DNA from: Amphiura filiformis
Taxonomy: Eukaryota > Echinodermata > Ophiuroidea > Amphilepidida > Amphiuridae
Reading direction: 5' to 3'
Assembly: GCF_039555335.1 (NCBI RefSeq)
Contig: NC_092628.1
Coordinates: 62,939,235 to 63,003,234 of the forward strand
Length of the DNA: 64,000 bases
Each line of letters begins with the position of its first letter. Position 1 is the first letter of the stretch. A program made the translations under genes and the position numbers. This document shows positions 1 through 64,000 of the stretch, piece after piece. A model generated the notes under the pieces. The model had not been told where the DNA came from and did not search any database. It saw nothing but the letters and a program-made list of their open reading frames with translations.

Positions 1-620
1 GTAATCCTGTCGCATCTATGCATACATAGTCCTTTTGTTCATCCATTAATTTTGTACATCTATGAATAGATGCGACGGGATTACCTGCGGAATTATCTCT
101 ATTGTATTATTCTATTAACCCTCCTCGACCTTCTCTAGGTGTAAGGCGGCTTTTATTTGCACAACTGTTGGAACTGTATTGTGTTGTAAACATTCTTTTG
201 TCTACCTGTGTTTTCGCGGAAGGTGTAAAACGGGTGATGGAATGCAGTTTAAAATTTCCGCCAAGGCCGAATCATTTACACATTTTGGATGCATTGTAGC
301 CGGCGGGGACCCAACTAAAGGCTGCTAGTCAGGTGTAGGAAGGCGTGAATTTGGATTCCTCTATAGACGAATCCAAGTAGCCAAGTCATGGTCAGGATTT
401 GGTCGGACATCTTTGGGTAGCCGCTAGCACCAACCTGGTGTTTTGAGCGTCCGATTGTGCAAATAAAAGCCGCCTAACACCTAGAGAAGATGCAAGGCGG
501 ACGAGGAGGGTTAATAGAATAATAGCTAATAATATATATAATGGAGATAATTCCGCAGGTAATCCCGTCGCATCTATTCATATACATAGTCCTTTTGTTC
601 GCAAGTACATCAATGCATAG
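1..620. repeat. Inverted-repeat cluster at left edge
   Basis: Positions 62-165 reappear as the reverse complement at about 459-577, both containing an ATTATTCTATTAACCCTCCT-type core. The first 40 bases recur in direct orientation at about 558-600. Together these form a fold-back structure of about 600 bp surrounding the unique-looking stretch 171-455. No transposase is present, so this is a non-autonomous element or the edge of one; the window boundary hides its left end. Confidence 0.75.
171..372 (+). repeat. Dispersed repeat family A, copy 1
   Basis: A segment beginning GAACTGTATTGTGTTG and including GGTGTAAAACGGGTGATGG is repeated in direct orientation at 709-903 with few differences. A more diverged reverse-complement copy lies at about 30,505-30,690. 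The short open frame at 102-299 lies inside this repeat and looks non-genic. Confidence 0.75.
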
Positions 621-708
621 ATACCGCGTATAGTTAATCCGGGAGTTAATCCGATTATTATGTCACTTCAACAACGAATAGACCATGCTGTGTGTTTTGT
701 CGAAGGGA

Positions 709-903
709 ACTGTATTGTGTTATTCTTTTGTCTACCTGTGTTTTCGCGGAAGGTGTAAAACGGGTGATGGAATGCAGTTTAAAATTTCCGCCAAGGCCGA
801 ATCATTTCACATTTTGAGTGCATTGTAGCCGACGGCTACCCAACTATATAAAAGGCTGCTAGTCAGGTGTAGGAATGCGTGTATTTGGATTCGTCTATAG
901 GCA
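709..903 (+). repeat. Dispersed repeat family A, copy 2
   Basis: Direct copy of 171-372, sharing the GGTGTAAAACGGGTGATGG block and the downstream GGTGTAGGAA-GCGT and GGATTC-TCTATAG blocks. It carries small indels relative to copy 1, so the two are separate insertions or an old duplication. Confidence 0.75.
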
Positions 904-1019
904 AATAGATATGCTACACACTGCAAGAAAATGTATTGGCGTATAATCCGCTATTCACGTACATTTCAACGTATGAGAGTTGACTTTTATGCAGTGTTAC
1001 GGGACCGCGTCGATAGGAC

Positions 1020-1222
1020 CCGCGATTTAATTATACTAAGTATAATGCTTCGTCATACGTCAGTAAAAAAATCCCCAGAAACTGTAATAAGGTATTGGCG
1101 TATATATTCGTCATGTCAAACATTTGACGTACAAAATTGAGTATCACACAGTATTACAAAACAGCGCGCCTCAGGGGCGCGCGATTTCATTAAACTAAGT
1201 ATAATGCTTGGTCATACGTCAG
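1020..1222 (+). repeat. Short direct repeat pair
   Basis: A block of about 43 bases containing AAGTATAATGCTT and GTCATACGTCAG occurs at about 1,020-1,062 and again at about 1,179-1,222. Nothing coding is seen; the open frame 931-1,140 spans the repeat and has no recognisable protein character. Confidence 0.6.
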
Positions 1223-1237
1223 CTGCAAAAAAGATGT

Positions 1238-2458
1238 ACACGCAGTTAGCATCCTGGACAACCGATTCTTTTGTTATGCAAGGCTCACTCAGTCATTTAA
1301 TGAGGCAATACAAACGATCGAATTTGGTGTTGAAATGAGCTAAATTTTTAGTTACACCTTTTCGATGTAAAATTAATTTTCTCGGCCAAATGAAAAGCAA
1401 TCATTTTCATTTTTTCAGTAAATGTCAGGACAAATTGTAGTGCTTGATACTGTAATTTATTTTCAAATTCTAGTGTTAAACTTAGGCGTGAAATTTAGTC
1501 ATTTAGTGTAAGATTTTCGATTTTGATAGGCTTAAACTCTGCCCGCGAGCCTTTTTTTGGATCAACCTTTTAGCTTTTCAAAGTAAGATAGTTCGCTAAT
1601 AAAGGATTTTTCCCAACTTTCTAGCGCACATCACCGTGAGCGATATATCATAGTTTTGTCAGAATTTGCGTTTTCATTTTACCATTTTTACTGCCGGCTG
1701 ACCATTTTTCAAAATCAACGAGTGAAATCTAAGGCTAATACTAGCATTGTGGATCGATATCCCTGGGTTTAATAGGAATACCGGCATGGCTACAGTGTTG
1801 CTAGAACTTCAATATAGCAAAGAAATTCCCAGGCCTATAGCGCTCCTACTGATCATGTTTAACCAGAACACTCAATTGGGGATTTGGGCTACCAAATCGC
1901 TGGTCGGGCAATTTGCTTTCAATGGAAAATTGACCTGGATAAACAACAAAGGAAATATCGACTATTTCTGCTGGTTGCTCTCGAGATAAAAAGTACTGAG
2001 TTAGACATGTTCGGAGCATAAAGGGAAAAAGGGTAAAACAAAAACGGAAATTCTGACAAAACTATAATATATAGACCCACACGATGTGCTTTACAGAGGT
2101 GGGAAATATCTTTCTTTAGCAAACTATATTAGTTTGAGACGCTAAAAATGAATTCCGTAAAAAGCTCGCGGGCGAACTGAAGGCCTATAAAAATCAAAAA
2201 TATCACACTAAAAGACACAAATTGATGCTTAATTTTAACACCAGGATTTGTAAAAAAAATGTATATCCAAGCACCAAGTTTTTAACTGACATTACTGAAG
2301 AAAAAAAAAATATCGCTTTATATTTGACCGAGAAAATTAATTTCATAGCAAAAAGGTGTATCTCTGAATTGTGCTGATTTTAACATGTATCGATCGACTT
2401 TTAGCGCGACTAAGCATTTCTAAAGAATCGGTTGTCCAGGTTGCTAACTGCACGTAAC
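1238..2458. repeat. Large imperfect palindrome (fold-back element)
   Basis: Sequence from CGCAGTTAGCATCCTGGACA (about 1,241) onward is matched in reverse complement up to the GTCCAGGTTGCTAACTGC block ending near 2,453. Matching landmarks inside the arms include ATAGTTTTGTCAGAATTT (left about 1,650, inverted near 2,055) and CTCGCGGGC (right arm, near 2,166) against GCCCGCGAG (left arm, near 1,541). The arms are each 450-500 bp and diverged by many substitutions; the centre is near 1,850. It looks like an old fold-back or long-TIR MITE. No intact gene lies inside. Confidence 0.75.
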
Positions 2459-2499
2459 GTGTTATGATAGAATGCTAGCTCTTTCTAGGGACTTGCTAA

Positions 2500-2830
2500 A
2501 AAAAAAGGGGTCATTGGGTACAAACAAAATTAAAAATTGGGTCATTGGGTATAATATTTTGAAAAAAGTGGGTCATTGAGTATAAGATTTCAAAAAAGGG
2601 TCATCGGGTAAAAATGTTTGAAAAAATGGGGCAAAGCTTTGAAATGTCGGCATAATTTTGAAAAAATGGAGCAAAATTTGAAAGTTTCGGCATTATTTTG
2701 TTGCATTTTGATGATGCTATTCTAGAAAATCTAGCAACTAAAAAAAGGGGGGTCATCGGGTATGACTTTTAAAAAAAGGGGGTCATCGGGTATAGGCGAC
2801 TTCAAAAGAGGGGGCCTATTGACAGGTACA
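2500..2830 (+). repeat. Degenerate tandem array, GGGTCATNGGGTA unit
   Basis: Units of about 30-40 bp starting GGGTCATTGGGTA or GGGTCATCGGGTA followed by an A/T-rich run (TTTGAAAAAA) are repeated at least seven times with drift. The stretch is followed by homopolymeric C and C/T-rich sequence to about 2,960. Similar G-run text appears at 28,300-28,780. Confidence 0.7.
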
Positions 2831-2969
2831 TACCGTCACTTCCAAAGTTGAGTGCCGCCCGGGTAAAAAATGCCCCCCCCCCCCTCTCGAACTGCAACTT
2901 GCCTCGGCCCACCCCCTTCCCTCTCGGCCTGCCAAAAAAGATCCCCCTCCCCTCTGTGTGCACATACCA

Positions 2970-3470
2970 AATTTTGGGGGTCCCAATTTGCCAACCTTAA
3001 GGGCTCGGATACCAATTCTCTAGAATTTTGAATAAAAATCCTGTATAAAAACAAAATAAATTTTTTCTCACACATTTTAGCATATTTTCTTTTTGCATGT
3101 ACCGTACCATGACACGATACAGGCATGCCGACATTTCTTTAGTCTTTTACGCAGTCTATGATTAAGTGCATTTCAATCAATGTTACAGATATACCAAATT
3201 ACGATTCGTAAAAGACTGCAACAATTGTTAACTCTTTTCCTCACTGCAGCTTCAACGTGGATGCCAGAAACTGCCGATCAGCTGTCTTTCGCCTGGTAAA
3301 TGTGGGTTGTTTCCCACCTTGTTGGCCCTGATTTGCTAGCCGAGAGGTGGACAACAAGCACAGAAAGGTTATTTGTATGTTCATTCATCTAGTACTAGTA
3401 GTGTTGTTAGTATGTATTTAATTTAAAGTTACTTTCAGCCTTCTGTTCATGTTCGAAAAATCACCCGGGA
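2970..3470. other. Spacer without supported gene
   Basis: Nothing coding is supported. One exon-like island with an acceptor (CTCACTGCAG) at about 3,250 and a donor (CCTG then GTAAATG) at about 3,297 is visible but has no protein support. Confidence 0.4.
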
Positions 3471-3476
3471 GAGATC

Positions 3477-3994
3477 AATCAATATAAAACGTACGCCACC
3501 ATGATTCATGTTGCATGTTGTACACATACACTGACATACGTGACCTTGAGTCCGAGAAAAATAGATAGAGAAGCGACACTCTCTGCAGACTGCCTATACC
3601 GTGCTATACAGCGGTTGAAGACATCCAGCAGAGTGAGCAGACAGTACATGTACAATGTGATTCTCTCATTTATAATTAGGATTACGTCATTGCCAGAGCT
3701 TTGTTTTGTGAGCGGTACAAAGCGTATAAGTCCGCCCCACCGCTGTCAATCATTCTAATGAACAAATAAACAAGCTCTGGCAATGACGTAATCCTAATTA
3801 TAAATGAGAAAATCACATTGTACATGTACTGTCTGCTGTACTAGATGTCTTCCAACAAGTGCCGGAGTGTCGCGGTCCTGCTTGAGTTGACATAAACGTG
3901 GAAAGTGCACGTACGTACATTCAGGCTCCCTGATCACATACCATAAGATTCGCCTAATAGATAGCGCATATTGTGGGCTCCGTTTTCATAACTG
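3477..3994 (+). repeat. Duplicated segment, copy 1 (interrupted)
   Basis: Positions 3,477-3,550 and 3,881-3,994 match 4,900-5,081 with no differences seen in the flanks of the insertion. In this copy a 330-bp element separates the two halves; in the other copy they are contiguous. Confidence 0.85.
3551..3880. mobile_element. Palindromic MITE with 6-bp target duplication
   Basis: The element is flanked by CTTGAG at 3,545-3,550 and again at 3,881-3,886. The other copy of the host segment has a single CTTGAG at 4,968-4,973 and no insert, which defines the ends exactly. Internally the two halves are inverted repeats: CAGACAGTACATGTACAATG and ATTAGGATTACGTCATTGCC on the left are mirrored on the right. 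It has no coding capacity; the open frame 3,501-3,758 runs across its left boundary and is a by-product. Confidence 0.85.
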
Positions 3995-4599
3995 GTATTT
4001 GGGCTCAAAACGAAAAATAGAGTACCCTCCCGTAAAAATCCATGACCAGCATCATGCATATGCATGCATCACATGATTGACCAGCATCTGCACAACACTT
4101 GCAGCATGTGCAGTTGCCAGTGAGCTCAATGAGCTCAATGTCAATGAGCTGAGCAGTACTGGGACCACTGTTAAAACTGCCCAGTGCATAAATAATTAAT
4201 AATAATATTTTCCAGCTTTGACGTCTTCGTCTTGCGCATGATACACGACACGATGCCGATGGTTAACGCATAATAATATTAATAACCTGTCCTTGCAACA
4301 CTCACACAGCCTCAGCTCAGGCCTGACATGTCGTAAAGCATTTTGCAGATCATTCTAGACTCTAGTACTAATAATCAGACCCAGAAGTAGAACAAAATAT
4401 TCATTTACTGAAAGTGACATGATCGTGTTCTGTGTCCATTCAAAATCTTGATGGCAAATTGGACAAAAGAAGCACAGTCAATATTATTGGTCATACTTCA
4501 CAGCTTTTTAATCCCCTATTCATCATGTTCATGCTGAGTGAATCACTATTGTGGACCATCCTTCAAGTACTTGAGTGTTTGGACAACCGGAACAGTTTT

Positions 4600-4860
4600 G
4601 ACAGGTCTTTTGTCTACCTCTCTGTTTGTAAACAGACACTCCACACACTTTCTTCACACAAAAATGTGTGCGTCTTACTTCCGGCAATGAATAATTTGTC
4701 TTCAGTCAGTTTAGCCGGAGCGGAAGGGGGCATCGCGGGTCGCCCAAAAAATTGACTCTGGTCACCGACATATTCTGATATTCATGACCACCCAACCCCT
4801 TTCGAAGAAAATTACATCCCCCTAAGGCTAAGATTTATCACGATTTCATTCATAATTGCC
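4600..4860 (+). repeat. Dispersed repeat family B, copy 1
   Basis: Blocks CTCCACACACTTTCTTCAC, GCAATGAATAATTT and GGTCACCGACATATT occur here in the same order and orientation as at 28,565-28,765. Between them lie G-runs and the word GACTC-GGTCACC. The family has no recognisable coding content. Confidence 0.65.
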
Positions 4861-4899
4861 TCAAGTATTTATTGGCAACCACAATTCGCCTGTTTTTGC

Positions 4900-5081
4900 A
4901 ATCAATATAAAACGTACGCCACCATGATTCATGTTGCATGTTGTACACATACACTGACATACGTGACCTTGAGTTGACATAAACGTGGAAAGTGCACGTA
5001 CGTACATTCAGGCTCCCTGATCACATACCATAAGATTCGCCTAATAGATAGCGCATATTGTGGGCTCCGTTTTCATAACTG
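4900..5081 (+). repeat. Duplicated segment, copy 2 (empty site)
   Basis: Uninterrupted copy of the segment at 3,477-3,994. It includes AATATAAAACGTACGCCACC and CATAAGATTCGCCTAATAGA and has one CTTGAG where copy 1 has the MITE. The near identity implies a recent local duplication or a retained second haplotype in the assembly. Confidence 0.85.
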
Positions 5082-5217
5082 ACATACGTGACCTTTCAAA
5101 AAGCTGTTAGAAAATGATTTTTATGCCACACAACAATTGTAACATACATACATTTCTGGGTTTTTATTTTCTATAGACAAACAGTGAAATAATTGGTTTC
5201 TTCTTTCCCCAATACAG

Positions 5218-5281
5218 GTGTGAAGAGAGATAGCATCTCATCAAGACAGCTTGTTTGCATCACTGCCAAGTGTTTCCGAAG
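5218..5281 (+). other. Candidate 5' UTR exon upstream of NNT
   Basis: A pyrimidine-rich tract ending CCCCAATACAG precedes position 5,218, and the stretch ends CCGAAG before GTAAATTC, a good donor. It has no long open frame. It could be a non-coding exon spliced to the acceptor at 8,870 just upstream of the NNT start. This is splice-consensus reasoning only; an alternative first exon could end at the donor GCT/GTAAGA near 6,014. Confidence 0.25.
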
Positions 5282-5499
5282 GTAAATTCATTTATTATAT
5301 CATGTCAAATTTTGATTAAAAATGTCATCAGTGACAGTTGATATAATAATTGTTTTCCACATACTTTCACTGCAGAGTATTTTGAAATGTTATGAATTAT
5401 AACCAGCTTATTTCGTTAAATATGTAGTAACCAAAGAGGATAGACTTGAAGAGAATTCACCTTTTGGGTAAATTCAAAAATCTTTGTGAGTAGACCTGA

Positions 5500-6070
5500 G
5501 ATGTCGTAATTTGAAGTTATGCCGAAGTGCAGATCGTTTAGCGAACTTTGTTACTGCGCATATGAAAGCCGTGAAGTGCGCAGTAACAATGTGCGCATCG
5601 GTGTGATAACTTCAGAGGTCTACCCACAAAGGCACATAGGATTTACTGAAAAGGTGACTAGTCTGTGTGTAAAAAGCCTTGGCAAATCTGCCATCTTGGA
5701 TTGTAATGCATGGGACCATAATAGATAGTAGACTGCTGCCCTCAGTCGTCAACCGGCTGGATTGACGACTGAGAAAACTGCGTGGAAAAAAGTGACGGGT
5801 TTTGCAACAGGATTCCTGTGGCATAGAGCGTCTTGCAGTTGTGTCCAAATTGACCTTTTGACCGAGTTTGTTGTTTTTAGAAGTTCAGAGCGCGATCTTG
5901 TCACAGCGGCGCGGTACAGCGACGCGGTACACGGGCGCCGCTAGTCAGTCGCGCTACGGCGCATAACCAAAGTCGCATTGAATAGTTTTCAGAAGTCCGT
6001 CATGATTTGTGCTGTAAGATAATCAGTCGTCACTACGAAGCATGACAGTACATGCGAAGTGTAGACGGCT
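5500..6070. repeat. Hairpin-rich, locally GC-rich segment
   Basis: ATAACTTC-type arms near 5,515 and 5,605, and TCAGTCGTCAACC near 5,741 against TTGACGACTGA near 5,762, form small hairpins. A CpG-rich stretch at 5,885-5,960 (GGCGCGGTACAGCGACGCGG) stands out from the AT-rich surroundings. It could be part of a transposon or a promoter for the downstream gene. The open frames 5,519-5,944 are not recognisable proteins. Confidence 0.4.
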
Positions 6071-6557
6071 GATTGGAATTAGTCTAAATAGATAGTACCT
6101 CTGGCATATATCTGGAAAAGCCTGATAACCAACGATAATTGGCGTCTGTTAATAGCTTGAGTGTGCCAAAGGTTTATGTTTGTAGTTATTAGTGAATACT
6201 AGTGATATTAGTGCAAGTTACAGGCAAAATGCATTACAAGCACATACTTTTAAGCGTAGTTTGCAGGGTGCATTGTGAAATAATCCTGAGGGACTGAGCC
6301 ATTGACACTACACTACAAAAGTTTGCAATCTTTGTAATGTCTACCCAGTGCGTTAACAGATGAAACACTTTAAAGCAATGAATGTTTTAACTTTTTATCA
6401 TCATATTGAATTGCTGGAGCTTAAAAATCAAAAGTTATAATTGAAAAAGAAAACAAATTTGGACCAACTCCGGAAAACGATGAAGGTGGGGATAAGAGGG
6501 GGAAAAAATTAATGGGATAGAAATGATGGAGCAGTAGTTGGGATCACTAAATTAAGA

Positions 6558-6712
6558 AATAAAGGGTAATGCATGATCCTTTACACGAAAATAATGTGTC
6601 GAGGCAGTAAAAGCGTAAATAATGGGTGAGGCGCAGCCGAACCCATTATTTAAACGTTTTACTGCCGAGGACACATTATTTGATGTAAAGGATAATGCTG
6701 CACCCTTTATTT
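6558..6712. repeat. Hairpin MITE
   Basis: AATAAAGGGTAATGCATGAT on the left is mirrored by ATAATGCTGCACCCTTTATT on the right. Inner arms ATAATGTGTC/GACACATTAT, CAGTAAAA/TTTTACTG and AATAATGGGT/ACCCATTATT also pair. The element is about 155 bp with nearly complete self-complementarity and is non-coding. Confidence 0.75.
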
Positions 6713-7231
6713 CTATTCTATTACCACAAAATAGTGTGATTTAAAGAGAAAATATCAAATTTTTGCCCAAATATTTCAAGTTGTTTACCTCAAGGTGGAG
6801 CGATACAGCAGTAGCCAAAGCGTATGCACATTCCAATAACACAACCTAACATTCCATTCTCCCCTACAAGCAGGTATGCACATACAATAACACATCCCTG
6901 ACATTCCATTCTCTCCTACATAAGCAGGTGTGCTTTGCGCTCTGCTGTGCGCTGTGATGATAGAAGAACATAAAGTTCGTTGCCCTTGACACTTTATCGC
7001 TAATTAATGGTCTGTCAGGTGACACGTTTCAACAAATCACAGTGCGCGATTTTGAATAATGGGTCGTGGGGGTAATAGAATCTATTATAATGCATACAAT
7101 TTCATAATTGTGTCTTGTGTTTCCCTCCACCTGCAGGTTGCTGTTCATTCTTTGGATGAAGACGAGTAAATACATGTAGTATTCTCTATTCAAGTTTAAG
7201 GTATGTATACAGAGCTGCGCCAAACCAGTCA

Positions 7232-7455
7232 TATGTGACATGATCAAGGGGAATGAGTCGCATGTCGGCCCTGGTCAAAAATGAGGTTTACATACATATG
7301 GACATTTAGTTCTTTCAGAAACTGAAAACCCCGTGTTGATATGACTTTTCTTTGCAAAGTTACGTTACTTTAAATAATTTTAACGCTTTCTTTGCCAATA
7401 TCTCAAAATCAATATTAGCGACATCCGACTCATTTCCCTTGATCTTGTCACATAT
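7232..7455. repeat. MITE with about 33-bp terminal inverted repeats
   Basis: Left arm from ATATGTGACATGATCAAGGG through GAATGAGTCG and right arm from CGACTCATTT through CCCTTGATCTTGTCACATAT are reverse complements with a few mismatches. The interior is AT-rich without an open frame. Confidence 0.75.
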
Positions 7456-7860
7456 ATTCAGTTCCAATGAATAAACCCATAAAAGCAGCCTGTCATGTAT
7501 GCATGTTGCTCATATAGGGCCTTCCAATGACTGTGCTATGTAACTACCAAACTTTGTTTTTAGTGCATGCCCCTCTGTAATGTAAACCAGTAATGTCCTA
7601 CTGTGTAGTGTGAAATTTCAAATTTCAAAAGTCTAAACCAAGGAGGTTTACAGCACAGGGTTCCATGCACTCATTATTTGCCAAATCTTTTGAAATTGAT
7701 TGTCCACAAATTGGGTCAGGAGGCCGAGGGTGAGGAGGGGTCATGGTTGCATGTACAGGTTATATGGCCTAGTTTGACCTCCCCTGTTATGTTATGAAAT
7801 ATAATTCAGGCATCAGAAATTTCGTGTTGGACAGGAATTCCTTTTTTTTGCCAAATTGAT

Positions 7861-7922
7861 AATTAAAATCTAGTCAAACTGGACTTATTATTTTTAATTC
7901 CAGTTGACTAGATTTTAATTAT
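7861..7922. repeat. Short perfect-stem hairpin
   Basis: AATTAAAATCTAGTC followed by AAACTGGA is mirrored by TCCAGTT and GACTAGATTTTAATT, giving a stem of roughly 22 bp around a short AT-rich loop. Confidence 0.7.
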
Positions 7923-8039
7923 ATACCTGGATGACTGAGAATATACACAAATATATTTTTGCCATATGTTACACACTTTTTCCTGTTTTTTACAATTTTC
8001 CTGTTTTTTCATTTAAACTGTATTCTCATGCCTGATACA

Positions 8040-8460
8040 TGAAATGCCATACATACATACATACATAAAGGTGATTTAAGGCGCTCATGCAAAAAATTGA
8101 TCTAAACGCACAAAACTACATTACCAACAACAAACAATAACCAGCCAGTGGAAAACAAGAAAAGTCAATCAATGTAAAGACAAAATGAAAAATACTAAAA
8201 ATTGTACAAGTGAGTTTTCAGCAGCTTTTTGAATTGTACGTTCCGTGGCAGGCTGTTCCAGATGGACGGTCCAGCAGCTGTAAATGACTTATCACCACAG
8301 GTTAACTTGCACATGGGAATGTTAAGGAGAGTTCTGTCCAGGGCAGATCTTGTAACAGGGCCACTGGAAGGTGTTGGTTTAAGACTAATTGAATTGATGA
8401 GGTATCGCGGAGCAGAGTCAGTCAGGCACTTGTAAATCAATACCCCTATAATGCACAGTG
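8040..8460 (-). mobile_element. 5'-truncated LINE fragment (RT C-terminal end and 3' tail)
   Basis: The minus strand, frame ending at 8,195, encodes a peptide with LTDSAPRYL, then GDKSFTAAGPSIWNSLP and FKKLLKTHLYNF before a stop. This is the characteristic C-terminal end of CR1/L2/Jockey-type non-LTR retrotransposon polyproteins, just downstream of the reverse-transcriptase domain. Downstream on the same strand the sequence ends in a (TATG)n microsatellite tail near 8,048-8,066, as such LINEs often do. The reverse transcriptase core, endonuclease and 5' end are missing, so this is a dead remnant. Confidence 0.75.
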
Positions 8461-8596
8461 CTATGCAGATGCGCCTCTCAATGGAAACTAGCCAGATCGC
8501 ATGCATAAACCAGGAACTGGTAAACCATGAACCAGCATTGAAAAGCATAGAATAGCACTGCACATGGAAAACTGAACCTCAATATTATAAATAACT

Positions 8597-8744
8597 AAAG
8601 TAATATTCAGATTTCCTTTGACAGCATAACCATCGCGTATACGCGCGCGACGTCAAGCGCGTGCATTGGACCTTGTGCAAAATAATACGTGCTGGACGGC
8701 TAGCAGTACGCTTAATTTGTAAAAGGAAATCTGAATATTACTTT
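8597..8744. mobile_element. MITE with 23-bp terminal inverted repeats
   Basis: AAAGTAATATTCAGATTTCC at the left end (continuing TTT) is an exact reverse complement of the right end (AAAGGAAATC...ATTACTTT). The 148-bp element has a CpG-rich centre (GCGCGCGACGTCAAGCGCG). It sits 125 bp upstream of the NNT coding-exon acceptor, so it may influence that intron or promoter. No transposase is present. Confidence 0.8.
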
Positions 8745-8869
8745 AAGTGCATAATCTTTCCTTCTTAGTAATTAGTGCCAATTGAAGCCTACTTTAGTTT
8801 GTATGTATATACTGTATGGAAAAGATGGTTAACAATATTAGTTATTTGTTTGTTATCATCCATATACAG

Positions 8870-8905
8870 GTTTACTGCGATAGAAAGCTTTAGACAACAT
8901 CCAAG
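8870..8905 (+). other. NNT: NNT 5' UTR end and splice acceptor
   Basis: CATCCATATACAG directly before 8,870 is a plausible 3' splice site, and 36 bases separate it from the ATG at 8,906. The frame upstream of the ATG carries no long extension of the protein, so the coding exon seems to begin after a 5' UTR intron. Confidence 0.4.
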
Positions 8906-11900
8906 ATGTTCCGTCTCCTCAAAACCGTCAACCATGTTGAATCGGTGGCTGCACCACGCATGAAGAAACTAGCCTCTTTGAAAGCCCATTCCCGAGGCAT
9001 AAGAACCAGCTTCTTCTATTTACAAGAGCAAGCACCAATCAAGGGTGTCCCCTACAAACAGCTGACCGTTGGTGTACCCCGTGAATCATTTCCAAATGAG
9101 AGACGAGTGGCATTGGCTCCTGCAGCTGTCCAGGCACTTGTGAAGAAGGGGTTCAATGTGACAGTAGAAGATGGAGCTGGTGCACAGGCTAATTTCCTCA
9201 ACAAAGACTATGAAGCAGCTGGTGCGACCATCAAGAGTAAGAACGATGCATTCAGTGCCGATATCGTCTTGAAAGTGAGACCACCGGCGATGGATGAAGT
9301 TGACCTCTTGAAAGAGAACCAGAATCTCATCAGTTTCTTGTATCCAGCACAGAACAAAGACTTAGTAGACAAACTTGCAACAAGAAAGATCAATGCATTT
9401 GCAATGGACTGTGTACCTCGTATAAGTAGGGCTCAGGTGTTCGATGCACTCAGTTCAATGGCAAACATAGCAGGGTACAAAGCCGTTGTAGAAGCGGCCA
9501 ATAACTTTGGCCGTTTCTTCACAGGTCAGATTACGGCTGCAGGTAAAGTCCCTCCAGCTAAAGTATTAGTTATAGGTGGGGGTGTAGCAGGCTTAGCTTC
9601 TATAGGTACAGCCAAAAGTATGGGTGCAATTGTAAGGGGGTTTGATACTAGGGCAGCTGTCAAAGAACAGGTACAGTCGCTTGGAGCAGAATTCCTTGAG
9701 CTAGAATTTGAAGAATCTGGAGAGGGTACTGGTGGGTATGCCAAGGAGATGTCACCTGAATTCATCAAAGCGGAGATGGACCTCTTCGCTAAACAATGTA
9801 AGGATGTTGATATCGTCATCACAACGGCTCTTATCCCTGGAAAGAAAGCACCAACCCTTATCACAACAGATATGATCGAGTCCATGAAAGAAGGGTCAGT
9901 AGTGGTTGATCTTGCCTCAGAGATGGGTGGTAACATTCAAACAACCAAACCAGGAGAACTGTACAAATACAAGGCCACACACATCGGTTATACTGACTTT
10001 CCCAGCAGACTGCCAACACAGTCAAGTACCCTGTATGGTAACAACATCTCCAAGCTTTTGCTATCCTTTGGTGAGAAAGATCACTTTGACATTGATCTGG
10101 AAGATGAAGTTGTCAGAGGTTCAATTGTTTTGAAGGATGGGCAGATGATGTGGCCACCACCGCCCCCGAAGGAGCAACCCACACCACCTTCTGCACCAAA
10201 ACCTAAAGCAGCATTGGTAGCGGAACCGGTTAATCCATTTAATGTGAAGTTGACCAATTCTGTGACATACACAGCAGGTCTAGCTGCCCTTACAGGTCTA
10301 GGTATGCTGTCTCCTGGTGCCGGGTTCAATACAATGTTGACAACCTTTAGTCTTGCTGGTATCGTAGGCTACCACACAGTCTGGGGTGTAACACCAGCAC
10401 TCCATTCCCCGCTTATGTCTGTAACCAATGCCATCTCTGGTATCACAGCTGTCGGTGGATTGCTAGTCATGGGAGGTGGATATTTACCAGATACCAAAGC
10501 AGCTGGTCTAGCTGCCATGGCAACCTTCATCTCCTCCATAAACATCTTTGGTGGTTTCTTGGTGACGCAGAGAATGTTGGATATGTTCCGTCGTCCCGAT
10601 GATCCTCCAGAATACGGGTATCTATACTTGCTACCAGGAGCTGCAGCTATTGGTGGGTATGGACTCACTTCATACGCTGGTTATGATATGCAACAAATTG
10701 GCTATCTGGCTGGATCCTTGTGTTGCGTTGGCGCCTCAGTGGTCTGGCATCGCATAAAGTACATGTCGGTCGGTAATTACCTTGGTATGATTGGTGTATC
10801 TACTGGTATGGTGGCTACTCTGTATGGTCTGAAAGCTACACCAGAAGTGTACACACAAATGGGAGCAGCCATCGGTGTTGGCGGTACCATCGGAGCTACC
10901 ATTGCTAAGAGAATGGCCATCACTGATCTGCCACAGTTAGTTGCTGCCTTCCACAGCTTTGTGGGTCTTGCCGCTGTTCTTACTTGCGTCGCTACATACA
11001 TGAATGAAGCAGAGCATCTTGCAACCGATCCATCCCTGATGATGAACAAAGCTTTCATGTTCCTTGGTACATATATTGGAGGTGTGACATTCACTGGCTC
11101 CCTGGTTGCCTATGGTAAGCTACAAGGACTCCTTGACTCTAAACCACTACTTCTTCCTGGTAGAAATGCAATCAACGGTGGTCTGATGGCAGCTAATGTT
11201 GGTGCTATGGCTTACTACATGACCAACCCAGGCTATGCAATGGATATGAGTATGCTGATGAGCACAAGCGTCCTCTCATCGGTCATGGGTCTTACATTGA
11301 CTATGGCCATTGGTGGCGCTGACATGCCCGTTGTAATCACCGTCCTGAACAGCTACAGTGGATGGGCACTTTGTGCAGAAGGTTTCATGTTAGACAACAG
11401 CCTGATGACCATTGTAGGAGCTCTTATTGGTTCATCTGGTGCCATCCTGTCCTACATCATGTGTGTTGCTATGAATAGGTCTCTTACCAATGTCATCTTC
11501 GGTGGTCTAATAAGCAAGTCCAAGTCAAGCCAAGGTGGTAAACCTATGGAGATCACAGGTACTCACACCGAAATCAATGTAGATAGTACCGTCGACCTGA
11601 TCACAAGTGCACAGAACATCATCGTCACTCCAGGATACGGTCTCTGCGTGGCTAAAGCTCAGTATCCTATTGCCGAGATGGTTGATCTCTTGCGTAAGAA
11701 GGGAAAGAATGTCCGCTTTGGCATCCATCCTGTCGCTGGAAGAATGCCTGGTCAGCTGAATGTGCTCCTTGCAGAAGCTGGTGTACCATATGATGTCGTC
11801 TTGGAGATGGACGAGATCAACGAAGATTTCCCAGAGACAGACCTTACATTGGTAATCGGTGCCAATGACACAGTAAATTCATCTGCAGAAGAAGATCCCA

Positions 11901-12100
11901 ACTCCATCATTGCTGGTATGCCTGTTCTGAGAGTATGGAATTCAAAGGATGTCATCGTCATGAAGAGAACATTAGGTGTAGGCTATGCAGCTGTAGATAA
12001 CCCAATCTTCTACAAACCCAACACATCTATGCTTCTAGGAGATGCAAAGAAGACGTGTGATGCACTATTAACAAGGGTTAATGACCACTATGGTCATTGA
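8906..12100 (+). CDS. NNT: NAD(P) transhydrogenase, mitochondrial (complete, single exon)
   Basis: Encodes 1,064 residues, close to the roughly 1,086 of vertebrate NNT. The enzyme sits in the inner mitochondrial membrane and uses the proton gradient to drive hydride transfer from NADH to NADP+, supplying mitochondrial NADPH. Residues 1-45 are basic and lack acids over most of their length ([26 protein letters not shown]), as expected of a matrix-targeting presequence. Domain I (about 47-415) starts with [17 protein letters not shown] and carries the NAD-binding [18 protein letters not shown] near 223-240. A proline-rich linker (about 416-435) leads to the multi-helix proton channel of domain II (about 440-865). 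Domain III (about 900-1064) has the NADP-binding [16 protein letters not shown] and [19 protein letters not shown]. The frame is intact with no internal stop, and the ATG at 8,906 starts the presequence. The absence of introns is unusual for an animal NNT. Confidence 0.96.
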
Positions 12101-14460
12101 GAGGGCCAGCCAGCCGGGTGTGTTCAGAGAACTGTATAATATATTTCCTGTCTTAGAGCTCTATATTATATCATGTGTTGATAGGCAATACTCTAGCTTT
12201 GTCTCGCAGCAGTAAGTCAAAAATTAATCACAGTATGAACTTGCCAGTTTAATTACACCAAATCAAATTTTGTACTTGCGTCTTTGACTTGTAACAGCTA
12301 TGTGTATGACTTATCGATGTGAGTGAAAAGATGGTGTACATATGTAACTGATCTAGAAACAGGAAAAGGGTCTTGTCTGAGCACTGTTTGATACGTGCTG
12401 TGGGAATTCGGGGAAAATACACACAAAGTTGTTGTGTTGGGGTTTTTTTCCCAAAAGTTGTTTGTTTTTCAATTCAAAATTTGGTCATAATTTTTGGGAG
12501 AAAAATAGTTTTTTTCATTTTTATAAACTTTTCCTTTTAAAGATATTTCTGGTGTGCAAGGTGCAGCTTCAAATTGATCATGAACGGTGGCAATTTAAAA
12601 TGTACTTGAACGCCAGAATTCCAGATCTACATTTCACACAAAGGGAAGTTATATTGCTTCATTCGTGGACATTTTAAGAAATAAAGTTTTGTATAGTTTG
12701 TAACTACATGTAAAAGGTCACAGTACATTGATTTTGACAAAAGGGATGCAACTACTTTCATGTACACATGTAATAGTGTTGTGAGCTTATGTAGTGGTTT
12801 GACCATTTTGGAACTAAGTGCCATGACATTGTTTAGCTTGATTAGTACTTGAGTGCTTCAATATTTTTGTTTCGATTGTATAGTACAAGTATACATCTCT
12901 TGGACTTTATGATCAAGTATAATTAACAACACTACACTACATATACATAATACATTGCATTGTGGTGTTTGCCAGGCATATCTTTATTATGAATATCATT
13001 TGTGGTTTCCACCAGTTTTCGCTTATTTCATTAGGCACAAAACACAAAGTTTTGTTTGTCTGTTGTGTAATTGCTATTCCTTTATGAAGCACTGTGCTTG
13101 TTCACCTCAATGCCCCAGTTGGTATGAAAGATAAGTTTAGCTTACATGTATGGAGAAAATTGTAAAGTTGGGTCACAAATACAAATGCTTGTTATTTGTT
13201 TAATGTGATAAATTCATTAACTGTTTGTTCTAACTGCCTTACAAGTTTGACCAAAATTGTTTTTTTCCAAGATATACATTTGCTATACTTTGTTGCATTA
13301 CACAGGTGTTGACAATGTCATCTAGGCTACATCTTGCATTAACTTCCATGTACAATGTGACACAATATGACAAACTACAGTAGATGTAGGTTTTTAAGAA
13401 GAGAGGAAACAAACCACCTTTTTTTTTTGCATAATGGGCAATGTAATTGCAATATTTCAATTTTCAATGGATATCTACTTTTGTGATTCAGATTGTGTTA
13501 CAAATTCCCTAAAAAGGTGTACATGACTATAGTTGAATGACAATCAAATCAAATCAGTATTCTTGAATCTGCAGGCAATAACAAGTGGGACTATTTAATA
13601 TGTCAAATTTAGTTTCATTGGGGTTTCGTATTATGAATGTAAGAAACCATTGATTGCTGTCAAACAGCAAAGTCACAAAATGTGTTCAGATTGATCTAGC
13701 CTCATCTTGTCAACAGAAAGTGAGCTACATTATACTCGGTTTTATGAATATTTACGACCATTAACAAAAACAAGAATTTTGAATTCCCAAAAATTATCAA
13801 AAATATTCACCTTGAATTGTTGTAGACCAGTCAAAGTTTTTAGTTTTGTTAAAATATAAAGAAAATCTGTAGATTGTTTACTACTTCATCCTTTGTACAA
13901 CAAAGTAAACTGACACTTGTAATAAACTAGGAGGCACGATTCATTTCACAAAATGTGTGTGTATTAAGCACTCAACAAGATCTGCTGATAGTCAGCAACA
14001 GTATTAAGCAAATGCTGATATTGAAGCGTGTACTTTGTGTGAACGGAATCCTGCTTCCTAGTTGATCTATTTTCCTTCAGATTATATTGTATCGTGTAAA
14101 TTGTTCATTTATTTTTCTCAGGTGTCATCAATCCAATTGATAATTTTGTTTTCAGTGCATATAATGATATTATAAGTTCAGCCAAAACAGTATCATGTTC
14201 TGTGTTTACATAGCTATATCATGATTAAGGATTGTAACTTCATAGATAGAATATGGATATGTATAGGTTCAAAGAGTGATTCAATTTTATACATGTATAT
14301 TATATGTAGATCTGCAGTTCTAGAATGCAAAATAGATGTCATATTTTGCCAATGGTCTGCTACTATAAAAAGCTCATTGCATCTAGGATGCCAAAAAGTA
14401 GACTCTAAAATGTGTATACTGCAATAACATCAACATTCAACATGCTGTGAAAAATAAAAG
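12101..14460 (+). other. NNT 3' UTR and downstream spacer
   Basis: AT-rich sequence without supported genes. AATAAA-type polyadenylation signals follow the stop near 12,679 (AGAAATAAAG), 13,921 (GTAATAAAC) and 14,452 (AAAATAAAAG); which one is used cannot be told. Short open frames here have no protein character. Confidence 0.5.
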
Positions 14461-14580
14461 TACTTGGCTATTTCCTCATCAATTTTCTATGCATAGAATT
14501 TCAGTAATTAAGAACCCTGATGATTGTGATAATATTACTTTTCATTTTTATGAAATTTCATTGTGATCAGTGACTTAAAG

Positions 14581-14796
14581 AGGAAGTCCCACCAGAGCAG
14601 TTCTTCTGGGGTGAACCGAGCGTGCCTGGTTATCAAATTAATCAGTGACAAGGTTATTTCTAAATTTGACAATTGCTATAATTGATGCAATGACATTAAA
14701 ATATCAATTGGCATCAAATTCAGAGACTTGTCACTGATTAATTTGATAACCAGGCAGGTTTGGTCCACCCCAGAACTGCTCTGGCGGGGCTTCCTG
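14581..14796. repeat. Hairpin MITE with about 70-bp arms
   Basis: AGGAAGTCCCACCAGAGCAG near the left end and CTGCTCTGGCGGGGCTTCCT near the right end pair. Inner arms GCCTGGTTATCAAATTAATC and GATTAATTTGATAACCAGGC also pair, as do the adjoining CAGTGACAAG/CTTGTCACTG. The AT-rich loop is about 80 bp. Non-coding. Confidence 0.8.
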
Positions 14797-17189
14797 TTTA
14801 AGTCGAAAGTCTGCACCATATATCCATATTTATATAACACATAAACATGTATGTTGGAAACTAGATGTTTCAGGCTCAAATGTGTAAACATGTATTTCCG
14901 CCAAATAAATCAAATTAATCACTCTATCCAGTCTGCACACATGTAATGCATAGAACAAGATCTTGAATACTATCTGTATCATTCAAGAGTTACTTAAACA
15001 TTTTAGAATTATAATTTTTGACCCATTTCAACCTATGTTTGCCATTTCCCTCCTTAGCATGTAAATTAGACAATATATTTTTTTTCCATAGTGCAAGATT
15101 TAGAACCAAAGATAAACACTTTGAGGCCATCTCTATGTAATATCTGTCCAATAAATAAAATGTACTTCAAAGATGTACAAGAAGCTAACTGTGTGGTAAA
15201 ACTATAGATTGTAAATCTATCTAAAAATAATGTTGAATCTAAGAGCACAAAAGAATCATGATTAAGATAATATCATGTTTTCATTGCTGTGAACCGAGTG
15301 AAATGAGCTCAATAATAATATTATTATAGAAAAGAAGTTTATCTGTGTGTTTTCATGTTGTGAAAATTGTAGCCTGCAAGTAACTAGTAAGTTTGAGACA
15401 AATTCAAATAACCTGGTTCAATGGTAGGTTGTCATGATAACAAATATGTCAATTTCATCATGACTTGGTTCACCAATTGAGGGCAAATTGTCATATTTGT
15501 GATCATTACAAATGTAATCAACCTGTTTCTATTGCAAAGTAGAGAATAAACCGTAATTTGACTTGCAGTAGCCGTATTATACAAAATTAAGGGTCAATAA
15601 TTATGAATAATGATTTTGTGAAATAACAAATACCAATGCACACCATTTTTTACAGAACAATACACGACCACAAAGATGGTGTGCATTGCTATGAAAAAAA
15701 TAAATTGGCCAAGTGCATTTATATTTGTCATTTCAGGGTTAGTACAAGAATGTCATATTCACAAAAGCTGCACTTTAAAAAGCTTAAATCCCAAAATCAA
15801 CTACAAACAAGTCTCCATATTGGCCCAAAACACCTTCATTTGCAATTAAATTGCCCAAAAATATGTGTGAATAAGTCGTTGTGTACTGGTTGCTATTGGT
15901 TCAGTTATTGGCTTATAAATATTAACACTAAGTGAATATGAAAGAGACACGAACATGCTGTATTTTGTTATAGCTGCAGTTTGGTCCCAAACATGTGAAA
16001 AACAGTCCAGGTATCATGTTTTCTTTATTTACTTCATAGATTTATTATAATGAAATTGGTGCGGGTCAAAGTCAAACTAAAAGAATATTGACATCATTAT
16101 TTGGGAAGGAAAAACTTCCCTGTTCCGAGTGGTTTTAGTTTCCTGTGTATGACTCTGTGGATGGCTTAATCCCACATCTCATTCACTAGATGACTTGCAA
16201 GCTTGGACACCTACTATTACAGAGGTCACTTCACCAACACACAAATTTAGCCTTGATGGTGTCCACACCATATCCTTTGGTTATCTCTCATTTTCCTGTG
16301 ATGTCATATCAATTATAATATTCCATGACATTTTCAACCTGTATTACATTGGGATAGGCTCAAATAAGGAAGAAAGGGTTAGATTTATTTTTGATTATTG
16401 GTTTAAATGCACAACTTACTGGTACTATGAGTGATCAATTCCCACTTTGTCAGAGCCTTTTTGTGGAAATAATGAATTTTTTTTAAATAATGAACATTTC
16501 ATGCGGTAGGTTTTGAAGCATGCGGGCGGATGCAAATCTTTTTAAAACTTTCATTACCATGGGCTGTGCAGTAATTGTGTGTACCATGCCAGGGTACCGT
16601 GCGGTGGTGTATTCTCAAAATGGTCTGACTTGCCCCCTTTGACATGCAAAAATCTTAGTACCCCTGCCTGTTGACATGCTAAACAACCTTTGCCCCTCTT
16701 GCCTTACACATGGCAGATTTTTGGAACCACAATTTAATTCAAAATTAGATATTGTCTAATCATGTGATGTACTGAGCAGCAAGCAGAAAATTACGCATAT
16801 TTGAACATTTCATAAAATGTGTCTACACCTTTTTATTGTGTAATATTGAAACAGTACCAAATCTGTGCCAAAATTGTTTGGTTTTGATGAAACATGTTGA
16901 CCGGTGCACAACTGTCAAATCTGGGCCATATTGGAGTTTGTGTAACCTGTAACAATATCCATGAGTGTATAACTTTTTAACACTTGCTTGAACTTTGAAG
17001 GACATGTAATCTAATAATACTAAAACTGTTTACTTTCTCAAAGTCCAGTGATAATTTCGGACAGGTCAGATTCTATCCTTTCTATTTATTCACCTAATAT
17101 AAACCCTGGTAAATATGTACCTGAAGGGTTGTCCAACCTTTTAAAGAAACAGGCCTTGTGGTAAAGTCAGACATACATTGTACACTCAA
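14797..17189. other. AT-rich spacer with small hairpins
   Basis: No gene is supported. A 54-bp hairpin (AATGCACACCATTTT at 15,635 against AGATGGTGTGCATT ending 15,688) and weaker inverted repeats around 15,410-15,530 are visible. The open frames 15,636-15,935 and 16,195-16,434 have no recognisable domains and cross repeats or AT-rich runs. Confidence 0.45.
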
Positions 17190-17399
17190 TAGACCCTATC
17201 GGATGAACTCAACCGGATGAATGACGTAACAATTGAAATGGCAGACATGTTGGTTCTAAGTGACAGGTCTCTAGTTCAATTTCACAACAATTCATTGTAT
17301 TTTCATGTGAATTGCCCCATGGTACCCCTGGTAGTACCTAATGGAGGGCAGAATTTTATTTAAATGAGGACGAATGATGTAGTATTCGATAGGGTCTAT
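17190..17399. mobile_element. 210-bp MITE with 12-bp perfect TIRs
   Basis: TAGACCCTATCG at 17,190-17,201 is exactly mirrored by CGATAGGGTCTA at 17,388-17,399. The interior is non-coding and not itself palindromic. The flanking bases do not show an unambiguous target duplication longer than two bases. Confidence 0.7.
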
Positions 17400-17590
17400 A
17401 TGATGAACTTGTCAGAGAAACAATGAAATACTAAAGAAGTGCAGGGTTGGTCAACCGTTTTGGATCAGAGAATCACATCAAATGTTTTGTCGGGCTGTAT
17501 TGGCACGAGACTCGAAATAATCTGAGACAAGTTTCATGTGGGAATATTATCGGAGTTACATCATCCCTATGTTTAACATTATTTATATAC

Positions 17591-17951
17591 GCTGTCGAAG
17601 TGACGATCGCCCTGCACTACAATGTTCACACGGTACCTATGCATTGAACCATAGATGTCAAAGAAATGCTAATCACTCGCACCTGTAAGATTAGTATCTT
17701 TGAAAAGAGTGGTATTGTATTCAATCTATGATTGCAGACATATACAGGTGACCCGACAGGTGATGCGTGCAACCTGCTTGTAAGATTAGTATCTTTGAAA
17801 AGAGTGGTATTGTATTCAATCTATGATTGCAGACATATACAGGTGACCCGACAGGTGATGCGTGCAACCTGCTTGTAGTGCAGGGCGATCTATTCAAAAA
17901 TTGTATTAATCTATTGCTATGGTAGTTTTATTATTACGTAACTTCGACAGC
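17591..17951. repeat. Inverted repeat enclosing a tandem duplication
   Basis: GCTGTCGAAGTGACGATCGC followed by CCTGCACTACAA at the left is mirrored on the right by TTGTAGTGCAGGGCGATC and AACTTCGACAGC, separated by extra AT-rich bases. Between the arms lies the 95-bp duplication described separately. Beyond the arms, CAGAGAAGATGAGAAAAGAG near 18,010 is mirrored by CTCCTCTTTTATCATCTTCTCTG near 18,810, so the larger region 17,590-18,850 may be one rearranged fold-back element. Confidence 0.6.
17685..17874 (+). repeat. 95-bp perfect tandem duplication
   Basis: The unit starting GTAAGATTAGTATCTTTGAA and ending GCGTGCAACCTGCTT occurs twice head to tail (17,685-17,779 and 17,780-17,874) with no differences seen. 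It is a very young duplication or an assembly repeat. Confidence 0.85.
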
Positions 17952-19281
17952 ATATTAAATTCATTTGTTTTGAACATTGCATCAGACGGGCCACCCCTGG
18001 TTTGGAGAAGCAGAGAAGATGAGAAAAGAGGAGATCGCTCGAACATAATAATCCGATTACCCACAGTTAACCTCTATTCACTTTTCTTTGTTTGGGGTAC
18101 TTAAAACACCACTTGAAACTTCCTTTGTGGTAATCTGTTCATCCGCCACACGCTGCGTCTGATTTGGTAGTTCTCTCTAGTGGAGAAAATATTCCACACA
18201 CGGAAGTACATCGTTAAAGTCCCAATTTTGCAGTCAAATCATGCTTTTTTCTTTAAAAAAAAAAAAATACTAACTAGGGTGACCATGATTTTTAAACGAA
18301 AGTGAAAAAGCATTATATATATCGCAACTCCCATTAAAAAAAATCAAAAATTGTTAAGTTATGGAAAGTCAAGCATAATTAATTTTCCAATCAAATTAAT
18401 ATAAGGTCAAAGGAAAAGAAATTTAAATGATAACTATTTGAATATTTGCGGCAGTTTACGGAAACTTAAAAGCAGTGTAATCAGTAATTCAAACTCGTGT
18501 CAGTTTCTCCATATACTCCCGTTTTGTGTCCAAACGTGTCCAAAAATGCTATTTGGATCCAAAATGCGGGTCTTTTTCACAGGGATCTCGGGTCAAATTT
18601 AGCAGCCAGTCATGCCAAACAATACAGAAATTATATTTCGCGGTCAACTGACGTAACAAATTGATATCCGGGCATGCGTCGTTTAGGGCTAGACAGTCGT
18701 GACTCGCAAAGCCACTTATCGTATTAGTTGATCAATCGGATTAGATCATTGTTTCCATCAATAGGCGGATGCACACATTATTTATTTGATGTGGGCATCG
18801 AGCGACCTCCTCTTTTATCATCTTCTCTGGGAGAAGGGACCAGTAAGAACATCCCACCTCATATAACCCTGATGAAACTTCACTTCACTTCAGTCCAGTC
18901 AAACAAACACCAAGTCTATTTCTGTTTCTTTTCTTTCTGGATGTTTTATTTTGCTACTTCTGTGTAGATCTTTTCTTTCGCTATATACAAAATATTACAA
19001 ATTTATACTTAATCATCTCTAGATACAAACAATTTTACTTTTTACAAATATACAAAATACACAATTCTTTTAAATATTTAGATAATTTTCTTTTTTTCAC
19101 AAGAGGTATAGATCCTAAACTTTGAATAGAAATTTTACAAAGTATAAAGAATTACAAGTAGCTTATACATATGAAATTTCTCTGTGATCAGCTACATGTA
19201 TACTGGCATGATTTGTTTTTATATCTCTTTATAGATAATATTTTTTTGGTTGATATTTTGTGCTTTCAAGACTAAGGCCAC

Positions 19282-19629
19282 CTTAATTAAATAATAAGTC
19301 TTAAAGCTCCCGTGCGCATTAGTAAAATGCTTGCTTTTAGCGTGTTATTTTCACTGGATTGAGTAAATTTCAGGTTTTTTTTGCGCTGTTTTTTTTCTTC
19401 TAAATCCACCACACAAAAATGTCACACCTGACATTGTCAGATGTCAAAATAGCCTGAATCGTAAATCTCAATCAAATTCTTCATCTTGAAACTTCCTTGA
19501 CAGATGAAAAGATGTTCTATTCTTATCAAAAAGCTTGTCTCGCACATAAAAAAAATACCCTAAAAAAACGCATTCTGCATAATAGGTTTTCAAACTTTGA
19601 GGAGCTTTAAGACCAACTATTAAATTAAG
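19282..19629. repeat. MITE-like inverted repeat in the presumed 3' UTR
   Basis: CTTAATTAAATAATAAGTCT followed by TAAAGCTCC is mirrored by GGAGCTTTA and AGACCAACTATTAAATTAAG about 290 bp away, giving roughly 28-bp diverged TIRs. Confidence 0.65.
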
Positions 19630-19660
19630 AAGGCCTAACAACTTTTACTTCAGAAATAAT

Positions 19661-19756
19661 TTTGGCTTGATTTCACCATGAAACCTAGATGGTGAGAATA
19701 TCTTGCTAATCTCTAAGAGACGTGGCAGTCTTTCAAGTTGGTGAAATCAGGCCAAA
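19661..19756. repeat. 96-bp hairpin
   Basis: TTTGGCTTGATTTCACCA is mirrored by TGGTGAAATCAGGCCAAA, a stem of 18 bp with one mismatch. The interior shows weaker pairing. Confidence 0.65.
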
Positions 19757-22398
19757 TAACTTATTTTAGTGAAGTGAACTTGTACATTCGCTACTTACAG
19801 TAAACAAATAAGTTATTTTTGTTTAAAAGTTTAGAGACAACTATAAATACATTCACTACTTAGAGTAAACACATAACATGCAACTTGGAAACTTGGAAGA
19901 TTTTTTTTTATAACACTATGAAGAAATGTTTAAGTCTACGATACAAGATTAACAACTAAATTTATTACATAAACAGCAATTTCTATATTTTTCCTGATTT
20001 ATTTGTACATTTTATGTATCTGAAAAATTAGCTAATTTTCAATCCAATTTTGGATTCCAAAATAATATATTTGTTTTTGCAGTTACCAGAAAGGAAATAT
20101 ATGACAGTTGGTCTTGAACCAACTTGATTACAAACTAGGTACCGGTACATGCGAAAAGCATAAAAATAAAAGCTGAACAATAATTGTACTAACATGATAT
20201 TAAAACATACAGATTATAAACATCACACATTATATTAATTAAGATCTATAAATACATATGTATTAATTGTACTAAATCAAGCAATAGCAAATTCTAATAT
20301 TGCATGGTATGTACAATTACTCTGCCATTATTAGTCATTGATGAGCAAGTCAACACTCAACTGTTTCCATAGTTATTTAAATCAACATATTAAAAATAAT
20401 ATTCCTGGGTGTGCTTGTGAAATATTTTCTTCTTCTTTAACAAAATTTTCTGAATCCAACAGCTGATCTAGTTTTGTTTTGAAAATATTAAAGATTTATG
20501 CCCATTCAGGATGTTTCAGATACTGTTAGTGACAATCTGAATGAATCTAGCTCATATAATTGAAACAGCGTGTGAAGTATTGCAAACCATATGATATTTT
20601 GCATCATAAAGACGTGGTTTCTATTCCTGATAACATGTTATTTCCTGTTAACCTGAGTGAGAATATTACAAACTTTATTGTGTTTTGTACAAAAATATGA
20701 AATTATGTTTCCATGCAACTGCTGACAAGGTTACACATTGTTTTACAAAATTTATTCCTGCTTTAACATGGTGTACATTGTGTACCGGTAACAAAAACTA
20801 GGTAGAGAATGTGTACGCATACATGTATTTTTTTCTTCTGACATTATAATCTGTAAAAAATACAAGTTGCTTTTTCCACTACATTTAAATGGTATTTCAC
20901 CTGAACCAAATGTAATTGCTTTAGAGAATTATTCTACATGAACTACATAGAAATTTGACAGTTTATGTACATAGTATTTTCAAACAAAGACCTTGTGTAG
21001 TGTCCTAACAATTTGAAATGCCATTTAAGTAAAATAAGTTAAGGGCCTTAAAACTTGTAACTAAAAATAATGTTTCAAAAACCAAAATTATTTTGACACA
21101 AAAAGTAATATAAGTAAAAAGAAACACAAAAATAAATACTGAAAAAACAATTACAAATAAACAACAAAAAACACTGGTAACAATAATAAATTTAATACAA
21201 TCTTGTTCAAAAAAAAAATCAAAATAAAATACAAATTGAGCTGCACTGCTCTATCAGGCATGATATTGATCCCAAGTGTCCATAAATAGGAAAACAATCC
21301 AAAAACAGTGTAAAACCGAACTAAAAACACCCAAAATCAGGCTGAAAATAAATGAAAATGCATGAATTTTACGTGTAAAAAATAAGAATTCCTACATTGT
21401 ATTTAAATTAAATGGGAAAATTATCATGCCCGACTTTGTGACGAATGTACCTAAATAACAAATGTAGCAGTACTTCGTCACGTCCCTTCAAAATAATAAA
21501 TGTTCTTTGAAGGATTAAAGGAACTTTAAATAAAAAACAAATTCTTGATGTTTTTCAACCCACGAACAGAAACCCTTTAAGGGTGCAATCTTAATCTTTT
21601 TTCCCACCACCTTTTTGGTAAAATGTAGTGTGTGTAATAGATGAGCATCATTTAAAATATATATTTTGTGCTGTTTTCAATCAAACAATTTTCATAATAA
21701 CACTACAAACTTATCTGATTTTATCATTTGCATACAATTTACAAATATAATAAACACATACCACCAACTTAAAACATACTTTTAGTTTTTTGTGTTATTA
21801 CTTTGCAATAGTTTTTTCTGACTTTTATATATTTTTTTGACTTTTATGACTTCTTGATATTTTTTCAGAAATTGTTTCTTGACTGAGATAGCCGTATGTA
21901 AAATACAATTCTACTTTCAGTAGTAATTTTTTTTTTCAGATTTTGAAACTATGAAATTTTTTTTCTTCACTTTTTTTGCTTCTAAAAAGCAATTCCTTAC
22001 CAAAATTTCCTATGTGTAAAGTTTATACATCAATTGGATTAATGCTATATTTAGAAAACAAAACTTGAAAATCTATCAAGTTATGAATCTGGGAATTGCT
22101 CAAAATTACAAGTTGTGAAACCATAACCCTTCCACCACATCTCAACTCAAAATATTTCTTGTTTCACATGTGGAAAATACCCCATGTTAGATCAGCCCAG
22201 GGCAAAGAGTGCACAATAAAGAAACTAACATTGAGTATTCTTTATACGCCAGACATCACTATTTGAGACAAATTTCCACCTTGTAATTTGTGAGCAATCC
22301 CCTACATGAAAATGGTACAAGCCATTTTTTACACTAGAGTCATCATGATGGTATTTTTAGAGATGACCATACCATCCCCGTAAGAGGGGGTAAAATGC

Positions 22399-22790
22399 TT
22401 ACTTCTTTGACAGGACTTCTACAAGACGTTTACGCGACAGCTCTGCAATTTTTTGTAACTCTTCAATCTTTTTCTTCAAGTGCTCATTTTCGGTCTCCAA
22501 AGCATCGGCCTGGGACTCCATACTGTCGAACTTATTTTTTTGCGAGTAAGTCGTGACCTCACGAGAAGCAACATTATTCTTATCTCTACGTCGCGCATCG
22601 CCTGTCTGGTTTTACCGGAAGTTTTTCCTGTTGATTTGCAAGCACGTTTGACTGGAGGCTCATCGTCGGTTGGCTCAGTCTCGGTGCAGAATTCACCAAC
22701 AGAGGGCGCAGCGGTAGAATCGTTAATTGTGAAATCACTTCCTGCCAATGCAGCTGAGTTATCAGCAAGATCAGAGGGACCAGTTTCCGC
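22399..22790 (-). CDS. bZIP gene, terminal coding exon (basic region and zipper)
   Basis: The acceptor TCTTTTCAG precedes 22,790 and the exon opens in phase 0 with AETGPSDLADNSAALAG. It continues through KRACKSTGKTSGK, then changes frame by one base near 22,605 into QTGDARRRDKNNVASR. A second change near 22,560 is needed to read RSRLTRK, and a third at the A7 run near 22,535 leads into NKFDSMESQADALE. Read this way, the invariant N and R of the basic region and the zipper leucines have canonical spacing. Without the last two changes one frame stays open, but with a missing invariant Arg and one extra residue. The TAA ends at 22,399; the same bases could also form a donor (AA/GTAAGC), so a further exon is not excluded. 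Confidence 0.75.
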
Positions 22791-25700
22791 CTGAAAAGAT
22801 AAAAAAGAATAGGGAAAAAATAAGTTTCATCCAGGGTGAAAAACATTTGCATATACTGCAAAGAAAACAAACAAATACATCAAATCCAAAACAAAAATAT
22901 ATACATATCAAAATTCAGATCAAAAATAAAGCACTTGAAACAGCTAGCAACAAAGAAGCGAACTACATGTACATAATAATGTAATAAATCTCAAAGAAAC
23001 TCAACAATTAAACCCCATTTTTAAACATCGCAGCATGCAAAAGGGGCATGTAACCTCACCATTGTACAAAGTTCACCATAATTTCGATTTAAAAGAGCTC
23101 TTTTCCAATGAAAACTAGAAAATGCTGAAGCAGTCCGAGGTAAACACAAAACCATAGCTAAAAATCCTCACCGAACGAATAGCTTCCTCCAATAATCGGT
23201 ATTTTGTCTATTCTGAAAACACTTTGTATATACTCAAACTTCTCATTACTTTCTAGGATGTTGCAAGGTGGTGCAATAGCACTTATTATTAAAAACATCA
23301 ATATTCATCACATGGACTGTGATTGGTTATTCCTTGCACTAAGATACCATAATAAAAGGAAATACACATCCCTTATAAGGCAAAACCAGCACTGCACATG
23401 CGTGTTCAATCATCAATAAACAGTGTATTCAGTGTACTGTGTATTTCCAGTGGTGGTGCAATCCAAAAGGTTCCCTGACCTTGGAATTCCCCGCCCACAC
23501 ACTGTGTTCAATGTGTTTCTAGATATTATCCTGACAAAAATAGTAAACCTATACCAAAGAATGTAATGGTATATTGCGCAATATTGCATTTGGTGGTGAA
23601 AGTCACTGGCATGTAGTTAATATCCCAGGGTCCTACTTTGGATTCTAATTCACCAGAGCTCTGCTAATTCACTAAAATGACATTTGTAAACTAAAATCAG
23701 TATCATTTTAAGATATTTGAAAAAAAATTCCCCTTAATCTTGTAAATAAGGAAAACATTTGAAATTAATTTATGGTCTTTTTTTTTTATACATTTTACTG
23801 TCTACTTTTATAGAAACAACAATTTGAGCTGAAAACACAGAATATATTGTATGAAGTATGCTTTGTCCCATCCAGGACTTGAACCTGGCTCTTCCCAATT
23901 GAATAGGGACGCTCTAACCACTGAGCCAATGGGGCATTTATACTCCTACAATATTTTTCTAATTTTAAAAACAAAGAAATTTCCTTAGCATTGCATCATG
24001 CATTTTAAGGGTTTCGTGTACGAGTTAATAAGTGTCACTAATGTCATGCCAACAAATTTCTCTCATCTTGCATCATGCTGTCAATGGCTAATTTTATTCA
24101 GAAATACATCCCAGGCCTGTGGCCATATTTATTGCATCAGAATTAATCCAAAAATCAAATTCTGTAGCTCGTTCACGTAGCGGTTCCGTTGTCCCACTGG
24201 CCTAACATAGATTGCCTGGCGATCGGAGTGTTATCGTCAGAGCACCTCGGACTACAAATTCTGGTGCATAAGGATTTCCATATCACATTGCACACAATTT
24301 GCTCATTATTTAAACTTCCAGGAATAATTTAAAACATTTTACATTAAATGGAATGAAAATGATTTAGCAAACTAATTTTTATGTTGAACCCTAACTTTTT
24401 AAATGAAAAAAAAACCAACAAATTACAAAATGCAAAAACTTACAGAGAAATTCTCTAGGAATCCAGTCAGGTCTGTGAATGTGTTAAAAAGTGATCCAGC
24501 GATGCATCTGTTTCAGCTGGACTCACTTCTTCGTCGCTTTTCTCCAAGTGGACCAAAGACCCCAAATCAATGGTATCAACAGCAGCAGGTTTGATGTTGT
24601 CCTCGCTGCTGGATGCCACCTCGTTGACGTCCATGAGGTCCGGGAAAAGCTCCGTCACATCCACGGTCAGAAACTGGTCCGACTCTGTCTTGAAGATGTC
24701 ATCAGCTGGCATGCAGGAAGACAGGTCGGGATCACCTGGTTTGTGAAATGACAAAAATGGACCAACATTTTATAGGATGTGACGTACGGTCTGCACGTGG
24801 TGTACAATTTAAACTTAAATGGTATGTTTTTGGTGTAACATGAGAAATGCTTAAATTTGTATGAAAGTCAGAAACTTCTTTTCAAAAACCAGAACACCAA
24901 TATATGAAAGAAACTCACCTTGGTTAAAAAGGCCACTGAGCTCCAGTGGCTCCTTCAGTCCAAGATTGGAGGCTGTCCAGACTTTCTGTACACCATCCAT
25001 TTTGGGAGGAGAGGGATTTGGATCCATCGTCGAGGAGATCAAGGAGTGTTCCAATCGGGAGGGCTCGAGGCGGCACCGGCCGCTCTCGATGCCCTCGATA
25101 AGGTTTAAAGTCATTGATGATGACAACCATTCTTCCTTCAGCTGATTCGTTACTAAGCAAGGCCATTCTGTTGAATTAGAATCGGTCGTTGCTGGGGAAT
25201 CCAGGCTAAAACAGTTAAGACCCGAGTTACGGTATAGATCCAGGGGTCTTGTAGTTACCCCTGAAATAAAAACATAACATATTTCATTAATAATATTGAA
25301 ACACTATCTTGTGAAATTTAACTGATCTGTGATCACCATGCCATGGAACAGTTACCAGTTTAGTCATGTCACTGCCACTGGCATTTGGCAAGCAATGTGA
25401 CGGGTGTGTGACATTATAAAAACTAGCCCGAAACATCATGGCCCTGTTCCTTCCTCACTAGGTACGGAGAGAGACAGTGGAAATCGTAGTGATGGAGGTG
25501 TGAGTACCTCGGGCTATATAAAAACAGACATGTGACAGATCTCAACTTTACATTTAATAATTCCAATCGATGTTCATGTTGATGAGATATTTTAATCAAA
25601 ATGTTTCTTTCTGTTTATAATATGATATTATGATTTTCGGTTCCACTTTAGCCGTTTATACACACTGCAGGTGCAGCCATAATACACAGTTCATAATAGA

Positions 25701-25866
25701 AACCACAGCCATGACAGATATCGTACCATTTGTGTGTACATGTGTTTTGTGAGTGATGAAGAATTATGATGCGAACTTTTGCATCGCGATGCACTATTTT
25801 AACCGTGGATTTGCCTGGTTTTTACACCCAAATTTGCTTCTACATGTGAGTAAAAGATTCCTTACC
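22399..25866 (-). CDS. bZIP transcription factor (spliced gene; C/EBP- or PAR-like basic region)
   Basis: Three coding exons on the minus strand: 25,114-24,919, 24,735-24,444 and 22,790-22,399, plus a likely 5' UTR exon near 25,866. The deduced protein has an acidic, Ser/Asp-rich N-terminal part (ELFPDLMDVNE, IDLGSLVHLEKSDEE) that looks like an activation domain. The last exon holds a basic region (GDARRRDKNNVASR) and a leucine zipper whose leucines fall in heptads (ALETENEHLKKKIEELQK) close to the C-terminus. The KNNVASR signature with a C-terminal zipper resembles C/EBP, PAR and stress-response bZIP proteins; no specific orthology can be assigned. It would act as a dimeric DNA-binding regulator in the nucleus. 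Splice phases (1 then 0) agree, but exons 2 and 3 each need small frame corrections, see findings. I regard it as a functional gene with sequence errors rather than a pseudogene. Confidence 0.75.
22791..24443 (-). other. bZIP intron 2
   Basis: Phase-0 intron of about 1.65 kb between GTAAGT at 24,443 and TTTTCAG at 22,791. It holds the tRNA-like sequence at 23,864-23,935. Otherwise it is AT-rich with no supported gene; the open frames 23,204-23,419 and 23,998-24,180 are not recognisable. Confidence 0.6.
23864..23935 (-). tRNA. tRNA-like gene, positional anticodon UCA
   Basis: Read on the minus strand, 72 bases fold into a complete cloverleaf: 7-bp acceptor stem with one C-A mismatch, D arm GCTCAGTGGTTAGAGC, 5-bp anticodon stem with one T-T mismatch, loop ATTCAAT, short variable loop, and a perfect T arm (CCAGG, TTCAAGT, CCTGG). 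Internal Pol III boxes A (GGCTCAGTGGTTAG) and B (GGTTCAAGTCC) are intact. The loop places UCA in the anticodon, which would pair with UGA; it lacks the long variable arm of selenocysteine tRNA. It may be a degraded copy of a normal tRNA or a tRNA-derived SINE head. Confidence 0.55.
24444..24735 (-). CDS. bZIP gene, middle coding exon (acidic region)
   Basis: The acceptor AAACCAG precedes 24,735 and the donor TTCTCT/GTAAGT follows 24,444. It enters in phase 1 as GDPDLSSCMPADDIF and continues FLTVDVTELFPDLMDVNE and VHLEKSDEEVSPAETDASLD. The exon is 292 nt, one base less than the phases of its neighbours need. Adding one T to the T5 run near 24,490 restores DHFFNTFTDLTGFLENFS into the donor; as written the frame hits TGA ten codons before the exon end. 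Hydrophobic residues spaced within acidic runs are typical of transactivation domains. Confidence 0.7.
24919..25260 (-). CDS. bZIP gene, first coding exon with overlapping uORF
   Basis: The acceptor TTTTTATTTCAG precedes 25,260 and the donor CCAAG/GTGAGT follows 24,919. The frame that joins exon 2 in phase 1 (SPPKMDGVQKVW, LELSGLFNQ) has its first in-frame ATG at 25,114 (MTLNLIEGIESG), giving 65 codons in this exon. An earlier ATG at 25,166, in good context (AGA before, G after), opens another frame of 80 codons that ends at 24,924, only a few bases before the donor. I therefore annotate the start at 25,114 and treat the earlier ATG as an upstream ORF. Confidence 0.65.
24924..25166 (-). promoter_or_regulatory. 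Overlapping upstream ORF (80 codons)
   Basis: Starts MALLSNESAEGRMVV at the first ATG of the exon and overlaps the presumed main start at 25,114 out of frame. Its stop lies 5 bases before the splice donor. In ATF4, and with other designs in C/EBP genes, such an overlapping uORF holds back the main protein until eIF2 is phosphorylated. The same logic may apply here. The alternative is a true N-terminus joined by a frameshift, which would need an extra base or two missing ones. Confidence 0.45.
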
Positions 25867-25960
25867 TTTTTGCTAAGTCCTATTGGACGTTCGCTTTCGC
25901 ACTCCCGGCGGTTCGCCTTCGTTATTCGCGGCCAGTTTTGCTGACCACTACACTACCTTT
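25866..25960 (-). other. Candidate 5' UTR exon of the bZIP gene
   Basis: On the minus strand, a GC-rich stretch (GAACCGCCGGGAGTGCGAAA) ends AGCAAAAAG before GTAAGGAATC, a strong donor at 25,865. No other strong donor is evident between here and the acceptor at 25,261. The 5' end is not defined by the sequence. Confidence 0.4.
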
Positions 25961-26039
25961 CTCGATCGTATCAGATTTGCGTGTGAATGAAAAACGCCGG
26001 TAAATTGCAATTTATTGCGACATGCTAAATCTAAAAATA

Positions 26040-26175
26040 GCCATGATGGCATTCCCCACTCTCCAATCAGCAGCTTACTTTACACCAATACGTCATTGGC
26101 AGCCAATCACATGCGTTATATAATTAGTAATCGTAGTAACCTTTAGTGCGCAGGTTCATGGGATTTCCCGTTTTA
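26040..26175 (-). promoter_or_regulatory. Putative promoter region of the bZIP gene
   Basis: Upstream of the presumed 5' exon are several CCAAT or ATTGG words (26,062, 26,086, 26,094, 26,102), a TGACG half-site (inverted, near 26,090), a TTATATAA near 26,117, and GGGATTTCCC at 26,160-26,169, which fits the NF-kB consensus. Clustering of such sites fits a regulated promoter, but each short motif can arise by chance. Confidence 0.3.
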
Positions 26176-26773
26176 GCATAACAAACAACATGTACAAACA
26201 AGCCAGCAACTCAGCAAGGCAAATTTTGTTTACCGTGTTATTTGTTAGTTACGTAGGTACGTTATTCACACACTAGTAAACAAATATAAAAGGTAACGAC
26301 TTTTTTTCTTTAAAATCCAGGGACCTAAAAATGAATTCGGTCGTATGATTTTTGGGCGCACCTATAAATAAATAAATTAATTAATTTTAAAAAAAAGATA
26401 GCAAAAGGACAGACAAATATTGCTTTCTAAAGACATAAAGATCTTTCTCAAACTTTCTAATGGCAGATTTTACTTATTTCATGATTTTATTTTAATTTTT
26501 GAACGTCTGGTGATTAGTGGTGAAGAAACTTACTATCTTTTTAGTTCTCTTTTTTTTTCAAAACAGTAAAAACTACTTTTGGAGCACTTTTTTTTCAGAA
26601 TTCATCCTGACTTCAGGGTAATAAAATATCAAAACAAATTTCTTGGGCCTATGGTTATAAAATATGCACTCCGCCCCCCCCCCCCCCTCCACTATAAACA
26701 CTGTAAATCCCTATTTATAAACACTTTTTAAACATGTTAGGTGTTTAACCAAATTTTTATTATTATCTTAAAG

Positions 26774-26917
26774 GGATGGTGTTGATTTTATTTTAGAGAA
26801 TAGGTTTCAAAATATAAAACCCTTTTCATACACGTAGATTCTACAAAAGGGTTTCATATTTTGAAACCTATAAAGTCTCCTACAGATCACAAATCCAAAA
26901 TAAAATCAACACCATGC
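26774..26917. repeat. Hairpin MITE, about 144 bp
   Basis: GATGGTGTTGATTTTATTTT is mirrored by AAAATAAAATCAACACCATG. Inner arms ATAGGTTTCAAAATAT and ATATTTTGAAACCTAT also pair, as do AAACCCTTTT and AAAAGGGTTT. Related AT-rich text with partial pairing follows to about 27,120. Confidence 0.8.
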
Positions 26918-27479
26918 CTACAAGTTATCACACTTTGAATTTGTATCTAAACACATCCTGTACACAGTACCCCATCCTAAACACTGTGTGTATAGCTTGT
27001 GTTTATAATTATTATACAGGGATTAAACATCAACCTGTATGTAATCTAAACACCTCTGTTTAGCTTGTGTTTAGATTATAAATATAATTATTTATACAAG
27101 TTAATGTTTGATATCTAAACATGTCGCTTTAATGGTAGCATAATTTTAGAGTGTTTTGGACGGATATTAGTGTTTAGGATGCATTTAGATAAAGAAAACT
27201 TTGGACACTTTTGGCAGTCAAATTTGTATTTCGATATTTTTGAACAGGGTCGGAGTAGTGTGTTTATTATAGGTACTGTAATATCTGTGAGACTTCATAT
27301 AAAAGCTGAAAGTGAAAAGGTGCAATGTGGAAATCCTCGTGGAAAGCATAAATGAATAGATTCCAAGTGAAAGACAAGTCTTGAAAATTCTCACCATGTA
27401 TTTTTCATGAAAAATGGAAAAAAAGTGGTGAAGTTTGGAAGCTTCGTTGATTTCAGTGTGTCGGATTACATATTGCTGC

Positions 27480-28800
27480 TAGTGTCATACAGATACCCAG
27501 GCCCGTATTTAAACCAGGATTTGGGGGGGCTGATTTTGAAAAAGTAGACATATTTGTCCAAATTTGGACCTTTTTGGACTACGGGGCAGATTTGAAAAAG
27601 TGGACTTTTTTCCCCAAAATTTAGACCTTTTTTGACCAAAAAGGAATAAAAAAACCCAGTTTTTTTTTGCTAATGGGAAAAATGGGACTTTTTGGGTCAA
27701 AAAAGGGGACTTTTGGGGGATTGTAGGTGTATAATTTTGAATATGATTTTCACTTGGAGGGGGGAAATAGCAAAAATGTTTGTTTTGACCTATTATTTGT
27801 CCTAACTCAATAACTGCAATATACATATGGAAATATAAATGTGACCAGTGGCTGCCTTGACGATTTCCTATAAAATCAATGTATTACGCATAAATGTATT
27901 TTATCCAGAAATAAACTATATAATCAAAAATAACCAAAAACTGCAAAAATATGACCTGAAGGCTCTGACTCACCTTAAAAATGCAAAAATCTTATTTTTT
28001 GGTTATTTTTTTAAATTTTCTGTTCTAACGAAAGGTAAATATATTTGATGCGGGTGGTGTGGGGAGGGTGGTGTGGGGATGAGCATACAGTGACTTACAT
28101 ATTATCAAGCATGATAGTCATTGTGGCAAGGGTGGCACGTATAGACAAGGAGCAGTGCTGGACCATTTTTAACATCTTCTTTATCAGCCCTATCCCTAAT
28201 CCATAGTTTTGCTCGTGGCCTCAATTTGTTTTGCCCAGTGTGTTCAAGAATCTAAAACGTGGAGGGGGGGGGTAGATTGTGCAGAGTAAAAGTATTCAAT
28301 GTGCATGTTTATATACTTCTTAGGGGGCGGCATTTTTCTTCAGAAGGGGGTCCCAAAAATACAGGGGGGCCATTGAATTTTCCGTCCAAAAATAGGGGGG
28401 TTATAATTTTTTAACACCCAAAATAGGGGGTTATAGAATTATTAAGGGCTGGTGACTCAAAATTTTTATGCGCTAACTTCGCAGAATCGAAATATGCATA
28501 CAATCTATGCACAATTTTTACACGCTCCGCGCGCCTTCTTTACACTTACAATAAAAATTTTAACACGCTCCACACACTTTCTTCACTTTTAAGTTTTGAT
28601 GCGCTCCGCGCCTTAGTTCCAGCAATGAATAATTTTTCTTGAGTCTGTGTAGTTGGAAGGGGGGGTCATAACATTTTTCGACCCGCGATAGGGGAGGTCG
28701 TAAAAAAATTTTGCCCACGATAGGGGGGGTCATAAAAAAATTGACTCCGGTCACCGACATATTTGGGACCCCCCTTCCGAAGAAAATGCCAGACCCCTTA
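27480..28800. repeat. Low-complexity G/T-rich tract and family B copy 2
   Basis: 27,520-27,790 is built of runs such as GGGACTTTTTGGG. 28,320-28,780 is a series of G-run units (AGGGGGGTCATAAAAAAATT). At 28,565-28,765 it includes the same ordered blocks as 4,600-4,860 (CTCCACACACTTTCTTCAC, GCAATGAATAATTT, GGTCACCGACATATT). Minus-strand open frames 27,509-27,826 and 28,560-28,871 are translations of these low-complexity runs. Confidence 0.6.
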
Positions 28801-29133
28801 TGTGGCAACGTAAATAGACAGATTGGGGCCATTTTTCCTTCACCACGCACAAGCAGTGACAAGCAGTGCACACAAATTATAATTGTCTAATGTTGACCCC
28901 ATTTTTTTTTTTTTTGCTATGCCACTGCTCGGGGCCCCTGAACCCTTTAGGGCCCATGGACTTTGTCCACCCTGACCACCCACTTGCTATACACCCCTGA
29001 AGGGTGGAAAAATGGCAGTTATTATAATTTAAATGAAGAATGAATGAAATTGAAAGAAGAAGTACAACAGAATTGGAAGCCAAGAAAAAATGGTTGGTCT
29101 CAGAAACCTGCACATGTAGATGTGAAATCAGAT

Positions 29134-30419
29134 TAGGCCAGTCAAATGAAGAAAAATACGGGTTAAGTCACCACTAATTGCAACAGAATCCATTTAATCA
29201 CCATTCATTTCAGAAAAGCATATTAAATAACACATCAAATGTCCCCGAAAATCCAAGTAGTGGAACAGTGCATAATTTGCATAAATCCATGCCGCTTATG
29301 CATGGGGTGGAATTTAGAAGTTGGTCAACTCTTGTTAAACCCATAATTAATGTATTGCTCTCATCATAAATACTTTATTCAGAAAAGTATAGTTTGACCT
29401 GTCTCTGACATACAATTTTTGAGTTATAGGCAAAAAGGTTAAATTTTGGGGTCCACAGGTGTCCACAATTGAAAAATGCTCCAATTTTCATCCAATCGCC
29501 TCGGTTTCAAAATTATTCTTTTGGCAAAATGAATTAAAATGAGAACCAGTTGAATTGTTTTGGATGTTTTATTACATAGGTTAACATCATAAAATAGGTC
29601 ATGGTCAACAGGGCTCAATGGATTTTTATATTTTAGGCCATGTTACCCAGGTAACAAACTGCCTCAGATATGGCAAACTATTCTTTTTTTAATGTTTTTG
29701 CAAGTGGTAAACAATCTGAGACCATTTTTGTTCCCTGTGGAATCCAAATTTTGACATTTTCACCTATAACTCAAGAACTGTACATTGGAGATAAGTCAAA
29801 CTATACTTTTTCTAAATCCTTATGATGAGAGGGATTCATTGGTATGTTTTTTAACAAGAATTGACCATCTTTGAAATTTCACCCCTGCTTAAAGGCTTAA
29901 TGTACGATTTCCTTCCAATTTTAAATTTGTCATTATATACTCAAAATGCTGAAGTAATACTAGTAATAATGATCGGGAATGGTTTCTGTCCATTTTGAGC
30001 TGAAATAACGAGGTAACGTGAAAGAAACACTGCTTGTTATTTTGGCCGTTTAACACGCAGTTCTATATGGACATAAAGTCATAATTTCTTGAATTATGAC
30101 TTTATGTCTAACTTTGCTCTGTTTACCTACAAACACAACAAATTTGGCTGATTCCATTTAGGTGCAAGTTGTGACATGTGTAAACATTACAAATATGCAA
30201 AAAAATCAGGTTTGAAAAAAATTAACCAAATTCATATTATAAGATCGTACATTATGACTTTAAACAGCCATTTTGAATTTATGCAAATTAGGCACTGTTC
30301 CACTACTTGATTTTCTGGGACTTTTGATGTTTTTTGTTTGAGCTTTTGGAAGATGGATGCATGTGAAATGGATTCTGTTGCAATTAGTGGTGGGTGATTT
30401 CATATTTTGACTGGCCTAG
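29134..30419. mobile_element. Fold-back element with arms of about 350 bp
   Basis: Left arm landmarks TAGGCCAGTCAAA, CACTAATTGCAACAGAATCC, AAGTAGTGGAACAGTGC and AAAAGTATAGTTTGAC are all found in reverse complement and mirrored order in the right arm, ending TTTGACTGGCCTA at 30,419. The right arm is longer because it carries a nested insertion (29,893-30,259). No protein is encoded. Confidence 0.85.
29893..30259. mobile_element. Nested MITE flanked by TTAA
   Basis: TTAA at 29,889-29,892 and at 30,260-30,263 bracket the element. Its ends are AGGCTTAATGTACGAT and ATCGTACATTATGACT, a 16-bp TIR with two mismatches. The insert interrupts the right arm of the surrounding fold-back element, and the left arm reads through without it. 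An inner hairpin (GACATAAAGTCATAAT mirrored at 30,092-30,108) is present. TTAA target use is typical of piggyBac-type elements; the family assignment is inference. Confidence 0.75.
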
Positions 30420-30504
30420 ATTAGCCATGATGTAACACTGCCATGACAAACAATTTTGGACCTATTAAATTTATTTTTAGGGAAAAAATGTGGGACCAAA
30501 GGCA

Positions 30505-30690
30505 ATAAAAGAGAAATTTGGTATAGACAAATCCGATTCCACGCATTCCTACACCTCAATGGCAGCCATTGAAGTGGGCCATCCCACCTGAAATGTGAAA
30601 TGATGCAGGCTTTGCGTGAATTTTAAACTGTGTTCCATCACCCGTGTGACAAAAGGATGCTGAAAGTTTACAATGCAATAAAATATAAGA
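30505..30690 (-). repeat. Dispersed repeat family A, copy 3 (diverged)
   Basis: On the minus strand, GGTGTAGGAATGCGTGGAAT, then TCATTTCACATTT and GGGTGATGGAACACAGTTTA, correspond to blocks in the copies at 171-372 and 709-903. The open frames at 30,549-30,798 are inside this repeat. Confidence 0.65.
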
Positions 30691-31105
30691 TTGATTTTGA
30701 AGCAGCGTTTTCCACCAAATTGGGCAATATACAACACCATTTTGGTGCGGATGGCCCCCAGTAATGGCGGAAGGAATTCTGACCATCGCTTGGCTCATCG
30801 GATTAGTGTATAGCAGATTTGATTTTCTCTAAATAAAATCAATTACAGAGCACATAGCTCTTTGGCCGCATGTTTCCTAGACATACCAGAGTTTTTTCCT
30901 ACTTTTCAAAGTATGTCTGCTTTGCTTTTAAAGGAGTCCTGATAATCTCTGCCCTTCAGGATTAACCAGCTTATCTCCTGTCTCTTCATCAGACAGCATT
31001 CCTGATATTTGATATATCTCAATATCATAAAGTTAGCCTACTGATACTCATATATAAGTCAAAATAAATGCACCAAGACACAATGTTTATATTTGCAACT
31101 TAAAC

Positions 31106-34100
31106 TTTATTTGTTGGCGAAGGCGGTATTCATACAAGCATGGATTTAAGCATCCACTTAATCAGATCATTTCAAGTTCCTTAAACAAAAAAGAAACATA
31201 GACGTCTAAAAATGTAATTTTGATATTTATACCCTGTCAAAACAAATGTGTGAATTGAACATTATATTACCCTCATATTAGAAATGGCATTTAAGGAACT
31301 TGAAATTAAAAAAAAAAATATCTTACATACAGTTTGGTCTTTGTTTGTTACATAAAAAGGAGTAAAGCAAAGATACATGTATTAGAAACTCAAGAGTAAT
31401 GCACATGTAAGTAAACGACAACACAAAAACCTAATATGTACCGCGGGAAATAGGTATACAACTGGAATTCAGAGGATTTACAAAGTGTAGCAAAAAGTTT
31501 TGCCAATAAATATAATATGTAAAAACATGAGATTTTCTCAAAAATAAAAAGCCAGATAAATCTTTGGATGACATTGCATAAGTACAATTATATAAATGCT
31601 GTTGTCACTGACAAACATGTCAGGCATGAAAGTTTCAATGTTATATGTATTAGGAAATCAGATCACATAATCATAGTATGCAATGCCAACACATAGATTC
31701 AAACAACTTTTCATTCACGTAGTAAAAAGGAAATTTCAAAAAAGAAAACTACACATGATGTTAAATTGCAATTCATGTGCTAACTGATTTGATTTGATTT
31801 GATGCAAAACAATTTGGAGACAAAATTCCTCAAAAATAAAAGCTAAAAGGTCAGTTTTGAAAGGACTGGGAGATGTATAGAGTTGATATTATTGGGAGTT
31901 GTGACGACATAACATAGGGTCGAATTTGCGTCATATTTCAAAATTTGATGTACTGACATAATATTTGACATTTTTACACAACAAAAATTAAAACCTTTGA
32001 GGTAGCCATCATTTTGGGTGCAATGAACACTAAGGGTAAGTTGTACACTAATTATACACTGGTATTTTAGAGAGAATGCACAAAGATGCCCATAAGAGGT
32101 GGGTTTGTAAATCATTCCCATGATGCAGTATGGCAAAAACCAGACCATAGGATTTCAATGTATTGATATCATGCAACACAGGAAGCGCAGTCACAAAGCA
32201 GTATGGGTTATTGTTCAGAGCCACACTGGAGACCTGAACAATCACTTATAAAACTCTTGATTATTTAAATCAAAGAAACTGATGACATTGTTGTTGGTAA
32301 AATACTGTGAATTTTTCCATCACTTCAACATTCTTTCAATTCTTTAGTGATATTTTATTCCTGCAATTTCTCCTACACTTTGAGAGCTATCACATAAAGA
32401 AAGTTTCTTATCTAGAAAGTTTGTAATAATGAACGGGTTTAATACCAAAAAAAAAAAACACCCACCCATAGTCCAGTGCTATTACTTTGCCTTTTTCCAT
32501 AAAACCAGTGGAAGATCTTGCAATTATTTGTATGACATTTCTATGAAATCTTTGGCAAACTTATAACAACTTTCTTTTCCAAAAGATCCCTTAAAAACTG
32601 TAATATACCCTTGCCTAACTAAAAGTGTAAATTCATCGTCATGATTACAAGTTTGTTATAATTATAAAACAGCTTATGATTCAAAAGCGTTTGTTGCCAA
32701 AAAAATGCATTGCATTGTATAAAAAAAAAAGAACACAATATATGCACACCTATAAAAACTGCTTAAGTAACATATTCTATCTATGTAAGAAATTGAAATA
32801 AAACACAGTAAAGTGGGTATGATTTATTATTAACTGGGAATACATATGGGCCATCTGCAACACTTCTCTCAACAACAATAATTTAAATACATTATAAAAA
32901 TATACACTGTAGGATAAGATAATATTTCTCATGGTGGCCCAGCCTGGGTTTACAAACGCACCCTTGCTATCAATATAAAAATGGTTAAATACATGGTTGA
33001 CAATATAGGAGCATACAGTACAAAATGCCTGCTTTAAAATCCTAAAAATCAAGATAAAAGAAACAAGGAATACAACAGCGTCATATTGCAGGGATTTTGA
33101 AATGCATGAATAAAAAGTTGACAACTAGCCATACAACAAGCTATTCCAGTTCAGTGAAATCCATGTACACCCTATGGAAGATATGACCATAAATATTCCA
33201 CATGGAGTGTGAATTTCAAATGGGGTTACCTAAATGAGTCATTCTATTTGAAATCTACACTCCCTGTGTGGGAGATAAGGTCATGTCTTCTATATGGGTG
33301 TATGGATTTCAACTGGAATAGCACAATGGTTTATTTTGTATACTAGGGAGTACAAACATTGCAAGCAGGGTGTGTGACAACATTCTTTCACAATTCCTCA
33401 CAAGTATGTCAATGTCAAATACATAGAAGCCAAACAAATGTATGCATTTTGTACTATTTTAGTAAGTTATTAACAAGTCTGGTAGGGGTGTATTTCATTA
33501 ACACTTACAATGCATCGTAAGTCCTAAACACATGGTTAGTCTCAAATACATAGTAAGTCTACCATAGGATTTACATGTTAGAGTTATGATGGATTTGGAC
33601 TGTCGACTTACGGCACATTGTAAATATTAGTAATATGCACCCATGTGACATCAGTAAATGCAAATACACAAGCTGAAATATAATATAAACTTGTGTAGTG
33701 CTCTTCCCTGAAGCTGAGGTGTGCTTTTTTTTTGCACAGTGTACAGGCCTGGCCAAATATCCACTTGTAATATTAAAATGTGACATTACATCGCTAATAA
33801 ATACAACTAACTGGCAAGAATTAGTTTTATGATTTTCTCAGAATCTATTGTCCTCTCTAATCAATGTTTAGCAGTGCTACATGTAGTAACTTCATTTTGC
33901 CAAATTATCCCCTCCAATAAATTAGTTTCTAATCAGTATAAATATGCATTTCAGTGTACTATTTTCAAATCCAAATAAGGTTATACTGAAGTTTAAATGT
34001 TATCTTTTCAAACACCAATATTACCCTGTTTTAAGCATCAAGTACTGCATTTATCAAAGCTTATCAAAAAGCTGCTGCCTAATAATCAAATTCTATTTCA

Positions 34101-37100
34101 TTATTATCAAACCTGGGATTATTTTTCTTATTATAATCATGATTTACAAACAACCCAGGCTTTAAATAGTTTGGCCCAATCCAACACAGAGAACAACATA
34201 AAAATATATAGAATACCACCAACAACTGCATTTTTCTTAAATAACTCAGGCATCAAGGCCTGTATAACATTCATATAATAAATCTCTCCCACACACTCAC
34301 TCATATATCCACTCGTAACACATTATAAAAAGCTCCTATTCACAGCTAAGTCAGTATACTATGAGACATGTACATTATACAGTGTTAAAATCTCTTATTT
34401 CACAACTTAGATTAAGATATTCAATTTGGTGATGACATACTGAGTCTGAGTTTTAAGCAAACATATTTGATGGAGTTGAATCAGAATTCAAGTTTATTTC
34501 TAAGAATTCTAATTTATTTCTAAGAATTTTGAGTTTACCCCGAGGGATAACCTTAAGATATCAAACATTAATCACAGATTAAAAACAAAAAATAAATAAA
34601 TAAAGTAAAGTTGGAGAAAGCTTGTAGTCGCCTGCTCCGCAGCCGACTGATGATGATGAGTGACCATTGCCAAGCCTCTTTCAAGATTTGTGTTGTTGAT
34701 ATTTTTGGTATTTTCAGCCAATATTTGTTTACAATGAACATTATGACAATGCAATCATCACCAAATTGAGTATCTCCAAGTCCTAGAAATAACATTAATC
34801 CTCGTCCAAACTGAAGACATGGGTACTGAACATTCTGTAGTACCACAACATTTACATATTAAACAAATAAAATTCAAAGAAATGCACATTTTGTACACCG
34901 AAAATGCTGTTACAGCACTTCCCTATATAGATAAAGCTCATTTACATGTTTTTTGTATTCTCCCATACCACCTTCATCATAATAATAGCAGTAATAATAA
35001 TAATATATCATGACCATAAATCATCCATACATTTTGTCATGCATGGAAAGACACAAAATCAATAGGTACATAAATACATACATACATATAAAAAAAGTAT
35101 TTCACAATATTAAAACACTGAATTCTATTCACATGGTCGTTGTTGAGTTGAGATCGCACAAATAGCGCATCAGTCTTATTTTAATAGTTCCCCTTTTAAA
35201 AATTACAAGTATATGGTTTTGCAATTTACACCTATTTAAGGCATTTTATTATGGCTGCTTTTTGCCTGTGTTGACCCTCAAAATAATCAGTCCTGTATAT
35301 AGATTGGCAAGAGAAAAGCACCAACTGTATTACCGACTCTTCAAATATGTATTCACATTTATGCCGCTTCTTTTTTGTTTTAAAATTTACATCATTCATA
35401 ATTTTTATTTTCACATTCTATTTTGCATAATTTGATAATAAATGTAAGAGCCATTTTGCTGCATTTTATTAATCATTTTAAAAAGGATTATCTTTAAAAT
35501 TTTATAATCATTTCATTGTGGCATTTTTTGTTTTGATTTTACATTTTCATTAATATTTTTGCAGCATTGCCAATATACATTCAAGTTTTCAACCCTTAGT
35601 AAGTCTTACAAAATGTACAATGGTTGTCATGACGACAGCATTAAGTTATATGGAAGAGCAGGTGGTGGAACAAGTACCAACAAGACAAATTGAAAATGAT
35701 TTATGTAACAAAGTTTTGATTGCACTAGCCGTTCACTTAACACTGAAACACCCCAAAGACCACCTACAGCACTGCATATTATCTGTAGGCATTCTGAAAC
35801 TAGATGGCCCTATTTCTAACAGATTTGTGTTGTAGTGTAATTGTCCATGCCCACTGTATGTATCTAGACCCACCACACCACATTGCATTGGATGGCTATG
35901 AGCATGCTTCTACTGGACTGCATTTCACAAAATATGCCAGTATAAACTCTTAGCAGTTTGAAAATTGCCTATATTGAACATATGCGTAGATCCTGGGGGG
36001 TGGGGAGTGGGGGATAAATTCCCCCCAATATTTTGCCAGGGGGGATGGTCCATACAATCATCCCCCATGTTGATGCCTGTATGTGAGTTTCTGACCAATT
36101 TAACCTCATATTTGGTCATTTTTGCCCCCAAAGTGCAAATTTGTTCGCGTTTTGTGCGAATTGATTCCATTTTGCACCATAGTTGGACATGTCATACCAC
36201 TGTCAAAAGCATAAGACAACTAAACAACCTACATAGAGGCGACAGGAAATTTTGACAAGAAATTCAACTTCATAGTACAAATTGTATTTTTGGCCTATCT
36301 AAAGACACCCTTATTGCATTTTCAATTCATACAAGGCTGTGCTTATCTTTTTACCTCAGTTTTCAACTATTCTTTAATAATGACAAATGTTTATTAAACC
36401 TATGGGCTGCCCATATGCTGCATGTATTACATACAGATCTATACCCAAGTGGATCAGCATCTTTGCATTCCTACTTTTATCCATTGTAACTTCAAGCCTG
36501 GAACTGAATACTATATGGACAGCCATATTTCATATCAAGGGTGTGCATCTGTAAATTTGAGCTGAAGTTTAACATTTTGAACAACTTCATCCAATTACAA
36601 TGTGAGAGCATTGTATGTTAGGACAGAGGGAATAGGTGATTCTAAGATCAACACAAGGTAAGAGTGGTTTTTAAGATGGATACAAAGCTTGTTTGGCTTA
36701 ACATTCGAAGTACTGATAATTTTGGATGGAACGCAAGTTTATACTAAATCATACCATGTCTTACAGCCCAACATTATTTCTTAGTTGAACTTTCCATCTA
36801 TAACATACAAAAGTTAGTACCTACTGTACTCTATGGTCAGAGTATCAATGATATATTTTTCTCCACGTCATTGTCATTCTAAACGTCATATACAAGCAAT
36901 TTTCTAACTTGTCAAATGACTTCATTGTAGTTCAGTAAGTACTGTTAAATATTAATGTTGGACATTCTCCTTGGTAAAACTGTGTGATAGCAGCCTGTCA
37001 TATTCCAATTTAAGACTCTTCCATGTCAACACTTCCATGTTCCAAAGGTCTTCAGTTTCTAGTGCTTTGCATATTCCTCAGCCATGTCTTCCAAATTCAT

Positions 37101-37284
37101 CACCCATATCTTCCGAATTCATCACCCATGCATCGCCATATATTTTCAATGTCTTATATTCTCTTCTGTCGAGAGTTGTCAATATTTGGATACATACACA
37201 AAGATGTTTTTCTTTTCTTTTTTTTACTTTTTTGTACAAATTCATCTCAAAATGTTGAGATCATTTAAAACAAATATGCTAGTT
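31106..37284 (-). other. Probable 3' UTR and flank of NEO1
   Basis: About 6.2 kb of AT-rich, gene-free sequence follows the NEO1 stop on the minus strand. AATAAA signals on that strand exist at several places, for example near 36,389 and near 31,108. No other gene starts here, so some of this is 3' UTR. One copy of the palindromic MITE family lies at 33,141-33,322. The short open frames show no protein character. Confidence 0.35.
33141..33322. mobile_element. Palindromic MITE family C, copy 1
   Basis: Starts CTATTCCAGTT and ends AACTGGAATAGC. Inner arms CCCTATGGAAGA, CACATGGAGTGTGAATTTCA and their mirrors fold almost end to end. Same family as 37,868-38,040, 39,395-39,622, 40,213-40,395 and 61,988-62,163. 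Confidence 0.85.
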
Positions 37285-37392
37285 CTAGCTTTGCAGTTCT
37301 GATGCAGTAATGGCATTTAAGTCTTTCATCAATCCTTCTAAATTGATCATTTCTGCATTTAAATCTTCTGCGCTGAACGTCCTGGCGCTCGA
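37285..37392 (-). CDS. NEO1: NEO1 terminal exon, P3 motif and stop
   Basis: The acceptor TTTCTGTTTCAG precedes 37,392 and the exon enters in phase 0. It encodes SSARTFSAEDLNAEMINLEG and then LMKDLNAITASELQS before TAG at 37,287-37,285. In DCC the P3 helix mediates receptor self-association and binding of focal adhesion kinase and other partners; the conserved ELxKEMxxLEGLMKDLNAIT pattern is retained here with DLNAEM in place of ELTKEM. Confidence 0.95.
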   Translation of the reverse strand, partial: SSARTFSAEDLNAEMINLEGLMKDLNAITASELQS

Positions 37393-40300
37393 CTGAAACA
37401 GAAAATGATACAAAAAGTGCATTTAGAAGAACAGTCATAGATGATTTATATAAGACCAATTTCCTATACAGCCCCTACAGTGTTTACTTGCTTTGGAAAT
37501 TGGGTTTGCCAAATAAACATTTTCCCCCATATTGGCCCAATTGGGGCTAAAAATTCCTTTGACTAATAGTTATACAGAACTGCAAATTCCTGTACGTCAA
37601 AACCCATTTTCAATAAGCCAAAATTGTAACATACAGTCTCTGAGTAAAAACTGCTCCTACCTACTTTTCATTTTTACCAAGGTCAAAAATAATAGAAAAG
37701 GCTACCTTTATGCATGTTTCTGAGAAATCAAAACTATTGGTATTCCAAAATATTTTTTAAATGAGTTGAATTTTTTTTTAATGTATCAAGTAAATCAATT
37801 TAATGATTGATTTTTTGTTGTTGATATTGTGACAATTCTACACATTTTACATTGGTACCTTGAATGGGTTGTTTCATTTTAAATCCATAGACCCCCTATG
37901 GAAGACATGACCTTAATCTTCCACACAGGGAGTATAGATTTCAAATGGAGTCGCCCATTCAGGTAAACCCATTTGAATTTCACACTCCCTGTGTGGGGAT
38001 TAAGATCATGTCTTCCATAGGATTTCAACTGGAATAGCCCAATACAGAACAAACCTATAAACAGAACGACACAAGAAAAATCCTGATTTTGCTGACAAAT
38101 AATTGAATACTACTTACTGTTGGGCTAGTGCCACCCCCAGGGCCTCTCGTCACAGTCACATCTGGTGCCCTCGGTGTCACCACAGGTAGCGGTTGTCCGC
38201 GACCTCTTGGTGCTGTACCAAAACCAGCTTGAGTTTTCTTCAAAGGACTATATGTTGGTGCATTCATTTTAACTGTCACAGAGAGAAAAGTTGAAAAAAA
38301 TAATTTGTAACAATAGGTACACTGGCATGTACTAACTACACATATCCTATTATTTGTAATTTCAATATGGTTCATAAGGATAAGTAATAATATTCCTTCC
38401 TAATAAGTTTTTAAGTTTAATGTGTCTTGTGTGCCGGCTTGTGTGATAGTCTCTCATTTTGCTTCTTTTTTTTCTGTCTTATAAAAGGGGGTGGTAAATT
38501 CGATCATTTCCCTCCATAATTGTTTCGTTTAATCTTTTTTGTAATAATATATCTAATAAGTATTTGTCTGTTTGTTTGATTGTGGAAAATAAAGTTGAAA
38601 TTTTGAAGTTTAAGTTTTAAATAATACTTCAGTCTAATATTTGTTATATGAAAAGCATGAAGAATATGGGGAAAATAATCATGATCAGATAAGCCTTGGA
38701 AAGCAAAAATCTAAGCCTAGTAAAGTTGCAAACCATGAGTGCATGGCAGGCCTTGGTGTAGTACTTATGGATTAGTTCAGTCAGTGACATCAATATGTTG
38801 AGGGAGCTGTTGCATGTACATCTATGAGGCATCTATAATCGTGAATGCTCCATAAAGAGGCACCAAATGAAATTTGCACTGATGTCACTAACTACACTTA
38901 GCCAAAATCATTAGTGGTGAATTTGGCAGACTTTTAATATATTACTTGTAATTTCATTTCATTTTATTTAGATCTAAAGTATGTAACATAGCATGAGCAA
39001 AAAATGTTATGTTTAGGCATTTTTTATTTAATTTTAATTTCAAAAGAAGCCTTGGTGACTTACCTCTACCTTGATAGTGTGGTGGAGGACCTGGTACTGT
39101 AAAACTAGATAATGGATTTGTTGGGCGTGATACTGAACTCATTTGACTTGTTGAATCCTCATGTGAACTCACAGTATTGGTATCACTATGGTAACCTGAG
39201 AACAAACACAATGTAAGGTTGGGATTAACAAACAAATTATGATTCATTTCTTTTTAGATCAACAAAATTCTAACGGCAAATTCCATTGACAAATAAAGTA
39301 AACCAATAAACAGAATTTAAGAGCAGATTTTAAAATGATACAAAATATGAACAAAAACCTAATATAGCCATTTCCACAATCCATAGATTGGGGATATACC
39401 GGTTGAAATCAATACACCTTTATGTAGAAGACATGACCTTACTCTCCCACACAGGGAGTGTGAATTTCAAATGGGGTTACCTGAATGGGTGATTCCATTT
39501 AAAATCTACACTTCCTGTGTGGGAGATTAAGGTCATGTCTTCCATTTGAAATCTGCACACCCTGTGTGGGAGATTAAGGTCATGTCTTCCATAGGGGTGT
39601 ATGGATTTCAACTGGAATAGCCTATATTGTTGTATTCCACCTTAACATTAAAGAGTAACTCCTTCAGATCTTGCATTTCACAAAACGACTCTTGCCTTAT
39701 GAACATTGGTGAAAATCAAGCTACAATCCATTGGCTTTTCCTTACACAAGTTGTGAGTGGCTTGAGCTTTTGGCCCTAACAGAATCTTTATCAAATGTGA
39801 TTTTAAAGTGACAAGCCAACACACCTAACAAAAACACACATTTGATAATGATCCTGCTAGGATCAAAATCTCAGGCCACAAAATTTTTTACTACACATGC
39901 TTTTGTTACAACTTTTTAACATACACTACAAAATTCCTATTGGGGCCGCCTGCACAGGTACACCGTCACCAAGGTACTTGGTTGGTACTGTGCAGTACCA
40001 GGGGAGTATCAGTGTAGTACCAGTACCACTGCTGATGGGTCATGTGCAGTAGCAGCATTGGTACTGTGGAGGTACTCTGTGTGTACCAGTCAGGTTCCTT
40101 GGTGATGGTGTACCTTTGCAGGTGGCCACAATAGGAATCTTGTGGTGTAAGTAAGAATTTTAATGTCTATTTCCTTCCGCTAGTCAGTGACACCATTATG
40201 CAGACACATTGGACTATCCCAGTAAACCTCTATACACCCCTATGGAAGACATGCCATTAATCTTCCACACAGGGAGTGTGAATTTCAAATGGGGTTACCT

Positions 40301-43300
40301 GAAAGGGTGACTCCATTTGAAATCTACATCCTCTGTATAGGTGATTAAGGTCATGTCTTCCATAGGAGGTATATGGATTTCAACTGGAACAGCCCATTTA
40401 CATTTCCCAAAAGGACAGCATTCTAGGCTGCTCATACAAAGATTCATCAGATTGTATTCAAAATCTAGTCGAAAAGGTATAAAAGGTAACCAGAGTTTTT
40501 TGTTTGTTTTTTTGGAAAAAAAATCTGCTAAACCATTGGATGTCACTGACTTGTGGAAGGCAAATGCAATCCAATATATACCTGAAGTAGCAGTGGTTGA
40601 ACTATACATATATGGAGGTTGATTGAGATGAAGGGAGCGAGGTGAAGTAGCATAATCATATCCAGGTACACCGCCCATATGCATATCTGAATTAGTAGGC
40701 AAAGAAAAGAAGCAAAGAGATTTTGAGCTTGATTATCGCTATACTGCATTTTATATATTTGGCAATTAAAGTAGTTAGCAGTGGTCATTTAATAGAATAA
40801 TATATTGACCACTGTGAATGGACCAACACCAGATGACCTGTACAGTAATACACAGCCAAATCCCTCTTTAATATGGTATCCTGCAGTAAAGCTACTCCTG
40901 GCTTCCTCCTCAGCATAATAATTGGTACACATTACTAAATGCATGACAGTTGTACATGGGTACAACATAAGTCCATCTTGTGTACTCCATAAGTACACCA
41001 TGGGACTCTCATGCAAGTAACATATTTGCAGCTCTACTGAAGGTACCTCATTAAAGAGGGGTGTGGTTGTGTTAATCAGAATCTACATAATATCATATAC
41101 AAATATGCATAATAAAGAGATGACATGTATAATATATGTATTAAAAAGAGAAAGAAAAGGCAGTATATGCATATATATTTTGCTGAAATAAGAAGCAAGT
41201 TATCATAACTGTTATTATTAAACTTCCACCTGTTTCGTTAAAAGGAAATTCAGTGAGTTTATTACAAAAAATAGGCTATGGGATAAGCAATTACATCAAA
41301 GATATTTTTGAGAATGTAGCTGCAGTTCCTCAATTGCAATAATTGCTTGCTGTATTTACAGGGAGAAAGAATGGTTAGTGCCAATTTGGAAAGGAATAAT
41401 ATTTGGCATATTTAAGTTAGTATTGGTTAGGAATGCTATTTTATTGGTAAATCTGAAGATTTGTCCATCTCTGCACCAAATCATCCAGGTTGCTTACGTG
41501 TTCCTTGCCAACATGTGTGAGATAGGAAGGAGTCTATGGATATATATCTATGTGTACCTAAATTTGAGCTTGCTTTATCACATCTAATAGGCAAAATGTA
41601 TTCACTTTTTGTTATGCAATAAACAAGCTGCAAGGTTAAGAATTAGATTAGTGTGGTCAACATTGCATTATTTCTGTGAACTAGTTACAGTCAGGGCAAT
41701 TAGCAGAATAGTAATAATTCCAATTAATAAGTACAGATTTGTGGGTTTTTTTTTTCAAGTTAGCAATTGGCATATTTTCTTTTACGTTAGCGATCAGCGT
41801 TATTTCTTTTTTCTTCTTCAAGAAGTTAGTAAACATTTATGCATCAGCTTTGCCGACTTACAAATACCGATCAGATGACTTCAGGCTGAAAAGGAAGCGC
41901 ATATTTTTATGCTTTCAAGTGCTTTAGCGCATAATTTTAGTAGGTATTGTAGCTATTTGAGTATATAGTGAAGTGTTAATTTTCCAAGATCCCTCTGGGT
42001 AGTGATGTGCTATAATTCATCTCATGAAATGTAGTGAGTAGCTCTCCAACACCAAGGTTATAATAGCTTTATTCTCACTACCTCCAGGTGGACCCACAGA
42101 AGCCGAACGTCTCAGAGTTCCTGGCTTGTTCCTATTATCAGCCATTCTAACATCATGTTGTGATTCACTGCCATGGCGACGCCGAGCAGGTCGTCCATGA
42201 CTCTTAGCATTTGGTGGTTGCTGGTATTTCTGCAGTTTAGGGAATCCATATCTGTCTTCATCAAATGCCTCCAAATTGGAACCAACTGATCTCGGCGTTG
42301 CAGGCGTGGTCTTGAAGCTCCATTTGGTTTGGTACTTGCTGGTTTGGTAGTTTGTGCTTTCAAATTAGGCATTATGGGAAAGGCTGCACTTGCAAGATCC
42401 AGCTCTGTGGATAAGAAGGATAAACAACATTGTTACAAAACGTAATGTAAATTAATAAATTACAACTTACAAATAAAATTTCTGAGAATTGGGATAATAG
42501 TATTAAGTTGATTTCAGGAAAATTACTATGTTTTAAAGTATGTTTACCAATTTGGGTTCTCCAATCCTTGTAAGTGAATATTAATACTGATTTTTATCAA
42601 TCTTATATCGTATTTATTATTATAATAAATCTTATTGCATCCACATACCTGAGAGACTGGCAAATTGTCGTGATATCTCGTCGTCTCCTGCTGCATTGTT
42701 ATTATTGAACGAAAACTCAGCGCCCCCGCCAGCAGTGCCCAGTTGCTGATTCCCGTTGAAATTTGTGTAGCTACGTGAAGCTGAGCTATGGTGGTATGAC
42801 TCAATGTTAGCACCACCTCCTGTTGCCAGAGTTGGTGGCATGGAGTCTGTAGTCAGCAGGGAACTAGGTCCAGAATAGTGTGCTAGGAGTGGGAAAAAGC
42901 AGGGGGAAATCAACAAATACATAGCATGCAGGATTTTAGCCAAACTGTTTCAGGACTTCTTCACAACAAGAAAACTTCCTCAGAATTCTATAATATCTTT
43001 ATCTTTACAAGTAACATTTACAAATTTGAAGAAACAAGTCAATATTAGAATTTTGATATAACTCATTATTATATCTTTTCATTTTCCGATGGCTTTTCAT
43101 TAAGTATATACAACATAAGCTAATTTTTCCATTTAAACCTGTTCAGGATAGTCAAATTGTTCAAATAAAAGCTATACCTAAATAGGTGTAAGATAGCGAG
43201 GATAAATTCTTGCATTGAATAAGTCCCTTGATATTGCTTAACAAATGCTATGGGAATTTATACAGCAGTAATTAACAGAACAAAATGATTTGTTGTTCAG

Positions 43301-46300
43301 TTTACGGATTTCTAATGTATTTGTATTATCCAAATCATTTGCTCTAAGCTACAATAAATTTAAGAGGCATTATTTCATAAGCTACAAAATTTGTATATAT
43401 CTACAATACCTGATCCATTTGTTAATCCACCATTGGATATCCCACCATTGGATAATAACCCACCATTGGTAACCCCAACATCCAATCCTCTTGATCCAAT
43501 TGATGTGCCATACATGGAGCTAGAGAAGGCGTTCTCTGTGGCACCACCACTTGCACCAGCCCCTGTTTCAAACCCAAAGCTGTTGTTATGATCACTATAG
43601 GAAGCATCTGCATTCAAGCCTGTGATTCCACCTCGTGAACTAGACTCCATGGTGTTGTATTTGGTCTGTGTGCTGGAGCTACTGGTGCCCCTATCAGTAT
43701 TAGGACCAGTTCCACTGAACAGGAATTCTGAAGAGCGGAATGGATTGAAAGCACTTCCTCTATCGGTGAAGAAATCTTCACTGGCATCTGTTGCTGAGAG
43801 ATTGTAAGCGCTAGCTGCTTTCTTCTTGGCGCGTGAGACTGTGTCGTAATCAGGTGGTGCTCTTGGCCTGTGTGGTAGTAGAGGGGGTCGGATTTTTTTC
43901 GTGTCGCCAAGAGGAGGAAGGGATGATACATCAAGGCCGACGTAATCAAGCGAGTTGGAACGTCCAAGCCTCTGATGATGAGTGGACTGCTGGTCTGACA
44001 TGTTACTCTGGCCATATGCATAACTACTCGCTCCTAAACTATGAGCGGCATTTTCTTCTGAAAAAAGCGGGTTGGAAGTTAGATTAATGGAGGCCGCATT
44101 TTCCGACTGCATATAATTATTAGTTCCCATATGATATGAAGCAGAAGATGGGGACGATGATGTTGTACGACTTTCTGTTGTCAAAGAGCCGCGTCCGATA
44201 CCTGGGCGAATCAGTGTAGGGATTGGAGCTGTTATGGCTGAAATACAAAAGGAAGGGTAAAACATAAACATGCAATTAGCTGTCATGCACATGCACATGC
44301 TATGGATAAAAACATTCACACAATGAATGGTTTATATAGAAGGTAATAATTATTTTGACAAACCATGAAATTCTATTTTGGTATCCACTGATACTTGATA
44401 AAAAGTTAAATATTAAGAACTATTAACTATTCAACCTATTTTTCGCATCTTGTTTTATCCCTCACTGTCATTTCTGACCACCTAGCTTATCAGTTGGAAT
44501 GCTTTTTCTTTCTAGCAAATAACTGGGCATGTTTGTACCTGGTAATGACGTTCCTGATGTTGTAGGGAGTTCAATAGCCAATGGTCCATTCTCAAGACCA
44601 TTTTGTAGCATCATTTGCAAATTCCCATCTTTAGCTGCATCGGAAGTAGAGTAGGACTTTGCAAATGTCTCGTGGTTAGACACTGTTTTATAGCTGGTTC
44701 CATCTAGCATAGGAACAGAGCGTTCCACTTGATGTGATGTCTTTGTCTCTTCAAACGTGATGGTAAATGGTTTAGTCTCCTGGACTGCTCCTCCATAGTG
44801 ATGACCATCAGGGAAGGTCACCAACTGGTTGGAGTTCACATCATAATTAGACCTGGCGTGTCTACGATCTAGTGTCTGAATCTCTGGACCAGTACGAATC
44901 GGAACAAACCCATCCGAGTGGAGGCTGGAATAGTCACGTGTACGGTAGTCAAACTCCCTGTCGTCACGGTGATAGGTACTGCTATGGTAGTCGTTATGAT
45001 GCGAGTCCAGGCCTCGGGCTCCAGCTCCCCAGGTGTTGTAACGAGATGCGTTTGCTGCTTGCAAAGGAGAAAACTCAAGTTGTAATAATATGAACGATTA
45101 AAATTTTCTTGAACCAAATCAAACTCTGACAAAAGATGATTAAACAATGGTTTCTAATAGTTTTTGTTTCTTTACTAACATCTAAATGCAGGTCATTTAT
45201 AATGACAACATCATTAAAGCGTTACACACAAAAGCACATTGATAAGAACACTAAAATTTGTCTCATAATTTGTAAAAAAATCTATCTTACATCAGTAATG
45301 TCCTTACTAATTTAACAAATATATGAAACTAAACAAACAGAAGCATAGCACTTACATGTTAGTAATCTACACAGTGGTTATTAGTCTTTTTCCAAATGAC
45401 TTAGGTGCTTGCTTTTTATATTGTTAGCTGTGAAGTTAGACACATTAGAATATTAAAATATGATAAATGTACTTTGATTGGTTAGCAACTTTGAACCAAT
45501 GATTACTACATACTTTGATATGTTATAGACTGTGACCCAATGACTAAAGTACCCAAATATGTGCCCACCTCGTTCTACCTCGTAGTACCCCTTCACTTCC
45601 CCCAAAAGTTGATGATGATTTCCAATACAACTAGACTTGATGAGACAATGAAACTTGCCCATGAACCAACCAGTGTCAACAACTCAAGATACTAGTAATT
45701 AAGGTAGAAGGTTTATATGTGATAAGGATTGAAGAACCCAAGGAATGGTCACTCTGTGTGCACCCATTGCTGATGACTTGGTAAAGATCAAGATAGAAAG
45801 AATGTGTTTTGGGGAATATATCTTCAACAGTTGTAATACTTTTATGTATATAACTGCAGAATGTTGCAGAATCTTAATCTCAATTATGCTGCCAGTGAAA
45901 TAATTGAGCATTAAATGTATTGCACAACTTTAAAAGTCAGCAAAAATCATGATTGGGCACTGCAATAACCTTGATATCCTTAATTTGTTTAGTTTTCAAT
46001 GTCCAATACCAAATCTCTACTTATTTTGATTCATGTCCCTAATGAAATAGAATTAGGATCTTATCATTGCTTATGAGATAACATCAGGTTTATTCCACAT
46101 GATACCTTGTGATACCTTGTAATGAACCAATGATCAGTGAATTGGATTAAATAACCAGGATTTCTACCTCCCTATATTGATTACTAATGTTTATGTCAAT
46201 TTTAGGTCTAATTCTCATACCAAACTAGCATCAACATGTTCTGACCTGCATAGTTTACAACTACAGTGAAACCGGGACAATAACAAAAAAAAAGCTGCAT

Positions 46301-49300
46301 GTCTAAATATGATAGATGCAAGTTACAAGAAACTTTGCCTGCAAAGAATTGCCTCTCAGTTGAATTGCCAGATGAAAAAACATACCACCAGTTTTCAGTT
46401 TCAGTTTGCTTTTTTCTAATTTGGCCAAGTTGTTTAGCTGATTGAACTAGCATTGACCATTTAAGCATCACACAAGTGCAAACATATACTGTAACTACTG
46501 AAACAAATCATAGATAACCCATAGAGTACCAGACAGTTTCTCTTTGTTGAGCTGTAGAATGACTGTGTTTCTAGATTAAAATCAAGTTAAATTTCATTTT
46601 GATTATAAAATTTGGTTACTATACAAGGCATTCTACATTTGTTCAGACAACATTGATCTTGGACACAACACTGATATGCCTAGCACTATCTATATGCATG
46701 TATTAGTTGACTCCTGATGTGGATGGATAAATGGCTGTCATAATTCTCAAAATGGCTGCCATGTATGCCATTTCTACCTGAGTATTCATCCTGGGCATCA
46801 TAACCAGCAGGGATGCTATCATTAATGGCTTCGGAGTTGGTGTGCTGCGGGTAGATGAATGGTAGCGGGAAGAGGAATGTTTGTTGTTGCCATAGCGATC
46901 TCCAGATGTGTATACAAATGAGGCTGCAAGTCCCAAATACATCATGTTAATTCAACCAATTCTACTCATGATGCAAGACTTTTTTTTTTAAATATACAGC
47001 TGCTTGCATCACCAAGGATTGCACAATTTTATAAATATCAATTTTTGAGATGTATCTATAAGCTTAAGTTAGTAAAAGAAAAAGGAGCAAAATGTTTACC
47101 AAATCAACAGCTTTATTGTGATGAGAGAAGAAAGAAGAGTTTCATAGTTTGTAGAAGGCAAGAATAAATTTGGTGAATCAGTCTAATTTTTAGTCATTCT
47201 AAAGTGCGCCTGAAGAATTCTTATTCCAACAACAATCCTGCTTATAGAACCTATAGTTAGATTAACTTATTGCCAGAAGTTTCAAGGGAATATGTGAAAG
47301 GTGCAGCATATGTGCATGGAGGCATGATTGTGCCATACTTCTGCTCTTGGTATTATAACTAATATGTTATTATAACCCTTTGACACAACTTTACTCTTCT
47401 AATATCCTTCAACTAAAGTCTAAAAATCTTACTAAACTTAATAAAAGGTGGCAACTGAGAGCTTCAAAAACTACACTTGTAAATGCCCCTTACCAAATTG
47501 CAATGGCCAATGGCATTCTACTCATCTAGACAAGAATGCATCTACTATTTAAACTCATTACTTAGAGTTATCAACATCTACTAGGATTAATGCCCTAAAA
47601 CTTGGATTACAAACACAACTAACTTAGATTAAAGCCCAGTACCTGAGGTGCTAGTTGGGGACAGCACATCAAACGCCCCATCACCATCGGATAAACGTCG
47701 GTTACGAGTTTTGATCTTGACACTGGTTGTTCTGGGTTTCACTGCAAATTAGCAAGCATTTAACTTGGGTCAAACTACCGTATATCCTCTAATAAATGGG
47801 CGTGAAGTTTTTCAAAAAGGGGGGGGGGGGTATTTTGGAGGTCATTTTACAATGATAACTCCCACAAAATTGTTAGGTAAATTTAAAAATCACACCAAAA
47901 TGATTAACTATGGACTTAGGAACAATGACTTCCGGTTCACTTTTGGGTTTACAATGTATTTTCGCCAATACCAACGCCATTACCGATAGTGTGTGGATTG
48001 TGGTAAGCTTACTTACACAAGATAGCAAGTAAATTGTTTGTTTCAGGGGGAGTTAAGGGCGTTTATTTAATTCAATTTTTCAAAAAGACTGGAGGGGCTT
48101 TTATTTATTAGAGGATATACAGAAGGTCTACATACTACACTATGCTGCATTGAAACACACTCAAAATCACAATTACATGCATTTAACTACTAGCAGAGAC
48201 TTCTGAATAACTTTGCTTTTATTCTTGAACTACTGTCCATTTCAAGAGCCACCCAGTTCCTTCAAGGCATGTGTGTACTATGAGATGTGATTTTGAGTAT
48301 GTTTGTTATAATTTATTTAGTATATAGCTATTTAATCCTATACTATGCAAGTCTGTCTCAAAATATATTGCCCTTTCCTACTTTTCCAAATATGCGTAAC
48401 AACCGTACCTCTACAACATTTACAATCACACAAGAAGCATATTCTCCATTTGTTTCATCTTATTTATATTCTATACAATGAAACTAACTCTAAGCAACAA
48501 ATCAGAGACTCAAAAATAACGTTTCCAAGCTTTTGTTTAATCCAGAAAGCTACTTGTTTGTTATTTATAGTGAAGCTAGATTGCAATGAATTAAGCTTGG
48601 TTAGTAATATCTACATTGATCATACCTGGTGGGCCGTCCTCCTCAGCCCAGGTATCCAGGCCGGAACGAAGATGAGTTTCTATGAAAAATGTAATATATC
48701 AACATCAAACAGAGACACATGCAAAGGAATTATAAGGTTAGTATAAATATACTGTTAAGGAAAAACCTAATGCAACTTCATGCAAATAAAAATTGAAATA
48801 AAAGTCATTTTCAAATTGCTATTCTAAAATTTCATGCACTTTTGATAAAACAAATTGGTGATAAACGCTTCAAGTCAGCTTAATAAAGGCATGCATTTTA
48901 AAGAATGATTCAAGACCAAACTTCATGCAGCGACAACAATAAGAAGGATACCAAGTCAAACCATATAAAGATTTCTTCAGATTTATTTGATAATTCCATT
49001 TGGCCCTAAGCAACACAACTTAATGAACAATTCATTGAAGTGTACAATATCGATAAAAATTATGTCAAGTTAAGTTTTCATTAAAACAATATTAACTTCT
49101 GCAAATATTGGAATCTATTTTTGATACATACAAGGCAATTTGTATATAAAACTACACCATTTTAACATTGGAACACAAAATCAACATCCAACTATTTTAT
49201 CTAAAATAAACTTATAATAATATAAATTGCTTTTTAAAAAAAAGCAGATATATACATCCCAGAAACACATTGGATATACTAAGACCACCTGAAATATAAA

Positions 49301-52300
49301 AATGGTAAGGATTTTATAAATTTAACAATATTATTCCTTTGAATGTTTAGTACCTGTGTCTCTTCTGTCGTCAAACGAAGTGTAACCATTCATCCTTCCT
49401 CTGCCTTTCTTGTCTAAGAAGAAAACATGCAGCAACATTATGCAATAAGTATCATCACAAATAACACAAAGAAGCAACATACGGTTTAGCCATTGTGTCT
49501 ATGTAAGATTTTTCAAGTTTGTTAAATGTTATGTGTGATACATCATGGTATTGTGTGTTGTGGTGAAGTGTTGTTATGTTTAGGCCCACTTTTAGATTAG
49601 TTTCAAAACCCTATAATATATAATTCTAACTATTGTAAATATCATTTGAACAGTATTAGGGTATTTGCTTGGTATCTTGATATTATATGTGAAATACTGT
49701 AGTGTTAGGTACTGTAGTGTAACTTAGTAAAATTTACTTTTCATCATGATTCTGTTTTTAAATCTTATTTTCATATTCAAATTAGAGTGAGATCTATCAT
49801 GCTTAGTTAGTTGGCTACTACATGTTAAAACATTAAAGACTCACATTCTCAAGGCATGTATAATTAATTAATTGTGTGATTTTGTTGATCCCCTTAACTC
49901 GACCCGACTTGGTGCAAGATAGTTGGGAAGCTTAAAACCCGGCTTAAAACCCCACAACATGCTTTGATAAAGTAAGCTGGTACTGTGTACTACGGCCTAC
50001 ACATGGAACTAAGTTAATACGGCTATGAATCACTAACTACAAGGTCTTTACTATTTTTTATTTTCTTGCCTGATTTAGCATTTACTGTATACAAGGAAAA
50101 TGAGTTAAGTATGGATAAAAGTGCATAGGGGTATATACCTATATATGGAAGCATACATACCATATATGGAGGCATAATTCAGGGCGCCATCGCTCCAGGT
50201 CAAACCAGCCATGGAGGGTAGTGATGATGGTAGGCCTATTTTGATTGGACACAACAAACGAGGGAGTCTTGGTAACAATTTGAATTCCTATGTATTATTT
50301 TCAAGTTACATTTGCTCTATAGATTACAAATGAATTGATACTGGTGCATTGTTTTGTTCAGAACATGAATCTTCACTAACAATTTTGATGCATGATAAAA
50401 CAAATATCTGTTAAAAGTCAAAGCTATCTGTCAAAATTTAAAGTTGCAAATAATGAATACTGAAAACGGACAGCATGACAAACACATCCTCATGGTACAT
50501 TCCAAATATGGCAAATATGTGGACAGTGGAGTTCATGTGACATGTTTACAAGCACATTTGATATTCTGTATAATGTATTCAAGTGGAATTTGTTTGGTGT
50601 GCTCACAGGGAAGTACAAGAACCATATCATATGACTTATAATACTGTCCTTCACCATTTACAAGACAAAGGGTCAAGGAATCTGACCACCAGGGGAGGTG
50701 GGGGGGGGGGGGTCAGTGTGCAAATTGTTTCATATTACTCCTGTAACAAGTATTCATATAATACAAGTTCAATAGAGGGAGACATTTTGCTTTGCCAAAA
50801 CTGGAAGAACTTGTGTGTTGTGGTTCAAACCATATTATATGGGGGGTTGGGATTTGCTAGCACTCCATCCACTTCAGGACAAAGCTGATGAATGTCTTTG
50901 ATGATCCTTCTTCTTGCTTTGGTACATCTAGCTCTAATTTGCTTTAATCTGTCCCTTTTTTCACTATTTTGTTTGGCAATGCACAAATTGCTGCACACAT
51001 TCACTACTATTACTAATTTTGGCTGGTAACAAACATTACAACATAAACAAAATTGTTGCAAAACATATTAACTAGATTCAGTTTGAAACATTAACACAAC
51101 TATTTACTAAAGTTACTAACTTTACTAATGAGCAATCAGCAATAAAGGGCCTTTTTCAGAAAGCAGAACATATTTTTATTGAATGTAGCACAGTTTAATG
51201 CATGGTGAATCAATAATGCAATATCTCTTTCCCTGAATAGCTGCCAAGATGCAAATAAGATAGACCCACTGCTTTTTAGGAATTTTGGGAAAAATGCTTT
51301 TCAGGTATAGATGACAGGGGGTGCATTCAAGCTTAGTTTGGTAAATAATTTGTGAAGGGAGTTAAGTTTAGTACCTGATTCATAAGATGAACGATGAGAT
51401 ATAGTGGGGGTTTCATAAGTGTCCGATTGCATTCCAACTTTGGTGGTCGAACGATGCTCTAGGATATGAAAACAAAATTACAGTTTGGCAAAAACAAATC
51501 AAAATTTACGCAAATAGTAAAGACATGTTCTAATTTTAGAATCGTTTTACAGAAATTTCTTATATTTTTGTAAAATTTGTATATTTTATTTTATTTTAAT
51601 TTATAATATAATGACTGTTAGCTCTGTCAAAATTCCTCCAACTGGATTCAAACTTTGCAAAACATTTTGGATTTTTATACTGATTGAAAATTTCTCTGAA
51701 AGACACTATGTTACCAGTATTAATAACAAATAAAAAATACAAATTTCCTCCTGGAAACTATATATTATTACAGCATCATGTTCATTGGAGAAATCTTGGG
51801 TGTTAATATAGCAGTTTTGTTATATGGGTGTTATAAGCTTAATATCACCTGGGCTGATCGCACAAAGAACTGCAGTACATAATAAGCCCCATAAGTTTGA
51901 GATGAAATAAGCACTCAGAAGAGGTTTAGATACTTAACATTTAGTTGCAGGTCTTTGTGAGATCAGTTTTTATGATAAGAGTGCAGTAAGAATGGTGAGG
52001 TGATGTATTAAGATCCCAGACCTGCCCAACTTTGATCTATCTGTTGTTTTATAGGAAGGAGGAAGGATTGGGATGATATATAGTATTTTATGAATGGATG
52101 GATGGATGGATGAAATGATGTGTTAAAAATATCAGAGACCTAAACATCAGAATGTAATTTTATGCAAAGACTTTAAAAGTCTTACTTTTCATTTCAAATT
52201 GTTAGATAATAACAATTGTAGGAGATTGGTTATTATCAAAAGTACCAACATTTTATCAATCAAAAACGTTTTAAATGGTTGTTTCATGCAATTTAAAGTG

Positions 52301-55300
52301 GGGAAATCCATAGTTCCAACAGAATATATCTTAAACAAACAGCCTCCTTCTGCTGCACTTGTATTAATAAAAGACGCAGAAAGGGAAAAAGAGGAAATAG
52401 ATGCTAATTTAACTACTTCAAGTACTTTATCAAAGAAAATATCCCAGCCATAGTTCTAGTTCATTATAACCACAAGTCCTACAAGTTCCCTGCTTGCAAA
52501 GTCTATTTTTTCCTACATTATACATATCACTGTAACTTCAAAGCAGGTCTCTAAAATAATCTACCATCTTCAACTTCCAAAGCGGTCTCTAAAATAATCT
52601 ACATAATAGTCTACCATCATTCTCAAATCAAATATTATTCAGTGGGTGTGTATGTAGGGGTGTAATGTTGCATGTGGTTTATGTGGGGTGTATGTAGTGT
52701 GCCTTCAGTGCCTACCAATGCATGCATTTGTGCGTTATATATACATGTATGTGTGGGGTGTAGGGACGTATGTATGAAAATTTAATATTGCTGTTTATTA
52801 TGTAGCGGTAATATTTATAGCCTAATGTAATTGCAGCAAGCATTTGTGTTTTTTTTAATCTGTTGTGATGTATATCTTGCAATACATATGACACACATAA
52901 ATAAACAGCAACAGAAATATAAACATAACTTCTTCATTACAAATTAATCGATATACAAATTCAAGCAAATTGTTGCCAAATTCATTGTAGGACCTGTGGG
53001 AATAACATGTTAAGGTTGTTGAATTCAACAGGTTTAGGCAAAGAATGCAAGGTCTTGTTGTTATTTGTGGGGATTTGAGACATATTAGCATCCCAATAGG
53101 ATAAGAGAGGGTAATTTTGACTTGATTTCATCTTCATATCAAGCTGGAGGTAGAAGTTGGTCACCAGTATGCTAAAACAGATGAGTAGCTCTATATGCCA
53201 ATTCTAGAAATCTAGAAATGTTGTGGTGTTACTATGTGAATCCCATGTGCATGGATAGACCACTACTTCATAATCTCTATGTACGCCTCAACCCTGTGAA
53301 CAGAAATCATGATTAGTGCCCAGTCACCAAAAATGTATCCTGAATGAGGATAAATTAAGTTAGAGAGATGTTATTAAGAGTGTATATTTTCAAGCACAGG
53401 TGATTGATTGTTTTTGTATGGTAACCATGACGACCAGCCTCTCACCTTCACCTGATTGGTTGGCATGGTCCGATGACCCGCTGCGATTGGCTACCGTGGC
53501 ATAGAGTGGACTGCCATTGGGGATGAGGGCTGAATTAGTGGAAAAGAGCAAGCATTGTTTTCAATTGTACATGTGAATCCAGCAGGTTTTTCGTACATAA
53601 ATATCTTATTGAACAAAGTCAGTAAAATTGAAATTTATCACCTCAATTACAATGTAAACGTTAAAAACACAAAATTGATGACTTCCTCAATTTAAGACAT
53701 CAAAATATAATTATTGTTAAAGTTACTTCACACAAATTATGAAGATATAGTGTTTATTGCCATAAGACTTGTTATTGCAAACACACTTCTTATAAAAGAG
53801 TACAGTTCAGTCTTAACAGGGCATTTTGTGATCCACAGCCTTTCCCCCTTACTCCAAAAACATTGAGGTTTTTATGCTATCAGAATCCTAGATCTATTGG
53901 CATAATGTTTGTGTTCATAATATCAGATTCAGTCATTTGACCAAGGCATCTAATTTTCCTGAATGTCAACAGCCAGACTTTACAGAGTAGCTTATAGAGC
54001 ATTGTAAATTTGTAATACATGCAATTTTTATGCATAATTCGCTAATTAAATGTCTGAATCAACTGAACTTTTCTCATCTATTGAATCATAGGCCTACCCT
54101 AAAAAGAAGGTTCTACTAGAATCACGAAATGCCCTTAAATGATTAGTACACACTTTGGTTTCCCATGTGTAAGTCAAAGTTGGTAAAATCGGAATCCTTA
54201 TAGGGTTGGGCAATATTCAATAGTCCACACTTAATACATGTAGCTTTCTGTCAAAATTGATTGACAACCACATTGATATTGCCCAACCCTAACAATATGT
54301 AACTGTTGAGTAGAATAGAGAAGTGAAATACATGAAGATAGGAATGAATATGAAATTCAATTACAAATAAAATGTCGTAACTCAATTAATAACATGACAA
54401 AGTATTCAAAGGTATAAACAATTACATATTCATTTGTAATTATTACAATATCTTTTGATCATCTGGAACCATTTTGAATGTCGTACTACACAGCATTCTG
54501 TCAACTTTTTCTAGTTTCTAGGAACACCTACCTTGGTTATGTCTTTTACCGGTTCCAAATTCTGTTTCATGCATCCCACCTGTACAGAAAAATGGATATG
54601 GTCAAAAAATGGGACCCTTCACCAAGGCACTTTGTTGTGCATAAATATCTATGCTATATGAAAATTGCCAGATGTATAGAAAAAGGTGGAAATGCAAAAA
54701 AGAAAACAAATTTCTATGTGTCTACTTAAATTATGTAATATGTAATTTTTTTATTTGCAGAAATGATGTAATAAAATGCTTTACAACTACTGAACTCTTT
54801 TCAAAATGCAGAGCTACCAACATTCAAAAATACATTTCAGTATTATAAAGACTTCGTAAAACCAGTATTTATCCTAAACTCTGTATTTTCCATAAAAATC
54901 AGCATTTTCAAACTTCCATATACAAAAAGTATAAACAGTATTCTTTGGCATTTTTATGATTTTTTCAGTATTTTGAGTTATATCAGTAGAAATACTGAAA
55001 ATTGGTTCTAGTTGGCAGCTCTTAAAATGTATACACCCGTCATTGGCGCCACCTGGACAACATTCATGCACATCTGTAGATAACCAGGTGAAGTTAGAAG
55101 AACTTCAGTATTATGGTATACCCTATAACCTCTATGCACAATCAAAACATGCAAGTGGTACTTGAGTTGTTCTTACAGTGGGTCGGACAGAGTATAAATG
55201 CAACATCAGCTTACCTCTATGTTGATCCACACCGCCCCCAGGGTTGAGTGGTTCCAATTCAGTAGCTAATGGTGATTTTGTCATGTCCCGATCAGACGAC

Positions 55301-58300
55301 TGTCCACCTTTAGCCCATAATAAGTCGGGTGCGTCTAATTCATTACCTATTTTACCATTGGCATTTACTTTTCCTTTCCTAAAACACACAGAAAAAGTCA
55401 TAACAAATTATTTGCTAAGTAAACATATACACAGTTGTGATGTTGTGATGATGCAATACTCTTTATCACTAATCAGTTAAGTTACTTACTGTCTTTTACC
55501 ACCAAGGCATTGTGCCAATATGGAGTCCAACCCCATAGCATACCTCTCTCTTTTCATTTCTGATCTTTGAATGAATTGCATCTGGATTTGTACATTGCAC
55601 TAGACACTATTGAGGTATGTGTGAGTGGGTGTTTACAAACAAACATAAAATAAACAACTTTCTTTTTCATGGCTTGTTTGACTTCCAGGATTGGAATTTC
55701 ATTTTATTTTATATTTCAAATAAAACTTCCAAACCACTGATTTGACCTGGAAATTCAGAGACAACAGTCTTGACCATTGTATTTTAATGCTCTCTTGAAC
55801 GGGCATTACCAGTGATTAACTGAACCAGAAAACCCTAATATTCATGAAAATTAAGATCTTTGTGAATTGACAAATGGCAAACTTGTAAATGTTCTGATAA
55901 AGACAAAATCTGACATCAAAATGAAGGTAGAATAATAGTACTCCCATACTTTTATTACTTTTCAGGTTATGCGATCAGTAGTAAGGCTGCTGAATTCAGA
56001 AACCAAGGTAAGGCAAAAAAATACTATACTATATTATTGTCTGGTGGAGAAGTTAGATATATTTTGTACAAAGAAATATCTGATAATCCCTTCAAACTGA
56101 TCTTTAGCGCCATGTCCATTTTAAGGACTAAGACTAACTGCCAAGGTATTTTGGTAAAACAGTCAAGATGTTTGAGGTGTTTAAACATGGCTCAACTTCA
56201 TGAAAACAAGTTACAAATTCTTCCTCCTTTCTTGTTGTTCTTAGCTACTATTGATAAGATTGAGTGGTTCTGATTCATATAATCAAAATACTTACGGTTG
56301 AAATTTCCTCTTCTCTTTATACTGTTGTCCAAAACACACACAACATGTGGCTCCACAGCACAATGAAGCACAACACTTGGCACACTCTTCTTCATCGGAA
56401 CAGCAACAAGGACACATTGATGTCCAACACCTCGCCAGAGCACCACAGCATGGACCAAATGGACCACAACAGTCTGAGTCTGGACAACATGAGGCACAGC
56501 ATGCACAGCAACCACATACCAAGCAGAGGACAATAAGAATGGCTAGTAGAAGCAGTAGGAAGATGGTAGCCACGATGACCAGCCATAGCCACCATGGGAA
56601 GGCTGCTGCTCCTGTTATAGGGTCTGGTGGTATTGCTGTCACTGTGGAAATAAAATTACAGCAGTTCCTTGATATAGTTATATACTTTTGTTGCTTAAAC
56701 ATTTTTCATACTTGACAGACATGACAACAGGCTTCTTGTGACAAAATGCAGCATGTAACAAAGTCAACAACCTGTTTACTTGTTTTTTTTCTTCACATGG
56801 CATTTTTATATGGAAAAATGCAATTAAAACCATTGGGCAACACTTACAAATATATTTGCTTAAAATTTAAGATGGAACCCTAATACATGTACATCATTCT
56901 AGACATTGGATGGCAATATTCTCAATTAAAGATTTTGTTCTCCAATTTTTCAAGAATCCCTTTGACTGTTGCATTAAAATAACACTATCCATGCTTAATA
57001 GGCAACATTTTATATCCAAAACAAAAACTAGATTAAAATTTATACTTTATCTGGTTTGTAACAGTAAGTAACTCCATTGCAGTAAACATCAAAATTTTTA
57101 AAGGCATAAAACAATGGATGTGACATCCAGTCATTTGTTTTTAATTTATTGTAAATTGTGTAGCACCTTTCTGTTTGACTTTAGAGCAAATATAGAGTAA
57201 TATATTCATTCATTCTTCATAACAAGTGTGTCATACTTCAATTCACAGTCATTCTTATTGACAAATTGACAAAATTTGACAAAAAAACACAATTTTATTA
57301 CTCATTTTAAGTTTACAGTACTTGGAACCAAAACTGACAGAGCAATTTTATATAAACACCCGATACTAACATAAAAACTCAAAATAACGTCTCCTTGAGC
57401 AAAACCATAAAGTGCACTTATGGTTCAAATTTCACGGCAGGTGTTTTTGAATTATCTGCCAGTGGAGAAGGTTCATATCTGCACAGCTCTGACAACAACC
57501 CTTTAGATTGACTCGATAGAAACTTGAGACACAAAACAATGATTGATGACAAATATGAAGAATGCAACACAAACATATTCATGCAAAACATATTCATGCA
57601 AATACCTACAAGATAGGAGATCGTAGGACATCTCAATAATTGAAGGTTCAAGAACTATTTGGTATTGAGTCACAGAAAACAAATATACAGAATGAAAATT
57701 TGGCACACTTTAAAATTTGTGTTTTTATTGAAAAAAGGAGAAGACAATTTATGTGGATTATTGAGATGTCCTATACCATTTTTCACCCTGATGTGACGCC
57801 AAGGCGTTGAGGCAGCTGTTTCGGGCACGCATCTATGCAGCATCTTTAATCGCCTGCGTGTGTACGCCAGCACTTTGAGCGAACACAAGCTATTTGTAGC
57901 TGCGCCCAATGATATGTGCACCGACGTCACTGCCACATCAGAGTGGAAAATGGTATATAAAACTAAAGAACAATGAGTAAACATGCAAATGGGACAGCGT
58001 TGCTGAAGGGCGAGATAATGTAACACCAGGGGTTCTCAATTGACAGCCCGTAGGCCAGATGCGGCCTGCCGACCAATTGTGGTTGGCCCTTGAACAGCTC
58101 TGAAATATACAGTAAACATAACAAAGCAAGGTGTATTTGGACCTCAAACACAATTCTTTGAAATGATTTTGGCCCTCTATGGCCCGTGAGCAAACGTAAT
58201 TGAGAACCCACGGTGTAACAGAAATAAAAACATGCCTTACCTAGAATTGGAGGACCTTGAAAATAGGAATGAGATTCAAGGTTTGTTTGTTTATGATGTA

Positions 58301-61300
58301 GGATGACCAGGATGGTGGAAGTAGTGCAGGCAGGCACACAAAACACAACAATCACAGGTAAAGATGAAATATAATGTGTCAGAAATCAAAACAAAATCAA
58401 AATGATAAAAGAAAATAGAGCAAAAAGAAAACTGCAACTGAGTGAGAATTAAGCTATTGCTTGCACACAACATTCAATGGGTTCTGTAATCAGAAATATA
58501 TTTTTATGTAACTTCGCCAAATGACAATCTATCTCCACGCATTTAATCACCAATATTTATAAACAACAACCACAATTTTCGACACTTGTGACAGAGACAC
58601 GTTATTACCAAAAGTAGCGCTTTTAAGTTATTTGTTTCTTGTGTGCAAGCAATTTTCTCTTCAAAATTTATAGCTTCTATTTACAATGCCAGAAGGGACC
58701 ACTCAATATGTCATCATCTTGTAATTATGTGGCATACAGAGCATCAAGCAATATTCTAAATAGACACTATAAATATAAGTACGCAATAAAGATAAATAAT
58801 ACTAAAACTGCAAACTCACAGCAAATGAAAAAGAGTTTAATAAGTGCAACATCAATATAAGTGCATTTTTTTAATATAAGTGGTTTCTAGTTTCTAAAAA
58901 CTTCATAAGAGGATACGTAATAATAGGATAACTAATAATTATATAGGTCTATCTGAGATGGATTGTATATCCATACGGAGCAGGTATTTTATGAAGCTAT
59001 AATCCTTTTATTTGACATGATCATATTAAAGATATTTTTAAATATGAAACATTTATATTATAAGCTATATAACATTAAAATGTTATATAGATTTATGAAA
59101 ATGTTTCGTAGAGAAAAGATATAGGCTACACAATCCTTTTTCTCTAAATTGTGAATATGATGATACATAATAAAAGAGTGTTAAAATAGTTTGGATCATA
59201 AATAAACACGCCGGTACGGATGAGGCAAAAAAGGAAGTCATCACTGAATTAACAATTATCAAAAATATTTTTCAACAATAACAGAATTTATCAAATAAAG
59301 TGTGGTTTATTGGACTACACTAAATATTTAAGAGGTAGGAAACGTTGGCATTTAGAATCCAAAAATATTGCATCGGATTGAATGATGTGAGCAAAGCAAA
59401 CCGGAAATTAATATCAACTAATAAAAACATAACATAAAACACACACAAGATGTTGGGGAAAGACAACGTCATTAACACAGCACAATATTTTGTTTGATGT
59501 GTTACTTATTCTCAATCCATTCTAAATGTAGCGTAATTACTCAACATATCAAAAACAGATGTAACTAATTGGATTTGGAGGGGTAATTTGATTTCTAATT
59601 ACGTTTGGCTCAGGTAATAAGCAACTGTTATACAAAGGTAATATGTGGCAAGTAATCAACAGATTATATCAACAATTTTGTGAACAACATCGGAATTCAA
59701 TTTGTGTGCAGGGTTTTCCCCTATTCCTTTATTTTGAACACTACTCGATACCTGATACAATGTATATTCAATCTCTAGATCAGAAATCTATCACTCTTTT
59801 AAAACAGCGAACAGGTTTAAATTTCAATGCTAGTGTGAAGAAATTCAATTATCAGGGATATCAAATAGTGCTGAGCAAATTGATTTCATGCAGGAGAAAC
59901 AAAAATGTAACATTCAACATGGAAAACAAGAGACAAGATTTAACAGGTACAACTCCCGATTCCAGAAAAATACAGCACTAATGTTTTTGGATAAAAAAAA
60001 TTATTATCCTGTTTTGCCAAATAAAACATAGCTCAATCTTAATCCTTTAGATAGAACTAACTGCCAGGTATTTTTTTAATCCCAAAATTTTAGTGCTGTA
60101 TTTGTCTGGAATCTAAGACGGGTTGGCCTTTGTAGCACTTGACCATACTAAAGGAACAAACCAAAAGATTAGTGAAGCCCTGTGAACTAATTTAGTTAGG
60201 GAGATGTTTATTATATCACTAAAGTTTCTTGCATACTCTCTACTTTGGGTTTTGTTACAGACTGGTAGGGAGGTAGTGAGTAGTGCCGTAACACCTGTAA
60301 CAAAACTAGTTATGATAGGGCTTCACCAATCACTTGGTTTGTGATCTATATGAGCACATGTTTTGTCAAAGATATATTTTAAAAAATTGTTTGCTGCAAC
60401 TTTATTCTCTTCAAAAAATTCTCAAACTTAATCAAAAGCATCAATGGTGCTAAAGCTTAAAATGTAGGCCATATTATATTAAACTTTGTGCTACAAGTCC
60501 ACTAAGGTTGTAACATGACAGAAAAGTGAATAGATATTTCATAAACATGATACAGGCATTCACAATATGAATTACATTGGACTAGAGAAAACAACACAAA
60601 ACAATATTTAAGCACAAAAACATTAGATTCACTTCAAAACATAACATTTATTGTTTTTGCTTCAAATGTTTTTCAAATGTCTCGCTGCTTGTAACCTATT
60701 TCTCTTACCTGGTGGGGTAGTATCTGACACAATACCAGAGATAGGACTGTCTCCTTTTACATTGTGACCCTGTATTCTAAAGTGATACATTGTGTCTTGT
60801 GTAAGAGATGGTATAATTGTAGTAAGGTCTTCTCCTTCTAAGTCAATTTCTATCCATTCTTCTATTGGTAGTGTCGCATCCGTTGAATAATATATTGTGT
60901 AACCTGCAAAAATGTTTTTTTTTTAAATGCAAAATCAGTGAATAAACCAAAGTTGGATAAAAACATAGTTTGACTACATTATAACCATTATAAGAATAAA
61001 AATGCAATTAAAATAAGGCTTATAGAAAAAATGTAGAGATAAGTGTCAACATTTCATGATTATGTTAAATTAATCACAAGGTTCTCTAATTGAATAGTTA
61101 GGAAGATGCAATTAAATTCATGATTTCTATCTTTTAAAATGTGTCAACATTGATACAAATACTAACTCTATAATATCTGCAAAAGTATGTAATTATAAAT
61201 TATATATCACCCTATTGGGCTATAATTGAACAAAATGAATTGGATTTTGAGAAAACTGATTAATTTTGAGACATTACCAGTATCCAGTTTCTACTGCTAA

Positions 61301-63873
61301 GCAGCAACTAAGCTTTCATATCTCGGAAGCGAGTGATTTGATTTTGATGGAAAATAATTTATGATATGTAATTTTACAATGCAGAAAAGTTAAAATTGAA
61401 TACTGTTATCATCCAATTCATTTCACTTCATCACATTATATATTCATCATACATTAAGCATACCACCTGTACAATACAATGATTGAATGCATCAAAGCTA
61501 AGGAAGTCAACACAATGAATACCTCCTAATGTCTGCCTATTTCACATAATTCATAGTTTCCTTTGAATGCTGATCAACATGAAATATTGATAGTTAGCGC
61601 CATACCTGTGATAATGCCATTAGATTGTCTAGGAGGTTGCCAGTTGAGCTGCAGGGACGTTGTAGAATTCTCTACTTCATAGATAGTCAGTTCTTTAGGA
61701 GCTGAAGTTGGAGCTATTCAAGACAAAATTTATGCAAAGATATTGTTTGATTACCATGAATTCTACCATATGTATTATTCAAATGACATGTTTGGGGCAA
61801 ACTGACATATGGAAATTTTGAGAGAGAAAAAAATCAGGACTCAGCGGGGATTGAGTCCTGATTGAGTCGCCTCCTTCTTCATTATTTAATATGTATTATT
61901 CGTAAGTCTTGCTAACATTACGCGATCTACAAAAACTGGATTCCAGGAACATGTTGTATTGAATTGTTTGGTACCGATCATATTACGTTATTCCGGTTGA
62001 AATCCATACCCCCTATGGAAGATATAAATTTAATTTTCCAAACAGGGTGTATATTTCAAATGGAGTTACTCATTCAGATCACACCATTTGAAATTCACAG
62101 TCCCTGTGTTAAAGATTAAGGTAATGTCTTTCACAGGGGTGTATGGATTTCAATTGGAATAGTCCATACTCTGGTTACAATTGATGCAAATGTCCCGTTA
62201 CCAAGGTAAAAAAAATAAGCAAGTTGCACACATCAAAATTCACTTGTGATATAACAGGCTTTTAAAAGACTATAATCCTTATCAAAATAATTTAAACTGT
62301 TGATTTAATGGAGTAAAAAGCTTTCCTAAGTGAAGTATACATATTTTTACATCTAAAATTGACAAAAGCTAAATACTAATTGAATGATTATGAATTACTA
62401 GTGGAATAAGCCAGGTCAATATGTGCATGGGTCTGTGTGTGTAAGTCATATCTGTATATTGTTCTTTTGAGCTGCAATCCTATGTTTACTTGTTCACATG
62501 CATCACATAGCTTGTTCTTCACTTAAGGCCAGAGTAATGGGAGAGAACATGGACCTTTTCGAGCATCATTATTTCTGAATTGTATATCCAAAGTATATAA
62601 AACTATACATTTTTGGAAAGGAAATGAGTCGAGGAATCCCATGTCAGATTTGTTAAAAAAAAGTTGAAAAAATCACAAAAATTCACTTTTTTACCCCAAT
62701 TGTTTTGTGACAACTTAGAAAAAAATCTGTTTGGAGTAAAAAAAATTCAGTTAGCTTTTCATGAAGAAGAGACATGAACTTAGAGAAGTTAAATTTGTCT
62801 CTTTTTTTCGAAATATTTCGCATTCGTGCATTTCTGACTCATAATTTCCTGCCAATTTACTAAGCTGTCTTGAGCCATGTGACTTTTTAGAGATGAAAAA
62901 ATTGAAATAAATCAAGCAAAAATACGAGTAAATATTAGCGAGTTGTATTTTATCAGTTTCAAGTGAAAGAATACATCTTAGTGTGATAAATATCAAGAAA
63001 TCTCAAATTCTGGGATTTGCGAAAGTGTCTTCCATTACTCTGGGCTTAATTGACCTTCTTTCATTAGGTGTTATTGCTGAGCTAATTAGTTACAAAGACA
63101 GCAGGTGTTAACAAAATATCACATCATCTTTAAAATCCCTATGCTAGATAACCTAAGGGAAGGAATTGTGTAGTAGTCATCATAAATTAGATTTGCACCA
63201 TACACCTACCTGCTTGATAAGTCTTATTAGATGTAATCATACTCCAGCCACTGATAGCTTCATCCTTAACCACCCTAACTTTAAATTCATACATGGTGTA
63301 AGGCTGCAGGCCATTCAGAGCATACGTCAAGTCGGTTGTGTTCACATAGAACCATCTACAAGAATAAAAACAAAGACATTGCAATCAAAAACAGTTACTT
63401 ACATTTAATCTAAAACATCAGCTAGTTTTTGAAAGTGACTTCAAAATCAATACATAAATGTAGGCCTTCTCAGATGAAAAACAACTTAAAGAATACCAAT
63501 GAACTGCAGATCTTTGTAACAACTGTTACTGTCCTTTATACATCAACTTGCACTCAGGTGGTAAAGCATCAGACCAGAAACCCAGAGGTCCTGATTCCAA
63601 GTCCTGAATGGTATGTGGTAGTAGTATATTTCCTTTTAAGAATTGGCTACCATTCTATATACTTAATATTTAATTGTCTGAACCTACTTTTACCCCAAAC
63701 TTACTTTTGATTGGCAGGATAATTAGCCTTATACATGAACTGGTAGTGTCGTCCGTCACAGCAGCCTTCTTCCATATCAGCCCATGACAAGAGGGCGCTT
63801 GATGCCGACTTGATGACAGCTCGCAATTCCAGAGGTGTTTTCAATACTTCTGGTGGACTTGTAGTACCTGAAC
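37285..63873 (-). CDS. NEO1: Neogenin/DCC-type netrin receptor, 3' part (FN3-5 to C-terminus)
   Basis: A single-pass receptor for netrin and RGM ligands that steers axon growth, adhesion and cell polarity. Identity rests on three points. FN3-6 reads WQPPRQSNGIITGYTIYYST, very close to vertebrate neogenin. FN3-5 has NYPANQKWFYVN and GLQPYTMYEFKV. The last 35 codons contain NLEGLMKDLNAITA, the P3 motif found only in DCC/neogenin/Frazzled tails. In order the visible exons encode FN3-5, FN3-6, a microexon, the transmembrane segment with a cysteine cluster, and a tail of about 1,170 residues against roughly 330 in vertebrate neogenin. Ig domains and FN3 1-4 must lie beyond 63,994. Almost all tail introns are phase 1. 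Exons 46,778-46,923 and 42,082-42,404 are each one base short. DCC versus neogenin cannot be separated, since invertebrates usually have one gene for both. Confidence 0.93.
37393..38117 (-). other. NEO1 last intron with MITE family C copy 2
   Basis: Phase-0 intron from ACA/GTAAGT to TTTCAG. It contains a family C MITE at 37,868-38,040; otherwise it is AT-rich. Confidence 0.8.
37868..38040. mobile_element. Palindromic MITE family C, copy 2
   Basis: AAATCCATAGACCCCCTATG on the left, then CTTCCACACAGGGAGTATAG, are mirrored by CACACTCCCTGTGTGGGGAT and a right end GATTTCAACTGGAATAGCCC. The left terminus is worn. Confidence 0.85.
38118..38272 (-). CDS. NEO1: NEO1 tail exon (PLPVV segment)
   Basis: The acceptor GTGACAG precedes 38,272 and the donor GTAAGTAG follows 38,118. 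Enters in phase 1 and leaves in phase 0. Encodes VKMNAPTYSPLKKTQAGFGT and PLPVVTPRAPDVTVTRGPGG. This aligns with the vertebrate neogenin stretch PMPVVVPSAPEVQ that directly precedes P3, which confirms order and orthology. Confidence 0.93.
39064..39195 (-). CDS. NEO1: NEO1 tail exon (Ser-rich, PGPPPHY)
   Basis: Acceptor GTTCTCAG, donor GTAAGTCACC, 132 nt, phase 1-1. Encodes YHSDTNTVSSHEDSTSQMSS followed by FTVPGPPPHYQGR. The PGPPP-H-Y stretch is a good candidate for the P2 proline-rich region of DCC-type tails, which binds SH3 and EVH1 partners. Confidence 0.9.
39395..39622. mobile_element. Palindromic MITE family C, copy 3
   Basis: Left end ATACCGGTTGAAATC and right end GATTTCAACTGGAATAGCC, with the shared core CACAGGGAGTGTGAATTTCA. 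The right arm contains a duplicated block (CCTGTGTGGGAGATTAAGGT occurs twice), making this copy longer than the others. Confidence 0.85.
39924..40147. mobile_element. 224-bp MITE with TA target duplication
   Basis: Ends CACTACAAAATTCCTATTG and CAATAGGAATCTTGTGGTG, flanked by TA at 39,922-39,923 and 40,148-40,149. Inner arms GGTACACCGTCACCAAGG and CCTTGGTGATGGTGTACC also pair. The interior is full of GGTACT and AGTACC words. TA target use suggests a Tc1/mariner-type origin (inference). Confidence 0.8.
40213..40395. mobile_element. Palindromic MITE family C, copy 4
   Basis: CTATCCCAGTAAACCTCTAT on the left and GGATTTCAACTGGAACAGCC on the right, with the same CACAGGGAGTGTGAATTTCA core and mirrored arms. 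It lies 190 bp from the next coding exon. Confidence 0.85.
40582..40686 (-). CDS. NEO1: NEO1 tail exon (DMHMGGVPGYDYATSP)
   Basis: The acceptor ACTAATTCAG precedes 40,686 and the donor TTCAG/GTATAT follows 40,582. 105 nt, phase 1-1. Encodes DMHMGGVPGYDYATSPRSLH and then LNQPPYMYSSTTATSG. Tyrosines in GYDYATSP and PPYMYSS could be phosphorylation sites. Confidence 0.88.
40687..42081 (-). other. NEO1 intron without supported gene
   Basis: AT-rich phase-1 intron of about 1.4 kb. The open frames at 41,378-41,927 (plus strand) show no domain and no splice context and are not annotated. Confidence 0.6.
42082..42404 (-). CDS. NEO1: NEO1 tail exon with one-base deficit
   Basis: The acceptor TTATCCACAG precedes 42,404 and a donor GGAG/GTAGTG follows 42,082 (GTGAGA three bases further on is an alternative). 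Enters as ELDLASAAFPIMPNLKAQTT and KPASTKPNGAS. The frame must then change by one base near 42,315 to read TTPATPRSVGSNLEAFDEDR and onward to GTLRRSASVGPPG, the only frame that reaches the donor in phase 1. The length of 323 nt is one short of a multiple of three, while neighbouring phase 1-1 exons are exact multiples. This is a likely sequence error, not decay. Confidence 0.85.
42649..42882 (-). CDS. NEO1: NEO1 tail exon (Gly/Asn/Ser-rich)
   Basis: Acceptor CCCACTCCTAG, donor CTCAG/GTATGT, 234 nt, phase 1-1. Encodes AHYSGPSSLLTTDSMPPTLA and later FNGNQQLGTAGGGAEFSFNN and DDEISRQFASLSG. Composition suggests a disordered segment. Confidence 0.9.
43410..44237 (-). CDS. NEO1: NEO1 large tail exon with Pro-rich and NGG repeats
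   Basis: The acceptor TTGTATTTCAG precedes 44,237 and the donor GGATCAG/GTATTG follows 43,410. 828 nt (276 codons), phase 1-1. Key pieces are RPGIGRGSLTTESRTTSSS near the start, LDYVGLDVSSLPPLGD, then RPPLLPHRPRAPPDYDTV, which carries several PxxP motifs and a Tyr-based site, ASEDFFTDRGSAFNPF, and near the end LLSNGGISNGGLTNGSG, a short tandem NGG repeat. The RPPLLPHRPRAPP stretch may serve as SH3 ligand. There is no known folded domain; it is mostly disordered. Confidence 0.92.
44539..45057 (-). CDS. NEO1: NEO1 large tail exon with NAGNAG acceptor
   Basis: The acceptor reads CTCCTTTGCAAGCAG, so splicing after AAG (45,057) or CAG (45,054) adds or drops one Ala. The donor CCAG/GTACAA follows 44,539. 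519 nt, phase 1-1. Encodes ANASRYNTWGAGARGLDSHH, then YHRDDREFDYRTRDYSSLHS and ETKPFTITFEETKTSHQVER. It is rich in charged residues and tyrosines. The frame continues past the donor to a TGA at 44,468, so intron retention would give a short alternative tail without P3. Confidence 0.9.
45058..46777 (-). other. NEO1 intron without supported gene
   Basis: AT-rich phase-1 intron of about 1.7 kb. No repeat or gene stands out. Confidence 0.6.
46778..46923 (-). CDS. NEO1: NEO1 tail exon with one-base deficit
   Basis: The acceptor GGGACTTGCAG precedes 46,923 and the donor ACTCAG/GTAGAA follows 46,778. The first frame gives ASFVYTSGDRYGNNKHSSSR and YHSSTRST. The frame that reaches the donor in phase 1 reads NSEAINDSIPAGYDAQDEYS. 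They join if one base is restored near ACACCAACTCC (about 46,836). At 146 nt the exon is one short of a multiple of three, unlike its phase 1-1 neighbours. Confidence 0.82.
47643..47741 (-). CDS. NEO1: NEO1 tail exon (basic, VKIKTRNRRLSDG)
   Basis: Acceptor AATTTGCAG, donor CCTCAG/GTACTG, 99 nt, phase 1-1. Encodes VKPRTTSVKIKTRNRRLSDG and DGAFDVLSPTSTSG. RRLS is a basophilic kinase-type site. Confidence 0.88.
47779..48121. mobile_element. MITE with GTATATCCTCTAATAAAT termini
   Basis: GTATATCCTCTAATAAAT at the left is mirrored by ATTTATTAGAGGATATAC at the right, and TTTTTCAAAAAG also recurs near both ends. The element is about 343 bp with an internal G11 run. It lies in an intron 40 bp from a NEO1 exon and has no coding capacity. 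Confidence 0.8.
48626..48679 (-). CDS. NEO1: NEO1 small tail exon (ETHLRSGLDTWAEEDGPP)
   Basis: Acceptor TTTTTCATAG, donor CCACCAG/GTATGA, 54 nt, phase 1-1. Encodes ETHLRSGLDTWAEEDGPP. Skipping it keeps the frame. Confidence 0.82.
48680..49353 (-). other. NEO1 intron without supported gene
   Basis: AT-rich phase-1 intron of about 670 bp. Nothing else is seen in it. Confidence 0.6.
49354..49413 (-). CDS. NEO1: NEO1 small tail exon (KKGRGRMNGYTSFDDRRDT)
   Basis: Acceptor TTTCTTCTTAG, donor GACACAG/GTACTA, 60 nt, phase 1-1. Encodes DKKGRGRMNGYTSFDDRRDT. Confidence 0.82.
49414..50160 (-). other. NEO1 intron without supported gene
   Basis: AT-rich phase-1 intron of about 750 bp with no repeat or gene recognised. 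Confidence 0.6.
50161..50235 (-). CDS. NEO1: NEO1 small tail exon (LTWSDGALNYASIY)
   Basis: Acceptor ATCAAAATAG, donor TATATG/GTATGT, 75 nt, phase 1-1. Encodes GLPSSLPSMAGLTWSDGALN and YASIY. YASI resembles a tyrosine-based phospho or sorting motif. The acceptor tract is weak, so this exon may be optional. Confidence 0.75.
50236..51374 (-). other. NEO1 intron with a charged open frame
   Basis: Contains a G12 run near 50,700 and, on the minus strand at about 50,828-50,960, an open stretch with KRDRLKQIRARCTKARRRII and DIHQLCPEVDGVLANPN. It has no fitting splice acceptor in phase 1 and is not annotated as an exon. Confidence 0.5.
51375..51458 (-). CDS. NEO1: NEO1 tail exon (Tyr/Ser/Thr-rich)
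   Basis: Acceptor TTCATATCCTAG, donor GAATCAG/GTACTA, 84 nt, phase 1-1. Encodes EHRSTTKVGMQSDTYETPTI and SHRSSYES. Several candidate phosphorylation sites, including DTYETPT. Confidence 0.85.
51459..53445 (-). other. NEO1 intron without supported gene
   Basis: AT-rich phase-1 intron of about 2 kb. A (GGAT)n run near 52,095 and TGTGGGGTGTATG repeats near 52,640-52,760 are the only visible structures. The open frames 52,199-52,453 and 52,712-53,164 lack domain or splice support. Confidence 0.55.
53446..53529 (-). CDS. NEO1: NEO1 tail exon (NGSPLYATVANRSG)
   Basis: The acceptor CACTAATTCAG precedes 53,529. Two donors 6 bases apart, CAATCAG/GTGAAG and GTGAAG/GTGAGA, both leave phase 1; the second (end 53,446) is stronger. 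Encodes ALIPNGSPLYATVANRSGSS and DHANQS, plus two residues with the distal donor. PLYATV resembles SH2- and PTB-type tyrosine sites. Confidence 0.85.
54202..54290. repeat. Small hairpin element
   Basis: AGGGTTGGGCAATAT and ATATTGCCCAACCCT are perfect mirrors at the ends of an 89-bp stretch within a NEO1 intron. Confidence 0.7.
54532..54579 (-). CDS. NEO1: NEO1 small tail exon (GMHETEFGTGKRHNQ)
   Basis: Acceptor TTTTTCTGTACAG, donor AACCAAG/GTAGGT, 48 nt, phase 1-1. Encodes GGMHETEFGTGKRHNQ. Sixteen codons only, so it depends on splice and phase evidence. Confidence 0.8.
55215..55378 (-). CDS. NEO1: NEO1 tail exon, P1-like region
   Basis: The acceptor TGTGTGTTTTAG precedes 55,378 and the donor AGAG/GTAAGC follows 55,215. 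Enters in phase 2 and leaves in phase 1. Encodes KGKVNANGKIGNELDAPDLL followed by WAKGGQSSDRDMTKSPLATE. In position and content (PDL-W, then MTKSP) it corresponds to the vertebrate P1 segment [20 protein letters not shown], but the match is loose. Confidence 0.88.
55490..55564 (-). CDS. NEO1: NEO1 possible extra exon, phase 2-2
   Basis: An acceptor AG after CATTCAA precedes 55,564 and the donor AGACA/GTAAGT follows 55,490. 75 nt, phase 2 at both ends, matching both neighbours exactly. It would encode SEMKRERYAMGLDSILAQCL and GGKRQ between the Cys-rich exon and the P1 exon. The donor is strong but the acceptor tract is poor, so it may be alternative or chance. Confidence 0.5.
56296..56641 (-). 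CDS. NEO1: NEO1 transmembrane and cysteine-cluster exon
   Basis: The acceptor TTTATTTCCACAG precedes 56,641 and the donor CAACC/GTAAGT follows 56,296. Phase 1 in, phase 2 out, 346 nt. After TAIPPDPITGAAAFP comes a strong membrane helix (WWLWLVIVATIFLLLLLAIL, continuing IVL). The next 66 or so residues contain 25 cysteines, mostly as CC or CCC pairs (GCCACCASCCPDSDCC, CSDEEECAKCCASLCC), then FGQQYKEKRKFQ. Vertebrate DCC and neogenin have a short basic stretch here with at most a few cysteines. Membrane-proximal cysteines in DCC are palmitoylated, so dense lipidation is the simplest idea; a metal site or disulfide-like domain is also possible. Confidence 0.92.
57771..57960. mobile_element. 190-bp hairpin MITE
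   Basis: TATACCATTTTTCACCCTGA and TGTGACG on the left are mirrored by CGTCACTGCCACATCA and GAGTGGAAAATGGTATA on the right. The interior is GC-richer (GTTTCGGGCACGCATCTATG). Confidence 0.7.
58027..58213. mobile_element. hAT-type MITE with 8-bp target duplication
   Basis: The left end CAGGGGTTCTCAATTG is mirrored by CAATTGAGAACCC-type sequence at the right (AATTGAGAACCCACGG). Flanks TGTAACAC (58,019-58,026) and TGTAACAG (58,214-58,221) match in 7 of 8 bases. CAGGGGTTCTCAA termini and 8-bp duplications are hallmarks of hAT elements. Confidence 0.8.
58251..58265 (-). CDS. NEO1: NEO1 15-nt microexon
   Basis: TCCTATTTTCAAG precedes 58,265 and GTAAGGCATG follows 58,251. The exon GTCCTCCAATTCTAG is phase 1-1 and would insert PPIL plus a Gly between FN3-6 (ending DTTPP) and the pre-membrane linker (VTAIPPDP). 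It is short enough to be fortuitous, but both splice sites are good and the frame fits. Confidence 0.55.
59951..60124. repeat. Hairpin element
   Basis: GATTCCAGAAAAATACAGCA followed by CTAATGTTTTTGG is mirrored by CCAAAATTTTAG and TGCTGTATTTGTCTGGAATC. Confidence 0.75.
60155..60343. repeat. Hairpin element
   Basis: ACAAACCAAAAGATTAGTGA with AGCCCT is mirrored by AGGGCT and TCACCAATCACTTGGTTTGT about 165 bp away. Inner arms with ACTAATTTAGTT-like text also pair partially. Confidence 0.75.
60709..60903 (-). CDS. NEO1: NEO1 exon, second half of FN3-6
   Basis: Acceptor TTTTTGCAG, donor CCACCAG/GTAAGA, 195 nt, phase 1-1. Encodes YTIYYSTDATLPIEEWIEID, LTQDTMYHFRIQGHNVKGDS and PISGIVSDTTPP. The L-x-x-x-T-x-Y-x-F-x-I-x-x-x-N pattern is the canonical F-G end of an FN3 fold, and the sequence is close to vertebrate neogenin FN3-6, which forms part of the netrin/RGM-binding membrane-proximal unit. 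Confidence 0.95.
60904..61605 (-). other. NEO1 intron without supported gene
   Basis: AT-rich phase-1 intron of 702 bp splitting FN3-6. Nothing else is seen. Confidence 0.7.
61606..61713 (-). CDS. NEO1: NEO1 exon, first half of FN3-6
   Basis: Acceptor GTCTTGAATAG, donor ATCACAG/GTATGG, 108 nt, phase 1-1. Encodes APTSAPKELTIYEVENSTTS followed by LQLNWQPPRQSNGIIT. The LNWQPP with the conserved Trp marks strand C of the FN3 fold. Vertebrate neogenin has [20 protein letters not shown] across the same junction. Confidence 0.95.
61714..63209 (-). other. NEO1 intron with MITE family C copy 5
   Basis: Phase-1 intron of about 1.5 kb. The MITE is at 61,988-62,163, and a small repeat GGACTCAGCGGGGATTGAGT lies near 61,840. 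No gene is supported. Confidence 0.7.
61988..62163. mobile_element. Palindromic MITE family C, copy 5
   Basis: Left end GTTATTCCGGTTGAAATCCA and right end TGGATTTCAATTGGAATAG with the shared CCCTATGGAAGA and AAATTCACAGTCCCTGTGTT core. It is more diverged than copies 1, 3 and 4. Confidence 0.85.
63210..63355 (-). CDS. NEO1: NEO1 exon, second half of FN3-5
   Basis: The acceptor TTTTATTCTTGTAG precedes 63,355 and the donor GCAG/GTAGGT follows 63,210. Phase 2 in, phase 1 out, 146 nt. Encodes WFYVNTTDLTYALNGLQPYT and MYEFKVRVVKDEAISGWSMI, then TSNKTYQA. The L-x-P-x-T-x-Y-E-F-x-V pattern is diagnostic for FN3 and matches the vertebrate LKPNTLYEFSV. Confidence 0.95.
63548..63605 (+). repeat. tRNA-like SINE remnant
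   Basis: CTCAGGTGGTAAAGCATCAG resembles a Pol III A box with D arm, and TGATTCCAAGTCCTG about 30 bases later resembles a B box. The anticodon arm does not fold cleanly and the acceptor ends do not pair, so this is not a working tRNA; a decayed tRNA-derived SINE is likely. Confidence 0.4.
63705..63873 (-). CDS. NEO1: NEO1 exon, first half of FN3-5 (leftmost visible in protein order)
   Basis: The acceptor CTTTTGCCAAG precedes 63,873 (an alternative, GGTTCAG, six bases on keeps the frame). The donor CAAAA/GTAAGT follows 63,705. Phase 1 in, phase 2 out. Encodes TTSPPEVLKTPLELRAVIKS, ALLSWADMEEGCCDGRHYQF and MYKANYPANQ. The LLSWAD Trp is the FN3 strand C core, and the last ten residues align with RWKTNIPANTKY of vertebrate neogenin. 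Earlier exons are outside the window. Confidence 0.92.
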
Positions 63874-64000
63874 CTTGGCAAAAGAGTTGGAAAACAACTA
63901 TTAGAAACGGAACTGACGAGGTCGGACTGTAATATAAAATATAGATATTGTATTTTGAATATACTTTGTATTGTTGTGATGACAAACTTAACATGATGGG

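Follow-up and report, generated by a model that had tools for sequence, protein, structure and literature searches.

As judged by sequence comparison, the minus strand of the window (the whole 64,000-nucleotide stretch analysed here) carries the 3' half of a neogenin/DCC-type guidance receptor gene. The following features establish this gene and its conserved core at the level of the DNA.

60709..63873 (minus strand): FN3 domains 5-6, exons 63867 (or 63873)-63705, 63355-63210, 61713-61606 and 60903-60709; neogenin and fn3 matches
56296..56641 (minus strand): TM exon, 346 nt, phase 1 to 2; helix and cytoplasmic juxtamembrane segment
55215..55378 (minus strand): P1-like exon, 164 nt, phase 2 to 1, containing APDLLW
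39064..39195 (minus strand): 132-nt exon, phase 1-1; the Neogenin_C block begins here
38118..38272 (minus strand): 155-nt exon, phase 1 to 0; Neogenin_C block
37285..37392 (minus strand): last exon, P3 and stop codon

In a comparison with PDB sequences, FN3 5-6 matched neogenin (7ndg) with an E-value of 2.7e-46, and the top seven sequences listed were all neogenin or DCC. The FN3 exons also matched Pfam fn3 (5.7e-23). The ectodomain of DCC and neogenin consists of four Ig and six FN3 domains. The gene continues beyond the window end at 64000, and the part of the ectodomain inside the window is FN3 5-6. When the FN3 6 exon was compared with prokaryote genomes, one of 78 pattern matches proved to be a relative, a bacterial FN3 of no use as an orthologue.

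The cytoplasmic juxtamembrane segment encoded by the TM exon contains 24 cysteines in 73 residues. Coronavirus spike anchors in the PDB gave weak matches to this exon, with a best E of 0.0012, which we read as a shared hydrophobic and cysteine-rich composition and not as kinship. The 164-nt exon, which reads APDLLW and found no match in a Pfam search, is a candidate for P1; the 132-nt exon presumably corresponds to the P2 region. Over the last three exons Neogenin_C matches with 8.4e-20, and P3 matches the DCC peptides 3au4, 3pzd and 6bz3. The hydrophobic residues by which DCC P3 contacts FAK are given in a passage of PMC5818605 as L1423, M1427, L1430, L1433, M1434 and L1437; in the alignment all six positions are identical in this P3.

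Thirteen candidate exons between P1 and the Neogenin_C block

The gene model from the TM exon through the P3 exon comprises 18 exons, in agreement with the approximately 18 proposed by an initial sequence-only reading. Thirteen of these are candidate cassette exons that lie between P1 and the Neogenin_C block. Scores are held-out scores in bits; 10 other exons served to train the codon statistics behind them.

54532..54579 (minus strand): 48 nt, phase 1-1, score 17.6
53446..53529 (minus strand): 84 nt (84a), phase 1-1, PLYATV, score 22.5
51375..51458 (minus strand): 84 nt (84b), phase 1-1, DTYETP, score 7.6 (weak)
50161..50235 (minus strand): 75 nt, phase 1-1, NYASIY, score 11.2, poor acceptor (-1.6)
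49354..49413 (minus strand): 60 nt, phase 1-1, score 8.9 (weak)
48626..48679 (minus strand): 54 nt, phase 1-1, score 18.9
47643..47741 (minus strand): 99 nt, phase 1-1, score 8.9 (weak)
46778..46923 (minus strand): 146 nt as it stands, internal frame switch, both ends phase 1
44539..45054 (minus strand): 516 nt, phase 1-1, alternative donor at 44479 giving 576 nt
43410..44237 (minus strand): 828 nt, phase 1-1, other in-phase donors including those for 792 and 774 nt
42649..42882 (minus strand): 234 nt, phase 1-1
42082..42404 (minus strand): 323 nt as it stands, internal frame switch, both ends phase 1
40582..40686 (minus strand): 105 nt, phase 1-1, score 22.2

The cassettes together would insert about 886 residues. 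With all exons the cytoplasmic tail amounts to about 1,145 residues, slightly short of the roughly 1,170 first proposed; the oversized tail with conserved ends on a neogenin/DCC gene otherwise stands. Splicing P1 directly to the 132-nt exon is in frame and yields a tail of 259 residues. The DNA as read here shows the inserted long exons and the phases, and also that a tail from which the whole series was skipped would be intact and in frame. The proposed run of phase 1-1 exons is borne out in outline between P1 and the Neogenin_C block, but it stops at 40,582 instead of 39,064: the 132-nt exon (39,195-39,064), which had been counted in the series, belongs to the conserved Neogenin_C block. In the core-only tail, profile position 165 is where the Neogenin_C match begins; with 11 of the 13 cassettes included it begins at position 150, 12 residues upstream of the 132-nt exon. 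By this profile placement, Neogenin_C stays out of the insert.

Eleven of the 13 cassettes have a length divisible by three and a phase-1 intron at either end, and none of these eleven contains a stop in the receptor frame. The expectation that all 13 are multiples of three fails for the 146- and 323-nt exons, which had been entered as corrected lengths of 147 and 324 nt. The exon given as 519 nt is either 516 nt (donor 44,539) or 576 nt, and the 828-nt exon stands with its shorter forms as alternatives. All 14 donors of P1 and the cassettes are preceded by a terminal exon G, so no downstream junction can create a stop codon.

Coding potential, apparent frame switches and composition

Seven of the eight small cassettes have held-out scores of at least 8 bits, with 84b just below. 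Six control stretches totalling 61.5 kb gave four candidates of at least 6 bits, two of at least 8 and one of at least 10. Phase 1 is the best of the three frames in all 11 unbroken cassettes, and their GC content is 48%, against 32.5% in 11.7 kb of intervening introns. The long exons are clearly coding, and 84b and the 60- and 99-nt exons are each weak taken singly. With codon statistics from conserved exons only, 84b and the 99-nt exon score negative (-3.5 and -5.1).

A decoder that could choose the phase freely recovered all 11 unbroken cassettes, each with phase 1-1 boundaries, under its mildest exon penalty; at three stricter penalties, 9, 7 and 7 of them were recovered exactly. These counts accept 576 nt as the 516-nt exon, and the 516-, 828- and 234-nt exons were part of the codon training. 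At all four penalties the decoder shifted the acceptor of the 132-nt exon to 39,185 and added exons in the region from 40,464 (or, in its place, a 105-nt exon stretched to 40,299) down to 39,481. The decoder exons 40,464-40,299, 40,686-40,299 and 39,561-39,481 were discarded because they overlap a dispersed repeat; another, at 40,113-39,970, falls outside this repeat. Small extra exons appeared at the milder penalties (55,073-55,053, 51,869-51,849, 45,635-45,569, 42,566-42,548 and 42,167-42,079). Two unannotated coding-like stretches (40,135-40,061 and 47,346-47,272) were set aside for want of a convincing pair of splice sites.

Pfam searches with four of the 13 cassettes taken singly (516, 828, 234 and part of 323) returned nothing approaching the cut-off. 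The product of the 828-nt exon found no PDB match (E up to 0.1) and none in phage records, and two pattern-matching stretches in viral contigs included no relatives. A neighbouring bZIP-like segment gave weak matches.

The 146- and 323-nt exons each contain an apparent frame switch, which codon statistics place at 46,840-46,823 and 42,306-42,280, respectively. Allowing one switch gains 10.9 bits in the former and 27.7 bits in the latter, compared to at most 3.8 bits in 12 other exons. Since an open stretch of 1,068 codons elsewhere in the window is intact, a generally poor sequence quality is not obvious.

The inserted residues are mostly Ser-, Gly-, Thr- and Asn-rich and, as predicted from composition, probably disordered. 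The charge-hydropathy index is below 0, on the disorder side, for nine of the 13 cassettes, 0.01-0.06 for three and +0.30 for the 75-nt exon. Their proline content is 6.2%, which is low next to the "as much as 15%" quoted for the DCC tail in a passage of PMC5818605. Twelve ligand motif patterns were compared with shuffled sequence and all gave p of at least 0.10; the tyrosine count, a thirteenth feature, is held constant by shuffling and is uninformative. The suggestion that proline-rich ligands and tyrosine motifs make the tail a signalling scaffold thus finds no backing in these patterns or in the proline content.

Splice sites and competing explanations

As a comparison set we used eight exons (four FN3, TM, P1, 132 and 155) that are taken as constant by assumption. 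All eight have a G at donor position +5, as opposed to five of the 13 cassettes (Fisher p 0.007; p 0.018 if the 774-nt donor is in use), and the cassette donors score below those of the eight exons (one-sided p 0.008). Among the seven strongly supported cassettes the +5 G is present in four and absent in three. The missing +5 G in eight of 13 cassette donors is compatible with optional splicing and is no proof of it; weak donors are also expected of falsely called exons. ACTAA-type splicing motifs occur within 60 nt downstream of the donor in three of 13 cassettes and in none of the eight comparison exons, numbers too small to argue from.

With a probability of roughly 0.55, we favor the explanation that in this animal, most likely a non-vertebrate, a neogenin/DCC core tail of normal size has acquired a 13-exon insert, and that many of the cassettes are optional disordered spacers. 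The core would consist of the membrane-proximal segment, the P1-like exon and the P2-P3 block, with the 13 phase 1-1 exons inserted at a single point between the latter two. Many cassettes may be optional, aided by 5' splice sites that lack the +5 G, and cells could thereby set the length and content of the tail while P1 and P3 are kept. As spacers, the inserts would alter the reach between the membrane and the P3 helix, the part of DCC that brings in FAK, myosin X and ERM proteins. The membrane-proximal cysteine cluster may be acylated. That the inserts serve as disordered spacers, and perhaps also bear phosphorylation or docking sites, is what we infer with least certainty. A bolder version, which we consider doubtful, holds that combinatorial splicing acts on the tail and not on the ectodomain: as many as 13 in-frame spacers, each of them optional (2^13 forms on paper), would extend the tail from 259 to about 1,145 residues between constant P1 and P3, and so tune the distance from a lipid-anchored juxtamembrane pad to the helix that binds FAK and myosin X.

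Alternatively, all or nearly all of the 13 exons may always be included, which would produce a constitutive giant tail and no combinatorial choice. This is possible, if clearly less probable than optional spacers, and the same holds for its corollary that the phase uniformity is a by-product of intron entry (AG|G sites within disordered sequence). The long cassettes are indeed strongly coding. Moreover, phase-1 introns are the majority among the FN3 exons as well, occurring after the second, third and fourth, and phase uniformity may therefore be usual in this gene. The low donor scores of the cassettes argue against constant inclusion, and the two frame switches, if real and if the exons that hold them were always spliced in, would strip P3 from every protein.

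Slightly less likely again is that the series is partly unreal. The 516-, 828-, 234- and 105-nt exons, and perhaps 48, 84a and 54, would be genuine, some of 84b, 60, 99 and 75 would be chance open stretches, and the 146- and 323-nt exons would be decaying or mis-sequenced. Scores of 7.6-8.9 for three of these exons are within the range that the controls reach, the 75-nt exon has its poor acceptor, and the frame switches fit decay or error. However, chance does not readily account for phase 1 being the best frame in every unbroken cassette, and the control density predicts about one match of at least 6 bits for the 16.2 kb of the tail region, where there are four. Finally, the cassettes could form a nested separate gene or the product of an internal promoter, with the receptor joining P1 straight to the P2-P3 block. 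The in-frame junction to the 132-nt exon and the near-normal tail size that results would suit this idea, but we find it very improbable: the receptor exons that flank the cassettes have the same strand and phase as these, the unbroken cassettes are free of stops in the receptor frame, and there is no strong family match to another gene.

Comparison with known receptors

In FN3 5-6, a single TM helix, P2-P3 and the FAK-contacting residues, and perhaps in the P1-like segment, the protein resembles vertebrate neogenin/DCC (Frazzled in Drosophila, UNC-40 in C. elegans). DCC-family tails carry the signalling. Passages of PMC5818605 put their length at about 350 residues, DCC included, and describe them as disordered, with three short motifs. 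Against this stand the roughly 1,145 residues, about three times the usual number (259 without cassettes), the low-proline inserts and the cysteine-packed juxtamembrane segment reported here. Directly before P3, a Phe replaces a DCC Tyr that is probably the Src/Fyn site, numbered Y1418 in an excerpt of PMC6080411 and Y1420 in one of PMC5818605. Among the matches listed from one open-access collection (titles and abstract starts) there was no comparable description. According to the 2020 sea-urchin paper PMC7555569, functional work on the DCC of sea urchins had not yet been reported.

Skippable tail exons are known from Drosophila Dscam1 (cytoplasmic exons 19 and 23) and from the variable tails of shrimp Dscam, according to part of PMC5465998; by that account the fly has just two, and here up to 13 may be skippable. 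Dscam1 diversity arises mainly from mutually exclusive exon clusters. In the present gene, the nine of the 13 cassettes that are up to 160 nt long gave no clear sign of exon duplication or of such clusters: the best pair scored 14, and the highest score in 20 shuffles was 12. Another parallel is Kirrel3, in which exons are used independently and some add residues just inside the membrane; the section of PMC10698715 consulted describes four such exons in mouse with isoforms demonstrated by long reads, whereas our exons are candidates read from DNA. The splice choice described for DCC in a passage of PMC5563286 concerns the FN4-FN5 linker and is extracellular. If our preferred explanation of optional spacers is correct, diversity in this guidance receptor sits on its inner side, and nearly 900 residues added at one point with both ends kept would be a natural experiment on tail length and spacing in netrin and RGM signalling.

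Identity of the receptor and its membrane-proximal segment

The exons on which the assignment of this minus-strand gene and the limits of its cytoplasmic tail depend are the following:

63,873-60,709 (-), FN3 exons
56,641-56,296 (-), exon with the membrane helix
55,378-55,215 (-), P1-like exon
39,195-39,064 (-), third-last coding exon (132 nt), Pfam Neogenin_C
38,272-38,118 (-), second-last coding exon (155 nt), Pfam Neogenin_C
37,392-37,285 (-), last coding exon, Pfam Neogenin_C

The best solved relatives of the FN3 exons are neogenin (7ndg, E 2.7e-46) and DCC. The last three coding exons match positions 173-294 of the 294 in the Neogenin_C profile (E 8.4e-20), and the final helix of the last exon aligns with P3 peptides of DCC. 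Based on these three matches, which are the features open to testing, we assign the gene to the neogenin/DCC family, with its 5' part outside the window. All six hydrophobic FAK contacts of DCC P3 are retained, whereas the Tyr directly before P3 in DCC is a Phe in this receptor (contact and residue roles as given in passages of PMC5818605 and PMC6080411).

The cytoplasmic juxtamembrane segment (56296-56520, -) contains 24 Cys among 73 residues, and an aromatic FPWWLW marks the entry into the membrane helix. By composition this segment is like other Cys-rich membrane anchors. Since palmitoylation of the DCC transmembrane domain has been reported (in a passage of PMC6080411), it is reasonable to suppose that the segment may be heavily acylated. 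The linker from FN3 6 to the membrane helix is short, at about 16 residues (60709-56641, -); in the intervening intron, the best candidate of at least 45 nt for a phase 1-1 exon (phase-1 introns on both sides) scores -5.6 bits.

Candidate cassette exons in the tail

The gene has 13 candidate exons downstream of the P1-like exon and upstream of the 132-nt exon; they are here called cassettes and named by their length in nucleotides. With all 13 included the tail comprises about 1,145 residues, and without them 259; two alternative in-phase donors, of the 516- and 828-nt cassettes, change the total to 1,165 or 1,127. The sequence-only reading of an oversized tail stands if all cassettes are used, with a length slightly below its estimate of about 1,170 residues. 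Direct splicing of the P1-like to the 132-nt exon is open in frame to the stop codon. The final base of P1 and of all 13 cassettes is G, so that junction codons which keep phase 1 start with G at each of these 14 donors and are never stops.

Leave-one-out coding scores of 70, 118 and 43.5 bits establish beyond doubt that the long cassettes 516, 828 and 234 are genuinely coding. For the eight small unbroken cassettes, held out from codon statistics that were derived from 871 codons in 10 further exons of this gene, the scores including splice sites are 17.6 (48), 22.5 (84a), 7.6 (84b), 11.2 (75), 8.9 (60), 18.9 (54), 8.9 (99) and 22.2 bits (105). Six control stretches (61.5 kb) contain four candidates of at least 6 bits, two of at least 8, one of at least 10 and none of at least 12. 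After training on seven conserved exons only (348 codons), the scores of 84b and 99 drop below zero, and the remaining nine unbroken cassettes still score above it; this model finds 9 candidates of at least 8 bits in the tail region versus 2 in the controls. Phase 1 is the top-scoring of the three frames in 11 of 11 unbroken cassettes. The splice scores derive from generic rather than species-trained matrices.

Since phase 1-1 exons were sought first, the choice of small exons is biased toward this phase. As a check on this bias, we used a decoder that could assign any phase. Of the 11 unbroken cassettes it recovered 11 exactly at a penalty of -4, 9 at -6, and 7 at both -8 and -10, with 576 accepted for 516 and with 516, 828 and 234 within its training set. 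At all four penalties it differs from our model in placing or extending exons between 40,686 and 39,481 and in using another acceptor for the 132-nt exon. It also adds a 21-nt exon (55,073-55,053) at -4 to -8 and, at -4 and -6, several further small exons, some spanning the two broken cassettes. Two extras upstream of the 132-nt exon overlap dispersed-repeat copies (40,245-40,363 and 39,427-39,545); the extra exon at 40,113-39,970 does not. This repeat family of about 120 nt occurs in both orientations, at 37901-38019, 39427-39545, 40245-40363 and 62016-62134.

Frame switches and splice donors

The claim that all 13 cassettes are multiples of three holds for 11; as they stand, the other two measure 146 and 323 nt. 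In both, the 5' side is in the phase-1 frame and the 3' side in the frame ending in phase 1, with the change at 46,840-46,823 and 42,306-42,280, respectively. Allowing one switch gains 10.9 (146) and 27.7 bits (323) in the same direction; the 132-nt exon and the 11 cassettes without a break gain at most 3.8 bits. These observations fit an assembly or single-allele indel, but 1,068 codons that stay open without a break at 8,894-12,097 show that the sequence is not poor in general. If the switches were real, inclusion of either exon would cost the receptor its P3 end, tolerable mainly in exons that are often skipped.

All 8 comparison exons (four FN3, TM, P1, 132 and 155) have a G at donor position +5, versus 5 of 13 cassettes (Fisher p 0.007; 0.018 with the alternative 828 donor). 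The weaker cassette donors fit optional splicing, but false exons would be expected to have poor donors too. Acceptors of the two groups do not differ (p 0.92), and among the seven best-supported cassettes four have the +5 G and three lack it.

The open stretch at 8894-12097 (+) encodes an NAD(P) transhydrogenase (1,064 codons from the first ATG; PNTB, E 4.8e-175, and three further PNT domains), apparently an intronless gene or intact retrocopy. Elsewhere, a bZIP-like segment (22402-22826, -) gives weak Pfam matches below cut-offs in the frame of 22611-22402 (HALZ 2.4e-5, bZIP_2 7.4e-4) and none in the overlapping open frame 22826-22479; on visual inspection, its basic region seems to be divided over two frames. 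A tRNA gene or tRNA-like element lies at 23864-23935 (-; Rfam 54.2 bits).

Residue content and relation to known receptors

The cassettes are composed of 14.7% Ser, 9.7% Gly, 9.0% Thr, 6.2% Pro and 4.5% Tyr, and none of 12 short-motif patterns occurs in them above shuffled sequence (all p at least 0.10). These values do not support the proposed proline-rich ligands; the strings PLYATV, DTYETP and NYASIY, proposed as tyrosine motifs, are present and may or may not be functional. The 132- and 155-nt exons (14% and 17.6% proline) are similar to the DCC tail, for which a passage of PMC5818605 gives 'as much as 15%'. In the 828-nt exon, PxxPx[RK], PPxY and NPF fall inside about 50 residues, a putative motif group and the only compact one that is worth a test.

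Among the matches listed from the open-access literature, with most subscription papers and genome annotations outside the scope, no such tail is described. The tail would be of greater interest if isoforms exist. Its likeness to Dscam1 and Kirrel3 is limited to potentially skippable cytoplasmic exons, a potential that is here read from the sequence.
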